Position numbers and translations under genes: made by a program. A stretch of 64,000 nt of DNA from positions 18,027,019-18,091,018 of the forward strand of contig CM055111.1 of NCBI GenBank assembly GCA_029204225.1, written 5' to 3'. The stretch is from Diphasiastrum complanatum. Its lineage: Eukaryota; Streptophyta; Lycopodiopsida; Lycopodiales; Lycopodiaceae. Positions 1-64,000 of the stretch are shown piece after piece (positions within the stretch are counted from its first letter, which is position 1; every line of letters starts with the position of its first letter). The notes under the pieces are model-generated. The model ran no database searches and was not told the DNA's origin. It was given only the letters and a program-made list of their open reading frames with translations.

Positions 1-905
1 AGTATTTCTAGGCAAATGTATTAAATGCAAGTAGACCCCTCTTAAAGAAAGTAGAGTGAGCCACCTTTTGATGGTGATCTCTAGTGGAGAGCATTATTCC
101 ACTTGTAAATTGTGAAATGTGGAAATTCGACTAGGATGCCACCTAAGGAGCTCTCTTGCTTATTTAAGAGACTCCCTCTTTGTGAAGAGGAGCTTTTTGT
201 GAATTGTATCAACTCCATGCTGAAATGAGAAGAGCCTCCACGAGTTTGGTGCATCTATTGAGCTTCTTGATCATGTTTGTTTCTTGAGTGATGCATTTAT
301 GATCTTGCCCTTTCCTCCTTTTTTTGTGTGGTTGTGGACTGTAGAGTGGATTAGATTTGATGCTTTCCTAGAGTGGATTAGTTTTTTTTCTTGTTTGTGG
401 ATTAATGTAGGAACCAACATTCAGGTAAACTAAATAGGCTGGATTTGTGGTGTAGTTCTTGCATATCTCTTTACAATCCAGTTCTTGATGTTCTTGGGAT
501 GTTCAAGAATCAAAAGGCTGGTTGGTTTCTTGATTCTTGGACTTCTAAAATGCTATAGATTAGTTCTTGTTTCTTGTTTTGTCAATTTATGCAAGTAAAG
601 TAGTGTAGGATCTGATTCAGTTCACTTTTAGAGTAGGTAGCTGTAGAATCTACAGAATGTTCATTTGGGTTGTATGTTGATCTGTGAATGAACGTTCTTG
701 GCTTGCATCTATGTATGAATGTAAGTGCGTTCAAGAGAAACGACCCTGAGTTGTCCTCTAACATGTAGGACAAAATATACTACAATGAGAATCTATTTCC
801 TTTTGCCTAATCTGGGTCTTTAAACAAGAAAGATAATCTCAAGAATAACCCACCGTCTCTGCTGATAGGCAGAAGCAAGAAAGAATTAATTTTAAAAAAT
901 CAACA
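1..905. other. Non-coding LTR-like remnant
   Basis: No supportable gene. A TATA-like TATTTAAGAG near 160-170 is followed by a leader-like stretch, as seen in plant LTR promoters. No partner LTR, primer site or target duplication is visible, so this is a weak call. The stretch runs directly into Copia protease sequence at about 930. Confidence 0.3.
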
Positions 906-929
906 GATCCTCTGGATCAGGGGATCTGT

Positions 930-3264
930 CAACAGAAGACGTGTGTGCAGCATCAACATCTGACACACATGAGGTGATCCTAGATTCAGGAGCCACCTCA
1001 CACTTCGTGACATGAATCATGTATGATTTCAGAAGTGCAGATACCTCAAGATTCATAGTTCTTGGAGATGGATCTAGACATCAAGTGAACGATATTGGTT
1101 CACTATGGCTCAACACAAATGGCAGAGAAAGACGAATCGAAGGCGTTCTGTGCGTGCCTACTCTGCAACAAGACTTGCTCTCTGTAGCAAGAATAGCAGA
1201 TGCAGGGATGCGTGTGACATTTTTTGACCAAGCATGAAACGTGATTGATGCCAGTACCAGTACTCTCATCGCTCGAGGCAGAAGGAAAGGGAACCTATAT
1301 CATCTAAAGGTACGCCTACCTGTAGGTCAGGTGCATCAGACTCATGACGACTCGCCAAACACTTTGTGGCACAGAAGACTCTGCCACATGAACTCAATGG
1401 CACTTTACCAAGCAAGCCATCATGGAGCAATAACAGGGTTCAGGATCTCGAATGCAACCAGTTCAACCACCTGTGATGCATACTTGAAGGGCAAGATGTC
1501 ACGCACACCATTCATCAAAGACTCCTACAAAACGACAAAGATTATGGAGCTAGTACACTCTGACATCTACGGATCATTCAGAGTGGTCTCATTAGGAGAT
1601 TCAAAGTATTACATAACCTTCATTGATGATTATAGCAAATTTTCCAGAGTGTATTTCATTCAGAATAAATATGAAACACTTGATAAATTCACAGAATATG
1701 TGAATTGGGCAGAAAGATGCACATGCAGCAAAGTAAAGCAGATCAGAATAGATGGAGGTGGTGAATACATCTCCAATCGCTTCACTGACTTTTGAAATAA
1801 TTGTGGCATCATTCACAAAAGAACTGCAGCCTACACACTGCAGCACAATGGTGGTGTTGAACGAAAGAACAGGATCCTAATGGAATCAGCCAGATGCATG
1901 ATGGCCTACTCGAAAGCTACAAGGGCACTATGGGCTGAAGTAGTAGCTACAGCCGCATACATCCAGAACAGAACATGCAAGTCTGGTGTTCCTCACACGA
2001 CACCACATGAGCTATGGGTCTTCAAGCTCAAATATGGACTAGACGGGTGTAACGAAATACAAGACAAGACTGGTAGCGAAAGGTTTTTCTCAGAGATACG
2101 GTATAGACTACTCTGAAACCTTCTCTCATGTCGTCAAACATTCATCCCTATGTCTGTTATTTGCATATGCAGCAGGTTATGACCTTAGGATCCACATTGC
2201 GGATGATAAGACAGCCTTCTTGCATGGCAAATTAGACGAAGAGGTCTACATGGATCAACCCCCAAGATATGTCTCAAATTCACTTCCTATTTATGCATGC
2301 AAAATGCATAGAAATATCTACGGTCTGAAATAGTCAGCCAGACAATGGTACAAGAAGAAGGATTAAGCCCTGAAATCATTAGGATTCAAGCCACTGTTGG
2401 CTGATTCTAATGTGTATGTCAGAGTCACAGATGGGCAGATCATCACTGTGGTTGTATATGTGGATGACACTCTGATACTTTGCAAGAGTGAGCAGTTGAT
2501 TGCTGAAGTGAAGATAGACATCTCGAAATATTTCGAGATTGTGGATCTGGGAGAAGCCAGGTGTTACCTAGGCTTGCAAATTGAAAGGGACTATGAGGGA
2601 GGTAAGCTATACCTTCATCAGTCCAGATACACCCAAAAAATCCTAGAGGATTTTGGGATGCTGAACTTCAAAGGAGCGAATACTCCAATGCTCGTAGGAA
2701 CGGTGCTGACAAAGGATGATTGTTTGAAGATTGAGGTAGAGAGAAAACAGATGCAGCTCACACCTTACAGGAAGCTAATAGGTTCGCTGATGTACCTTGC
2801 AGACAACACACGTCCTGACATCCCTTATGCAGTGTTCAGGATGAGCCAATTTTGCACGAATCCAAGCTCGACACATTGGAAGATTGCAAAACGAATTTTG
2901 CAATATCTTCAATTGACAAGGGATTACGAGTTGTGTTATTGTCGTGATGCAGGTTTCAGGATGCTTTCCTATAGTGATGCTAGCTGGGCATCCCTAAAGG
3001 ACGATTGTAAAAGCGTTTCAAGGGGATGCACCGTCTCATCATGAGCAGTAGTTCTCTGGGTTAGCAAGAAGTAGACCGTTGTTGCCCAGTCATCCTGCGA
3101 AGCAAGCTGCGAAGCAGAGTACATTGCAGCAACAAAGATGGCCAACAAGATAATTTGGCTAAGGCAGTTCCTGGACGAATTGGATGAAACAAAGAATGAG
3201 CCTTTGGTCTTGCAGATGGATAACACCTCTGCAATACATCTGACGAAAGAATATGGAGGAATCA
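930..3264 (+). pseudogene. Copia family A pol remnant (protease to RNase H)
   Basis: Decayed Ty1-copia polyprotein. In order: protease motif DSGATSHF (about 980-1010), GAG-pre-integrase with an HRRLCHMNS motif (about 1,360-1,400), integrase core with FIDDYSK (about 1,620) and GGGEY (about 1,755), RT with YVDD (about 2,458), and RNase H with SDASWAS and a DNTSAIHL segment near the end. Stops and frameshifts break it repeatedly. An internal deletion near 2,015 joins the integrase C-terminal part (HELW) directly to the RT start. It stops within RNase H at about 3,264 and no LTR follows. The copy at 39.3-41.9 kb is the same family. The identity as a dead Copia pol is sure; the exact ends are approximate. 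Confidence 0.88.
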
Positions 3265-3627
3265 TTGTATTTACATTCTATTTGGTTCTTCATATTCTAG
3301 TTACATCTCGATATGTAAAATTGATGTAAGAAATAGTGAAACATCCAATGTGGATACTATTTTTTATATCAATTATGAAGGCTATTATAAAACCATAGAA
3401 AGAAGGTCTATACTTAGAACGGATATCATTCTATCAAAGTTGTGTGGTAGAACTAGTTGAAGAGAGAGTGTGAAAAATTGTCAACTAGTTTAAGATTTTT
3501 CATGTTGAGTTTATTTGGCAATTTTGAGGTCAATATGTATTTTAATCTTAGATCTATATAGACTTTATAAAGTTAATAAGGGCTAAGAATAGTGTATTTA
3601 TAATTTTTGGCAACTTAGGCAAGTTGC
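3265..3627. other. Unclassified AT-rich spacer
   Basis: AT-rich sequence between two Copia fragments. I see no domain-bearing reading frame, LTR end or repeat shared with the rest of the window. Confidence 0.4.
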
Positions 3628-3766
3628 AAGGAGCTACGCGAATGGAGGGAGAAAAATGACAAGGCAGTAGTCTTGCTATCATCTTCCACCGAAGATAGTC
3701 TCACACTTGACTTGGTTACACTCTCCAAAGCTAAGGAGATGTGGAATGCATTACTCACCAGATTTC
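3628..3766 (+). pseudogene. Copia family A gag scrap
   Basis: About 140 bp that closely matches 39,437-39,575 (the gag region encoding ELREWREKND and SLTLDLA). It is fused directly to family B pre-integrase sequence at about 3,767. The junction lies where the family A text CCAGATTTCA meets unrelated GAGATTGC. It is a recombination or nested-deletion junction between two families. Confidence 0.75.
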
Positions 3767-6716
3767 AGAGATTGCTTTGTGAAGGATGTCAACCAAAAGG
3801 TCAAAGTTATTGCGGATGGTATAAGAGAGCCCAACACTAAATTGTACAGGTTGAATGCTACAATCAAGGGGCAACATGGACTTGTCTCATCCATTCCATC
3901 GCAAACTGAACTGTGGCATAAGAGGCTTGGTCACTTAGGAAGCCTCAGTTTGATGAGGAAATTGGAAATGGTGAGAGGATTGCCTATGATAGAAGACCAC
4001 TTGAAGTCGATGTGTGAATCATGTGTGTATGGGAAGCAGCATCGAGAGAAGTTCAATAAAGGTGGCATTGCTAGAGCAAAGAACATCCTAGATTTGATCC
4101 AAATAGATTTATGCGGGCCTATGAGGACTATGTCCTTAGGTAAAGCCTTCTATTTCATGACCTTTATTGATGATATGTCACGTAAGATGTGGATTTACTT
4201 CTTGAAGAAGAAATCGGATGCATTTGACAATTTCAAGAGTTTCAAAACAAAGCTCTAAGATCAGATAGTGGAGGTGAGTATAAGTCTAATGACTTCAATG
4301 ATTTTTGTGATAAATGTGGAATCAAAAGACAATTTATGCAAGCTCATACCCCTGCACTCAATGGTGTAGCTGGGTACAAGAATTGTACGATTGTGGAAAG
4401 TGCTAGATCTATGCTAGCTGAGATGAAACTACCAAAATATTTTTGGTCAGAAGCATGTAGTACAGCAGTCTATCTTCAAAATAGAAGTCCTACCATTGCC
4501 ATACCAAAGAAAACACCTGAGGAGGCATTCACGAAGAAGAAGCCAAAGGTAAACCACTTGCAAATCTTTGGATGTAAGGCCTTTGTACACATTCCTAAGG
4601 AAGAGAGACGTAAGCTTGATGTGAAAGCTGTCAAGTGTATATTCCTAGGATATGATGATCGTGTGAAGGGCTATAGATGTTTTGATCCAGTGGAGAACAA
4701 AATACATGTCAGTCGTGATGTCATCTTTGATGAATCTAAGATGTATGAAGATGAGGATGCTGAGAAGAGAGACACATCCAGTGGGAAAGATGGTATAGTG
4801 AGGATACCTCCTGATGATGATCCATTTATTGACTTTCCTAGTGATGATGATCCATTTATTGACTTTCCTAGTGATGGACACAAGGATACACCTCAAGATA
4901 CTACTACTCACCTCAACAGGTTGGAGAGGTAGGGACAAACCCTTTGGTGCAAGAAGGATTGAAGTTGCAGGTGACAAATGCAAGGAGAAAGATGTACCGT
5001 GGGATACATTTTCACCAAGAAGCCGATCACCTGACAGAAGGCTCCCTAAGTGGTTTGAGAGATTGTTGGAGAACCGTGACATGGATGACTTTCTGGGATC
5101 ATCTAGCCAGGGAGAGCTACGAAGATCAACAAGAGAGAAGACACAACCTGAAAGGTAGAAGCAAATTATGCTCTCTTATCTAGCATTATTCAAAGCAAAG
5201 AACCTTCGACTTATGGTGAAGCGAAGGATCATGACATTTGGGTCAACGACATGGGAGAGGAGATGGAGTCAATTGCTAAGCATTACACATGGGACTTAGT
5301 GGAACCACCAGTTGGCAAGAAACCCATTGGTTGTAAATGGGTATACAGGACTAAGTACCATGCAGATGGAATAAAGCAAGATTGGTGATCAAAGGGTATG
5401 CGCAAAGTAAATGGATCGACTATGAGGGGACCTTTGTGCCAGTATGTAAGTGGAATACTCTACGTCTACTTGTTGCTTTAGCTTCACATTTTGATTGGCC
5501 TTTGCATCAGATGGATGTGAAATCTACTTTTCGAAATGGTGAGTTAGAAGAAGAGGTGTTCATGGATCAACCTGAAGGCTTTGTCGCGAAAGGACAGGAG
5601 AATAAAGTATGTCGCTTGAAGAAAGCGCTTTATGGTCTTAAACAGGCACCACGTGCATGATATAGCAGGATTGATGCCTACTTTCATTCTAAGGGGATGG
5701 TGAGAACACATTCTGATCCAAATCTTTATGTCTTATGCTTTGATGATATGGTTGCTTTGATTGCTCTTTATGTTGATGACTTGATTATCATGAAAAATAA
5801 TCAAAAGATAATAGACATGATCAAGAAAGACCTCATGAAACAATTCGAGATGACAGATCTCAGCCTAATGCATTATTGCCTTGGAGTGGAGGTGTGGCAA
5901 AAAGGACATGAATTGGGTTTAGCACAGGTGAAGTATGTCAGAGAGTTGTTACATAGGTTTAGGTTGAAGGATTGCAAGTCAGTGAACACTCCTATTGAAC
6001 TAGGTAAAAAGCTTTCTCATCTTGAAGAGTCACAGCCATTTGATGCTACGCTGTATAGGCAGTTAGTAGGGAGCTTGATTTACCTTACCACGACTAGACC
6101 AGATATATGTTATGTTGTTGGTATTGTAAGTCAATTTATGGTAGCACCTACGGAAATGCATTGGAAGGCAGCTAAGCGCATTTTGGGTTATGTCAAAGGC
6201 ACTTTAGATTATGGCTTGGCTTACAAGAAGCATGAGGGTTTACCTGAGTTATGTGACCATATGGATGCGGATTGGGGAGGTGACTATGATGATCGTAGAT
6301 CCACCACAGGGTATGTATTCTAGCTTTGTGGCAGTTGCTTTTCCTGGTCTAGCAAAAAGCAAAGTACATTTTCTTTATCCACCACAGAAGTAGTAAGCAA
6401 ATTGTGTAGTGCAGCACAAGAAGCTATATGGTTGAGGCAAATCTTGGAAGAAATTGGCATGAAACAGGAGAATCCCACAACTATACATAGCGACAGTCAG
6501 AGTGGCATTTAGCTAGCAAAGAATCTAGTGTTCCATATGAGAACCAAACACATTGAGATTTAGTATCACTTTATACACGTGAGGCTGTTGAGTCGTGAAA
6601 TTCATGCTATTCATTGTAGTATGAACGAATAACTAACTGATATTTTCACTAAGGCTCTTGTTAGAAAAAAGTTTGATAACTTGAAATCAAAGCTTTATGT
6701 ACTTAAAGTTTGTTGA
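3767..6716 (+). pseudogene. Copia family B pol remnant (pre-integrase to RNase H)
   Basis: Long, fairly well preserved Ty1-copia pol, interrupted by several stops and frameshifts. It contains GAG-pre-integrase (LWHKRLGHLG about 3,910), the integrase core (FIDDMSRKMW about 4,165), the integrase C-terminal segment (HLQIFGCKAFVH about 4,555), RT (HQMDVKSTF about 5,505; ALYGLKQAPRA about 5,630; LYVDDLII about 5,770) and RNase H (DADWGGDYDDRRSTTGY about 6,265; a W-L-R-Q motif about 6,430). The reading ends at about 6,716, just before a purine tract and the 3' LTR. A 30-bp direct duplication around 4,814-4,875 doubles a DDDPFIDFPS peptide. The 5' half (LTR, gag, protease) is missing. A copy of its tail is at about 21,380-21,610. 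Confidence 0.88.
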
Positions 6717-6771
6717 CTTTAAAACTATATATATGACTGTATAGAAAGTAGACTCTACTTTAAGGGAGAGA

Positions 6772-7042
6772 GTTAGAATAAAAGTAGAATCATTGTGTTA
6801 TTGTACCGTGGGTCCTATCAGTAGACCTTATCAATTGGCTTCGCCACGAGGCGATGGGACACGCGTCCTGTCACTGACAACCCGTCATGCATGGGTTGCC
6901 TGAGTGAAGAACTATATGTATAGTGTATTTTCAATTTGAGAAATACAGTTGGTACGTGAGCTTGGTGTGGAAAGTGTTTTCTGTCTGTGTTATTGTGTAG
7001 CATGATCTCTGTTCCTATTCGAAGCAAATTCTAAGTGAAACA
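6772..7042 (+). repeat. Copia family B 3' LTR, copy 1
   Basis: A purine tract (TTAAGGGAGAG) precedes an LTR-like segment that opens GTTAGAAT and ends GAAACA. It has a TATA-like ACTATATGTATAG about 130 bp in. The closely matching copy at 21,656-21,929 follows the same RNase H tail. No 5' LTR is present, so no target duplication can be tested. Confidence 0.7.
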
Positions 7043-7069
7043 TTATGTTAGAATGAGCCAGAGGCTTCC

Positions 7070-7384
7070 TTGGATCCTAATGACAACATTGCAATTGTAC
7101 CTAATCCAAGTCCACACATATCAAAACAACAAGTTGGTAATGGTCATAATCGAAACAAGATGAGACGAAAATCAAGTTTGTCCGATTTGTATGTCATTGA
7201 AAGTTTTGATAGTGATGCAACTGGGATGACATACAATATTATGATTTCAAATGGATTAATAGAAAACCATAAAAAACAAAAACAAAAATACACCATATGT
7301 AAGCAAATATATTATGTTTACTTGAGATTAAAAGGCTTCGATGTGAATGAAGAGATGTTTATTTACCAACCAATACTAAGTTAA
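7070..7384 (+). CDS. Unrecognised 104-codon ORF in block D
   Basis: An open frame beginning MDPNDNIAIVP with a basic patch (KMRRKS) and the segment SDLYVIESFDSD. I do not recognise a domain. The start could be artificial, because the frame opens soon after a Copia LTR and could be the remnant of a longer exon. The second copy (about 21,955-22,230) has a stop where this one reads an Asn-Arg-Asn segment and lacks part of the 3' region. It is therefore not conserved as a gene, and a decayed fragment is the more likely reading. Confidence 0.25.
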   Translation: MDPNDNIAIVPNPSPHISKQQVGNGHNRNKMRRKSSLSDLYVIESFDSDATGMTYNIMISNGLIENHKKQKQKYTICKQIYYVYLRLKGFDVNEEMFIYQPILS

Positions 7385-8460
7385 CAAGAGTTGTTCTATG
7401 TGATGTCAAGGTCTTGACATCTCAAGGTTGTTGGTTGTTAATCAAACGACTATGTCTGCTCCTCTTTTTGAATTCAAGCTTAATAAATAGAATTTCAAAC
7501 TTCATTGGGTTGTTTGAATGCGACTTAGAAATGTAGAATATGGTTACAAATGATGTTATATTTATGCTATTTCACATCTTTATAATATGCAACATTATCA
7601 ATACAAATATATATTTGTAAATGAGTGTACCTGTGCAATTCATTTTCAACAAACAAAATATCCAACAATTTGGAGATTGTTAAAATATGTGATTTAGCAA
7701 ATCATAAGCTCGCATAACTCGCACACATTTACTTGCAAAGTGTCAAGTCCCAAGCCCAAGTAAGTCTCTCTCTCCAAGGACACACACTTGCAACTGTAAC
7801 GCAAATTCTCCACAATTTTCTACCTATTATGAAATTAGAGTTTTGATTAACAAAGAGATTATTAAGTCCATATCGAAGGCAATTTTTTGAAATAACAATG
7901 TTCACAATATCACAACCTTTTTTGCACATACCCTTTCATACAAAAATTTGTGCAAATTGTCACTACAATTTTTTGAAATTTTAAAATAAACAAAATACTT
8001 CTCGCTTATTTGATAATAGGGAAGGGCCTTTCTTTATGCCTAGGCAGAAGAGCATTGCAAAACTCCTCTCCACCCCAAAAAAAATCCCCATACCATAACA
8101 ATATAAATACTGTAAAATAACCATGCTTGTACAAAACTTACTTGTAATAGAAAAGCATAAACGTAGCATAAGATCTGATGCTAAAAAGACGTATGCTTCA
8201 CAAAAAGACTCAATTAGTTGGCGCGGACACGTCTTGCTGGGAATGAAAGCAATGGATAACCTCTTGTGACATTTTCTCTCTTATTCTTGTGCATTATTCT
8301 TAATCTCGTTTTGTTAAAATTTTAAAGTTAGAGCTAAGTAGGGCTATGATTCGGCTCGGCACAATTCTGTACAGCGTGTAAACAAGTTTGATAGATTATA
8401 AATGGATTGAAGGAGAGAACTGCTCTTTGTTGAGATTCAACATCACTGCCTTACTCGGAA
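7385..8460. other. AT-rich non-coding part of block D
   Basis: Shared with 22,255-23,310. No supportable gene; short open stretches do not survive in the other copy with an intact start. Nothing structural is seen beyond AT-rich runs. Confidence 0.5.
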
Positions 8461-8672
8461 CTCCATACCGGCATTGTTGGACACCCATCATCATATTATT
8501 GTTTACGAATATGGCAGGCTCTTATAACTTTGGTTGTGCATAGAGGGGATTGACTACACAGAAGCAGATACAGAGTTCAGGTTAACCTGTGACAGAGTAG
8601 GAAATTGGATCTTAAAGCTAGTGGAAATGGAAAGAGAACTTGGAGACAATTTCTTGCCCTGCAAGACATCCT
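8461..8672 (+). pseudogene. Unrecognised exon-like fragment, copy 1
   Basis: Encodes a peptide resembling DTHHHIIVYEYG, then EGIDYTEAD and KLVEMERELGDNFL. It is open over 66 codons in the second copy (23,329-23,529) but broken here. It reads like an exon of a host gene carried in block D. I cannot name the family. Confidence 0.3.
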
Positions 8673-8779
8673 AACAACCTTCGAGCTTGTAGTCGAGCTT
8701 TTATTGGCATATTGTTGAGAAACTCATTTCGTCAGAAAGCTAACACCACTTCTAATTCTATCTATTTTATGTTGCTTTT

Positions 8780-9250
8780 ATTTTAAAGAGGCTTTGGCCC
8801 CTCGCATCTTGCAAGCACGGGCCGCATGTATGACGGCTTGGCCCCGGTGCCCTCCTGACCACACGTTTTTTGTTTTTTGTTTTTTGTTTTTTTTTAAAAT
8901 TGGCTGTCTGAACGCCACGTGTCCAGGTAGCCAATTTATATCCCATAAGCATTTCTACAAGGTAAGGGGAGGGAATATATACATAAGCCCACCTAATTGG
9001 TAGCATGTGTGTGTGTGTGCATGGGTGCCCGGCGCCACCCGCCCTGTCCGAGATCACAACTCGGCGCCGTGGGTGCCCGTGGCCTGGGGCTGCCTGTCGA
9101 AAATCTTCACGCTAGCCACACCTCAAATTTTGGTGGGCACCCCCATGCGGACACCCGTCAGCCGCTGGGGGGGGCACCGGCGCCAAACCCCTCCCACGCG
9201 CGGGGGTCGTGCACGTAAGTCCCAGTGGGTTAAAGCGGCCGGGATATCCA
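8780..9250. mobile_element. GC-rich MULE-like insert in block D, copy 1
   Basis: A sharply GC-rich island (GGGCCGC, CGGCGCC, GGGGGGCACC) in AT-rich surroundings, with a short (GT)n run at about 9,006. It shares the layout of the better-defined insert at 33,049-33,559: GC-rich core, a CACGTGTCC-type segment and A/T runs beside an arm. I could not define its terminal repeats or target duplication, so the element type is inferred from resemblance. Confidence 0.35.
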
Positions 9251-9593
9251 CCCACATGTGAGCAGGGAAGGTAATGGGAATGTACGTAACCAACCCAACC
9301 CAACCACCACACTCGGGGGCCTATTACTTCTATGTATTTAACTGAACTACGCAATATTTTGCGAATAGATTTTTGAGCACTCATTCGCCAATATCATAGA
9401 CACGCTCTTCAGTGCCCAGAAAAGATGGAGATCCAACATCTACTATCGGATTATGAACTCTGGTAAAGAGTTAGTAAATACGGATAGAGAATCTGTGTTC
9501 TTCTGAATCATGAATCATGAAATCTACGTCTTTAAGAAGCCTCTCGGTTTGAGCAGTATAGAACGGAGATTTTAGTTGAGATATCAACATGAC

Positions 9594-10238
9594 TCATGAA
9601 AGATGATCAGCACTGAGGGGGAGGGTCAATACCAGGACATTTTTCATCAAATAGCCATGATCCAGTCTGAAAAGATTCTGGCAAAAATTCAGGTGGCCAT
9701 TTTCTCTCTTCTGTATCTTAAGGCCCAGATCTGTTTGGTACAGTTGAGAGCGATTGGTAGGTTTTCGAGATGTCATTTTGTTGGTCCACATGGTTGCTAG
9801 TAGAACCATCGGTCCTCCCAAAAGTTCAAGACCATTTGCAGATTTGTGTCAGAGAAGTGTAGAGAAAACTACACCCCAGACTGGAATAGTCATGTAAATG
9901 AAAGTGGTGACGGATGCATTCACACCAAGCAGAGCTCGTATTTCCAACCAGCTGCATAGTCCATCACAGACGAGACCATTGTAGATCAATGGAAACCATG
10001 GTAAATGTTGAGCTAGTGTTGTGGAATCTAAGCCCCAATCACTAGAACTGGTGCATAGATTGCATATCTCCCAAAAAGCACTGAGGACAGTTAATACGGC
10101 TAACTGAACAACATTTAAACGCTTTGCATTCAATGCTTTACCAATTACGAGGACTTCTGCTCGAAATATTTGCAGAGCGAAAGTTAAAGAACTGGCGAAA
10201 ACCCATGGGTTTCCACCTTGAGCGCAATATATACACAA
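9594..10238 (-). pseudogene. EamA/DMT-type transporter fragment, copy 1
   Basis: Minus-strand frame with the segments WVFASSLTFALQIFRAEVL, LPWFPLIYNGLVC, LCSWLEIRAL and FIYMTIPVWG, and alternating hydrophobic helices. This order (helix, short polar loop, Trp-Leu-Glu-rich helix, then a Pro-Val-Trp-Gly helix) is typical of the second EamA repeat of plant drug/metabolite transporters. A stop follows VVFSTLL, and the frame resumes as a degraded tail (GGPMVLLATMW). There is no N-terminal half, so it is a captured gene fragment, not a working carrier. It appears three times in this window because block D was copied. Confidence 0.6.
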
Positions 10239-10249
10239 GGAACTTTTGA

Positions 10250-10472
10250 TTGTTCCTATATAGGAAAAAGAAAGAGTTTTCCTAGAATGAAATACACATA
10301 ACTAGGAACTGTGCATTCACTAGGAAAAATGAAACAGTTCCTAGATTGACAATATAGGTTTTCCTATATAGGAAATTTTTGACCAAGAATTTACTAGAAT
10401 AAGTATTTTCCTATATAGAAAATTTTTAACAGAAAAGAATTAGTTTTTTTATATAGATAAATAGCTTCCTTT
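10250..10472. repeat. Palindromic TTCCTATATAGGAA cluster, copy 1
   Basis: About 220 bp packed with TTCCTA and TAGGAA words, including TTTTCCTATATAGGAAA. It lies immediately upstream of the transporter fragment. Copies at 25,126-25,340 and 32,822-33,030 keep the cluster, the third directly beside a MULE-like insertion. It could be a MITE or a decayed intron. Confidence 0.6.
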
Positions 10473-11745
10473 GATCAGTTGCAATATAGTAGCCAACTCT
10501 ACTTGTCCCAAAGCATTAAATAAGTTAAATATGGTGTCAGCTGTTGTTTGGTGGGGATAATCATATGGACTTCTCTCTGGAAAAAAACACACTTAGGCAA
10601 CGCAAATTCCCAACTTAAACTATTAAAAAGCTCGCAGGCAAACCAGAACCGAGATGAGAATTCCCAACTAAAACAAAAATAAAGAAGAAGAAGGGCGAAG
10701 TTTAGAAGGAACAAACGATCTTGTATATAATGACCTAGAGAGTGAGAGTGACCTCAAAGCAAACGGTGGGCTAAAGCATCGCATCTCGAAATGGCACAAA
10801 TCACAGTCATGAGTTTATTCAAACAAAACTAAGAGATACAATCAATATTCCTTGCAGCAGCTTATAATGTAGAACTAAAGAAAGCCATTCATCAGTTGGT
10901 TAGACGCTATAAGTCTGAATTAAGCGCAACTACTGATGAGCAACCACAATAGCAATCTCTAATCAACTTTAGAATTAAGCGCAACTACTGATGACTAGAA
11001 CCACAATAGAAATCTCTAATCAACTCTAAAGAAATGAGCTAGAATACTCATGAGTGTCCAAGTCCGCAGGCTTGAGAGAGAACGCTAACTATTCAATACT
11101 TGATTCATTATAATGTAGAAATATGAGCAGCTATTTATACTAAGCAAATGCGGCAACGTCCAATAGTAGGACAACTAATTAGGTTGTAGATCATAATGGC
11201 TAGTGGGCCATAGTGAGTTGGCATCCATCTGGATCTTCCTGGAAATTTACTTAGTATAAAATTAGGGCAAGTCTATAGCTTTAAAACAAATTGAACAATA
11301 AATTGTCTTTCAACCGACCCGAAATTTGTCGTTGATTGCCAATCAAACGACACGAAATTTGTTGATGATGACACTAAATGTTGGAGCCACCTGTGATCCA
11401 TTTTTGAGTAATTATGTAGACTGTGTAAAAACATGAAGAAAGCTACAGGTCTGGATAAAAATTGGACGAAGATTAAGAAGTCGATTAGTAGGAGAATAAT
11501 CCAACACCCCATGCAACCTAGAATAGCAATTGCCCTCCTATTCTTGTATTATAGCAGTTAAACACCATGCAAGTGCTCCCATGTACAATTATAGGTCTGG
11601 GCCCACATATGATTATAAATTACTTTACTGGTCAAGCCTAGAATGACGAGGCATAACTAATAGCCACATGCACAGGAGTGACCGGCTATCCATGTCAGGA
11701 ATTATTCCGAATTCCTCATACTGGACATGGACGTAATAGTAATTG
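10473..11745. other. LTR-like tail of block D and inverted block R scrap
   Basis: Non-coding. Around 10,905-11,030 a segment of about 55 bp (TTAAGCGCAACTACTGATGA) occurs twice in tandem. A TATTTATACTAAGC motif near 11,133 is LTR-promoter-like. The stretch 11,560-11,745 is the reverse complement of 28,590-28,780 in block R, so parts of block R exist here in inverted orientation. Confidence 0.45.
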
Positions 11746-11785
11746 AGGTGGAGGAAGATTGGAGTCATTTGATTAGAACTTGACA

Positions 11786-12325
11786 GATGTTACCTAGGCT
11801 TGCAAATTGAAAGGGACTATGAGGGAGGTAAGTTATACCTTCACCAGTCCAGATACACCCAGAAGATCCTAGAGGACTTTGAGATGCTGAACTGCAAAGG
11901 AGCGAACACTCCAATGCTCGCAAGGACGGTGCTGACGAATGATGATTGTCCAAAGATTGAGGAACAGATGCATCTCACACCTTAGAGGAAGCTAATAGGA
12001 TCACTGATGTACCTTGCTAACAAAATACGTCCTGATATTGCTTATGTAGTATTCAGGATGATCCAATTCTGCACGAATCCAGGCTCGACACATTGGATGA
12101 TTGCAAAATGAATTTTGCAATATCTTCAATTAACGAGGGATTATGGCTTGTGTTATTGTCGTGGTGCATGCTTCAGGCTACTTTCCTATAGCGACGCTAG
12201 CTGGGCATCTCTCAAGGATGACTGTAAAAGCATCTCGGGAGGATGCACCATCGCATCAGGAGCAGCAGGTCTCTGAGTCAACAAGAAGCAAACCGTTGTA
12301 GCCCATCATCCTGTGAAGCAGAATA
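11786..12325 (+). pseudogene. Copia family A RT-RNase H scrap
   Basis: Starts inside RT (RCYLGLQIERDYEGG) and runs through the RT thumb (HQSRYTQKILEDF, LIGSLMYLA) into RNase H (YSDASWASLKDD). It is broken by several stops. It matches 2,560-3,120 in the first family A remnant. It ends at the RNase H motif ending in AEYVA, where it jumps to LTR sequence. Confidence 0.85.
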
Positions 12326-12640
12326 TGTTGCCAATGCACTGCATGGATTTGAATGCAGTGCTTGAAAAAGCAGGGGAAGTTCAATATAGATAATTTCTCT
12401 TGTTGTGTCTGATCTAGTATGCAAATGCTTCTGTTGTTAATCGTGTGTCTGAGTTTTTTTTTTTCTCGTTCATTTTAATTCCGCACCTTGGTTGAAACTA
12501 TGTTGAATGATGCATTAATTTTATAAACGTAGATCAGTAGAGCAGCTTGATTACATTCTGGAGGATTGTAGGAGTGATTCAGCTGGCAGTGTCCAGTGAT
12601 CGCATCTAAACTCCATCCGAGTCGCAAGAGGATTGTGGTT
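12326..12640 (+). repeat. Partial Copia family A LTR
   Basis: Matches 38,850-39,130, the 3' part of the family A 5' LTR (shared words TAAACGTAGATCAG and GTGATTCAGCTGGCAG). It is joined to RNase H sequence by a deletion across ATGCCAATGCACT-like text, which suggests a microhomology deletion. Confidence 0.75.
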
Positions 12641-12852
12641 CCTTCGTGGAAGCTTCGCGACTGCAAAACCCAAATCGCGATACACGAACCTGATTCCTCA
12701 TCAAGAACGTCGCACAAAAGATCGCGAGTTCTAACCTAAATATGAATTTACAAAGTGCATGTAGGGCTTTACATGAATTTAGGCACTATAACATATTTAC
12801 ATGTACAATATAAACAATAATTTTGGATAATGTGGGATCATGAGGCTCCACA
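12641..12852 (-). repeat. Truncated LTR of histone-bearing element H
   Basis: If Copia E1 is removed, this stretch becomes contiguous with 17,975 onward. Read on the minus strand, the H coding frame then runs into GAGGAAGGGGATA (purine tract) followed by TGTGGAGCC, a normal LTR opening, at 12,852. The left limit is uncertain; only about 200 bp of LTR remain before family A sequence. Confidence 0.5.
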
Positions 12853-12853
12853 T
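12849..12853 (+). repeat. Target-site duplication of E1, left
   Basis: CACAT directly precedes the E1 5' LTR and is repeated exactly at 17,970-17,974. The five-base length fits Copia integration. Confidence 0.9.
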
Positions 12854-13673
12854 TGTGAGAAATTGGCAAAAATCTAGCTTGGTATTTTTTATGATAGAAG
12901 TTTGTAAGTGAATCTCACATGTGTGGAGGATGTTCCCACATGTTGAGAATTGTAAAGTAAATCAAAATGTTTGATATAGGGGTCTCATAGAATTTCATAG
13001 TCAAGCATTTAGGTGTAGGATTTTGATAGGGTCAAATTTGGCATAGATGGCAAATTATCCATTTCCACTTGTAATGCCAATATTGAGCCAAAATAGAGCC
13101 AAACTTGTGCCAATTAGAGTGTAGACAAGTTTCATGCTTTTGTTTGATGAAGCTTAAGTGGTCCAATAGGATTCAGAGGTGGAACCTTGTGAGGTCCAAT
13201 AGAAAATTGAGGTGTGCTTGAATATAGTCCAATAGAATTTAGAGGTGCATGGATCAATGGTCCAATAAGATTAAGAGGTGGAAAAGTGTGATCCAATCAT
13301 AGTTAAGCATAGTGGTAGCTCATGAATCTATTAGTATCATTGTACTCCTCCTTTTGGATCTAATTGATTTTGAGATTGAGTGGATTTTGAGTGTCATTGA
13401 ATTTCTAGCTTTCTCTCTCTACCCGAGAGCTCATGATGCATTTTCTCCCTCTACCCGAGGAGAGCAGCTTGTTTTTACTTAGAATACTTTTGGAACACTT
13501 CCCACACGTGTGAGTGAGAGTTGGAAGTGATTGAATGCATGTAGTAGTGTGTTTTTGCCATAGAATCAAAGATAGATCTTGAATCTCAATCTAGTCTTGA
13601 TCTTGGTGCATCTACACACCTTAGGAGATCACAAGTACATGTAGTGGACAATCTACACGTGTGAAATTCAACA
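12854..13673 (+). repeat. Copia E1 5' LTR
   Basis: 820 bp from TGTGAGAAAT to TTCAACA. It is nearly identical to the 3' LTR (17,151-17,969) and to the inverted LTR at 31,572-32,391. It contains CTACCCGAGAGCTCATGATG and the related CTACCCGAGGAGAGC, and a CACACGTGTGAG motif. The low divergence between the two LTRs suggests recent insertion. Confidence 0.93.
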
Positions 13674-13685
13674 TGGTATCAGAGC
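13674..13685 (+). promoter_or_regulatory. E1 primer-binding site (initiator Met tRNA)
   Basis: TGGTATCAGAGC immediately follows the 5' LTR and is the standard plant Copia priming site complementary to the tRNA-iMet 3' end. The same site is seen inverted at 31,561-31,571 and at 39,168. Confidence 0.92.
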
Positions 13686-14430
13686 CTACCTAAGGTTACC
13701 ATGCATTTTGATCCATTTGAGTGAGAACTATTCATCAATCTTGAGCTAGAAATTGTCAAGGCCCATTTTCCTAGTTATCTTGTTCAATTTTGGATCAAAA
13801 GAGATCAAAAGGACATTGATTGGGTCTGACCTGGTACTGTACGGAATCAGGTGCTCAGACATGTGTGAGGAACATCCAATTTCAGTTTGGGATTTTTCTT
13901 TCATGTTTGATCCAAAAATCTTGCTAGATAGCTTGTTTTGAAGTTATTTTTGTCTAGTTTCTACTGCAATCAGTTTCATTCCATTTGGTTGAGCCAATCA
14001 AAAGTTATAAGCTTTTGAAGAGGGCTAGGTAGGGCACCTAGACCTGGGTGGACACATTTGGTTTGGTCAAAAGATTGCTTGTTTGATCCAAAATCACAGT
14101 TGAATGCTTACCAATCTCATCTATATGTGATCTAGGCATTGTTTTGAGATCTTAGCCATTTTGTTTCATGCAATATCATTGTATTTGAGTCAAATTTGGT
14201 TTCTTAGTGTATTTCACACGTGCTAAGAGTGTTTGATCCTAACTTTGCCCATACTCCATCATTTGATGTGAAGTAGATCTAGTTTTGGAGCGATTGAGAT
14301 AGCTAGTGAGAATCATCTCACAGTTTGTTGCAAGATCTTGCATAGGAGATGGTAGCACACCATTATTGGATCCTATAGTGAGAGAGAAGCAACATTTTTT
14401 GTTCATCACTTTTATTTATCTCCACTTTAC
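13686..14430 (+). other. E1 untranslated leader
   Basis: About 745 bp between the primer site and the gag start. No convincing gene. It is shared nearly unchanged with E2 (30,815-31,560, inverted), so it probably holds packaging or translation signals. Confidence 0.5.
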
Positions 14431-16767
14431 ATGACTTCAATGAGTTCATACTTGTTGCAACCAAGTGAGAGATTGTCTACTTCCAATTATTCAATATGGA
14501 AGTTGAGGATGGAGTCCATCTTGATACTCCAAGATGTGATGGACATTGTACTTGGGATTGAGGAGGATCCTCAAGTCCTTCAAGAAGTACAAAAATACAA
14601 GAAGAGAGCTAGGATGGCTCTCCACTACATTAAGATGGATGTCTCTAATGAGATATTGAGGGAGATTGGTGATTGTTCTACATCCAAGGAAGCTTGGGAT
14701 TGTCTCAAGTCCATCTATGAGGCTAAGAACACCTCTAGGCTCCTCACTCTTAGAAATCAAATATTTCAAAGTAGTAAAAAGAGTGATGAGAGTGCATCTA
14801 ATTATGTTTTGAGAGTCAGGGATATTCATAGGGAGCTTGCATGTATTGGTGACTCAATCAATCAAAGTGAGCTAGTCCAAGTCATTCTCAATGGCTTGAG
14901 AGATGAATATGACAACCTTGTCCAATCCTATGCTATTAAGGAGGAGCTACCAAGTTTGGAGGCCCTTCAAAGTGTGCTTATTTCTGAAGAATCAAGACAA
15001 GAGTACAAACTCTTGAGGATGGAAAAGCTATCACTCAATCATGATGATGGCAAAGTTCTATTTGCCAAGCACAAAGAGAGGAGTAAGAAGCAACACCATC
15101 ACTTCTCTAATGACAAAGCTAAAGACCAAGATGGAGAGGAGGAGGATACCTCTCATGCTTCTAATTCAAATCTCAAGAAGAAGATGATCAAGTGCTTTTA
15201 TTGTGGCAAGAAAGGCCATTATGCCACCAATTGCTTCAAGAAGAAGAATCAACTCAATCAAGCCAACATCACCAATGAGAAAGAAGACTATATTGCAAGT
15301 GATGGAGAAGGCTCTCTTATGGCATCAAGCTTCTCCTCTTCCACCTTCAACAAGGATGACTCATGGTATATTGATAGTGGAGCATCTTCACATATGTGTG
15401 GCTCCAAGCACTTTTTTTCATCTATTATGCCTTATGATGGAGTCAAGAAGACCATATACTTTGCAAGTAAGCATGAGTGCAATATTGAAGGAGTAGGGAT
15501 TATTCCCTTGAAGCTTGCATCTTCTAAAGATCTCTTTCTCAACAATGTTCTTTTTGTCCCAAAGCTTATAAAGAACATCTTAAGTGTTGGCCAACTTCTT
15601 GATAGTGGCTTTGATGTCAATTTCAATATTGACAATTGTGTGATTAAGAAGGATGGTGAGATTCTTGCATATGGATCAAGATTTGAAGGCATCTACAAAT
15701 TGGATCCAAGTGAGAGTGCAAACTCTCTTGATGTTTCTTATATTTCCAAAATTTCAAAGGAGGAGGATGACACAAGATGCACATATCTTCTCTCTTCAAG
15801 TATTATGGTGTATGATTATTCCTTATTAGTCAAAGCATATGTTGAGAAGAAATTCTCATTGAAGATCAAAGCTTTGAGGAGTATCGGAGCTCTTGAAGGA
15901 ATAGCACCATATGAAGTTTTATTCAAGATGAAGCCTAAGGTTGATCACCTTAGTGAACTTGGTAGTGCTTGCTTTGCACATATTCCCTTGGAAACAAGAA
16001 GGAAGGATGATCCAAGCTCATGGATCATGATTGGATACTCATCCATCAAGGAGGCCTTTACTGTCTTTACACTCTCTATTTCAAATGTGATCGTGAATAG
16101 AGATGTCATATTGCATGAAGATTCAATCTTGGAAGTGGCCGAGATCAAGGCTTCTCAAGAAGCATCACAAGTTATCCTTTTTGAAGGTATTCAAGTTATG
16201 ATGGGGCCAATGTGTGAGGAGGAGTTTCTTCTTCATATGATTTCAAGAAGATCTTCAAGATGCATGGCCGAGTATTTATGGCTCACCTTACATGGCAAAG
16301 AGGGGCATCTTTCATGTTGTATCTACTACAACACATTCATATATGCTTCTCTTCCTTTGCTTGAAATGCTATCTTGCTTCATTGAATTTTTTGGATCTCA
16401 AAGTTCAAGAAAAGCTATACTAGTTTTGTATGATGCTTATGGTATGGACATGTTTCTTGTCATTATTGACTTAGCTGTGTTTCCAATACTTTTTGAAAGC
16501 AAGATATTGTATTGTCAAAAGTATGCTCTTGGTTCTAGTAAGAACAAGATTGAGCTTGGTACTCACTTTTTTGAAAATCATGTTTTCACATGTTTTGAGG
16601 CAAATTGTAAACTCCTCTTGAGATTAAGTGAAGCATCCAAAGTGGACACTTACATCCTTGAGAGAGTAACTAGCCTAAAAAAGATCAAGATAGTCTTTGA
16701 TATCAAGATTAGATCCATCATGGATATAGTTACTCTCAAGACTAGTCCATCATTATATGTGGACTAG
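14431..16767 (+). CDS. E1 gag-protease polyprotein without RT or integrase core
   Basis: A single open frame of 778 codons. The N-terminal 200 residues are a Copia-type gag (UBN2-like; WKLRMESILI, AWDCLKSIYEA, LNGLRDEYDNLVQSY). A zinc knuckle CFYCGKKGHYATNC lies near residue 255, and the protease motif WYIDSGASSHM near 312. GAG-pre-integrase follows (LFVPKLIKNILSVGQLLDSG). The frame then jumps from about residue 480 straight to the integrase C-terminal region (YEVLFKMKPKVDHL, then SIKEAFTVF, VNRDVI). The catalytic DDE core is absent. The last 200 residues show no RT or RNase H motifs. The deletion is shared with E2, so it defines the family. It likely forms particles and depends on enzymes from another Copia element. 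Confidence 0.88.
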   Translation: MTSMSSYLLQPSERLSTSNYSIWKLRMESILILQDVMDIVLGIEEDPQVLQEVQKYKKRARMALHYIKMDVSNEILREIGDCSTSKEAWDCLKSIYEAKNTSRLLTLRNQIFQSSKKSDESASNYVLRVRDIHRELACIGDSINQSELVQVILNGLRDEYDNLVQSYAIKEELPSLEALQSVLISEESRQEYKLLRMEKLSLNHDDGKVLFAKHKERSKKQHHHFSNDKAKDQDGEEEDTSHASNSNLKKKMIKCFYCGKKGHYATNCFKKKNQLNQANITNEKEDYIASDGEGSLMASSFSSSTFNKDDSWYIDSGASSHMCGSKHFFSSIMPYDGVKKTIYFASKHECNIEGVGIIPLKLASSKDLFLNNVLFVPKLIKNILSVGQLLDSGFDVNFNIDNCVIKKDGEILAYGSRFEGIYKLDPSESANSLDVSYISKISKEEDDTRCTYLLSSSIMVYDYSLLVKAYVEKKFSLKIKALRSIGALEGIAPYEVLFKMKPKVDHLSELGSACFAHIPLETRRKDDPSSWIMIGYSSIKEAFTVFTLSISNVIVNRDVILHEDSILEVAEIKASQEASQVILFEGIQVMMGPMCEEEFLLHMISRRSSRCMAEYLWLTLHGKEGHLSCCIYYNTFIYASLPLLEMLSCFIEFFGSQSSRKAILVLYDAYGMDMFLVIIDLAVFPILFESKILYCQKYALGSSKNKIELGTHFFENHVFTCFEANCKLLLRLSEASKVDTYILERVTSLKKIKIVFDIKIRSIMDIVTLKTSPSLYVD

Positions 16768-17134
16768 TCGAGCTAGAAAGCATAAGCTTGATAATCATCA
16801 TTGTTTCACATCTTATGATCTTGATCTCCATGATCCTTATGAGGCTTGGAAGCCTCATATTTCTCTATTTATGGTGCATCCATCATGCAAGTGGAACTTT
16901 CAAGGCAAAGATCATCATCAAGCATGGAGGAAGCCCATGATAATAGTGGCATATTGGTGGAGCACTCTTCAAAGGCATTGGCAAGAGATCTCTACCAAAG
17001 AGATCTTATCATGGATATGGTGAGGGTGCTGCTATGATGGATCCCTTGGCTGATCTTCACTTCTTATGCATACCAAAGGATCCACTCAAAAATATTTACA
17101 AACTTCTCAAGTGATCTAGTACCTTTCCAAGCTA
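16768..17134 (+). other. E1 non-coding 3' region
   Basis: Between the stop codon and the purine tract. Short frames encode scraps reminiscent of a degraded pol C-terminus (a DPLADLH-like segment near 17,040), consistent with a deletion of RT and RNase H. Confidence 0.4.
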
Positions 17135-17150
17135 TTTTTTTGAGGAGGAG
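17135..17150 (+). promoter_or_regulatory. E1 polypurine tract
   Basis: TTTTTTTGAGGAGGAG abuts the TGTGAG opening of the 3' LTR, the expected plus-strand priming site. Confidence 0.85.
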
Positions 17151-17969
17151 TGTGAGAAATTGGCAAAAATTTAGCTTGGTATTTTTATGATAGAAGTTTG
17201 CAAGTGAATCTCACATGTGTGGAGGATGTTCCCACGTGTGGATAATTGTAAAGTAAATCAAAATGTTTGATATAGGGGTCTCATAGAATTTCATAGTCAA
17301 GCATTTAGGTGTAGGATGTTGATAGGGTCAAATTTGGCATAGATGGCAAATTATCCATTTCCACTTGTAATGCCAATATTGAGCCAAAATGGAGCCAAAC
17401 TTGTGCCAATTAGAGTGTAGACAAGTGTCATGCTTTTGTTTGATGAAGCTTAAGTGGTCCAATAGGATTTAGAGGTGGAACCTTGTGAGGTCCAATAGAA
17501 AATTGAGGTGTGCTTGAATATAGTCCAATAGAATCTAGAGGTGCATGGATCAATGGTCCAATAGGATTAAAAGGTGGCAAAGTGTGATCCAATCATAGTT
17601 AGGCATAGTGGTAGCTCATGAATCTATTAGTATCATTGTACTCCTCCTTTTGGATCTAATTGATTTTGAGATTGAGTGCATTTTGAGTGTCATTGAATTT
17701 CTAGCTTTCTCTCTCTACCCGAGAGCTCATGATGTATTTTCTCTCTCTACCCGAGGAGAGCAGCTTGTGTTTCCTTAGAATACTTTTGGAACACTTCCCA
17801 CACGTGTGAGTGAGAGTTGGAAGTGATTGAATGCATGTAGTAGTGTGTTTTTGCCATAGAATCAAAGATAGATCTTGAATCTCAATCTAGTCTTGATCTT
17901 GGTGCATCTACACACCTTAGGAGATCACAAGTACATGTAGTGGACAATCCACACGTGAAAAATTCAACA
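17151..17969 (+). repeat. Copia E1 3' LTR
   Basis: 819 bp from TGTGAGAAAT to TTCAACA, followed by the CACAT duplication at 17,970-17,974. It differs from the 5' LTR by only scattered single bases and tiny indels. Confidence 0.93.
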
Positions 17970-17984
17970 CACATATCCCCTTCC

Positions 17985-19802
17985 TCAGCAGTGTAGTGGC
18001 TCGCAAACAAATTGCTTACAATCTTCTTTGTTACTTCCTACTGGTTGGCTTTCTATGGAAAATAGCTTTTGCTCGGGCTTCATTTCATTCATTGACTTGC
18101 CTTTTGTAGCAAGGTAGTAATTGTTCTTCTGGTTGTAATCTTCCTGAAATGATAAATTCAAATAACCTCCCATTCCTTGATTTTCCAATGGTGCAAGGGG
18201 GTTGTCGATCAATGTGTTATTTTCAAGATGAGTGTACCAACTATCCCCAGACAAGATTTCAGACATCTCAGCAGAAGGGACAATTAGTGAGAGGGCTGCA
18301 TATGTATATTTTGGGAATTTTTCTTTAATGTATAATTGTTGAATGGACAAAAGGGCATATGAAATGAGAGAACCAATATTTACATAATTGTAAGTATAGT
18401 ATGGTTTGGTTATTGGGTTAGTAAAGCGAAGTATATCATCTGCTTTAACTTCCTCCAAATAATGAGAATAATTAGCTTCCCAATCTGTGTAGATTTCCCA
18501 CAGATCAAGGAATAATAGCTGACTAGAGACCTTGGAAGGAGTTGGATCAGGTCTAGGAACTACTCAATTAACATCAAAAATGTTAATTGGGTCTAGCTTA
18601 TTCCGATACTCATCCAAAGCTGGAAAAATATTGTTTTCAAATGTTTTTAGATATTCTAGGATATATATATGCAAAGATCCTATAACAACGTGGATATAGT
18701 TAGTTTGCACATTGAGCTTATTCTGAACAATGGCAAGAGCAAAGATACATTTTTGGTGCACTGTTAGTTTGGCCCAAAAAGTGTTTAGGCTAGAAAAAAT
18801 CCAAGGGCTTTCCCATTGTTCTTTTGTATAACCAAAAAGTTTTGGTAAAAGAAGGTAATCCATTCTCCATTGGAGTTCTGGACTATTAAAAGGTAGAAGA
18901 AAAAATGTTAGTTCTTGTTGGAATGTCTGAAATTCTGTCTTTAGTAGTGAATACACTACCTTGTTCTTCCTCTCGACAGCTCCACTGTGTGATGCTTCAG
19001 CCTGCTACAAAATAATTGGTAGAGTTGCTGGTTGGTCTAAAGAAGCTATGTCACTGGTTGCTTTTGGCTTCACAGCATCCTCAGGGTCAGTCTGCACGTC
19101 TTGATCTTTCTGGATTTGCTTAAAAACAATATCTATCTAGATGGCCTTCTCTGATGTATCTTTAACTAGCTCATCCATCTGCATAGACTAGTCTTGGCGC
19201 TGGACATGTTCTTTATCTTCAAAATTCTGGATTTGGCTTGATTGAAACTTAGCCTCTTCCAGTTCTTCTTTCAATTTCTCATATGAAACCATCTAGGGTT
19301 GCAAATATTGCAGTTGGAAGGTCTGGATAATTTTTTCTTGAATACCTTACAAGTTGTTGGGTCGATCCTGTATCTCCCATGAGATACACAAGCTCCCAAT
19401 GTGACTTCGGCACTTATCCGCCATAGAATTGTCTCTTTGGCTTGTTTCTTATAGATTTGGTTGCCTTTCCTTAGTAGAGTCTGTAGAATTCTACAGCTAG
19501 GCAACAGAGTCCTGAAGCTGCTTTGATTTGCTTGGGCACTCTCCTTGTTGGTAATGGCATTGCTAAGTTTGTCGCTCAGCTCCTCGTTACTACTCTGCAA
19601 AGTAGCTCGTGCAACATCTGACTCAGAGCTCAAGAAGACACGGGTCTCTTGGCCGAGATATGTCCAGGAGGAAGGGAGATAGCTGGCCTTCGAGATCCAG
19701 CCTTCTTGGGGACAGCTTGCTTCTCTTCCTCCTAGAGGTAGTAGGCATGTTGGTTCTATCAAGAGGTAGGTCTCTAGAGGTGCTGGCATTATCAACATGC
19801 AG
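17985..19802 (-). pseudogene. Element H: linker, coiled coil and novel helical domain
   Basis: Downstream continuation of the H3-like frame. First a basic linker (SRRKRSKLSPRR, a likely nuclear signal), then a coiled-coil segment (SSNEELSDKLSNAI; YEKLKEELEEAKFQ), then a helical module with PELQWRMDYLLLPKLFG, an Ile-Gly-Ser-x-x-Ile-Tyr segment and LWEIYTDWEANYSHYLEE. It ends just before a purine tract. Damage: a frameshift near 19,625, another at an A-run near 19,330, in-frame TAG at 19,188-19,190, 19,137-19,139 and 19,005-19,007, and TGA at 18,564-18,566. The stops lie in one common frame, showing that it was one long ORF. A homologue at 54,209-55,560 shares the key motifs. I do not recognise the helical module. 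Confidence 0.75.
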
Positions 19803-20177
19803 ACCAAAATATCTGTCCCGAAGCCTTTTGAGAATTAAGAAATCCTTTGGCATGATGGTGACACGCTTACCATGCACTGCCAAAAGACAAGTATCCTCAA
19901 AAAACTAGGACAGAAAATCATCTGCAGCACCCTGCAAGGCATGCATGGCTGTCACGGCAAAACAAATATCTAGGCCAAGTGACAGAGTGACATTCCATAC
20001 AGATTGGCCGAAAGGAGCCCTAGGGATCAACAATTCAGTTGATCTCTGGAGTTTTCTGATCTCCCTCAGCCAGACCTGCTTCCTGCCACGCCTACAGCCA
20101 GTATCAGGGGGAACACGAGAATGGGATGGCTGTATAGTAGTGATGGCGCGGGCGGTGGATTTGGTCATGACCATCAT
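19803..20177 (-). pseudogene. Histone H3-like domain opening the element H polyprotein
   Basis: From Met at 20,168 (other in-frame ATGs at 20,174 and 20,177), 122 codons read as a histone H3. The tail is TKSTAR (H3: TKQTAR). The alpha-N and alpha-1 region is LREIRKLQRSTELLIPRAPF (H3: [20 protein letters not shown]). Alpha-2 carries ALQGAADDFLS, alpha-3 FFEDTCLLAVHGKRVTIMPKD. Loop 1 has the canonical H3 length, not the longer CENH3 form, although LLIPRAPF resembles CENH3. One in-frame TAG lies at codon 88 (19,905-19,907). The tail is short (about 30 residues before alpha-N) and lacks most acetylated lysines. The same frame continues past the histone end without a stop into a basic linker, so it is a fusion, not a free histone gene. 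The histone identity is very strong; function in the element is unknown. Confidence 0.88.
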
Positions 20178-20483
20178 TCTTTGAAGAAGAAAATTAACAG
20201 AAAGAAGTTTGAACAAAACAAAAGTGGATCAAAACAAAAAACTTTGCGATGAAAGGGCGCTTGAGATCGATACCAGCACTGAATATCGGTTTCGAGCACA
20301 AGATCTATAGAGATTGTTTGTAGAAAAGAGATGCGCGCTCGAAAGCGATATTGCACAGCAGGCGGTATCGGACTCGAGCGCACTGTGAGAGGACGGAAGC
20401 TTGAATTATGAAAGAGCGCACTTGAGAGCGATATCGAGAGCTAAAAGCGAAAATTTTGCGAAAAAAAATGAAAATTCCGAGGA

Positions 20484-20492
20484 CTTATATAG
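20484..20492 (-). promoter_or_regulatory. TATA box upstream of the H3-like ORF
   Basis: On the minus strand this reads CTATATAAG, about 310 bases before the H3-like ATG. The G-box-rich repeats lie just upstream of it, giving a plausible promoter order. No transcript evidence is available. Confidence 0.45.
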
Positions 20493-20499
20493 ACGAAAT

Positions 20500-20745
20500 T
20501 TTTGCACATGTAAAAAGACGGCCGAGACATGTGTCATCAGATGATTAGACCACGTGGAATGTCTGTACTAACAATGATGAGCCAAGTATGAGGCCACGTG
20601 GGCTGAGACACGTGTGCGAATACCTAATCGACACGTGTCATTCACGCACGTGACAGATGTTAGATCAATCATACTACGACACATTTATTTTGGCTAATCA
20701 CAAGTTGATACGTGTTCCTTCGCCAGTCCTCCACACGTGCAATTT
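20500..20745. repeat. G-box-rich repeat, unit 1
   Basis: About 245 bp with many CACGTG/ACGTG cores (GACCACGTGG, CCACGTGGGCTGAGACACGTG, CGACACGTGTCATTC). It recurs as a diverged direct repeat at 21,115-21,360, about 611 bp away. CACGTG is the classic plant bZIP/bHLH target. Confidence 0.75.
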
Positions 20746-21114
20746 TTTTTTATAAATATGTCTTTTTTGGGCTCATATTTTCACGCAAATTCATGATTGC
20801 ATTGCCAGATATCAATTTCAAACGCACCGCTTGCTCTCATTACATCTTGTTGGCTAATATGCGCTTGGATCCGATACTACAACGTCCAGTTTCGCTTTGG
20901 AGCGCGTCTTGCAACCCTTTTCTTTTCTGCTCGTTTTCCTTGCGCTCGGATCCGATACTCCAACTTCAAATATCTCTCTCGAGCGCACGTTGATTTGATG
21001 TGCTTGTCGGACCTAGGGTTTGCGCCTGAGAGCGATATTTGGAACTTCAGTTCTGTTATTTTTGTTTAAAATGCTAATTTTGAATCTAGTTTGCTTTCTT
21101 TTTTTAATGGATTT

Positions 21115-21360
21115 TTGCAAATTTTTGCACGTGTGAAAAGACGTCCGAGACACGTGTCGTCAGATGACTAAACCACGTGGAAATTCCATACTGATAATGA
21201 TGACCCAATTATGGGGACACGTGGGCTGAGACACGTGCGCGAATCCCTTATCGACGCGTGTCATTCTCGGACGTGACAAATGTCAGATCAATCATTCATA
21301 GTATGACGCATTTATTTTGGCCAATCACATGTCGACACGTGTTGCTTTGCCGGATATCGA
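21115..21360. repeat. G-box-rich repeat, unit 2
   Basis: Diverged copy of unit 1, with the same order of words (CACGTGTCGTCAG, ACCACGTGG, ACACGTGGGCTGAGACACGTG, ACACGTGTTGC). Just beyond it, near 21,376, the sequence switches to block D copy 2. Confidence 0.75.
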
Positions 21361-21655
21361 TTTCAAGCACGCCGCTTCAGTCAGAGTGGCATTCAGCTAG
21401 CAAAGAATCTAGTGTTCCATACGAGAACCAAACACATTAAGATTTAGTATCACTTTATACGCGTGAGGCTGTTGAGTCGTGAAATTCATGTTATTCATTG
21501 TAGTATGAACGAACAACTAGCTGATATTTTCACTAAGCCAGTTGTTAGAAAAAAGTTTGATAAGTTTAAATCATAGCTTTATGTACTTAAAGTTTGTTGA
21601 CTTTAAAACTATGTATATGACTGTATAGAAAGTAGACTCTACTTTAAGAGAGAGA

Positions 21656-21929
21656 GTTAGAATTAAAGTAGAATCACCGTGTTACTGTACTGTGGGTCCT
21701 ATCAGTAGATAAGGATCAGTTCGCTTCGCCACGAGGCGATGGGACACGCGTCCTGTCAACGGCAACCTGGGTCATGCATGGGTTGCATGAGTGAAGGACT
21801 ATATGTATAGTGTATTTTCATTTTGAGAAATACAGTTGCTACGTGAGCTTGGTATGGAGAGTGTTTTCTGTCTGTGTTATTGTGTAGCATGATCTCTGTT
21901 CCTATTCAAAGCAAATTCTAAGTAAAACA
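21656..21929 (+). repeat. Copia family B 3' LTR, copy 2
   Basis: Close match to 6,772-7,042, preceded by the same RNase H tail (21,380-21,610) and a purine tract (TTTAAGAGAGAG). It sits inside block D copy 2. Confidence 0.7.
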
Positions 21930-23639
21930 TTATGTTAGACTGAGCCAGAGGCTTCCTTGGATCCTAATGACAACATTGCAATTGTACCTAATCCAAGTCC
22001 ACACATATCAAAACAACAAGTTGGTAATGGTCGTAATTGAAACAAGATGAGACGAAAATCAAGTTTGTCCGATTTGTATGTCATTGAAAGTTTTGATAGT
22101 GATGCAACTGGGATGACATACAATATTATGATTTCAAATGGATTAACAGAAAATCATCAAAAACAAAAACAAAAATACACCAAATGTAAGCAAATATATT
22201 ATGTTTACCTTCAATGTGAATGAAGAGATGTTTATTTACCAACCAATACTAAGTTAACAAGAGTTGTTCTATGTGATGTCAAGGTCTTGACATCTTAAGG
22301 TTGTTGGTTGTTAATCAAATGACTATGTCTGCTCCTCTTTTTGAATTCAAGCTTAACAAATAGAATTTCAAACTTCATTGGGTTGTTTGAATGCAACTTA
22401 GAAATGTAGAATATGGTTACAAATGATGTTATATTTATGCTATTTCACATCTTTATAATTTGCAACATTATCAAAACAAATATATATTTGTAAGTGAGTC
22501 TAACTGTGCAATTCATTTTCAACAAACAAAATATCCAACAATTTGGAGATTGTTAAAATATGTGATTTAGCAAATCATAAGCTCGCATAACTCGCACACA
22601 TTTACTTGCAAAGTGTCAAGTCCCAAGCCCAAGGAAGTCTCTCTCTCCAAGGACACACACTTGCAACTGTAACGCAAATTCTCCACAATTTTCTACCTAT
22701 TATGAAATTAGAGTTTTGATTAACAAAGAGATTATTAAGTCCATATCGAAGGCAATTTTTTGAAATAACAATGTTCACAATATCACAACCTTTTTTGCAC
22801 ATACCCTTTCATACAAAAATTTGTGCAAATTGTCACTACAATTTTTTGAAATTTTAAAATAAACAAAATACTTCTCGCTTATTTGACAATAGGGAAGGGC
22901 CTTTCTTTATGCCTAGGCGGAAGAGCATAACAATATAAATCCCCATACCATAACAATATAAATACTTTAAAATAACCATGCTTGTAAAAAACTAACTTGT
23001 AATAGAAAAGCATAAACGTAGCATACGATCTGATGCTAAAAAGGCGTATGCTTCACAAAAAGACTCAATTAGTTTGCGCGAACACGTCTTGCTGGGAATG
23101 AAAGCAATGGATAACCTCTTGTGACATTTTCTCTCTTATTCTCGTGCATTATTCTTAATCTCGTTTTGTTAAAATCTTAAAGTTAGAGCTAAGTAGGGCT
23201 ATGATTCGGCTCGGCACAATTCTGTACAGCGTGTAAACAAGTTTGATAGATTATAAATGGATTGAAGGAGAGAACTGCTCTTTGTTGAGATTCAACATCA
23301 CTGCCTTACTCGGAACTCCATACCGGCATTGTTGGACACCCATCATCATATTATTGTTTACGAATATGGCAGGCTCTTATTACTTCGGTTGTCCCTAGAG
23401 GGGATTGACTACACAGAAGCAGATAAAGAGTTCAGGTTAACCTGTGACAGAATAGGAAATTGGATCTTAAAGCTAGTGGAAATGGAAAGAGAACTTGGAG
23501 ACAATTTCCTGCTCTGCAAGACATCCTAACAACCTTCGAGCTTGTAGTCGAGCTTTTATTGGCATATTGCTGAGAAAGTCATTTTGTCAGAAAGCTAACA
23601 CCGCTTCTAATTCTATCTATTTTATGCTACTTTTATTTT

Positions 23640-24110
23640 AAAGAGGCTTTGGCCCCTCGCATCTTGTGAGCACGGGCCGCACGTATGACGGTTTGGCCCC
23701 GGTGCCCTCCTGACCACACGTTTTCTTTTTTTTTAAAACTGCCTGCCTGAACGCCACGTGTCCAAGTAACCAGTTTATATCCCATAAGCATTTCTACAAG
23801 GAAAGGGGAGGGAATATATACAGAAACCCACCTAATCGCTAGCATGTGTGTGTGTGTGTGTGCATGGGTGCCCGGCGCCACCCGCCCTGCCCAACGCCAC
23901 TGCCCGGCGCCACCTGCAGGCTGCCCGACACCACCCGTCCTGTCCGAGACTGCGGCTCGGCGTCAAAAACCCTCACGCCAGCCACATCTCAAATTTTGGC
24001 GGGGACCCCCTTGTGGACACCCGTCAGCTGCTGGGGGGCACCGGGGCCAAACCCCTCCCACGCGCGGGCCATGCTCGTAAGTCCTAGCGGGTTAAAGCGG
24101 CCCAGATATC
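23640..24110. mobile_element. GC-rich MULE-like insert in block D, copy 2
   Basis: Counterpart of 8,780-9,250, with a (TG)n run near 23,846 and extra internal GGCGCCACC-type units not present in copy 1. Ends are undefined. Confidence 0.35.
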
Positions 24111-24562
24111 CACCCACACACATGTGAGCAGGGAAGGTACTGGGAATGTACGTAACCAACCAACCTATTGCTTCTATGTATTTCATATTATCTATATAAC
24201 TGAACTACGCAATATTTCGCGAACAAATTTTTTAGCACTCATTCGCCAATATCATAGACATGCTCTTCAGTGCCCAGAAAAGATGGAGATCCAACATCTA
24301 CTGCCGGATTATGAACTCTGGTATGGTATTGTGGAGGTTTGAAAGAGTTAGTAAGTACAAATAGACAATCCGTGTTCTTTTGAATCATGAATCATGAAAT
24401 CTACGTCTTTAACAAGCCTCTCGGTTTGAGCAGTATAGAACGGAGATTTTAGTTGAGATATCAACATGACTCATGGAAGATGATCAGCACTGAGGAGGGT
24501 AGATACCATGACATTTTTCATCAAATAGCCATGATCCGGTCTGGAAAGATTATGGCGAAAAT

Positions 24563-25106
24563 TCAGGTGGCCATTTTCTGTCTTCTGTATCTTAGGCCTA
24601 GATCTGTTTGGTACAGTTGAGAGCGATTGGTAGGTTTTCGAGATGTCATTTTATTGGTCCACATAGTTGCTAGCAGAACCATCGGTCCTCCCAAAAGTTC
24701 AAGACCGTTTGCAGATTTGTGTCGGAGAAGTGTAGAGAAAACTGCACCCCAGACTGGAATAGTCATGCAAATGAAAGTGGTGACGGATACATTCACACCG
24801 TGCAGAGCTCGTATTTCCAACCAGCTGCATAGTCCACCACAGACGAGACCATTGTAGATCAATAAAAACCATGGTAAAGGTTGAGCTAACGTTGTGGAAT
24901 CTAAGCCCCAATCACTAGAACTGGTGCGTAGATTGCATATCTCCCAAAAAGCGCTGAGAACAGTTAATACGGCTAACTGAACGACATTTAAACGCTTTGC
25001 ATTCAATGCTTTACCAATTTTGAGGACTTCTGCTCAAAATATTTGCAGAGCGGAAGTTAAAGAACTGGCGAAAACCCATGGGTTTCCACCTTCAGCGCGA
25101 TATATA
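24563..25106 (-). pseudogene. EamA/DMT-type transporter fragment, copy 2
   Basis: Same fragment as at 9,594-10,238. Here the second part is open without the stop after VVFSTLL, so the frame runs through HKSANGLELLGGPMVLLATM, giving 147 codons from the Met at 25,006. Upstream coding (WVFASSLTSALQIF) is interrupted by a stop. The different damage in each copy shows independent decay after duplication. Confidence 0.6.
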
Positions 25107-25125
25107 CACAAGGAACTTTTGATCG

Positions 25126-25340
25126 TTCCTATATAGGGAAAAAAAAGAGTTTTCCTAGAATGAAATACACATAACTAGGAACTGTGCATTCACTAGGAAA
25201 AATAAAACAGTTCCTAGATTGACAATATAGGAAAACTTTTCCTATATAGGAAAATTTTGACCAAGAATTTCCTAGAATAAGTATTTTCCTATATAGAAAA
25301 TTTTTAACAGAAAAGAATTAGTTTTCCTATATAGATAAAT
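25126..25340. repeat. Palindromic TTCCTATATAGGAA cluster, copy 2
   Basis: Best-preserved copy: it contains AACTTTTCCTATATAGGAAA and about a dozen TTCCTA or TAGGAA words in about 215 bp. Confidence 0.6.
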
Positions 25341-26603
25341 AGCTTCCTTTGTTCAGTTGCAATATAGTAGCCAACTCTACTTGTCCCAAAGCATTAAATA
25401 CGTTAAATATGGTGTCAGCTGTTGTTTGGTGGGGATAATCATATGGACTTCTCTCTGAAAACAAACACACCCAACGCAAATTCCCAACTTAAACTATTAA
25501 AAAGCTCGCAGGCAAACCAGAACCGAGATGAGAATTCCCAACTAAAACAAAGATAAAGAAGAAGAAGGGCAAAGTTTAGAAGGAACAAACGATCTTGTAT
25601 ATAATGACGTAGACAGTGAGAGTGACCTCAAAGCAAACGGTGGGCTGAAGCATCACATCTCGAAATGGCACAAATCATAGTCATGAGTTTATTCAAACAA
25701 AACTAAGAGATACAGTCAATATTCCTTGCAGCAGCTTATAAGGTAGAACTGAAGAAAGCCATTCATCAGTCGGTTAGACGCTATAAGTCTGAATTAAGCG
25801 CAACTACTGAGCAGCTATTTATACTAAGCAAATGTGGCAACGTCCGATTGTAGGACAACTAATCAGGTCGTAGATCATAATGGCTAGTGGGCCATAGTGA
25901 CTAAATATAAGTCTGAACTAAGCGCAACTACTGATGACTATAACCACAATAGAAATCTCTAATCAACTCTAAAGAAATGAGCTAGAATACTCAAGAGTGT
26001 CCAAGCCCACAGGCTTGAGAGAGAACACTAACTATTCAATACTTGATTCATTATAATGTAGAAATATGAGCAGCTATTTATACTAAGCAAATGCAGCAAC
26101 ATCCAATAGTAGGACAACTAATTAGGTCGTAGATCATAATGGCTAGTGGGCCGTAGTGAGTTGGCATCCATCTGGATCTTCCTGGAAATTTACTTGCTAT
26201 AAAAATAGGGCAAGTCTGTAGTTTTAAAACAAATTGAACAATAAATTGTCTTTCAACTGACACGAAATTTGTCGTTGACTGCCAATCAAACGACACGAAA
26301 TTTGTTGATGATGACACTAATAGTTGGAGCCACCTGTGATCCATTTTTGAGTAATTATGTAGACTGTGTAAAAACATGAAGAAAGCTACAGGTCTGGATA
26401 AAAATTGGACGAAGATTAAGAAGTCGATTAGTAGGAGAATAATCCAACACCTCATGCAACCTGGAATATCAGTTGCCCTCCTATTCTTGCATTATAGCAG
26501 TCAAACACCATGCAAGTGCTCCCATGTACAATTATAGGTCTGGGCCCACATATGATTATAAACTACTTTACTGGTCAAGCTCGGAATGACGAGGCATAAC
26601 TAA

Positions 26604-27131
26604 TAGGCATAGCCGTGCTAAAAGTTTGCATGTACAAAGTTGTTTCTCTAATATATGATTACCTAGTGTATTTGCAGAGAAACCGGTTATTCAAAAGAGC
26701 CCTAGTCATGAATGTTGTAGCAGCCGATTTCGAGAAAAGGACTGACAAGTTTATGAACAGTAGATAATGTTTGATAACAGAGAAAATATATCTACTGTAA
26801 GTAGGCATCAAAATCATTCACAGATTACACACCATAGACATAATGTCGCAACTTTTTTTTTTTGTTTACAACAACATTTTCAAGCACTGTTTGTTTTCCA
26901 AATCAGCACGTCGGTGCAAGAGAGGTATTCTCTCTTACGAGGAACTAGCTACTGCTCATTCTATATCTGTTTGTGTGACAATGTGTGTCTGCTACTTTGT
27001 GACTATCACTGACGCATTAAAAAAAAAAACCCAACATATCTCCCACGTTCATCCTGTTTATATAGGAATAGATACAAGGGAGTTTATGCTAATCATTTGA
27101 TTACAAGAAATTGTTTAAGCTCATTCTAACA
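26604..27131 (-). repeat. LTR-like segment in block R, copy 1
   Basis: On the minus strand it opens TGTTAGAATGAGC and has CCTATATAAACAGG about 75 bp in, a reasonable TATA box. The second copy is at 35,433-35,957. The far end and any primer site are not clear. Confidence 0.45.
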
Positions 27132-27799
27132 ATTTTTAATTGTGTGTTGTCGTTGTCGTCGTCCGTGGAGTCTGTTCTCCATGTTGGTACTTCGTTGATC
27201 TTGCATGGTACCTAGGTCAGGAAGATCCGCCACTTTTGCAGCCATCTGTGAGTCGTATGTGACCATAATCATTTCCTTGCGGTGTCTCTGCGGTCGTGAA
27301 GGTTCTTCGGAGCCTGAGACCTTTGGCAAGCAACCGCAGATAGACCGTAGTAGGGGCTTATGTGGTGCTCAGGTGGTTCGTCTCTTCGAGAGGGGAGAAA
27401 TATTGTAAATCGTTAGTGTGAACTTTGTGGTGGCCTTCAGTCAGCTTCCTTTGTGGACTGCTTTGTGTTTGTTTCATAGGTGACTGCAAGCTCCAACTTG
27501 GAGATGGCCTTTGGTTTACTTTGCATTGGACCATAGGCTAGACTCTTTTAAAAATGTTTGCATTGTAGTTATGGTTATTGTCAGTTTCTGCCTACTGGTA
27601 GTTCCCATGTATTTCTGCAGGTTCATAAGCTAGCAATGCTTTGTGGGTAGAAACTTCGTGTTTCTTCAAGTTCTAACCATGGTGGTTTGAAGGCAAAGAA
27701 ACAAGTTGGTGAGCTTTGTTCAATGTCAAAGTTAGAAATTTTGTCTTCTTATAGATCTAGATGCATTTTCATTTAATACATTTGGATGTGCATTGTAAG

Positions 27800-28611
27800 A
27801 GTGCTTTAAGTAATGGAGGAGCACAGATGTTTGTGACTTGGATTGAACTTGCATTGGTGACTTTAGTAGATATTTTTTAACTTATCCTCTAAAGAGTGAG
27901 GATTTCTCTTGATGTCTTTCTCAAGTTCAATAACATTGTGGAGAGTCAATTCAACAATGAAAATCAAGTGCTTAAAGTTGGCAAATGAGACCTATCAACA
28001 AAGTTCAAAGATGTTTGTGTGGCACATGGGATCAAGAGGGAGCTTTCAAACTCAAAGGTTATACATAGTCTGAAAGAGAGGAAGATCAATCTTTTTGAAA
28101 GAGCCAAATCCATGAGGGTGAATGCAATCTTCATAAGTCTTCTGGGGTGAAGCTTTGATGTATGCTAAGTTTGTTTTCATTAGGTACTCAAATGAAGATT
28201 TATATGGTTGGTAAGAAGCCAAGTTTGGAGCATTTGAAGATCTTTGGTAGTACTTGCTATATCAACTCATCTTTTGGATTCTTGAAGGGAATATGTGTTG
28301 GCTATAGTGAAGTAATGAAAGCTTATAGGGTTTACATTCCTAAGTCAAAGAAAGTTCACATTTCTAAGGATGTTGTCTTTGAAGAGGAGATTGTGGAGAA
28401 GATTGATGTTATTGATGTTGATCAATATAGCATTTCTGATGGTGATAGAGATGGTTCTTTGGATGGTGATGGTGGAGATGCATCTCCAAGTCAAGTTCTA
28501 AGAAGATCCTCAAGGGAAAGACAAAAGCCATCTAGGCTTCCATATGATGAGAAAGGCAAGCAAGTTGAAGGTACAAACTTTGCTTTACTATTACGTCCAT
28601 ATCCAGTATGA
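27800..28611 (+). pseudogene. Copia integrase remnant in block R, copy 1
   Basis: Several frames together recall a Copia integrase (a GDFSRYF-like motif near 27,850; FKDVCVAHGIKREL near 28,005). The longest open part (28,162-28,611) encodes the integrase C-terminal region: PSLEHLKIFGSTCYINS, VGYSEVMKAYRVYIP, KKVHISKDVVFEEE, then an acidic linker and RRSSRERQKPSR. It lacks RT. Confidence 0.75.
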
Positions 28612-29134
28612 GGGATTTAGAATAATTCCTTACATGGATGGCCAGTCACTCCAATGTATGTGGTTATTAGTTATGCCTTGTCATTTTGGGCTTGGCCAAT
28701 AAAGTAATTAATAATCATATGAGGGCCTAGACCTATAATTGGACATATGAGCACTTGCATGGTATTTGACTGCAAGGAGGTCAATTGCTTATTCAAGTTA
28801 CATGTGGATCCTAAGAGAAATATTCGCTCCTCTTGGGATAGAATATATACTAGTGGAAACTCGCCCATCTACCTATTGGATTTTTTTATCCTTGAAGCCA
28901 GGAGCTCCTCCTCTCTTGCATTCGTTTAACATGGCATGGGGGTAGAAGTGATTAGGGTATTGACTAACCATTTCTTGTTGGTTGGGTGATTTTTCTCCAC
29001 AGGTGTCCTTTTTGGTTGCATGCAACAGGATCTAGTCAGATCTTCACTAGGCAATCCTTACATTTACTCACATGCTTTGGTTCATCTTCTTGTGTAGATG
29101 AGGCTATGCAAGTGGATGTGGTTTTCATGGAAAA
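28612..29134. other. Non-coding end of block R, copy 1
   Basis: No gene seen. 28,590-28,780 is the inverted counterpart of 11,560-11,745. The text ends at 29,134, where E2 sequence starts. Confidence 0.5.
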
Positions 29135-30814
29135 TATGACATCTCTATTCACGATCACATTTGAAATAGAGAGTGTAAAGACACTAAAGGCCTCCTTGAT
29201 GGATGAGTATCCAATCATGATCCATGAGCTTGGATCATCCTTCCTTCTTGTTTCCAAGGGAATATATGCAAAGCAAGCACTACCAAGTTCACTAAGGTGT
29301 TCAACCTTAGGCTTCATCTTGAATAAAACTTCATATGGTGCTATTCCTTCAAGAGCTCCAATACTCCTCAAAGCTTTGATCTTCAGTGAGAATTTCTTCT
29401 CAACATATGCTTTGAATAATAAGGAATAATCATACACCATAATACTTGAAGAGAGAAAATATGTGCATCTTGTGTGATCATCCTCCTTTGAATTATTGGA
29501 CATATAAAGAACATCAAGAGAGTTTGCACTCTCACTTGGATCCAATTTGTAGATGCCTTCAAATCTTGATCCATATGCAAGGATCTCACCATCCTTCTTA
29601 ATCACACAATTGTCAATATTGAAATTGACATCAAAGCCACTATCAAGAAGTTGGCCAACACTTAAGATGTTCTTCGTAAGCTTTGGGACAAAAAGAACAT
29701 TGTTGAGAAAGAGATCTTTAGAAGATGCAAGCTTCAAGGGAATAATCCCTACTCCTTCAATATTGCACTCATGCTTACTTGCAAAGTATATGGTCTTCTT
29801 GACTCCATCATAAGGCATAATAGATGAAAAAAAGTGCTTGGAGCCACACATATGTGAAGATGCTCCACTATCAATATACCATGAGTCATCCTTGTTAAAG
29901 GTGGAAGAGGGGAAGCTTGATGCCATAAGAGAGCATTCTCCATCACTTGCAATATAGTCTTCTTTCTCATTGGTGATGTTGGCTTGATTGAGTTGATTCT
30001 TCTTCTTGAAGCAATTGGTGGCATAATGGCCTTTCTTGCCACAATAAAAGCACTTGATCATCTTCTTCTTGAGATTTGAATTAGAAGCATGAGAGGTATC
30101 CTCCTCCTCTCCATCTTGGTCTTTAGCTTTGTCATTAGAGAAGTGACGGTGTTGCTTCTTACTCCTCTCTTTGTGCTTGGCAAATAGAACTTTGCCATCA
30201 TCATGATTGAGTGATAGCTTGTCTATCCTCAAGAGTTTGTACTCTTGTCTTGATTCTTCAGAAATAAGCACACTTTGAAGGGCCTCCAAACTTGGTAGCT
30301 CCTCCTTAATAGCATAGGATTGGACAAGGTTGTCATATTCATCTCTCAAGCCATTGAGAATGACTTGGACTAGCTCACTTTGATTGATTGAGTCACCAAT
30401 ACATGCAAGCTCCCTATGAATATCCTTGACTCTCAAAACATAATTAGATGCACTCTCATCACTCTTTTTACTATTTTGGAATATTTGATTTCTAAGAGTG
30501 AGGAGCCTAGAGGTGTTCTTAGCCTCATAGATGGACTTGAGACAATCCCAAGCTTCCTTGGATGTAGAACAATCACCAATCTCCCTCAATATCTCATTAG
30601 AGACATTCATCTTAATGTAGTGGAGAGCCATCCTAGCTCTCTTCTTGTATTTTTGTACTTCTTGAAGGACTTGAGGCTCCTCCTCAATCCCAAGTACAAT
30701 GTCCATCACATCTTGGAGTATCAAGATGGACTCCATCCTCAACTTCCATATTGAATAATTGGAAGTAGACAATCTCTCACTTGGTTGCAACAAGTATGAA
30801 CTCATTGAAGTCAT
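29036..30814 (-). CDS. E2 gag-protease polyprotein, truncated
   Basis: 592 codons, closely similar to the first 550 residues of the E1 product. It has the same gag, the same zinc knuckle (CFYCGKKGHYATNC) and the same protease (WYIDSGASSHM). It also has the same fusion of pre-integrase to the integrase C-terminal part (KKFSLKIKALRSIG). That shared fusion proves the deletion is ancestral. After VNRDVIF the frame leaves E sequence at about 29,135 and reads block R sequence backwards to a stop at 29,036. The last roughly 33 residues are therefore foreign. Confidence 0.85.
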   Translation of the reverse strand: MTSMSSYLLQPSERLSTSNYSIWKLRMESILILQDVMDIVLGIEEEPQVLQEVQKYKKRARMALHYIKMNVSNEILREIGDCSTSKEAWDCLKSIYEAKNTSRLLTLRNQIFQNSKKSDESASNYVLRVKDIHRELACIGDSINQSELVQVILNGLRDEYDNLVQSYAIKEELPSLEALQSVLISEESRQEYKLLRIDKLSLNHDDGKVLFAKHKERSKKQHRHFSNDKAKDQDGEEEDTSHASNSNLKKKMIKCFYCGKKGHYATNCFKKKNQLNQANITNEKEDYIASDGECSLMASSFPSSTFNKDDSWYIDSGASSHMCGSKHFFSSIMPYDGVKKTIYFASKHECNIEGVGIIPLKLASSKDLFLNNVLFVPKLTKNILSVGQLLDSGFDVNFNIDNCVIKKDGEILAYGSRFEGIYKLDPSESANSLDVLYMSNNSKEDDHTRCTYFLSSSIMVYDYSLLFKAYVEKKFSLKIKALRSIGALEGIAPYEVLFKMKPKVEHLSELGSACFAYIPLETRRKDDPSSWIMIGYSSIKEAFSVFTLSISNVIVNRDVIFSMKTTSTCIASSTQEDEPKHVSKCKDCLVKI

Positions 30815-32391
30815 GTAAAGTGGAGATAAATAAAAGTGATGAACAAAAAATGTTGCTTCTCTCTCACTATAGGATCCAATAATGGTGTGCTACCATCTCC
30901 TATGCAAGATCTTGCAACAAACTGTGAGATGATTCTCACTAGCTATCTCAATCTCTCCAAAACTAGATCTACTTCACATCAAATGATGGAGTATGGGCAG
31001 AGTTAGGATCAAACACTCTTAGAACGTGTGAAATACACTAAGAAACCAAATTTGACTCAAATACAATGATATTGCATGAAACAAAATGGCTAAGATCTCA
31101 AAACAATGCCTAGATCACATATAGATGAGATTGGTAAGCATTCAACTGTGATTTTGGATCAAACAAGCAATCTTTTGACCAAACCAAATGTGTCCACCCA
31201 GGTCTAGGGGCCCTACCTAACCCTCTTCAAAAGCTTATAACTTTTGATTGGCTCAACCAAATGGAATGAAACTGATTGCATCAGAAACTAGACAAAAATA
31301 GCTTCAAAACAAGCTATCTAGCAAGATTTTTGGATCAAACATGAAAGAGAACTCCCAAACTGAAATTGGATGTTCCTCACACGTGTCTGAGCACCTGATT
31401 CCGTACAGTACCAGGTCAAACCCAATCAATGTCCTTTTGATCTCTTTTGATCCAGAATTGAACAAGATAGCTAGGAAAATGGGCCTTGACAATTTCTAGC
31501 TCAAGATTGATGAAAATTTTTCACTTAGATGGATCAAAATGCATGGTAACCTTAGGTAGGCTCTGATACCATGTTGAATTTCACACGTGTGTATTGTCCA
31601 CTACATGTACTTGTGATCTCCTAAGGTGTGTAGATGCACCAAGATCAAGACTAGATTGAGATTCAAGATCTATCTTTGATTCTATGGCAAAAACACACTA
31701 CTACATGCATTCAATCACTTCCAACTCTCACTCACACGTGTGGGAAGTGTTCCAAAAGTATTCTAAGTAAAAACAAGCTGCTCTCCTCGGGTAGAGAGAG
31801 AAAAACCATCATGAGCTCTCGGGTAGAGAGAGAAAGCTAGAAATTCAATGACACTCAAAATCCACTCAATCTCAAAATCAATTAGATCAAAAAGGAGGAG
31901 TACAATGATACTAATAGATTCATGAGCTACCACTATGATTAACTATGATTGGATCACACTTTGCCACCTCTTAATCCTATTGGACCATTGATCCATGCAC
32001 CTCTAAATTCTATTGGACTATATTCAAGCACACCTCAATTTTCTATTGGACCTCACAAGGTTCCACCTCAATTTTCTATTGGACCTCTTAAGCTTCATCA
32101 AACAAAAGCATGACACTTGTCTACACTCTAATTGGCACAAGTTTGGCTCTATTTTGGCTCAATATTGGCATTACAAGTGAAAATGGATAATTTGCCATCT
32201 ATGCCAAATTTGACCCTATCAACATCCTACACCTAAATGCTTGACTATGAAATTCTATGAGACCCCTATATCAAACATTTTGATTTACTTTACAATTCTC
32301 CACACGTGGGAACATCCTCCACACATGTGAGATTCACTTACAAACTTCTATTATAAAAAATACCAAGCTAAATTTTTGCCAATTTCTCACA
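29135..32391 (-). mobile_element. Truncated non-autonomous Copia E2
   Basis: Same family as E1 but in opposite orientation and missing everything after the integrase C-terminal part, including the purine tract and 3' LTR. The deletion joins E2 to block R at 29,134/29,135. It probably separated block R copy 1 from block D copy 3. Confidence 0.88.
31572..32391 (-). repeat. Copia E2 5' LTR
   Basis: 820 bp, inverted relative to E1. The primer site (minus strand TGGTATCAGAG) lies at 31,561-31,571. The outer end (32,391) abuts block D copy 3 at GGTCCTCCC. The 3' LTR was lost with the deletion at 29,135. Confidence 0.9.
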
Positions 32392-32807
32392 GGTCCTCCC
32401 AAAAGTTCAAGACCGTTTGCAGATTTGTGTCGGAGAAGTGTATAGAAAAGTGCACCCCAGACTGGAATAGTCATTAAATGAAAGTGGTGACGGATACATT
32501 CACACCACGTAGAGCTCGTATTTCCAACTAGCTGCATAGTCCACCACAGACGAGACCATTGTAGATCAATAAAAACCATGGTAAATGTTGAGCTAGTGTT
32601 GTGGAATCTAAGCCCCAATCACTAGAACTGGTGCATAGATTGCATATCTCCCAAAAAGCGCTGAGGACAGTTAATATGGCTAACTGAACGACATTTAAAC
32701 GCTTTGCATTCAATTCCGAGGACTTCTGCTCGAAATATTTGTAGAGCGGAAGTTAAAGAACAGGCGAAAACCCATGGGTTTCCACCTTGAGCGCGATATA
32801 TACGCAA
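32392..32807 (-). pseudogene. EamA/DMT-type transporter fragment, copy 3
   Basis: The same WVFA...LQIFRAEVL to IPVWGA segment as the other two copies, with further frameshifts (a small deletion near 32,715 removes part of the GKALNAK stretch). It is cut at its C-terminal side by E2. Confidence 0.6.
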
Positions 32808-32821
32808 GCAACTTTTAATCA

Positions 32822-33030
32822 GTTCCTATATAGGGAAAAAAAAGAGTTTTCCTAGAATGTAGAAGAAATACACATAACTAGGAACTGTGCATGCACTAGG
32901 AAAAATGAAAGAGTTCCTAGGTTGACAATATAGGAAAACTTTTCCTATATAGGAAAATTTTGACCAAGAATTTCCTAGAATAAGTATTTTCCTATATCAA
33001 GAAAAGAATTAGTTTTCCTATATAGATAAA
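32822..33030. repeat. Palindromic TTCCTATATAGGAA cluster, copy 3
   Basis: Same cluster as in copies 1 and 2, with an internal deletion near 32,995. The MULE-like insert follows within 20 bp. Confidence 0.6.
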
Positions 33031-33048
33031 TGTAGCCAACTCTACTTG

Positions 33049-33559
33049 GGCTCCACATAATTGTAGCACCCTGGCGCGTCAGGGTGCGCCAGCCAGGGGC
33101 TGGCCAAAAAGGCACAGGTGGGCGTCGTGGCACCACGGGGCAGGCAGCGCCCAGGTGGCGCCGGGCAGGGGCACCGACACCAGGTGGGTGGCGTCGGGCA
33201 GGCAGTTGGGTGGCGCCGGGCAGGCCCACGTGGCGCCAGACAGGCAGCGCCCAGCAGGCCGAGGTGGCGCCGGGCAGGCAGTGCCGAGGTGGCACCGAGC
33301 AGGGGCACCAGCGCCAGGTGGGTGGCGTCGGGCAGGCCCAGGTGGCACTGGGCTGCTTCACACCCACTTGCACACATGTGAATAAGCAGGTGGGTTCAGT
33401 TATATATAGGTACAAGTTTATCTCAAAGATTTGCTTATGGTATAAACCCTGGTGCCCGACACGTGGCACCAGGGCAAGCAGTTTAAAAAATAAAAAATAA
33501 AAACCTCCCTGCCTGGCCCACCCTGACGCGTGCGTAGGGTACTAAAAATAAGAGGAGTT
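33049..33559. mobile_element. Non-autonomous MULE-like element with 9-bp target duplication
   Basis: A 511-bp insert flanked by CTCTACTTG at 33,040-33,048 and 33,560-33,568. The uninterrupted site is seen in block D copies 1 and 2 (CTCTACTTGTCCCAAAGC). The ends are imperfect inverted repeats: GGCTCC...TAGCACCCT at the left, and AACTCC...TAGTACCCT read inward from the right, followed on both sides by GCGTCAGGGTG. A nine-base duplication is diagnostic of Mutator-like elements. The core is very GC-rich, built from repeated GGTGGCGCCGGGCAGG units. It encodes no transposase. Confidence 0.82.
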
Positions 33560-33890
33560 CTCTACTTGTCCCAAAGCATTAAATACGTTAAATATGGTGT
33601 CAGTTGTTGTTTGACACACTTACGCAACGCAAATTCCCAACTTAAACTACTAAAAAGCTCGTAGGCAAACCAGAACCGAGATGAGAAGGAATAAATGATC
33701 TTGTATATAATGACGTAGAGAGTGAGAGTGACCTAAAAGCAAATGGCGGGCCAAAGCATTGCATCTCGAAATGGCACAAATCATAGTCATGAGTTTATTC
33801 AAACAAAACTAAGAGATACAGTCAATATTCCTTGCAGCAGCTTATAATGTAGAACTGAAGAAAGCCATTCATCAGTTGGTTAGACGCTCG

Positions 33891-34482
33891 TTTCGAATTT
33901 CAAAAGTATCGGTGCAAGCAACATATGGCATTCTTCCTCCTCGTTTCTAAATTCTACATAACGATATGCAAAATTTGCACATATGGGACTCAATTGTTCC
34001 TAATAGAAGACTGTCTTGAACTTAATACTTTCTCAGAACAACCTAGTTTTCCCAATTAGAATATTGGACTAGAATATATTGCATAAGATGCTACATGATA
34101 ATTTGTCTCCATGTCATTACAACAACTGTCAGGTACAACACGAAGAAGATATGCGAACTGTCCGAGTGCCAAAATCAGGAGGCCAACATTGATATTACTT
34201 ATGCTAATGAGAAAATTTCCCAATGCATTTCAAAAATTGATAATTATCTCACATTGCAAGCAGAAAGATTCTTAGACGCCCTTCAAATGAAATTGACTTA
34301 TGAGCTCGTACAGAATTTGCCAAAGCGCAAGACTTAAATTCTTCAGAAAACTTTTGAGGTGGTAGGAATTGATCCCAAACTTCTTTAGGATCAAATTATG
34401 TACTGTTCCCACATGTGGGCACTTCTAAACCAGCATTAAATGCACTACATTCATTTGGTCGCTATAAATTCAATTTGTGAGC
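33891..34482. other. Unclassified region with a short unrecognised ORF
   Basis: Contains an 80-codon plus-strand frame (34,095-34,337) with KKICELSECQNQEANIDITY and SKIDNYLTLQAERF. It looks helical and unlike the retroelement proteins here. An acceptor-like CTGTCAG precedes the coherent part at about 34,130, so it may be an exon scrap. No family recognised. Confidence 0.3.
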
Positions 34483-35331
34483 TGTTGGTGTAATTTTTGG
34501 TGGAAATACTAGGATAATCTACCAAGATCATTTGCCATTGATTAGATTTGAATTTGTTTCATGGAATCTAATTAATCTAGGCTGAGTTCAGGTCCTATTA
34601 AGGTTAAAAGATTTCCTTCAAAGAGAAGCATCAAGATCAAGGAGGAGAAAGTTTCAAGTTCATGCCTCTTCACTCAACATGGAAGAAATCAAGTGCAAAG
34701 GTGCAAGGAAGAATCAAGACTCTTCAATTCATATTGGAGGAGATCAAGATCAAAGAAGCTCTATCTTGGATATGGTGATAGATCATGTCATCGTCTTTAG
34801 GGGCCCATTAGTCATTTTCTAAACATGAATATGATTCATTTATGATGTTAAGATTAGGTCTTAGAATTGTATATAGATACATTATTGTTTCCAAGGTGGT
34901 TTCATTTTAGGGCAAGAAGGGTGAGTTAACTTCCTTATTACATGCTGGAAATCCATCTAACTTCAAGGAGGAGTTAAATTGCTATGTATTCCCAGCTCCC
35001 ATAGTGAGAAGATAGAAATTTTTTGGAGCTCATTGGCAATCTCAAGCTAGTTCACTATGTACATTGATTTTTTGTGATCCAAATGAAACCAAATTAATTT
35101 CTACTTGTTTCTTAGGTTTAAGGCTGTACTATAGCCTGTACTACACACGTTTGGACTCGAATTTGGGTCTTTGATCTTGTTTATTGATAATCCATACTTG
35201 TTATGTGTCAAATCGCTAATCCTGATCAAGATTTATTGTCTAGTTTTTTATGCATTGTTAAGCAAGCACATAATCTCTCTTGTAGATCTTCTAAGATCCA
35301 TTTTTGGTCCTTAAAGTATTGTACTTTCACA
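34483..35331 (+). repeat. Possible solo LTR
   Basis: 849 bp opening TGTTGGTG and ending TTTCACA, with TTGTATATAGATAC at about 34,867 as a possible TATA box. The flanking five bases do not match (TGAGC and GGTCC), so this is only a suggestion. Confidence 0.3.
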
Positions 35332-35432
35332 GGTCCCAGCCCGGCCTTAATGAGGCTAGAGAAAAGTTTGCGGCCATAGAAAAGGTCTGTAAAAATGTTT
35401 TGCGGCTTTTTAGCCAGTTGTAAAAATAGTCG

Positions 35433-37985
35433 GCATAGCCGTGCTAAAATTTTGCATGTACAAAGTTGTTTTTCTAATATATGGTTACCTAGTGTATTTG
35501 CAGAGAGACCGGTTATTCAAAAGAGCCCTAGTCATGAATGTTGTAGCAACCAATTTCGAGAAAAGAACCGACAAGTTTATGAGCAATAGATAATGTTTGA
35601 TAACAGAGAAAATATATCTACTGTAAGTAGGCATCAAAATCATTCAAAGATTACACACCATAGACATAATGTCGCAACTTTTTTTGTTTGTTTACAACAA
35701 CATTTTCAAGCACTTTTGTTTTCCAAATCAGCACGTCGATGCAAGAGAGGTAATCATGTCTTACGAGGAACTAGCTACTGCTCATTCTATATCTGTTTGT
35801 GTGACAATGTGTGTCTGCTACTTTGTGACTAACACTAACGCATTAAAAAAAAAAAACCAGCACATCTCCCACGTTCATCCTGTTTATATAGGAACAGAGA
35901 GAAGGGAGTTTATGCTAATCATTTGATTACAAGAAATTGTTTAAGCTCATTCTAACGATTTCCACTTGTGCATTGTCGTTGTCGTCGTCCGTGGAGTCTG
36001 TTCTCCATGTTGGTACTTCGTTGATCTTGCATGGTACTTAGGTCATGAAGATCTGCCACTTTTGCAGCCATCTGTGAGTCGTATGTGACCGTAATCATTT
36101 CCTTGCTGTGTCTCTGCGGTCGTGAAGGTTCTTCGGAGCCTGAGACCTTTGGCAAGCAACCGCAGATAGACCGTAGTAGGGGCTTTTGCGGTGCTCAGGC
36201 AGTTCATCTCTTCGAGAGGGGAGAAACATTGTAAATCGTTAGTGTGAACTTTGTGGTGGCCTTCAGTCAGCTTCCTTTGTGGACTGCTTTGTGTTTGTTT
36301 CATAGGTGACTGCAAGCTCCAACTTGGAGATGGCCTTTGGTTTACTTGGCATTGGACCATAGGCTAGACTCTTTTAAAGTTGTTTGCATTGCAGTTATGG
36401 TTATTTTTAGTTTCTGCCTATTGGTAGTTCCCATGTATTTCTACAGGTTTTGGTTCATAAGCTGGCAATGCTTTGTGGATAGAAACTTTGTGTTTCTTCA
36501 AGTTCTAACCATGGTGGTTTGAAGGCAAAGAAACAAGTTGGTGAGCTTTGTTCAATATCAAAGTTAGAAAGTTTGTCTTATTATAGATCTAGATGCATTT
36601 TCATTTAATACATTTGGATGCGCATTGTAAGAGTGCTTTGAGTAATGGAGGAGCAAAGATGTTTGTGACTTGCATTGAACTTGCATTGGTGACTTTAGTA
36701 GATATTTTTTAACGTATCTTCTAAAGAGTGAGGATTTCATACTTGATGTCTTTCTCAAGTTCAAAAACGTTGTGGCGAGTCAATTCAACAGTGAAGATCA
36801 AGTGCTTAAAGTTGGCAAATGAGACCTATCAACAAAGTTCAAAGATGTTTGTGTAGCACATGGGATCAAGAGGGAGCTTTCAAACTCAAAGGTTATACAT
36901 AGTCTGGAAGAGAGGACGATCAATCTTTTTGAAAGAGCCAAATCCATGAGGGTGAATGCAATCTTCATAAGTCTTCTGGGGTGAAGCTTTGATGTATGCT
37001 AATTTTGTTTTCATTAGGTACTCAAATGAAGACTTATATGGTTGGTAAGAAGCCAAGTTTGGAGCATTTGAAGGTCTTTGGTAGTACTTGCTATGTCAAC
37101 TCATCTTTTGGATTCTTGAAGGGAATATGGACTGGCTATAGTGAAGTAATGCAAGCTTATAAGGTTTACATTCCTAAGTCAAAGAAAGTTCACATTTCTA
37201 AGGATGTTGTCTTTGAAGAGGAGATTGTGGAGAAGATTGATGTTGTTGATGTTGATCAATCTAGCATTTCTGATGGTGATAAAGATGGTTCTTTGGATGG
37301 TGATGGTGGAGATGCATCTCCAAGTCAAGTTATAAGAAGATCCTCAAGGGAAAGACAAAAGCCATCTAGGCTTCATATGATGAGAAAGGCAAGCAAGTTG
37401 AAGGTACAAACTTTGCTTTACTATTACGTCCATGTCCAGTATGAGGGATTTAGAATAATTCCTTACATGGATGGCCAGTCATTCCAGTGTATGTGGCTAT
37501 TAGTTATGCCTTGTCATTTTGGGCTTGGCCGATAAAGTAATTAATAATCATATGAGGGCCTAGACCTATAATTGGACATATGAACACTTGCATGGTATTT
37601 GACTGCTATAATACCTAAATAGAAGGTCAATTGCTTATTCTGGTTACATGTGGATCCTAAGAGAAATATTCTCTCCTCTTGGGAGAGAATATATACTAGT
37701 GGAAATTTGCCCATCTACCTATTGGATTTTTTGATCCTTGAAGCCAGGAGCCCCTCCTCTCTTGCATTCGTTCACCATGGCATGGGGGTGAAGTGATTAG
37801 GGTATTGACTAGCCATTTCTTGTTGGTTGGGTGGTTTTTCTCCACAGGTATCCTTTTGGTTGCATGCAACAAAATCTAGTCAAATCTTCACTAGGCGATC
37901 CTTACATTTACTCACATGCTTTGGTTCATCTTCTTGTGTAGATGAGGCTATGCAAGTGGATGGTGGTTTTCATGAAATGGAAGCA
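35433..37985. repeat. Block R, copy 2
   Basis: Direct copy of 26,604-29,134. It continues beyond the point where E2 truncates copy 1, showing the original text (GGTTTTCATGAAATGGAAGC). Confidence 0.8.
36640..37535 (+). pseudogene. Copia integrase remnant in block R, copy 2
   Basis: Same remnant as at 27,800-28,611. The open part from 36,996 encodes PSLEHLKVFGSTCYVNS, then VYIPKSKKVHISKD and RRSSRERQKPSR. A one-base loss after KPSRL shifts the frame, so the C-terminal 45 codons are out of register with copy 1. Confidence 0.75.
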
Positions 37986-38522
37986 AATAATGGATCTGGA
38001 AAAAAGGTCTTAGTCAAGGACTTTTATTGTCAAGAGTAAGATCAAGAGGTTGATCTTGAAGGGCTTCAATAACACAAAAGGAAAGGTGGCAATTTGGAGC
38101 TAGTCAAGAGCATCAAAGGGAAGTCAAGTGGAAAAGATAATTTAAATATGTTTTGTAGGTGTTTGAAGACTCAAGTAAGGTCAAAGGAGCAAAAAGGAAG
38201 TGTTGTTCAAGTTTACTTTACTTGTTTTATCTCATGTTTGAACAATTTCATGTGAATGTGCTCAAGAAACAAAACATTTCTATTTACAAAGCTTTGCTAG
38301 CTTTCAGCCCTCTTCCTGAAGAAAATGTTCGCGAACACGAAAGTCAAGAGACACAAAGCACGAAAGTCGCGAACGAGAATATTTTGTGGTCCAGCATGAG
38401 AAAGTCAGACAACATAGACGAAACCAATGACGCGACACAAAAGAACGTCACGAAACCTTTTCTGCCCTCATGCTCCATGAAGGACCAGCAAGGTCACACA
38501 GGTACCCAGAAGTACAGATGTC
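37986..38522 (+). other. Unclassified pre-LTR sequence
   Basis: Follows block R copy 2. A 123-codon frame (38,159-38,530) contains PLPEENVREHESQETQS; no family recognised. It ends at the Copia C LTR. Confidence 0.3.
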
Positions 38523-39166
38523 TGATATGATGGCATGACGTCAAGAGATACACTCTAAATCGTGGCTAATCCGCCACTCTTGTAATTTTCTGATTAGTTG
38601 TAGATTTAATTACTCTAATCTAAAAGGTTACACAGAGCGACTATATACTTACTGGATGATACTTGATAGAGAGAGCATATACAGATATATAGAGATGTAT
38701 GAAGTAGTCTGATGCTAGTAAGCAATCAAGACAAAAAATACAGAACAAAAGTTCGCCTGCATGCAAGACAAGTTCATGTGATCAGGATCCACAAATATCC
38801 ACAAGTCCACTAGTAAGTGAGACATCCACTCGTGAGAAAACTGTATTTCTCTCATGCCAATGCACTACGTGGATCTGCATGCAGTGCTTGAAGAATCAGA
38901 GAAAAATCAATAGATGATCTTGTAGCCATTGTGCACATGCAAATGTATCTACTGTTATTCGTATATCTGATTCTCTCATTTATTTAATTCTGCAGTTTGT
39001 TGAAACTTTGTTGAATGCTACATTAATTTATAAACGTAGATCAGCAGTGCTTCACTACATTATGGAGGACAGTAGGAGTGATTCAGCTGGCAGTGACCAA
39101 CGATCGCATCTGAACTCCATCCAAATCACATTGAATCGTTTGTGACTCATTCAATCTCTTTCATCA
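38523..39166 (+). repeat. Copia family A (element C) 5' LTR
   Basis: 644 bp from TGATATGATGGC to TTCATCA, followed at 39,168 by TGGTATCAGAGCC, the primer site. A TATA-like ACTATATACTTA lies near 38,640. Its 3' part matches 12,326-12,640. The left limit is judged only from the TG. Confidence 0.8.
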
Positions 39167-39280
39167 GTGGTATCAGAGCCTATCTATTGTCATAATCTGA
39201 CATAGCCAAGAAGCTATCAGATCCAGAAGGCCAAGCATTCAGACGAACAACCATCAACAACAGAAAAGACTTTAGAAGCA

Positions 39281-41900
39281 ATGGCTTCAGTCAGCAGCAT
39301 ACAGAACAAGATCTGTACAATTCTTGATTCTTTAGGATCTAACTTTCTAGTCTGGAAAGTTAAAACATCACTGATACTCAAGGGCGAAGGTTTATTCCCC
39401 TAGGTAGATGGCACAGAAGAGATGCCTACGACATCAGGCAAAGAGCTACGTGAGTGGAGGGAGAAAAATGACAAGGCAGTAGCCTTGCTATCTTCATCCA
39501 TTGAAGATAGTCTCACACTTGACCTGGCTATACTCTCCAAGGCTAAGGAGATGTGGGATGCATTGCTCACGAGATTTCAAACGAGATAAAGAAGTCAAAT
39601 CATGATGCTAGAAGATCAGCTGACAAATCTACAGTGGGATGGGAAAGACCTCACTTATTTTGTAAGGCAGATGAAGGATCTGTTTCTATCACTACATAAC
39701 TCTGGAGCAAAGAATGCAGTGTCAGCTGAGAAGTAGCTCACTTACCTATTGAGAGCCTTACCCAGATCATTCCAGACAACGAGGACCCTGCTCGCGAAAG
39801 ATCCTACCATGAACCTCGAAAAGGCGATTGTTGAGACTCAAGAGGAAGTCGAGACGAGAGAACATCTTGATCACAAAGACCAGGCCCTCTACGACAACAA
39901 AGAAAAATCCAAGAAACAATTTATGCCTAAGAGAGAGTCGAATTAGAGACAAGATCATGATCAGCAAGCAAAGGGGACCAACAAAGGCAACTGGAATAGC
40001 AAAGCGATGTCGAAGCAGCAAGGTGGAGAAAAGAAGACTTGCGTGATATGCAGAAGAGATGGGCACATGGTTGATACATGATGGCTCAATCCAAAGATTG
40101 ACTGTATCCACTGCCACAAGAAGGGTCATGCAGCCGTGGATTGCCGGCAGAACCCGAGAAACAAATCAGCACAGAATAGACAAGAGAACAGCAACAGTTC
40201 ATCCTATGTCGAGGAGCCCAAGAGCTCAAAAATGGGCGAAGAAAGATTGAATAGAAACTGTTCGACTGCGTATATCTGTGAAGACGTGTGTGCAGCGTCA
40301 ACATCTAACACACATGAGGTGATCCTAGATTCAGGATCCACCTCACACTTTATGACATCAAGACGAATCATGTCTAATTTCAGAAGTGCAAATCTTTCAA
40401 GTTTCATAGTTCTTGGAGATGGATTTAAACATCAAGTGAATGATATTGGTTCACTGTGGCTCAACACCAATGGCAGAGACAGACGACTCGAAGATGTTTT
40501 GTTCATGCCTACACTGCAGCAAGACTTGTTTTTTGTAGCAAGAATAGCAGATGTAGAAATGTGTGTGACATTTATAGATGAAGCATGCAACGTGGTTGAC
40601 GCCAGTACTAGTACTTTGATCGCTCAAGGCAGAAGAAAAGGTAATCTATATCATCTGAAGGTATGCCTACCTGCAGATCAGGTACATCAGACTCATGATG
40701 ACTCGCCATACACTCTGTGGCACAGGAGACTCTGCCTCATGAACTCAATGGCACTTTACCAAGCAAGCCATCATGGAGCAATAACAGGGGTCTTGGTTGT
40801 CTCAGTCATTATAAAGAAACACTCTATAATGCCATCTGAAAAACGTGGATCTTGAATGGATCCAAAGATGTCACGCACTCCATTCATCAAAGACTCCTAC
40901 AGAACAACCAGGATTCTGGAGTTAGTGCATTCTGACATTTGTGGGCCTTTCAATATGATCTCAGTAGGAGGTTCAAAATATTATATAACCTTCATTGATA
41001 ATTATAGTAAATTCGCTAGTGTATTTTATTCAAAATAAATCTGAAGCACTTGATAATTTCATAGAATACGTGAATTGGACTGAGAGATGTACAGGCAACA
41101 AGGTTAAGCAGATCATAACATATCAAGGTGGCAAATACATCTCGAATCGCTTTACTGACTTCTACAATGATTGTGACATCATTCATAGAAGGACTGCAGC
41201 CTACCCACCACATCACAATGGTGTTGCAGAAAGAAAGAACAGGACCCTGATGGAAGCTGTCTGATGCATGATGGCCTACTTGAAGACTCCAAGGGTACTG
41301 TGGGCTGAAGCAGTAGCTACAGCCGCATACATCCAGAACAAGACAGACAAGTCTGGCGTCCCTCACACGACACCACACGAGTTATGGTGGGGTAGAAAGC
41401 CCAACCTGTCTCACATCCGAATCTTTGGCTGTGTAGCTTATGCACATATTCCTGATAAGCTTCGAAAGAAGCTTGATGAGAAAGTCGAGCAGAGATTTGT
41501 AGTAGGTTATGACAACAATTCGTCATTCTACAGAGTCTACATGCCAGACACGAACACTTTGAAGACAGTGAAAGTTGTCAGATTTGATGAGAGCAGGACA
41601 ATGGCCAATGACGATCCTGTCAGCTATAAAGTTTTGGAGAGACAGTACTATGACCTGTCGCCAATGACAGAGGGAGCAGAGGACGGACACGAAAATGAAA
41701 ATTTTCGAGTCGTCTCCCATTCGGACGATGAATTAGAAGAAGAAAGATTCGAGAGACAACTTACTGCTACAGTTCCTGTAAACCAAGATGGCTCTGGACC
41801 CAGCAGAGCAGACAAAGGCAAAGGTATTGTTGTCCCAGGAGGATCTCCTAGAAGGTAAAGAGCGCCAGCAAGATACATGCCAGCACAACTACATATATGT
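39281..41900 (+). pseudogene. Copia family A gag to integrase (element C)
   Basis: Starts at ATG 39,281 (MASVSSIQNKICTILDSLG). The gag contains LREWREKNDKAVALL and two zinc knuckles near 40,040-40,145 (CVICRRDGH and CIHCHKKGH); the first has lost its last cysteine to a TGA. Protease has VILDSGSTSHFMT. Pre-integrase (LWHRRLCLMNS), the integrase core (TFIDNYSK; the second Asp region is degraded) and the integrase C-terminal segment (HIRIFGCVAYAHIP) follow. There are several stops and frameshifts, and a small deletion near 40,795. Coding ends at about 41,858-41,900, with no RT, RNase H or 3' LTR. Confidence 0.85.
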
Positions 41901-41904
41901 GTGT

Positions 41905-42775
41905 TTTGTCACGCGACGCTGCCACGCGAACCTGATACTTAGCCAAAATTTTGACATTTTTCTTATGCGTGGCACTGCCACGCGTGGCATATCCATGCTA
42001 AAACTTTTTCGAGAACCCTGCCGGTGAAATCCATTAGCTTGTTGTAAATTAGTTTGTTGTAAATTTTTTTTTTATCTATTATGAATAATAAGTTAGTAAA
42101 AAACAACTTTATGATTAATTTAAAAGCGAATAAATTTTTTTTTTATATTTTGAATAGGTGTATACTTATAATAAAATGTGGACTAAAAATTAAATGATCA
42201 TAATCTCAAATTATTATGCTTTGACGAATTAAAGTTACTATTAGTTGAATATTACATGTTATTTTATGTACTTATAGACATTATGATGTGTTTCTATATT
42301 GAAAAAAAACATTAATCAAAATTTGACAATTTTTTCAATATGGTATTGATGGGTAAAAAGATAAGCGTGAGCTTAATATGCATGTGAGAGGATGCTAAGT
42401 ACCTTACATTTGAGAGCCGTGTGGTAGCTTGTTAAGCTAATTTGTTGATAAAACAATTGCAATGTTATACACCTTTGTGTGTTGGCAAAGATCAATGAAT
42501 AGTCAAATAATATTGTGGCAAAGTGTATTATTATCTCAAAGAAGATATTTTTTAATTATAATATATAAATAATCAACACATATATATTTTAATTAGTTCA
42601 CACATCTATTAATATTGATAAATTTTTCTAATTCTAAGTGATTGCGAGATGCGTTTGAAATGAAACTCTAGAAATGCAACATCGTAGAAAAATATAATAA
42701 TTTTAATTTGAAAACAATATATATTGACCACAATGGATCATTTTATGACAAAATTATTTGTGACATGTACAAACT
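41905..42775. other. AT-rich border of the CACTA region with GTGGC/GCCAC motifs
   Basis: At 41,908-42,000 the words CACGCGACGCTGCCACGCG and GGCACTGCCACGCGTGGCAT appear. Related words lie at 50,420-50,465 upstream of the TNPA gene (CACTGCCACGAGTGGC, CGTGGCAGAGCCACGCGACA). CACTG openings and short clustered subterminal motifs are usual for CACTA elements, so these may be element ends. The rest is AT-rich with no gene. Confidence 0.4.
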
Positions 42776-45700
42776 TTATTTATCATCGCAAGATTCAAAT
42801 TCATCAGCCAATACATCTTGCAACTCATCTCCGCTAAGATGATTTTCATCATCACTATCAAAATCAAAACCTCTCTCAATATTGTCCTCATGCAAAGAAT
42901 CATTGTTGTCCTCTTCATCATTTGAGTTGTCGGAATCATGAGAATCAATTCTTGGGTTTTCAATATTTATAAAACTCGAAGGTATATGTACATCTTCATC
43001 ATATATACTTGTGTTGTCCAAATTTAGATCTTCCATTTCATTCTCAACATATGCATTTTCGAATACATGTCTCGAGCATGGTTTAATTTGAACAACATAC
43101 CACCAATCTTTGTTTAGTCGATCTGGTTGAAAAAATACCTACACATTCAGCAATGTTAGGATTAGATATTTGTTATGCTCACATTTTAATTCACAATAAA
43201 TAGATGTAATAAAAAAGTAGTGTAGATGATTAATATAATATTGATCACAATTGACAAAAAGAAAAAAATGTGAAATTCATGCACACCTGTTCACAATGAC
43301 GAGGCAACACCAACGTGTCTGAAAAGTCCATGCTTAATGTCTTGGTTGAATCGATAGCAAAAAATCCACTACGATCATTTTTTACAGTTGCATTTGATCC
43401 TCTATAGTTGATTTTGAACCATTTCACGTCAAACAACAAATATTTACCCATTTCACCAAAACACACCTCATATATGGCTTGTATGGTTCCTACACACTCA
43501 AGCTCTCTAGAAATTGGACATTGATCTCGAGCACTACTTCAACTTTCTTGATGGAAGGATGTCATCACACCACAATCATAAGTTCGTCGTTTCATATCAA
43601 TTGATTCAATGCGATGATGACGACCATATGCCCACATTGCACTATACTTTCGATATTGTCACATGTTGATTATAATTAAAACAATAATCAATCATCGTAC
43701 AAATTAAAATTGTTCACTTAAAATAAATAGAGTTATAGACAAACCTTCCAATCACATCCTCTTGCAAATCCCCATTCTGTGTCAGATATGAATTGTCCCT
43801 TTGATCTTGCTTGTTGGAGTGTGTCAACCATCCAGTCTATAGTACATTGGTTGGGCAATGGCTCAAGATCATGTAAAGGTGTAGCTTGACCTCTACGCCT
43901 ATTGCATCAGTGTCAATTTCTAGTCAATACCCTCTTTTTTTTTTTTTCTTCATATAATTCCAACCATTTATCCTTTACTCCTAAATTATATAGCATGAAG
44001 GTTGAAATTTTTTTACCTTTCACCTCATTGCTTTCCTCATCATGCAGATGGATCTATTTGAAACAAAACTTCGGTAACATAAAATAGAGATTCTTGCACT
44101 AACCATCCCTCTGACCTTGCCTTCTGACGCACAAAATCTTTCAACACTTTCATGAATCTCTCCAAGAAAAACATCCACCTACATAAAATTTTAACACATC
44201 AATGAGAACATTCTGTTATTTATATTTTGAAAAAATCACACTACATTTATTGAAACTACTAAAATCAAATTCAAGTGTATTATACCTTGAGTGCACAAGA
44301 CCGGCAATACCAACTTCTTGGACCAAGTGCACAAGCAGATGCACCTGTATGTCTAGGATAGAAGTTGGAAAAGCCCTCTCAAGCATATATACAGCCTCCA
44401 CCATATCTTCTTGTTTTGTTTGCACGTCTATCTCACGAATCTCCTTACCACACATCCATCTACATCATGTTTGTAGTATAACTAGATTTTAGTACGTTCA
44501 TATTATTTTATCGAACTTGTATTAGAAAAAAACAAAATTTTATAAGATATCGATGTAAATAAAAAAAATCAAGTACTTGACAACGGATGCTAATTTGTAA
44601 ATGGCATCACGAAGTTGATCAGTTAGACAGCCACGAATGCACACTAGAAATATGTACTCGACCATCTTCAACCAATTGTGAGATTTTAGACCATGGAGTT
44701 TTCCTTCAGTTGTGAATGATGTTCGTAGTGAACGAGCAAAACCCGTTGGTGTTCTCATCTCTCAAATGACTGACCGTACGTACTTATACTCTTCTTTCGT
44801 AAGAATCCAAGGGGCTCTTGGAATACTATAGGTATCTCCATCAGTACATAATTTTGGCCGATACTCTTTTTTTGTTTTTGATTCTTGTAGATCATGCTTG
44901 GCAGAAATACTGTCTTTGTCGCCCACCAAGTGTTTCCATATTGATTCACCCACATTTCTGAATATGTGCATAGGATCAAGCAAGTAATTGATCAAAAGGT
45001 TATTCCAATATGGTAAACAATGAAAGATGGATAGTCTTTTCATACCATTGATTGTCTTAGTCTCGGATTCAATCCAAAGTTTGTGCCAATCCGCCACGAA
45101 CATTCTCTTTGGAGGCATTCTTGTTTCTGATCTTCCTCCAAAGCCTCTTCTATGAGCATTTCTAAATGGATGATTTTCATCATGCAAGTACTTGCAATGA
45201 TTTTCATACACAACTTTGTTTAAATGACGTGAGTGGCGAGCATCAATATTTGGTCCACAAATGAGACACGCTTGATATCCAAAAGTTGTAAAACCTAAAA
45301 GAATCAAATCCAATTTGTGTTATAAATAGAATTCTTTTAAAGCATAAATATTGCATGCATAAAAAATAAATATACAAACATTACAAATGATTTCATTTTA
45401 TAGTCACCTGAACAATCGCCCAATCATGGATAGTCATGCATAGTCCACATTAACACGCAACAAAAATGTTTTGTCTTGAAGTGGACGTGAGATGTCATAT
45501 GCTTGGACTCCCTTCCATAGTAGTTCTAGTTCCTCAATCAATGGTGCAAAGTAGATATCCATATTTTTTACTATGTTTTTCAGGAATTAGAAGTGCTAGT
45601 ATGAGATGTCCTTTTTTTATGCTTAGCCAAGGTGGAATGTTATAGTTGACCAACACCACTGGCCAAGTAGACCACGTGCTTGACATTTTTCCAAAGGGGT

Positions 45701-46972
45701 TAACCCCATCTGTTGCAAGTCCAAATATTATATTTCTTGTTTCACTTGCGAAACATGGATATTCTTTGTCAATGTGTTTCCATGCAGGAGAGTCTGAGGG
45801 TACTCTCATGATCTCATCCGAAGAACGATGACTAGCATGCCAATTCACAAGTTCTGCAAGAGACTTGCAACGAAACATAGAAAGAAGAGGAGATTCTACA
45901 CAAGGTATGTGAGGTGATGTGGGATGGATAGAATCGATGTGAGGTGTCGTGGGATGGATAGAATCGATGTGAGGTGTCATGAGATAGATAGAATCGATGT
46001 GTGGTGACATCGTGGAATGAATAGAATCCATAGTAGAATTTGCATGAGGTGTTTTGGGATGGATAGAATCCATGTGAGTTGTCGTGGAATGAATAGAATC
46101 TATGTGTGGTGATATCGTGGGATGAATAGATTCCATGGAAAGATCTATGTGAGGTGTGGTGGAGTGAGTGACGTGCAAAATGGAAGGATTCATAACTTTC
46201 ACATCATGAGGTGTGTAGTGACTAGTGACATCATTCTGATCATCAAAAAGATCTTCGTCTAATGCCAAAGATGATCCAAAATCGATATTTCTTATCTTGT
46301 TGATAAGATTGTCAATCGACGTGTTATAAGACATTGACATCAATGTATTATTCTACAAGAGTGAAACATTACACAAGCATTTGTTTTATTTTTTTCAAAA
46401 AAAATTATAAATATGTGTATGATAAGAACATGACTAATGTACCTCCAAATCCACATCGGGCTCCTCAATGTGCTTTCCAAACTTCCATAGATGTTGAGCC
46501 ACTATTCGTCTTTCTCAAATTTTCAATCGTTTGCATTGTTTGCACTTGCAATATATCTTTTCATTATACCTATTTTAAAATTATTTTCATTCTACAATTA
46601 CAAAAATGATTAGCTTAATGTTACAAGCTAATTTATATGTGTATAAATACAGTCCTAAGTTTTAAATAAATAATTATATAGTACTTGCGATTTAGGTCGA
46701 GGCTAGGCACCAGAACTTGATGGAGATGATGTTCCACTAAGTCTTTGCTCAAGCATTTGTGCTCTTTTTTATGATTTCATTTTGTAATAATATTGCATCT
46801 TCTTTAACTTTTTACTATCTTGTGGAGGCGTCATGCTTTAAACAATCGTAGAAAAAAAACAAAAAAGTTATATTCAACACACAATGTTGCAAATCCAAAT
46901 GTTAAGTACATAATATCTACTGTACATTTAATAAATATACCTGTTTCGAGACATTTCCTCGGTAGAAGACAT
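42776..46972 (-). pseudogene. CACTA TNP2-type transposase gene, left arm
   Basis: Multi-exon minus-strand gene. Exon 1 begins at ATG 46,972 (MSSTEEMSRNR). Later exons give a Cys-rich Transpos_assoc-like segment (YCKCKQCKR near 46,545), then a domain with repeated HIDSIHPTTP peptides (45,905-46,160). Next come the Transposase_21 core (LATDGVNPFGK, WSTWPVVLVNYNIPPWLSIK, CLPYWNNLLINYLLDPMHIF), DUF4218 (GLKSHNWLKMVEYIF, HLLVHLVQEVGI) and DUF4216 (KWFKINYRG). It ends with a very acidic tail at 42,776. Damage: a one-base loss near 45,570, a TGA after VRSVI at about 44,760 shared with the right arm, and others. In a working element this protein cuts the CACTA ends. Confidence 0.82.
45905..46160 (-). 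repeat. 30-bp coding minisatellite in TNP2, left arm
   Basis: About eight imperfect 30-bp units encode variants of HIDSIHPTTP. The right-arm counterpart is 61,975-62,230, with small differences in the units. Confidence 0.8.
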
Positions 46973-47580
46973 TTTCACTAATGAACGATTAAATTTTATC
47001 TGCAATTTTTTTGACAAGAATGTTAATGATATTGACAAAATACACTTGTTAACATATACAGTTAAAATTGATATGTACACACAAATTTAACAAGATCCAC
47101 GAATATCTTTATCACTAAAACATTTAGATACCTTACCAATGTCAAGTTGCTTGAACGAATATGACATTGTCTAATTCATGAAGAAAAGAAACAGATTCAA
47201 GCAAACTATGAAATAGAATTGTGATTTCTTTTAACTATTTAAAAAACTAAGCAGTAATTAATACATATTTGTCATTTTTATAAAATCATCAAAATCTTCA
47301 AAATCTCGAGTTTGGAAAAATCAAGTAGCTTGAATTTGATACTTACATGTGAAACAACTCTATTTTGGTCCCTATCGCTTGACATAGCCCATTGAATAAT
47401 CATCAAAGTTCAAATTTGATGCCTAACGTGTGGTTTTGATGTTGATCACTCGACATGGCTAATGAAGGAATTAGACTCAACTAATTTCAAATCTGCTGTA
47501 AATGAGATCTAATGACTTAGAAGATCTAGTAGAAGAGTTAGCAAATGGTTGCTTTTGAGCCTTTGAGAGTAGCCTCCTTT
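46973..47580. other. TNP2 upstream region, left arm
   Basis: AT-rich sequence upstream of the TNP2 start, mirrored at about 60,560-61,164. No gene seen. It is the likely promoter region of TNP2. Confidence 0.35.
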
Positions 47581-48060
47581 GCTTAAATCTGTTTACAATG
47601 CAAGTATCATAATAGAGCAAACACCTTCCTTAAAATGAACATCTAAACCACTATCCATTAGTTGCCCAACACCAAGCAAGCTCCTAGTAAGATTAGAAAC
47701 ATAGAGTACATTTTCTATATCCAATCTTTTAGAGGATCCAAGACTTAAAGAGATCCAAGACTAGCCTCACTCTCAATCCACCATGTGTCATTGGAGTAGC
47801 TCTTGCTTGTTGGTGTAGATGCCATCAAGGATGAATCAACTTCATCCTCATAATCCTCAATGGTAAGGTTGTCTTGCTTACTCTCATCTTGTGCATTCTT
47901 CTGTTTGTCACTGGGATGCAAAGTGCCTTCCACAAAAGAAGCACTTTTGTTTGGCTTTGTCTTTCTTCTTTCCTTTAGAGCTTAATTCTTGATCATCATC
48001 ACTTTTGCCATGCTTCGGATTTTCTTCTTGGACTTCCATTATGCAATACATTTAGATTGA
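47581..48060 (-). pseudogene. Copia gag-protease scrap in the left arm
   Basis: Minus-strand frame with a zinc-knuckle start (KCFFCGRHF) and a protease-like motif (NDTWWIESEASL, with the catalytic Asp changed to Glu). A following part resembles SLTRSLLGVGQLMDSGLDV. The mirrored copy is at 60,070-60,540. It is a small Copia fragment present before the arms were duplicated. Confidence 0.65.
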
Positions 48061-48900
48061 TTGTTTTTTATCACTTATCAATGGAATTGACCCCTATCAT
48101 GCGATATAGCTCAAATTTATTGTCTATCACTTGAGATAAGACATTGAGTGATCAAGTTAGAGTAATTTCGAGTTTACGACATTCATGTAACTTTGAATGT
48201 TGTGCTTACATGTGAGACAACTCAATTTTGGTCCTGATTACTCATCATTGTTCTTTGAGTGATCATAATTGACCAACATCACATCAAATAGCTCAATCTT
48301 GGTGTCTATCAATGTAAATAGCCCCATTTTGGTGTCTCTATCACTCAAGAAAGTCAAAATTTTCTACCTAACATATGATTTTGTTGCTTATCACTTGACA
48401 TGGCTCTATCAAGTGACTAGACTCAACAAGTAATATATTAAGACAACTCAAGTTCAACCCCTTGTCAAACCCCTATTACACGTGATGACTTAAATTTTAT
48501 GTCTATGCGTGGTTTTGTTGCTTATCACTCGACACAGCTCATCAAGTGATCAGACTCAACCAATCCCAAGTCTAATTTACTAAGATAGCGCATATCACAT
48601 GAGATAACTAAAATTTGATGTGTATATTTGGGAATAGCTCACATTTGGTTCATACCACTAAAGGTTTCTCATAAAGTGACGAAATTTGAGAAATTGTGTG
48701 CTCATGAAGTAGATTAAAGTCAATTCCCATCACTTTAGATAGTTCAAATCTAATGTCCAATACAAGATCTTGGTCCTTATCACTTGACATAGAAGATCGA
48801 GTGACTGAACTTGGTCAATCTATGATTTGGAACAATCAATTTTGGCCCCTAATAGATTGAATCTAGTCCTTGGGCAGGATGATTAGTTTGTTGCTTGGAA
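48061..48900. repeat. Degenerate TCACTTGACATAGCTC repeats, left arm
   Basis: The words TATCACTTGACATAGCTC, AAGTGATCAGACTCAA and CTCAATTTTGGTCC recur at irregular spacing of roughly 50-70 bp. About 300 bp (48,303-48,612) recurs almost intact at 49,638-49,944. The mirrored version is at about 59,210-60,060. Confidence 0.6.
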
Positions 48901-48980
48901 GGACAAGAGAGCAATAGTTTTATTTTAAGAAGCGATTACGGCAGCAGAGATCTAATATAGGAGCATGAGCACTTCAACAG

Positions 48981-49470
48981 ATGGACATTGCAAATGCTCA
49001 ATTTTTTCTTGTCCCCTATCACCATCTCAAGGAAAATCCATTTTACGCTCTCAATGATCTTCTGAAATCAAATTCATCTGTGATACAATCAATTAGTCAT
49101 GGCGATCCTGTTAGCATTGCTGGTAGCACCTCTGCACAAGACCACAACCAAGTATTTCACAAACAAAGATGTTTGATCCATTCCTCAACGCTAGCAATCA
49201 TCTAACAACGTCCGCTGAGTTATTTCCTTTCCATCCACTCAACACAAAATCCGAAAATACCCCACCACATTCCCTTGCACTCTTGTCAATTGCTCTCATC
49301 TCCATCCATCAACAATCCCTTAACGAAAAAAACCCACCTCTAATCCCTCCTCGGATTCCACCCACAAAGATTTCAGATCTCTTCTAGCCTTAATCTTCCT
49401 TCAACTGGCTTTAACCGCACAGCACACAGCCATGTTCCTCAAAATCTATTAGCTCATTGGTACAATACCT
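48981..49470 (+). pseudogene. Unrecognised gene fragment, left arm
   Basis: Two overlapping short frames. One begins MDIANAQFFLVPYHHLKE and continues NDLLKSNSSVIQSISHGD; both occur in the right arm as well (58,922-59,146). The composition is unlike the AT-rich surroundings, and the conserved frame hints at a captured gene piece. I do not recognise it. Confidence 0.3.
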
Positions 49471-50420
49471 CATGGAAGTAGTAGTATATATAGCGTTCCT
49501 CAGTGTATTACAAAAAAGAAAAAGGAAGATTGCACCCAGCTTAACACATGTTTTTTTATTTTTAAAAAAGATTCTGACCCAGTACGTTCTGACCTAAAAG
49601 GGTCGGAAAGGGTTTCTAAGGGACACATATATAAATATGTCTATCAATGTAAATAGCCCCATTTTGGTGTCTCTATCACTCGAGAAAGTCAAAAGTTGCT
49701 ACCTAACATATGATTTTGTTGCTTATTACTTGACATGGCTCTATCAAGTGACTAGACTCGACAAGTAATATATCAAGACAACTCAAGTTCAACCCCTTTT
49801 CAAACCCCTATTACACGTGATGACTTAAATTTTATGTCTATGCGTGGTTTTGTTGCTTATCACTCGACATGGCTCATCAAGTGATCAGACTCAACCAATC
49901 CCAGGTCTAGTATACTGAGATAGCTCATATCACATGAGATAAGGGTCAGAAAGGGTTTCTAAGGGACACATATATAACAAATTGATTAATACTTTATAAA
50001 CTAAATAATGTCCACAACTTATATGCGCCATCAAACCACATATTTACATTTGTCATTTTTTTTAAATCACAAAATTCTCTTAAACACATGGTCATTTTGT
50101 ACCAACCATATCAAATCATCTACTTGTCTTATATCAAATCAAAATACAATTAATACTCATTTGTCTTTTGCAAAAAGTCATCAAAATCTTGAAAAAAAAC
50201 ATGGTCCTCTTATACCCAAAATATGTCATATCAATCACATGCTTTTGTCCTTAAAAATTCATGCTTAAAAATATGTCATTTCACCCACATGCTTTTGTCC
50301 TCAAAATTAGAGTCAAATCATTTTTTTAGTTCCATAATTTGTCATTTTGACAAACCACTCGACATATGACACATTCCAAGCCGTAATCACAGATTTCCAT
50401 GCAAAAGAAAATTGCGTTGC
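49471..50420. other. Non-coding stretch with repeated GGGTCGGAAAGGG block, left arm
   Basis: GGGTC(G/A)GAAAGGGTTTCTAAGG occurs twice (about 49,600 and 49,946), bracketing the second copy of the TCACTTGACAT repeat. This suggests insertion or duplication through that block. No gene supported. Confidence 0.45.
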
Positions 50421-50481
50421 ACTGCCACGAGTGGCAAAAAAATGCGTGGCAGAGCCACGCGACACTTGAAATCTGGAAAAT

Positions 50482-50983
<502 letters not shown>

Positions 50984-52124
50984 ATGTCTACTAGTGGTAG
51001 CAGAGCATCAAGGAGGAGGCCAAGATCCTCTTCCGGTGGAAGAGGACAAGCCTCGGGATTAGATTCCGATTGAGTGCAAGATTTTTATACTATGCTATCT
51101 CCTGAGAAAAGGCAAAGGATAAAAGCCCTTTGTCTTTCCGAAGGAGAATCCGATCAACAAGATCGTGGATTTGTTTCGACAGACATGCCATCGAAAGAAT
51201 CCACGAATATTTTATATGACCTTGATGAGGATGATTCCATCATCATGGACATTAGGGGTAAGGTCATCATCGATAGATTGCACGACCTTACTCTTAAATA
51301 CTTTGGTCACGATTTGTTTAGCCCTTGGGAGCAACAAGACCAAGGGGACTAAGACAAGATACTTGATATATAGTACCGTGAGTTTCCACAATCAAATTGA
51401 TTTAATGACAAATGGGCAAAGATGAGTATGTGTACGCATATTCGTCATAAGCGCCAATCATTAAGACAATTTTGTAGTAAAAGCAAGAAGAGGCCGGGAT
51501 GGGCATCTAAAAAAAATTGGAAAAAAGTTGTTTATGAATCCAAGCATCCTAATCCTGAGCGCTTTAAGCAACAAAGAGAGGCAACAAAATCAAGGCTTAA
51601 TCTTTTAGGCCAATCTCACCTTGGATCGGGAGGCAGGGCCAATATGCATGCCCAATTTGTAAGCAATTCTCTTTTAGCTAATTGGATTTCATATGTTTAT
51701 TGTTTATCAATATTTTTTTTTGTTTTTTTCTAATCATCGATTGGTGTTGATGTAGGTTGAAGATTATGGGCGTAAGTATACAAATGCCGAGTACAATATT
51801 GGATATCGCCATGGCTATAGTGCCTTGGTTGATCATCTTGCGGCACAAGGCGTACATCCAAGGGTAAGTTTTTGTTACATAATTTGTATTTCTCTTATTT
51901 TTTATACACAATTTTTATTTCATTTCAATTTTATGACGTGTTTGGCTAATAATTATTAATTTGTTTTGTGAATATGTATATAGAGGGCATCCGCTTCCCT
52001 TGTGGAAGAAAGTACGGGAGGAAACCAAGGAGAAGAAGGGAATGAAGATGAAGGGGACGAAGGCGAAGACGAAGGACAAGACTCGGCTTCGGACAACAAT
52101 GAGGGAGAAGATAGCGAAGACTAA
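50984..52124 (+). pseudogene. CACTA TNPA/Transposase_24-type gene, left arm
   Basis: Three exons. Exon 1 (ATG 50,984) encodes MSTSGSRASRRRPRSSSGGR, then LSPEKRQRIKALC and the Transposase_24 segment KKRPGWASKKNWKKVVYESK followed by FKQQREATKSRLNLLGQSH. Intron 1 is 51,659-51,755 (GTAAGC to GATGTAG). Exon 2 encodes EDYGRKYTNAEYNIGYRHGY. Intron 2 runs from 51,864 to about 51,983. Exon 3 is an acidic tail ending in GEDSED. Such proteins bind CACTA subterminal repeats. A TGA interrupts LDSD/VQDF near 51,071 and is shared with the right arm; three more stops are private to this arm (near 51,351, 51,372 and 51,400). Confidence 0.82.
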
Positions 52125-52704
52125 GAAGCCTACTATTACTTCTTAGATTTGATGTATTTTTAGTATTTGCAAAAGCTAAAAAGAAGAATATTAGTATCAA
52201 TGCTCTTTTCATGAATTAGATGCGAATATGTACATTTTTTTGAATTATGAATATAAACTTTTGTATTTGATCATCTCTATCTCATTATGTATAGAATGAT
52301 TGTTTATTGTTTATGTTTTTCTATTTCATCTTGTATAAATTTGTTGTAAATATATACAAACAATAAAAAACAAACAAAACATCAAATTAAGATGATAAAA
52401 ACATACCTCATCTATTGTTTGGATGATCTTTAATTCCTTCTAAGATGCATCTCTTTTTTTCTCTATAAAAGCAAACAACGAAATCTAAATCATTTTTAGA
52501 TTACAAATCAATCAACAAAATGATAATTGCTAGAATATGAATCAAAGAATCATTGTTAAATTAAAAATCATTAATCATTGTTACATCAATCTCACCATGT
52601 TCAAGATACTATGAAAATGCACTTTATGACTCAAATGTAATCTATCAAAATTTAGAATGCATAATATATCTCATGAATAAACAATGAAAAACTAACAAAC
52701 AAAA

Positions 52705-52739
<35 letters not shown>

Positions 52740-52774
52740 GCTTTTCTTCAAAATTTAGAATGCCTAACTATCGT

Positions 52775-53988
52775 GGTATACCAATTGTATTTGGTATAGT
52801 TTTGTAGTATTTAATGTCGAATCCCCAAGAGGATAGCTTCTTTATGGTATAATGTTGATATTGTTCTGACTTATTCGTATGATATAAAATGGAGAATTAG
52901 TCTGGTTGTCAAACAGACATTTGGGTTAAGTAACCAGTATTACTTAATGGATAAATGAATGTTTTAAAATCGGATTATCAGTCTTCTCTTTCGAATCGAA
53001 GAATTGGCGTTCTACAGGAGAATTGTTATCAGAGTAGTACGAATGTACTCCACTCTATCTGATTAAGGTGTCGGCAAGAATTCGGATTGATTTCGATGTA
53101 TTCGTTCATCAATGATCATAAGTTAATCTTATTCTTGGATTAACAAAAGTTAAACAGTAGTCCTCAACAACTAGTGTTCTCCTCAGAGTTAAATCTCTTG
53201 TATAATCTTCGAATATGTTAGAAACATATGTTCGGAGATATTCAGAATACAGATATCTTATCTCAATTCTTCAGACAGGGACTATCAATTCAGTTGTATA
53301 CATACTTTTCTATCGATGACTGAGATAGACTTCTGATGATAAACGTTATTCGGGTATCGAACAAGTATTCGAGTGTCGAACAAATATTCGAATGAATGAA
53401 TAAGTTAGTTTTAAGACAGTTCGTTAGAACACTTTTACGGATACACAACATAGACTGTAATGTACTTATGCAACTGTCTGACCAGAGATAGATTTATATA
53501 AGAAAGATTGTTAGAGTACTTCAGAAGATCTCTCACAAGTACATAAACTTTTATCTCTCAGCGAATACATAAACTATATCTCCTGGTGAGTAAGACTGAA
53601 TCGTGTCTTCTCTTTATCATCTTCAGAGCGAACAATCACGTCTTTATAAATTAGAGGCGTGTCGCTTTACTGAATAAGGTTAACCAATATATATCTGACA
53701 CGTATGTAGATTATACCGCAAAGATGTATCTAACCCTGAGTTTAGATTACTATAGTTAGAATTGTCGATTCGAATCGAGTCATTTCATGTAAGTGTCTTT
53801 ATTTAAGGGTTGTTGTAGATGTCGCTTCATTGCTGAGGACTTGTCCTTTATATGTGATATTTAGTATGTCGCGAAAAATATAGGCAGGTCCCTTCATTAT
53901 ATATGTATCCAGCTCTTGTCTTCTTATGTGAATATATATTGCTTCATTCGGATGTATATTCGTTGTTTAATAAATACACATCTTCACA
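52775..53988 (-). repeat. LTR-like stretch of element H, copy 2
   Basis: Read on the minus strand it begins TGTGAAGATGTG directly after a GGAGGGGGATA purine tract and ends near CTTGGGGATTCGACA...GGTATACCA. The CTTGGGGATTCGAC-type motif near the 3' end is common in plant LTR ends. No partner LTR or primer site is present, so the far boundary is approximate. Confidence 0.55.
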
Positions 53989-54004
53989 TATCCCCCTCCT
54001 CAAA
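53989..54004 (-). promoter_or_regulatory. Polypurine tract of element H copy 2
   Basis: Minus strand reads TTTGAGGAGGGGGATA immediately before TGTGAAG. It parallels GAGGAAGGGGATA before TGTGGAG in copy 1. Confidence 0.6.
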
Positions 54005-54208
54005 TGTGAAACGTCCTCGTGAACAAACAGTATTCTTTTTGAGATTTGGTCGTTGATTAGAAAAGAATATATTCGGTTCGTTGATCAATTCGTCTTTAAA
54101 AGATATTTCTTCAGTAGGTACTTTATTCGAATTGATGGTTATTGCCTTCAAGTATTTGAAAACATCAGATACAGCATCACATAGGTAAAGGATTTGGAAA
54201 AGAACTCT

Positions 54209-55560
54209 TTAGTCTTGATACATCTCGTCATATAATTGCTGAGCGAGGTCTAAATCCCTTTGACATTCGAGTAACAATAGTTTTTCTCGAGAACGAGAGT
54301 ATCTACCAATAGCAAGATTTCCGAATTCTTCTAATTGTATCGGAAGAAGAGTGCCATCAAATAATTCTTGTACTAATTTGACATCTTCCTCCGAATCGTT
54401 CCTTAATCTGATCTCTCGAAAGAATCGTGCTGAATGCTGTAAATAATTACACTTAATATACAAATTTTGTACAAAAAATAAGGTCTTTGCTGCAAATGTG
54501 CCGAACTGTCGATAAGAATATGTACAAAATAATTTATAAGCACGGGACTTCGTTCGATCCTGCAAACTGTGTTTGATTTCTGCAAAATATTCAGCAAAAT
54601 TGCGCTCCCAGTCAATGTAGATCTCATATAGTTTAGGATACGCCATATTTATATTGATCAGCAAACCCGCATTGTCGAATGCTGCTATGTCCGCACGCTC
54701 CGTTGGTTTGTACAGTTCGAATTGACAGTGTCGTCTCTAAAATTGTCGTTTTCGATCGTCGACCTCCAAAAATTGTAGTTCTTTGATTCGAATATATTCT
54801 AAAGCATACATACAGGTTGATCCTATATACAATTCGACTGACCCGAATGGACAGACTTTAAACTTGCCCTGTAGGATTGCCCAGCATAAGCATCCTTTCT
54901 GCTCTATGTCTAACTGGTCCCATAACCAGAGAAATTCGTCCTTTTTCCACTCAATTTTCCAATCGTCGAAGGCAATGCCTACTGTGCCTGGTAGCATCAA
55001 ATAATCGACATGCCATTGCAATTCGACGTTAAGGTGATGAGGCGCCCATTTCCAAAATTTCTTTGAAAAAACTTTGAAATGTTCAGCACATACCTTCGAC
55101 TGATTTCTTTTTGTGCGCTTTGCCTTTGGTTGTACTTCTGTCGTTTCATGCGAATGAAGTGTAATCGCGAAGTTCTGATCATCGAGCTGCTGCTTGAAAG
55201 TTGTTACTTCTTTTTGCAGGTCTGATATTTGCACTAATGCCTGTGCATACTCCAAATGATCAGCAACTCCCGAACAAGCTGTTACAGATTTAAGTTCGGT
55301 TGACAGCTGTTCGATTGTGTCCAGAGCCTTTGTATATTCGGTATGTGCATCTGGCCCGGTACAACCTCCGATTGCCGACAACTCCTTCAGCTCTGCTAAC
55401 TCCTCTTCGAGTAGAGCTTTGTCGTCTTCGAGGGGTTGCAGAAAATCGATGCGAAAATTTTCGAGCATCTGATCCTGAAGTGTATTCAGCTTCATAGGAT
55501 CAATTTGTGCAGTGCCCGAAGTGCTGCATAGTTGTAAGGCAGTTTCTGCCTTTATTTTCA
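54209..55560 (-). pseudogene. Element H copy 2: coiled coil and novel helical domain
   Basis: A minus-strand frame of about 450 codons with one in-frame TAG (54,737-54,739). The N-terminal part is coiled coil (LLEEELAELKELSAIG, LQKEVTTFKQQLDDQN), then a basic patch (KAKRTKRNQSK). The helical module follows: VELQWHVDYLMLPGTVG, QKGCLCWAILQGKFKV, YIGSTCMYALEYI, and LYEIYIDWERNFAEYFAE. These match ELQWRMDYLLLP, IVQNKLNV, VIGSLHIYILEYL and LWEIYTDWEANY in copy 1, in the same order. After the 54,209 stop, coding-like text resumes to the purine tract at about 53,995. The upstream part, where copy 1 has its histone domain, was lost at the right-arm junction. Confidence 0.75.
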
Positions 55561-56047
55561 TAGTATCTTGAACATGGTGAGATTGATGTAACAATGATTA
55601 ATGATTTTTAATTTAACAATGATTCTTTGATTCATATTCTAGCAATTATCATTTTGTTGATTGATTTGTAATCTAAAAATGATTTAGATTTCGTTGTTTG
55701 CTTTTATAGAGAAAAAAAGAGATGCATCTTAGAAGGAATTAAAGATCATCCAAACAATAGATGAGGTATCTTTTTATCATCTTAATTTGATATTTTGTTT
55801 GTTTTTTATTGTTTGTATATATTTACAACAAATTTATACAAGATGAAATAGAAAAACATAAACAATAAACAATCATTCTATACATAATGAGATAGAGATG
55901 ATCAAATACAAAAGTTTATATTCATAATTCAAAAATGTGTACATATTCGCATCTAATTCATGAAAAGAGCATTGATACTAATATTCTTTTTTTTTACTTT
56001 TGCAAATACTAAAAATACATCAAATCTAAGAAGTAATAGTAGGCTTC

Positions 56048-57187
56048 TTAGTCTTCGCTATCCTCTCCCTCATCGTTGTCCGAAGCCGAATCTTGTCCTT
56101 CATCTTCGCCTTTGTCCCCTTCATCTTCATTCTCTTCTTCTCCTTGGTTTCCTCCCGTACTTTCTTCCACAAAGGAAGCGGATGCCCTCTACATACATAT
56201 TCACAAAACAAATTAATAACTATTAGCCAAACACGACATAAAATTGAAATGAAATAAAAATTGTGTATAAAAAATAAGAGAAATACAAATTATATAACAA
56301 AAACTTACCCTTGGATGTACGCCTTGTGCCGCAAGATGATCAACCAAAACACTATAGCCATGGCGATATCCAATATTGTACTCGGCATTTGTAGACTTAC
56401 GTCCATAATCTTCAACCTTCATCAACACCAATCGATGATTAGAAAAAAACAAAAAAAATATTGATAAACAATAAACATATGAAATCCAATTAGCTAAAAG
56501 AGAATTGCTTACAAATTGGGCATGCATATTGGCCCTACCTCCCGATCCAAGGTGAGATTGGCCTAAAAGATTAAGCCTTGATTTTGTTGCCTCTCTTTGT
56601 TGCTTAAAGCGCTCAGGATTAGGATGCTTGGATTCATAAACAACTTTTTCCCAATCTTTTTTAGATGCCCATCCCGGCCTCTTCTTGATTTTACTACAAA
56701 ATCGTCTTAATAATTGGCGCTTATGATAAATATGCGTACACATACTCGTCTTCGCCCATTTGTCATTAAATCGATTTGGTTGTGAAAACTCACGGTACAA
56801 TATATCAAGTATCTTGTCTTTGTCCCCTTGGTCTTGTTGCTCCCAAGGGCTAAACAAATCGTGACCAAAGTATTTAAGAGTAAGGTCGTGCAATCTATCG
56901 ATGATGACCTTACCCCTAATGTCCATGATGATGGAATCATCCTCATCAAGGTCATAGAAAATATTCGTGGATTCTTCCGATGGCATGTCTGTCGAAACGA
57001 ATCCACAATCTTGTTGATTGGATTCTCCTTTGGAAAGACAAAGGGCTTTTATCCTTTGCCTTTTCTCAGGAGATAGCATAGTATAAAAATCTTGCACTCA
57101 ATCGGAATCTAATCCCGAGGCTTGTCCTCTTCCACCGGAAGAGGATCTTGGCCTCCTCCTTGATGCTCCGCTACCACTAGTAGACAT
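56048..57187 (-). pseudogene. CACTA TNPA/Transposase_24-type gene, right arm
   Basis: Same three-exon gene as on the left, better preserved. From ATG 57,187, MSTSGSGASRRRPRSSSGGR. It has the shared TGA (about 57,100), then an uninterrupted exon 1 with KKRPGWASKKDWEKVVYESK and FKQQREATKSRLNLLGQSH. Exons 2 and 3 follow across the mirrored introns and end in an acidic tail at 56,048. If the gene used a start downstream of the shared TGA, the conserved domain would be open here, so loss of function is likely but not proven. Confidence 0.82.
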
Positions 57188-57239
57188 GACTATTGAGAGA
57201 AAGATATGAAGTTGTGAAAAGAACTTGGAAAGATATCAA

Positions 57240-57403
57240 ATGTGAAAAATGAATGTGTGTGTGTGTGTGTGTGTGTGAAAGAGAGAGAGATGTGTGAGAG
57301 AGTGAAAAAGAAAAGCAAACTTTTAAATGTGTGAAAAATGAAAAGGAGGTGTGAAAGAGTGTGTGAAAGAGAAAGAGAGATTGGAAATTGGAGAGTGAAA
57401 GAT

Positions 57404-57443
<40 letters not shown>

Positions 57444-57660
57444 AAAGAGTGGAGAGATTGAGAAAAAAGTGGAGAGGAGTGAAAAGAAATAAACGATTGA
57501 GAGTGAGAGATTGAAAGAGAAAGAGAAATGAGAGATTGAAAGCCTGAGAGTGAGAGCTTGAGAGTCAGAGTTTGAGTGTGAGAGCTTGAGAGCCTCAAAT
57601 CCACAAGAAAGCATGGAGAAATATTGAATGAGGGCCTTTATATTCATTTTCCAGATTTCA
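57240..57660 (-). promoter_or_regulatory. TNPA promoter and microsatellite leader, right arm
   Basis: Mirror of 50,482-50,983. It carries (GT)n at about 57,253-57,276 and 57,404-57,427 with (GA)n nearby. Repeat numbers differ from the left arm, showing independent slippage. Confidence 0.5.
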
Positions 57661-59900
57661 AGTGCCGCGTGGCTCTACCACGCATTTTTTTGCCACTCGT
57701 GGCAGTGCAACGCAATTTTCTTTTGCATGGAAATCTGTGATTACGGCTTGGAATGTGTCATATGTCGAGTGGTTTGTCAAAATGACAAATTATGGAACTA
57801 AAAAAATGATTTGACTCTAATTTTGAGGACAAAAGCATGTGGGTGAAATGACATATTTTAAAGCATGAATTTTTAAGGACAAAAGCATGTGATTGATATG
57901 ACATATTTTGGGTATAAGAGGACCATGTTTTTTTTCAAGATTTTGATGACTTTTTGCAAAAGACAAATGAGTATTAATTGTATTTTGATTTGATATAAGA
58001 CAAGTAGATGATTTGATATGGTTGGTACAAAATGACCATGTGTTTAAGAGAATTTTGTGATTTAAAAAAAATGACAAATGTAAATATGTGGTTTGATGGC
58101 GCATATAAGTTGTGGACATTATTTAGTTTATAAAGTATTAATCAATTTGTTATATATGTGTCCCTTAGAAACCCTTTCCGACCCTTATCTCATGTGATAT
58201 GAGCTATCTCAGTATACTAGACCTGGGATTGGTTGAGTCTGATCACTTGATGAGCCATGTCGAGTGATAAGCAACAAAACCACGCATAGACATAAAATTT
58301 AAGTCATCACGTGTAATAGGGGTTTGAAAAGGGGTTGAACTTGAGTTGTCTTGATATATTACTTGTCGATTCTAGTCACTTGATAGAGCCATGTCAAGTA
58401 ATAAGCAACAAAATCATATGTTAGGTAGCAACTTTTGACTTTCTCGAGTGATAGAGACACCAAAATGGGGCTATTTACATTGATAGACATATTTATATAT
58501 GTGTCCCTTAGAAACCCTTTCCGACCCTTTTAGGTCAGAACGTACTGGGTCGGAAATTTTTTTAAAAATAAAAAAACATGTGTTAAGCTGGGTGCAATCT
58601 TCCTTCTTCTTTTTTGTAATACACTGAGGAACGCTATATATACTACTACTTCCATGAGGTATTGTACCAATGAGCTAACAGATTTCGAGGAACATGGTTG
58701 TGTGCTGTGCGGTTAAAGCCAGTTGAAGGAAGATTAAGAATAGAAGAGATCTGAAATCTTTGTGGGTGGAATCCGAGGAGGGATTGGAGGTGGGTTTTTT
58801 TCGTTAAGGGATTGTTGATGGAGGGAGATGAGAGCAATTGACAAGAGTGCAAGGGAATGTGGTGGGGTATTTTTGGATTTTGTGTTGAGTGGATGGAAAG
58901 GAAATAACTCGGCGGACGTTGTTAGATGACTGCTAGCGTCGAGGAATGGATCAAACATCTTTGTTTGTGAAATACTTGGTTGTGGTCTTGTGCAGAGGTG
59001 CTACCAGCAATGCTAACAGGATCGCCATGACTAATTGATTGTATCACAGTTGAATTTGATTTCAGAAGATCATTGAGAGCGTAAAATGGATTTTTCTTGA
59101 GATGGTGATAGGGGACAAGAAAAAATTGAGCATTTGCAATGTCCATCTGTTGAAGTGCTCATGCTCCTATATTAGATCTCTGCTGCCATAATCTCTTCTT
59201 AAAATAAAACTATTGCTCTCTTGTCCTTCCAAGCAACAAACTAATCATCCTGCCCAAGGACTAGATTCAATCTATCAGGGGCCAAAATTGACTGTTCCAA
59301 ATCATAGATTGACCAAGTTCAGTCACTCAATCTTCTATGTCAAGTGATAAGGACCAAGATCTTGTATTGGACATTAGATTTGAACTATCTAAAGTGATGG
59401 GAATTGACTTTAATCTATTTCATGAGCACACAATTCCTCAAATTTGGTCACTTTATGAGAAACCTTTAGTGATATGCACCAAAAGTGAGCTATTCCAAAA
59501 TATACACATAAAATTTTAGTTATCTCATGTGATATGAGCTATCTTAGTAAATTAGACTTGGAATTGGTTGAGTCTGATTACTTGATGAGCTATGTCGAGT
59601 GATAAGCAACAAAACCACGCATAGACATAAAATTTAAGTCATCACGTGTAATAGGGGTTTGACAAGGGGTTGAACTTGAGTTGTCTTAATATATTACTTG
59701 TTGAGTCTAGTAACTTGATAGAGCCATGTCAAGTGATAAGCAACAAAATCATATGTTAGGTAGAAAATTTTGACTTTCTTGAGTGATAGAGACACCAAAA
59801 TGGGGCTATTTACATTGATAGACACCAAAATTGAGCTATTCGATGTGATGTTGGTCAATTATGATCACTCAAAAAACAATGATGAGTAATTAGGACTAGA
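57661..59900. other. Mirrored non-coding repeats, right arm
   Basis: Mirror of 48,230-50,460: the GGGTCGG block, two copies of the TCACTTGACAT-type repeat (about 58,190-58,490 and 59,520-59,830) and the unrecognised gene fragment at 58,646-59,146. Confidence 0.5.
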
Positions 59901-60069
59901 ATTGAGTTGTCTCACATGTAAGCACAACATTCAAAGTTACATGAATGTCGTAAACTCGAAATTACTCTAACTTGATCACTCAATGTCTTATCTCAAGTGA
60001 TAGACAATAAATTTGAGCTATATCGCATGGTAGGGATCAATTCCATTGATAAGTGATAAAAAACAATCA

Positions 60070-60540
60070 ATCTAAATGTATTGCATAATGGAAGTCCAAG
60101 AAGAAAATCCAAAGCATGGCAAAAGTGATGATGATCAAGAATTAAGCTCTAAAGGAAAGAAGAAAGACAAAGCCAAACAAAAGTGCTTCTTTTGTGGAAG
60201 GCACTTTGCATCCCAGTGACAAACAGAAGAATGCACAAGATGAGAGTAAGCAAGACAACTTACCATTGAGGATTATGAGGATGAAGTTGATTCATCCTTG
60301 ATGGCATCTACACCAACAAGCAAGAGCTACTCCAATGACACATGGTGGATTGAGAGTGAGGCTAGTCTTGGATCTCTTTAAGTCTTGGATCCTCTAAAAG
60401 ATTGGATATAGAAAATGTACTCTATGTTTCTAATCTTACTAGGAGCTTGCTTGGTGTTGGGCAACTAATGGATAGTGGTTTAGATGTTCATTTTAAGGAA
60501 GGTGTTTGCTCTATTATGATACTTGCATTGTAAACATATT
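60070..60540 (+). pseudogene. Copia gag-protease scrap in the right arm
   Basis: Mirror of 47,581-48,060: KCFFCGRHFASQ, then NDTWWIESEASLGSL and LGVGQLMDSGLDV in neighbouring frames. Confidence 0.65.
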
Positions 60541-61164
60541 TAAGCAAAGGAGGCTATTCTCAAAGGCTTGAAAGCAACCATTTGCTAACTCTTCTACTAG
60601 ATCTTCTAAGTCATTAGATCTCATTTACAGTAGATTTGAAACTAGTTGAGTCTAATCCCTTCATCAGCCATGTCGAGTGATCAACATCAAAACCACATGT
60701 TAGGCATCAAATTTGAACTTTGATGCTAGTTAATTATGATTATTCAATGGGCTATGTCAAGCGATAGGGACCAAAATAGAGTTGTTTCACATGTAAGTAT
60801 CAAATTCAAGCACTTGATTTTTCCAAACTCGGGATTTTGAAGATTTTGATGATTTTATACAAATGACAAATATGTATTAATTACTACTTAGTTTTCTAAA
60901 TAGTTAAGAGAAATCACAATTCTATTTCATAGTTTGCTTGAATCTGCTTCTTTTCTTCATGAATTAGACAATGTCATATTCGTTCAAGCAACTTGACATT
61001 GGTAAGGTATCTAAATGTTTTAGTGATAAAAATATTCATGGATCTTGTTAGATTTGTGTGTACATATCAATTTTAACTGTATATTTTAACAAGTGTATTT
61101 TGTCAATATCATTAGCATTCTTGTCAAAAAATTGCAGATAAAATTTAATCGTTCATTAGCGAAA

Positions 61165-64000
61165 ATGTCTTCTACTGAGAAAATGTCTTGAAACAGGTAT
61201 ATTTATTAAATGTACAGTAGATATTATGTACTTAACATTTGGATTTGCAGCATTGTGTGTTGAATATAACTTTTTTGTTTTTTTTCTACGATTGTTTAAA
61301 GCATGACGCCTCCACAAGATAGCAAAAAGTTAAAGAAGATGCAATATTATTACAAAATGAAATCATAAAAAAGAGCACAAATGCTTGAGCAAAGACTTAG
61401 TGGAACATCATCTCCATCAAGTTATGGTGCCTAGCCTCGACCTAGATCGCAGGTACTATATAATTATTTGTTTAAAACTTAGGACTGTATTTATACACAT
61501 ATAAATTAGCTTGTAACATTAAGCTAATCATTTTTGTAATTGTAAAATGAAAATAATTTCAAAATAGATATAATGAAAAGATATATTGCGAGTGCAAACA
61601 ATGCAAAGGATTGAAAATTTGAGAAAGACAAATAGTGGCGCAACATCTGTGGAAGTTTGGAAAGCACATTGAGGAGCCCGATGTGGATTTCGAGGTACAT
61701 TAGTCATGTTCTTACCATACACATATTTATAATTTTTTTTTAAAAAATAAAACAAATGCTTGTGTAATGTTTCACTCTTGCAGAATAATACATTGATGTC
61801 AATGTCTTATAACACGTCGATTGACAATCTTATCAACAAGATAAGAAATATCTATTTTGGATCATCTTTGGCATTAGACGAAGATCTTTTTGATGATCAG
61901 AATGATGTCACTAGTCACTACACACCTCATGATGTGAAAGTTATGAATCTTTCCATTTTGCACATCACTCACTCCACCACACCTCACATAGATCTTTCCA
62001 TGGAATCTATTCATCCCACGATATCACCACACATAGATTCTACTCATTCCACGACACCTCACATGGATTCTATCCATCCCACAACACCTCACGCAAATTC
62101 TACTATGGATTATATTCATTCCACGATGTCACCACACATCGATTCTATCTATCTCATGACACCTCACATCGATTCTATCCATCCCACGACACCTCACATC
62201 GATTCTATCCATCCCACATCACCTCACATACCTTCTGTAGAACCTCCTCTTCTTTCTATGTTTCGTTGCAAGTCTCTTGCAGAACTTGTGAATTGGCATG
62301 CTAGTCATCGTTCTTCGGATGAGATCATGAGAGTACCCTCAGACTCTCCTGCATGGAAACACATTGACAAAGAATATCCATGTTTCGCAAGTGAAACAAG
62401 AAATATAATATTTGGACTTGCAACAGACGGGGTTAACCCCTTTGGAAAAATGTCAAGCATGTGGTCTACTTGGCCAGTGGTGTTGGTCAACTATAACATT
62501 CCACCTTGGCTAAGCATCAAAAAAGGACATCTCATACTATCACTTCTAATTCCTGGAAAACATAAAGTAAAAAATATGGATATGTACTTTGCACCATCGA
62601 TTGAGGAACTAGAACTACTATGGAAGGGAGTCCAAGCATATGACATCTCACGTCCACTTCAAGACAAAACATTTTTGTTGCGTGCGATGTTAATGTGGAC
62701 TATGCATGACTTTCCAGGATTGGGCGATTGTTCAGGTGACTATATTTATTTTTTATGCATGCAATATTTATGCTTTAAAAGAATTCTATTTATAACACGA
62801 ATTGGATTTGATTCTTTTAGGTTTTACAACTTTTGGATATCACGCATGTCTCATTTGTGGACCAAATATTGATGCTCGCCACTCACGTCATTTAAACAAA
62901 GTTGTGTATGAAAATCATCGCAAGTACTTGCATGATGAAAATCATCCATTTAGAAATGCTCATAGAAGAGGCTTTGGAGGAAGATCAGAAACAAGAATGC
63001 CTCCAAAGAGAATGTCCGTGGCCGATTGGCACAAACTTTGGATTGAATCCGAGACTAAGCCAATCAATGGTATGAAAAGACTATCCATCTTTCATTGTTT
63101 ACCATATTGGAATAACCTTTTGATCAATTACTTGCTTGATCCTATGCACATATTCAAAAATGTGGGTGAATCAATATGGAAACACTTGGTGGGCGACAAA
63201 GACAATATTTCTGTCAGGCATGATCTACAAGAATCAAAAACAAAAAAAGAGTATCGGCCAAAATTATGTACTGATGGAGATACCTATAGTATTCCAAGAG
63301 CCCCTTGGATTCTTACGAAAGAAGAGGATAAGTACGTACGGTCAGTCATTTGAGAGATGAGAACACCAACGGGTTTTGCTCGTTCACTACGAACATCATT
63401 CACAACTGAAGGAAAACTCCATGGTCTAAAATCTCACAATTGGTTGAAGATGGTCGAGTACATATTTCCAATGTGCATTCGTGGCTGTCTAACTGGTCAA
63501 CTTCGTGATGCCATTTACAAATTAGCATCCGTTGTCAAGTACTTGATTTTTTTTATTTACATCGATATCTTATGAAATTTTGTTTTTTTCTAATACAAGT
63601 TTGATAAAATAATATGAACGTACTAAAATCTAGTTATACTACAAACATGATGTAGATGGATGTGTGGTAAGGAGATTCGTGAGATAGACGTGCAAACAAA
63701 ACAAGAAGATATGGTGGAGGCTGTATATATGCTTGAGAGGGATTTTCCAGCTTCTATCCTAGACATACAGGTGCATCTGCTTGTGCACTTGGTCCAAGAA
63801 GTTGGTATTGCCAGTCTTGTGCACTCAAGGTATAATACACTTGAATTTGATTTTAGTAGTTTCAATAAATGTAGTGTGATTTTTTCAAAATATAAATAAC
63901 AGAATGTTCTCATTGATGTGTTAAAATTTTATGTAGGTGGATGTTTTTCTTGGAGAGATTCATGAAAGTGTTGAAAGATTTTGTGCGTCAGAAGGCAAGG
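61165..64000 (+). pseudogene. CACTA TNP2-type transposase gene, right arm (incomplete at window end)
   Basis: Mirror of the left-arm gene. Exon 1 at 61,165 has a TGA where the left arm keeps CGA (MSSTEKMS then stop). The main exon (from about 61,785) is open through the decapeptide repeats and the Transposase_21 core (LATDGVNPFGK; NYNIPPWLSIKKGHLILSLL; IEELELLWKGVQAYD; LMWTMHDFPGLGDCSG). A clean intron (62,737-62,820) then joins it to FTTFGYHACLICG and the CLPYWNNLL...LDPMHIF segment. The frame is intact where the left arm has its one-base loss. The TGA after VRSVI (about 63,352) is shared. DUF4218 follows and is cut by the window end. Confidence 0.82.
61975..62230 (+). repeat. 30-bp coding minisatellite in TNP2, right arm
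   Basis: Imperfect repeats of the HIDSIHPTTP unit, matching the left arm in number and order with a few substitutions. Confidence 0.8.

Follow-up and report, generated by a model that had tools for sequence, protein, structure and literature searches.

A divergent histone H3 gene as a probable component of a family of large DNA transposons in Diphasiastrum complanatum, with a dead copy fused to a Ty3 retrotransposon

Divergent histone H3 genes are carried by mobile DNA in many copies in the genome of Diphasiastrum complanatum. We consider it likely (roughly 80%) that such a gene is a standing component of a family of large DNA transposons, and that the H3 sequence in the window (the whole 64,000-nucleotide stretch of contig CM055111.1 analyzed here) is a dead piece of one such element fused to a Ty3 retrotransposon. 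The window would then hold a dead 1.8-kb transposon piece, comprising the 5′ half of the H3 gene and the non-coding region upstream of it, which abuts the 3′ end of a Ty3 retrotransposon at 19613/19614; segmental duplication on one chromosome would have multiplied the resulting chimera. The elements themselves would encode a transposase with a predicted RAG1/Transib-like fold, a gene that we call X, and the H3-variant gene (two of them at locus L034). The features of the window are as follows.

11784–12853, minus strand: 3′ end (LTR region) of the Ty3 element, resuming past the copia insertion
12854–17969, plus strand: nested copia retrotransposon (LTRs at 12854–13673 and 17150–17969, target duplication CACAT, gag/pol ORF at 14356–16767)
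17970–17984, minus strand: purine-rich tract (..GAGGAAGGGGA..), end of the Ty3 internal part
17985–18563, minus strand: second half of the helical domain of the Ty3 3′ ORF (3,247 first-look candidates in the genome, of which the best 150 were scored)
18564–19004, minus strand: first half of the helical domain of the Ty3 3′ ORF
19005–19613, minus strand: coiled-coil part of the Ty3 3′ ORF, broken
19613/19614, no strand: junction at which the histone-transposon piece meets the Ty3 3′ ORF (the match of H3-less copies ends about here)
19614–19802, minus strand: C-terminal linker belonging to the H3 gene of the next row, running to the junction and frameshifted relative to the downstream ORF
19803–20168, minus strand: dead copy of a B2-type transposon H3 gene, comprising its tail and histone-fold core (Pfam, phmmer; 82% identical to the core of copy L061)
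19905–19907, minus strand: TAG in frame inside the H3 core, common to 6/6 copies read on contig C20
20169–21377, minus strand: non-coding B2 transposon region upstream of H3 (between H3 and gene X in L061)

The initial annotation had reported H3 core motifs, a TKSTAR tail and a basic linker on the minus strand, and we found all of these there. Profile searches agree: two pieces of the H3 sequence matched Pfam Histone, one above the curated cut-off (E = 9.5e-9) and one slightly below (E = 7.2e-5, 23.5 bits), and phmmer against PDB matched H3.1 (E = 1.2e-20, residues 31–118 of the piece, with X placed at the stop), which, judged by sequence, far exceeds chance. The core is genuine H3 sequence, but its frame is not open, as the TAG at 19907–19905 splits it between ‘FLS’ and ‘FFEDT’. 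H3 does stand directly in front of the coiled-coil/helical ORF into which it had been read across a frameshift, and the two are in different frames in 6/6 copies read. The B2 copy L061, which has transposase, gene X and an open H3 ORF, can be aligned with the whole stretch from 19614 to 21377, and the window core is 82% identical to that copy and 51% to host H3. A host H3 pseudogene that landed beside an LTR is not supported by these identities, nor by the non-coding region upstream, which derives from the transposon too. That region contains an internally repeated segment (20496–20724 and 21119–21351, 84% identical). Rfam gave no match at gathering scores anywhere in the window.

On the other side of the junction, the match to the window ends no later than about 19613 in copies that lack H3, and runs across the junction in copies that have it. 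Four helical-domain copies on other chromosomes were read with their flanks (L056–L059), none of which had H3 in front of the helical ORF. Three (L057, L058 and L059) have a different N-terminal domain upstream (starting MAIVFK..PKPVL), and two (L058 and L059) have a Ty3 integrase upstream. These flanks identify the coiled-coil/helical sequence as a Ty3 retrotransposon 3′ ORF. Pfam gave no match at or above the curated cut-off for the pieces of this ORF. The window’s coiled-coil/helical neighbor is thus the 3′ end of such an element, but the normal N-terminal domain of that ORF is not H3, which comes from another element. The end of the ORF had been placed at a purine tract and the start of an LTR; the tract is present at 17970–17984, but the LTR edge belongs to the nested copia element at 12854–17969, past which the Ty3 element’s own sequence resumes from 12853 downwards. 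Elsewhere in the window, 44115–52618 and 55554–64000 form a near-perfect inverted repeat (pieces 96–99% complementary, arms of more than 8 kb, reaching the window end), and between its arms lies another relative of the helical domain of Ty3 (54452–55024, 33–38% identity).

When the 150 best window-type H3 places were compared with the best 150 helical places, the two domains adjoined in seven pairs, 1,507–1,696 bases apart and in every case within the 18.0–20.0 Mb interval of C20. The TAG in the core and the frame mismatch between H3 and coiled coil are common to all six copies read from these seven pairs. The nested copia of the window is also present in L042 and L043, and L048 has a host flank in common with the window (6836–7953, with its duplicate at 21723–22826), so the C20 pairs are best explained as segmental duplications of one broken chimera. 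A further seven window-type H3 places on C20 (at least 89% identity) lie more than 10 kb from any listed helical domain. The order of H3 followed by the helical domain therefore does recur in the genome, at 7/150 of the best H3 places, but only on C20 and, in every copy read, with the same lesions, so the proposal of an LTR polyprotein that starts with H3 does not hold. The idea that the Ty3 element regularly includes H3 was likewise rejected, given the copies on other chromosomes, the position of the junction and the confinement of the pairs to C20; the window’s ‘H3 polyprotein’ is a local accident, a one-off wreck. It is very improbable that the chimera was once a working H3–coiled-coil–helical protein of the Ty3 element. 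In L042–L045 and L048 the coiled-coil frame stays open through the linker immediately upstream of the junction, and this linker is similar to that of intact B2 H3 proteins, which means that the join itself could be in frame; however, an in-frame join has a one-in-three chance, the sequence upstream of H3 is transposon and copia rather than Ty3 integrase, and the shared core stop, the shared frame mismatch and the restriction to C20 all argue against it. The window also contains a tandem duplicate (6836–11216 and 21723–26000, about 14.87 kb apart and mostly 91–97% identical) that carries a piece of an EamA-type transporter gene (24563–25033, minus strand).

A Pfam Histone search of the genome gave 6,325 first-look candidates, which are not confirmed copies; about 150 were scored and 30 loci returned. 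Ordinary host H3 accounts for 13 of these (L001–L013), and the remaining loci are divergent. Type A has a long RS/polyQ/polyP N-terminal region with the core at the C-terminus, and A′ is a relative of A; types B1 and B2 have the core near the N-terminus and a long C-terminal extension, and the window belongs to B2. The open B2 gene at L061 encodes 372 residues from Met to stop, and the B1 locus L028 matches Pfam Histone with E = 6.2e-29. With a B1 H3 protein as the query (8,196 candidates), most of the best 144 copies match from about residue 16 to 266, indicating conservation of the extension in addition to the core. Core identity among lineages A, B1 and B2 is 44–59%. A tree of H3 sequences, which the initial annotation had suggested building, recovers an A+A′ clade (85/82) and a B1+B2 clade (86/79), both apart from host H3, with the window type in the latter; at deeper levels the tree gives no firm branching order. 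Values of dN/dS were 0.33 (A, 55 pairs), 0.21 (B1, 3 pairs) and 0.53 (B2, 3 pairs), all of them rough because the sets are small and dead copies are mixed in. Among the matches listed, H3 copies are spread over most large contigs and many hold stops. Short open stretches that are alike in B1 and B2 lie past the H3 stop (L061:5641–5986, L062:5623–5979 and L032:539–706; for example, ‘FTLE.YTPDDVYRF’ and ‘FTLPEYTSSQVYRF’), perhaps further H3 exons or a fourth gene. Host H3 exons of ordinary sequence were also seen in L063 and L064, with the reading frame broken upstream as by an intron.

These H3 genes have recurrent neighbors. Gene X is convergent to H3 in 13/13 A/A′ loci (L014–L022, L025, L026, L029 and L030) and divergent from it in 3/4 B1 loci, the exception being L024, where the transposase is directly upstream. 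Transposase, X and H3 were found together for type A on two chromosomes (L036 and L037/L038), for B1 (L031) and for B2 (L061), and at L034 an A′-type and a B-type H3 lie within 3 kb of each other with X between them. The element was pieced together from stretches of several copies, and for B1 the two end repeats, transposase, X and an open H3 were seen across more than one copy. A third type A place with wide flanks (L039/L040) has X, no transposase and retroelement ORFs, and the B2 copies L060 and L062, which are broken up by retroelement ORFs, have neither X nor transposase in view. Using the transposase piece of L024 as the query (9,335 candidates, best 150 used), at least 15 transposase places have one of the best 144 B1 H3 copies 3,955–4,501 bases downstream on the same strand, with none in each of the shifted controls (0.1, 0.3, 1 and 3 Mb); one further pair within 20 kb has another orientation. 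This is a lower bound, as only the best copies were counted, and some contigs may duplicate others. The 3 kb downstream of the B2 H3 were matched at full or nearly full length by 27 of the 40 places among the matches listed, and at least 10 of those 40 have one of the best 150 H3 places within 5 kb. Transposases of lineages A, B1 and B2 are about 41–52% identical over the pieces compared. For gene X, no Pfam family, including PHD and kelch, matched the pieces (rather than the whole gene) at the curated cut-off. A 212-residue open frame lies upstream of a type A H3 gene (L038:2068–2703, minus strand).

One end of the element could be placed, for B1. In a DNA search with L032:1–6000, 28 of 78 matches end at 1896–1901 (25 of these at 1896–1897), and none besides the query’s own place crosses this point. 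Ten other copies agree with L032 to the end base and then diverge into nine different flanks, those of L066 and L067 being alike. Read inwards, this end is CATTAGAGGAGTTCTCAATATC.., which has 1,017 forward and 1,054 reverse matches with at most two mismatches, and none for its reversed control. Among the first 100 matches, all on contig C1, a perfect repeat in the right orientation lies 2.5–3.0 kb downstream of three of the seven listed B1 H3 copies on C1 and 7.2 kb upstream of another one, and four of the seven listed C1 transposases lie 1.92–1.98 kb (start to start) from a right-oriented repeat. One repeat pair on C1, 9.45 kb apart, encloses a transposase and has TCA on both sides; equal 3-base flanks were seen in this pair alone (1/4) and not in the other three, and no 5-bp target duplication was seen in the four pairs. 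For B2, six C1 places were compared with 37 of the first 100 repeat places, and the B1 end repeat was found in the right orientation at 0/6; one lay within 15 kb in the wrong orientation. Terminal inverted repeats of the CA..TG type were thus found for B1, the one lineage with a placed end. The B1 ends begin CATTAGAG, and CAC..-type heptamer ends with a 5-bp target duplication were not found there.

The transposase is predicted to be CMCT-like. At L037, two D residues and CxxC are in one ORF, and HxxxxH and E are in a second; the same motifs are present in the relatives P0010 and P0061. Modeled on P0010, a metagenome relative rather than the protein of this genome, the structure is predicted to have a RAG1/Transib-like catalytic fold, with RAG-like (ProtoRAG) and Transib proteins as its best structural matches. 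According to PMC12730594, the CMCT clade comprises EnSpm/CACTA, Mirage, Chapaev, Transib, Plavaka, ESTA and Lanisha together with RAG1. Target duplications in this clade are 2–5 bp long. The histone element shares with these transposons the DDE triad with C(2)C and H(3-4)H between the second D and E, the predicted RAG1-like fold and, in B1, the CA..TG ends (PMC12730594), and it differs in carrying H3 and gene X and in its relatives, 22 of which matched no Pfam family at or under E 0.037 and no PHD. Compared with RAG-like elements (ProtoRAG; PMC7204232) and Transib, the likeness lies in the structural matches and in a second gene beside the transposase, and the differences are the B1 ends, which are not CACTW.., the four repeat pairs without 5-bp duplication, the presence of an H3 gene and the lack of a kelch or PHD match in the gene X pieces. 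In total, 79 transposase relatives were found, mostly metagenome proteins and one from the fern Ceratopteris. The pattern of alignment A1 matched 7 times in viral contigs and 12 times in a bacterial/archaeal collection, none of them confirmed.

What the element H3 might do is suggested by its tail. At position 9, 17/17 transposon tails found by pattern have D, G, E or A (A: L014, L015, L017, L019–L022, L025 and L026; A′: L018; B1: L023, L024, L027 and L028; B2: L060–L062; repeats of one place and linker matches left out) and 13/13 host H3 have K, so these transposon H3 tails are not of the canonical kind with K9. As the pattern itself requires R2 and K4, the presence of K4 in these 17 tails is no test; tails outside the pattern, read by eye, also have K4 and lack K9 (L016, the B-type H3 of L034 and the window), and L029 and L030 have no readable H3 tail. 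The element could make its own H3, able to pair with H4 and to bear the K4 mark; with no K9 to methylate, nucleosomes containing it would resist H3K9-based silencing, and its long extension, N-terminal in A and C-terminal in B, may tether it to the element DNA or to the transposase. We offer this escape from H3K9 silencing as a tentative possibility. The stronger form, in which the element marks itself with its own H3 (a K4 docking tail without K9) as both a shield against H3K9 methylation and a chromatin signal for the transposase, is more doubtful.

Plant DNA transposons are well known to capture host genes, and the stops in many H3 copies would fit a captured passenger that is carried along and of no use to the element. 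We consider this rather unlikely, as H3 is found beside transposase and X in A, B1 and B2 despite H3 core identities of 44–59% and transposase identities of about 41–52% over the pieces compared, dN/dS is below 1, and most of the best 144 copies keep the extension conserved along with the core. The H3 variant could instead be CENH3-like and direct insertion to the centromere or to K4-marked open chromatin rather than counter silencing. The A, B1 and B2 cores have ‘LI(P/S)xAPF’ where host H3 has ‘LIRKLPF’, and plant CENH3 is alike at this site; ARTKQTAR is also kept in the tails of many A copies. PHD fingers of the RAG2-like type bind H3 tails methylated at K4 (PMC7204232), which would also suit a targeting histone. 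Nevertheless, we regard this as unlikely: most of the large contigs have copies among the matches listed, no Pfam PHD was found in the gene X pieces or the 22 transposase relatives, and the grouping of the B clade with Arabidopsis CENH3 is weak (83/71). The A, A′ and B cores share the histone fold and 43–53% core identity with an Arabidopsis CENH3, but differ from plant CENH3 and other H3 variants in being repeated mobile DNA with long extensions and K9 replaced.

Mobile elements that carry silencing-undoing proteins are known. Plant VANDAL transposons encode VANC anti-silencing proteins (PMC10398659), and fungal transposons carry TET/JBP genes (PMC12730594). The histone element would resemble both in being a DNA transposon whose cargo gene acts on chromatin or methylation, but its cargo is a core histone rather than a DNA-binding protein or an enzyme. 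Judged by title and start of abstract, searches of the open-access literature listed no transposon-borne histone, no RAG1-like plant transposon and no clubmoss H3 transposon. An intact B2 H3 protein query found 33 proteins, each matching 14–48% of it and therefore none a whole-length relative; the metagenome proteins P0113 (H3 core with a long C-terminal extension) and P0114–P0116 (a long insert between an ARTKQT tail and the H3 core) could, from their sequences, be histone fusions of mobile DNA in other organisms. If the proposal is true, a core histone with its silencing lysine replaced and carried on a transposon would be a new form of escape from chromatin control; it would also serve as a natural experiment showing which residues of the H3 tail are important. 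A plant RAG1-like transposase would then stand beside the H3 tail that RAG2-like readers bind in animals, and these elements hint that mobile DNA can bring its own chromatin protein.
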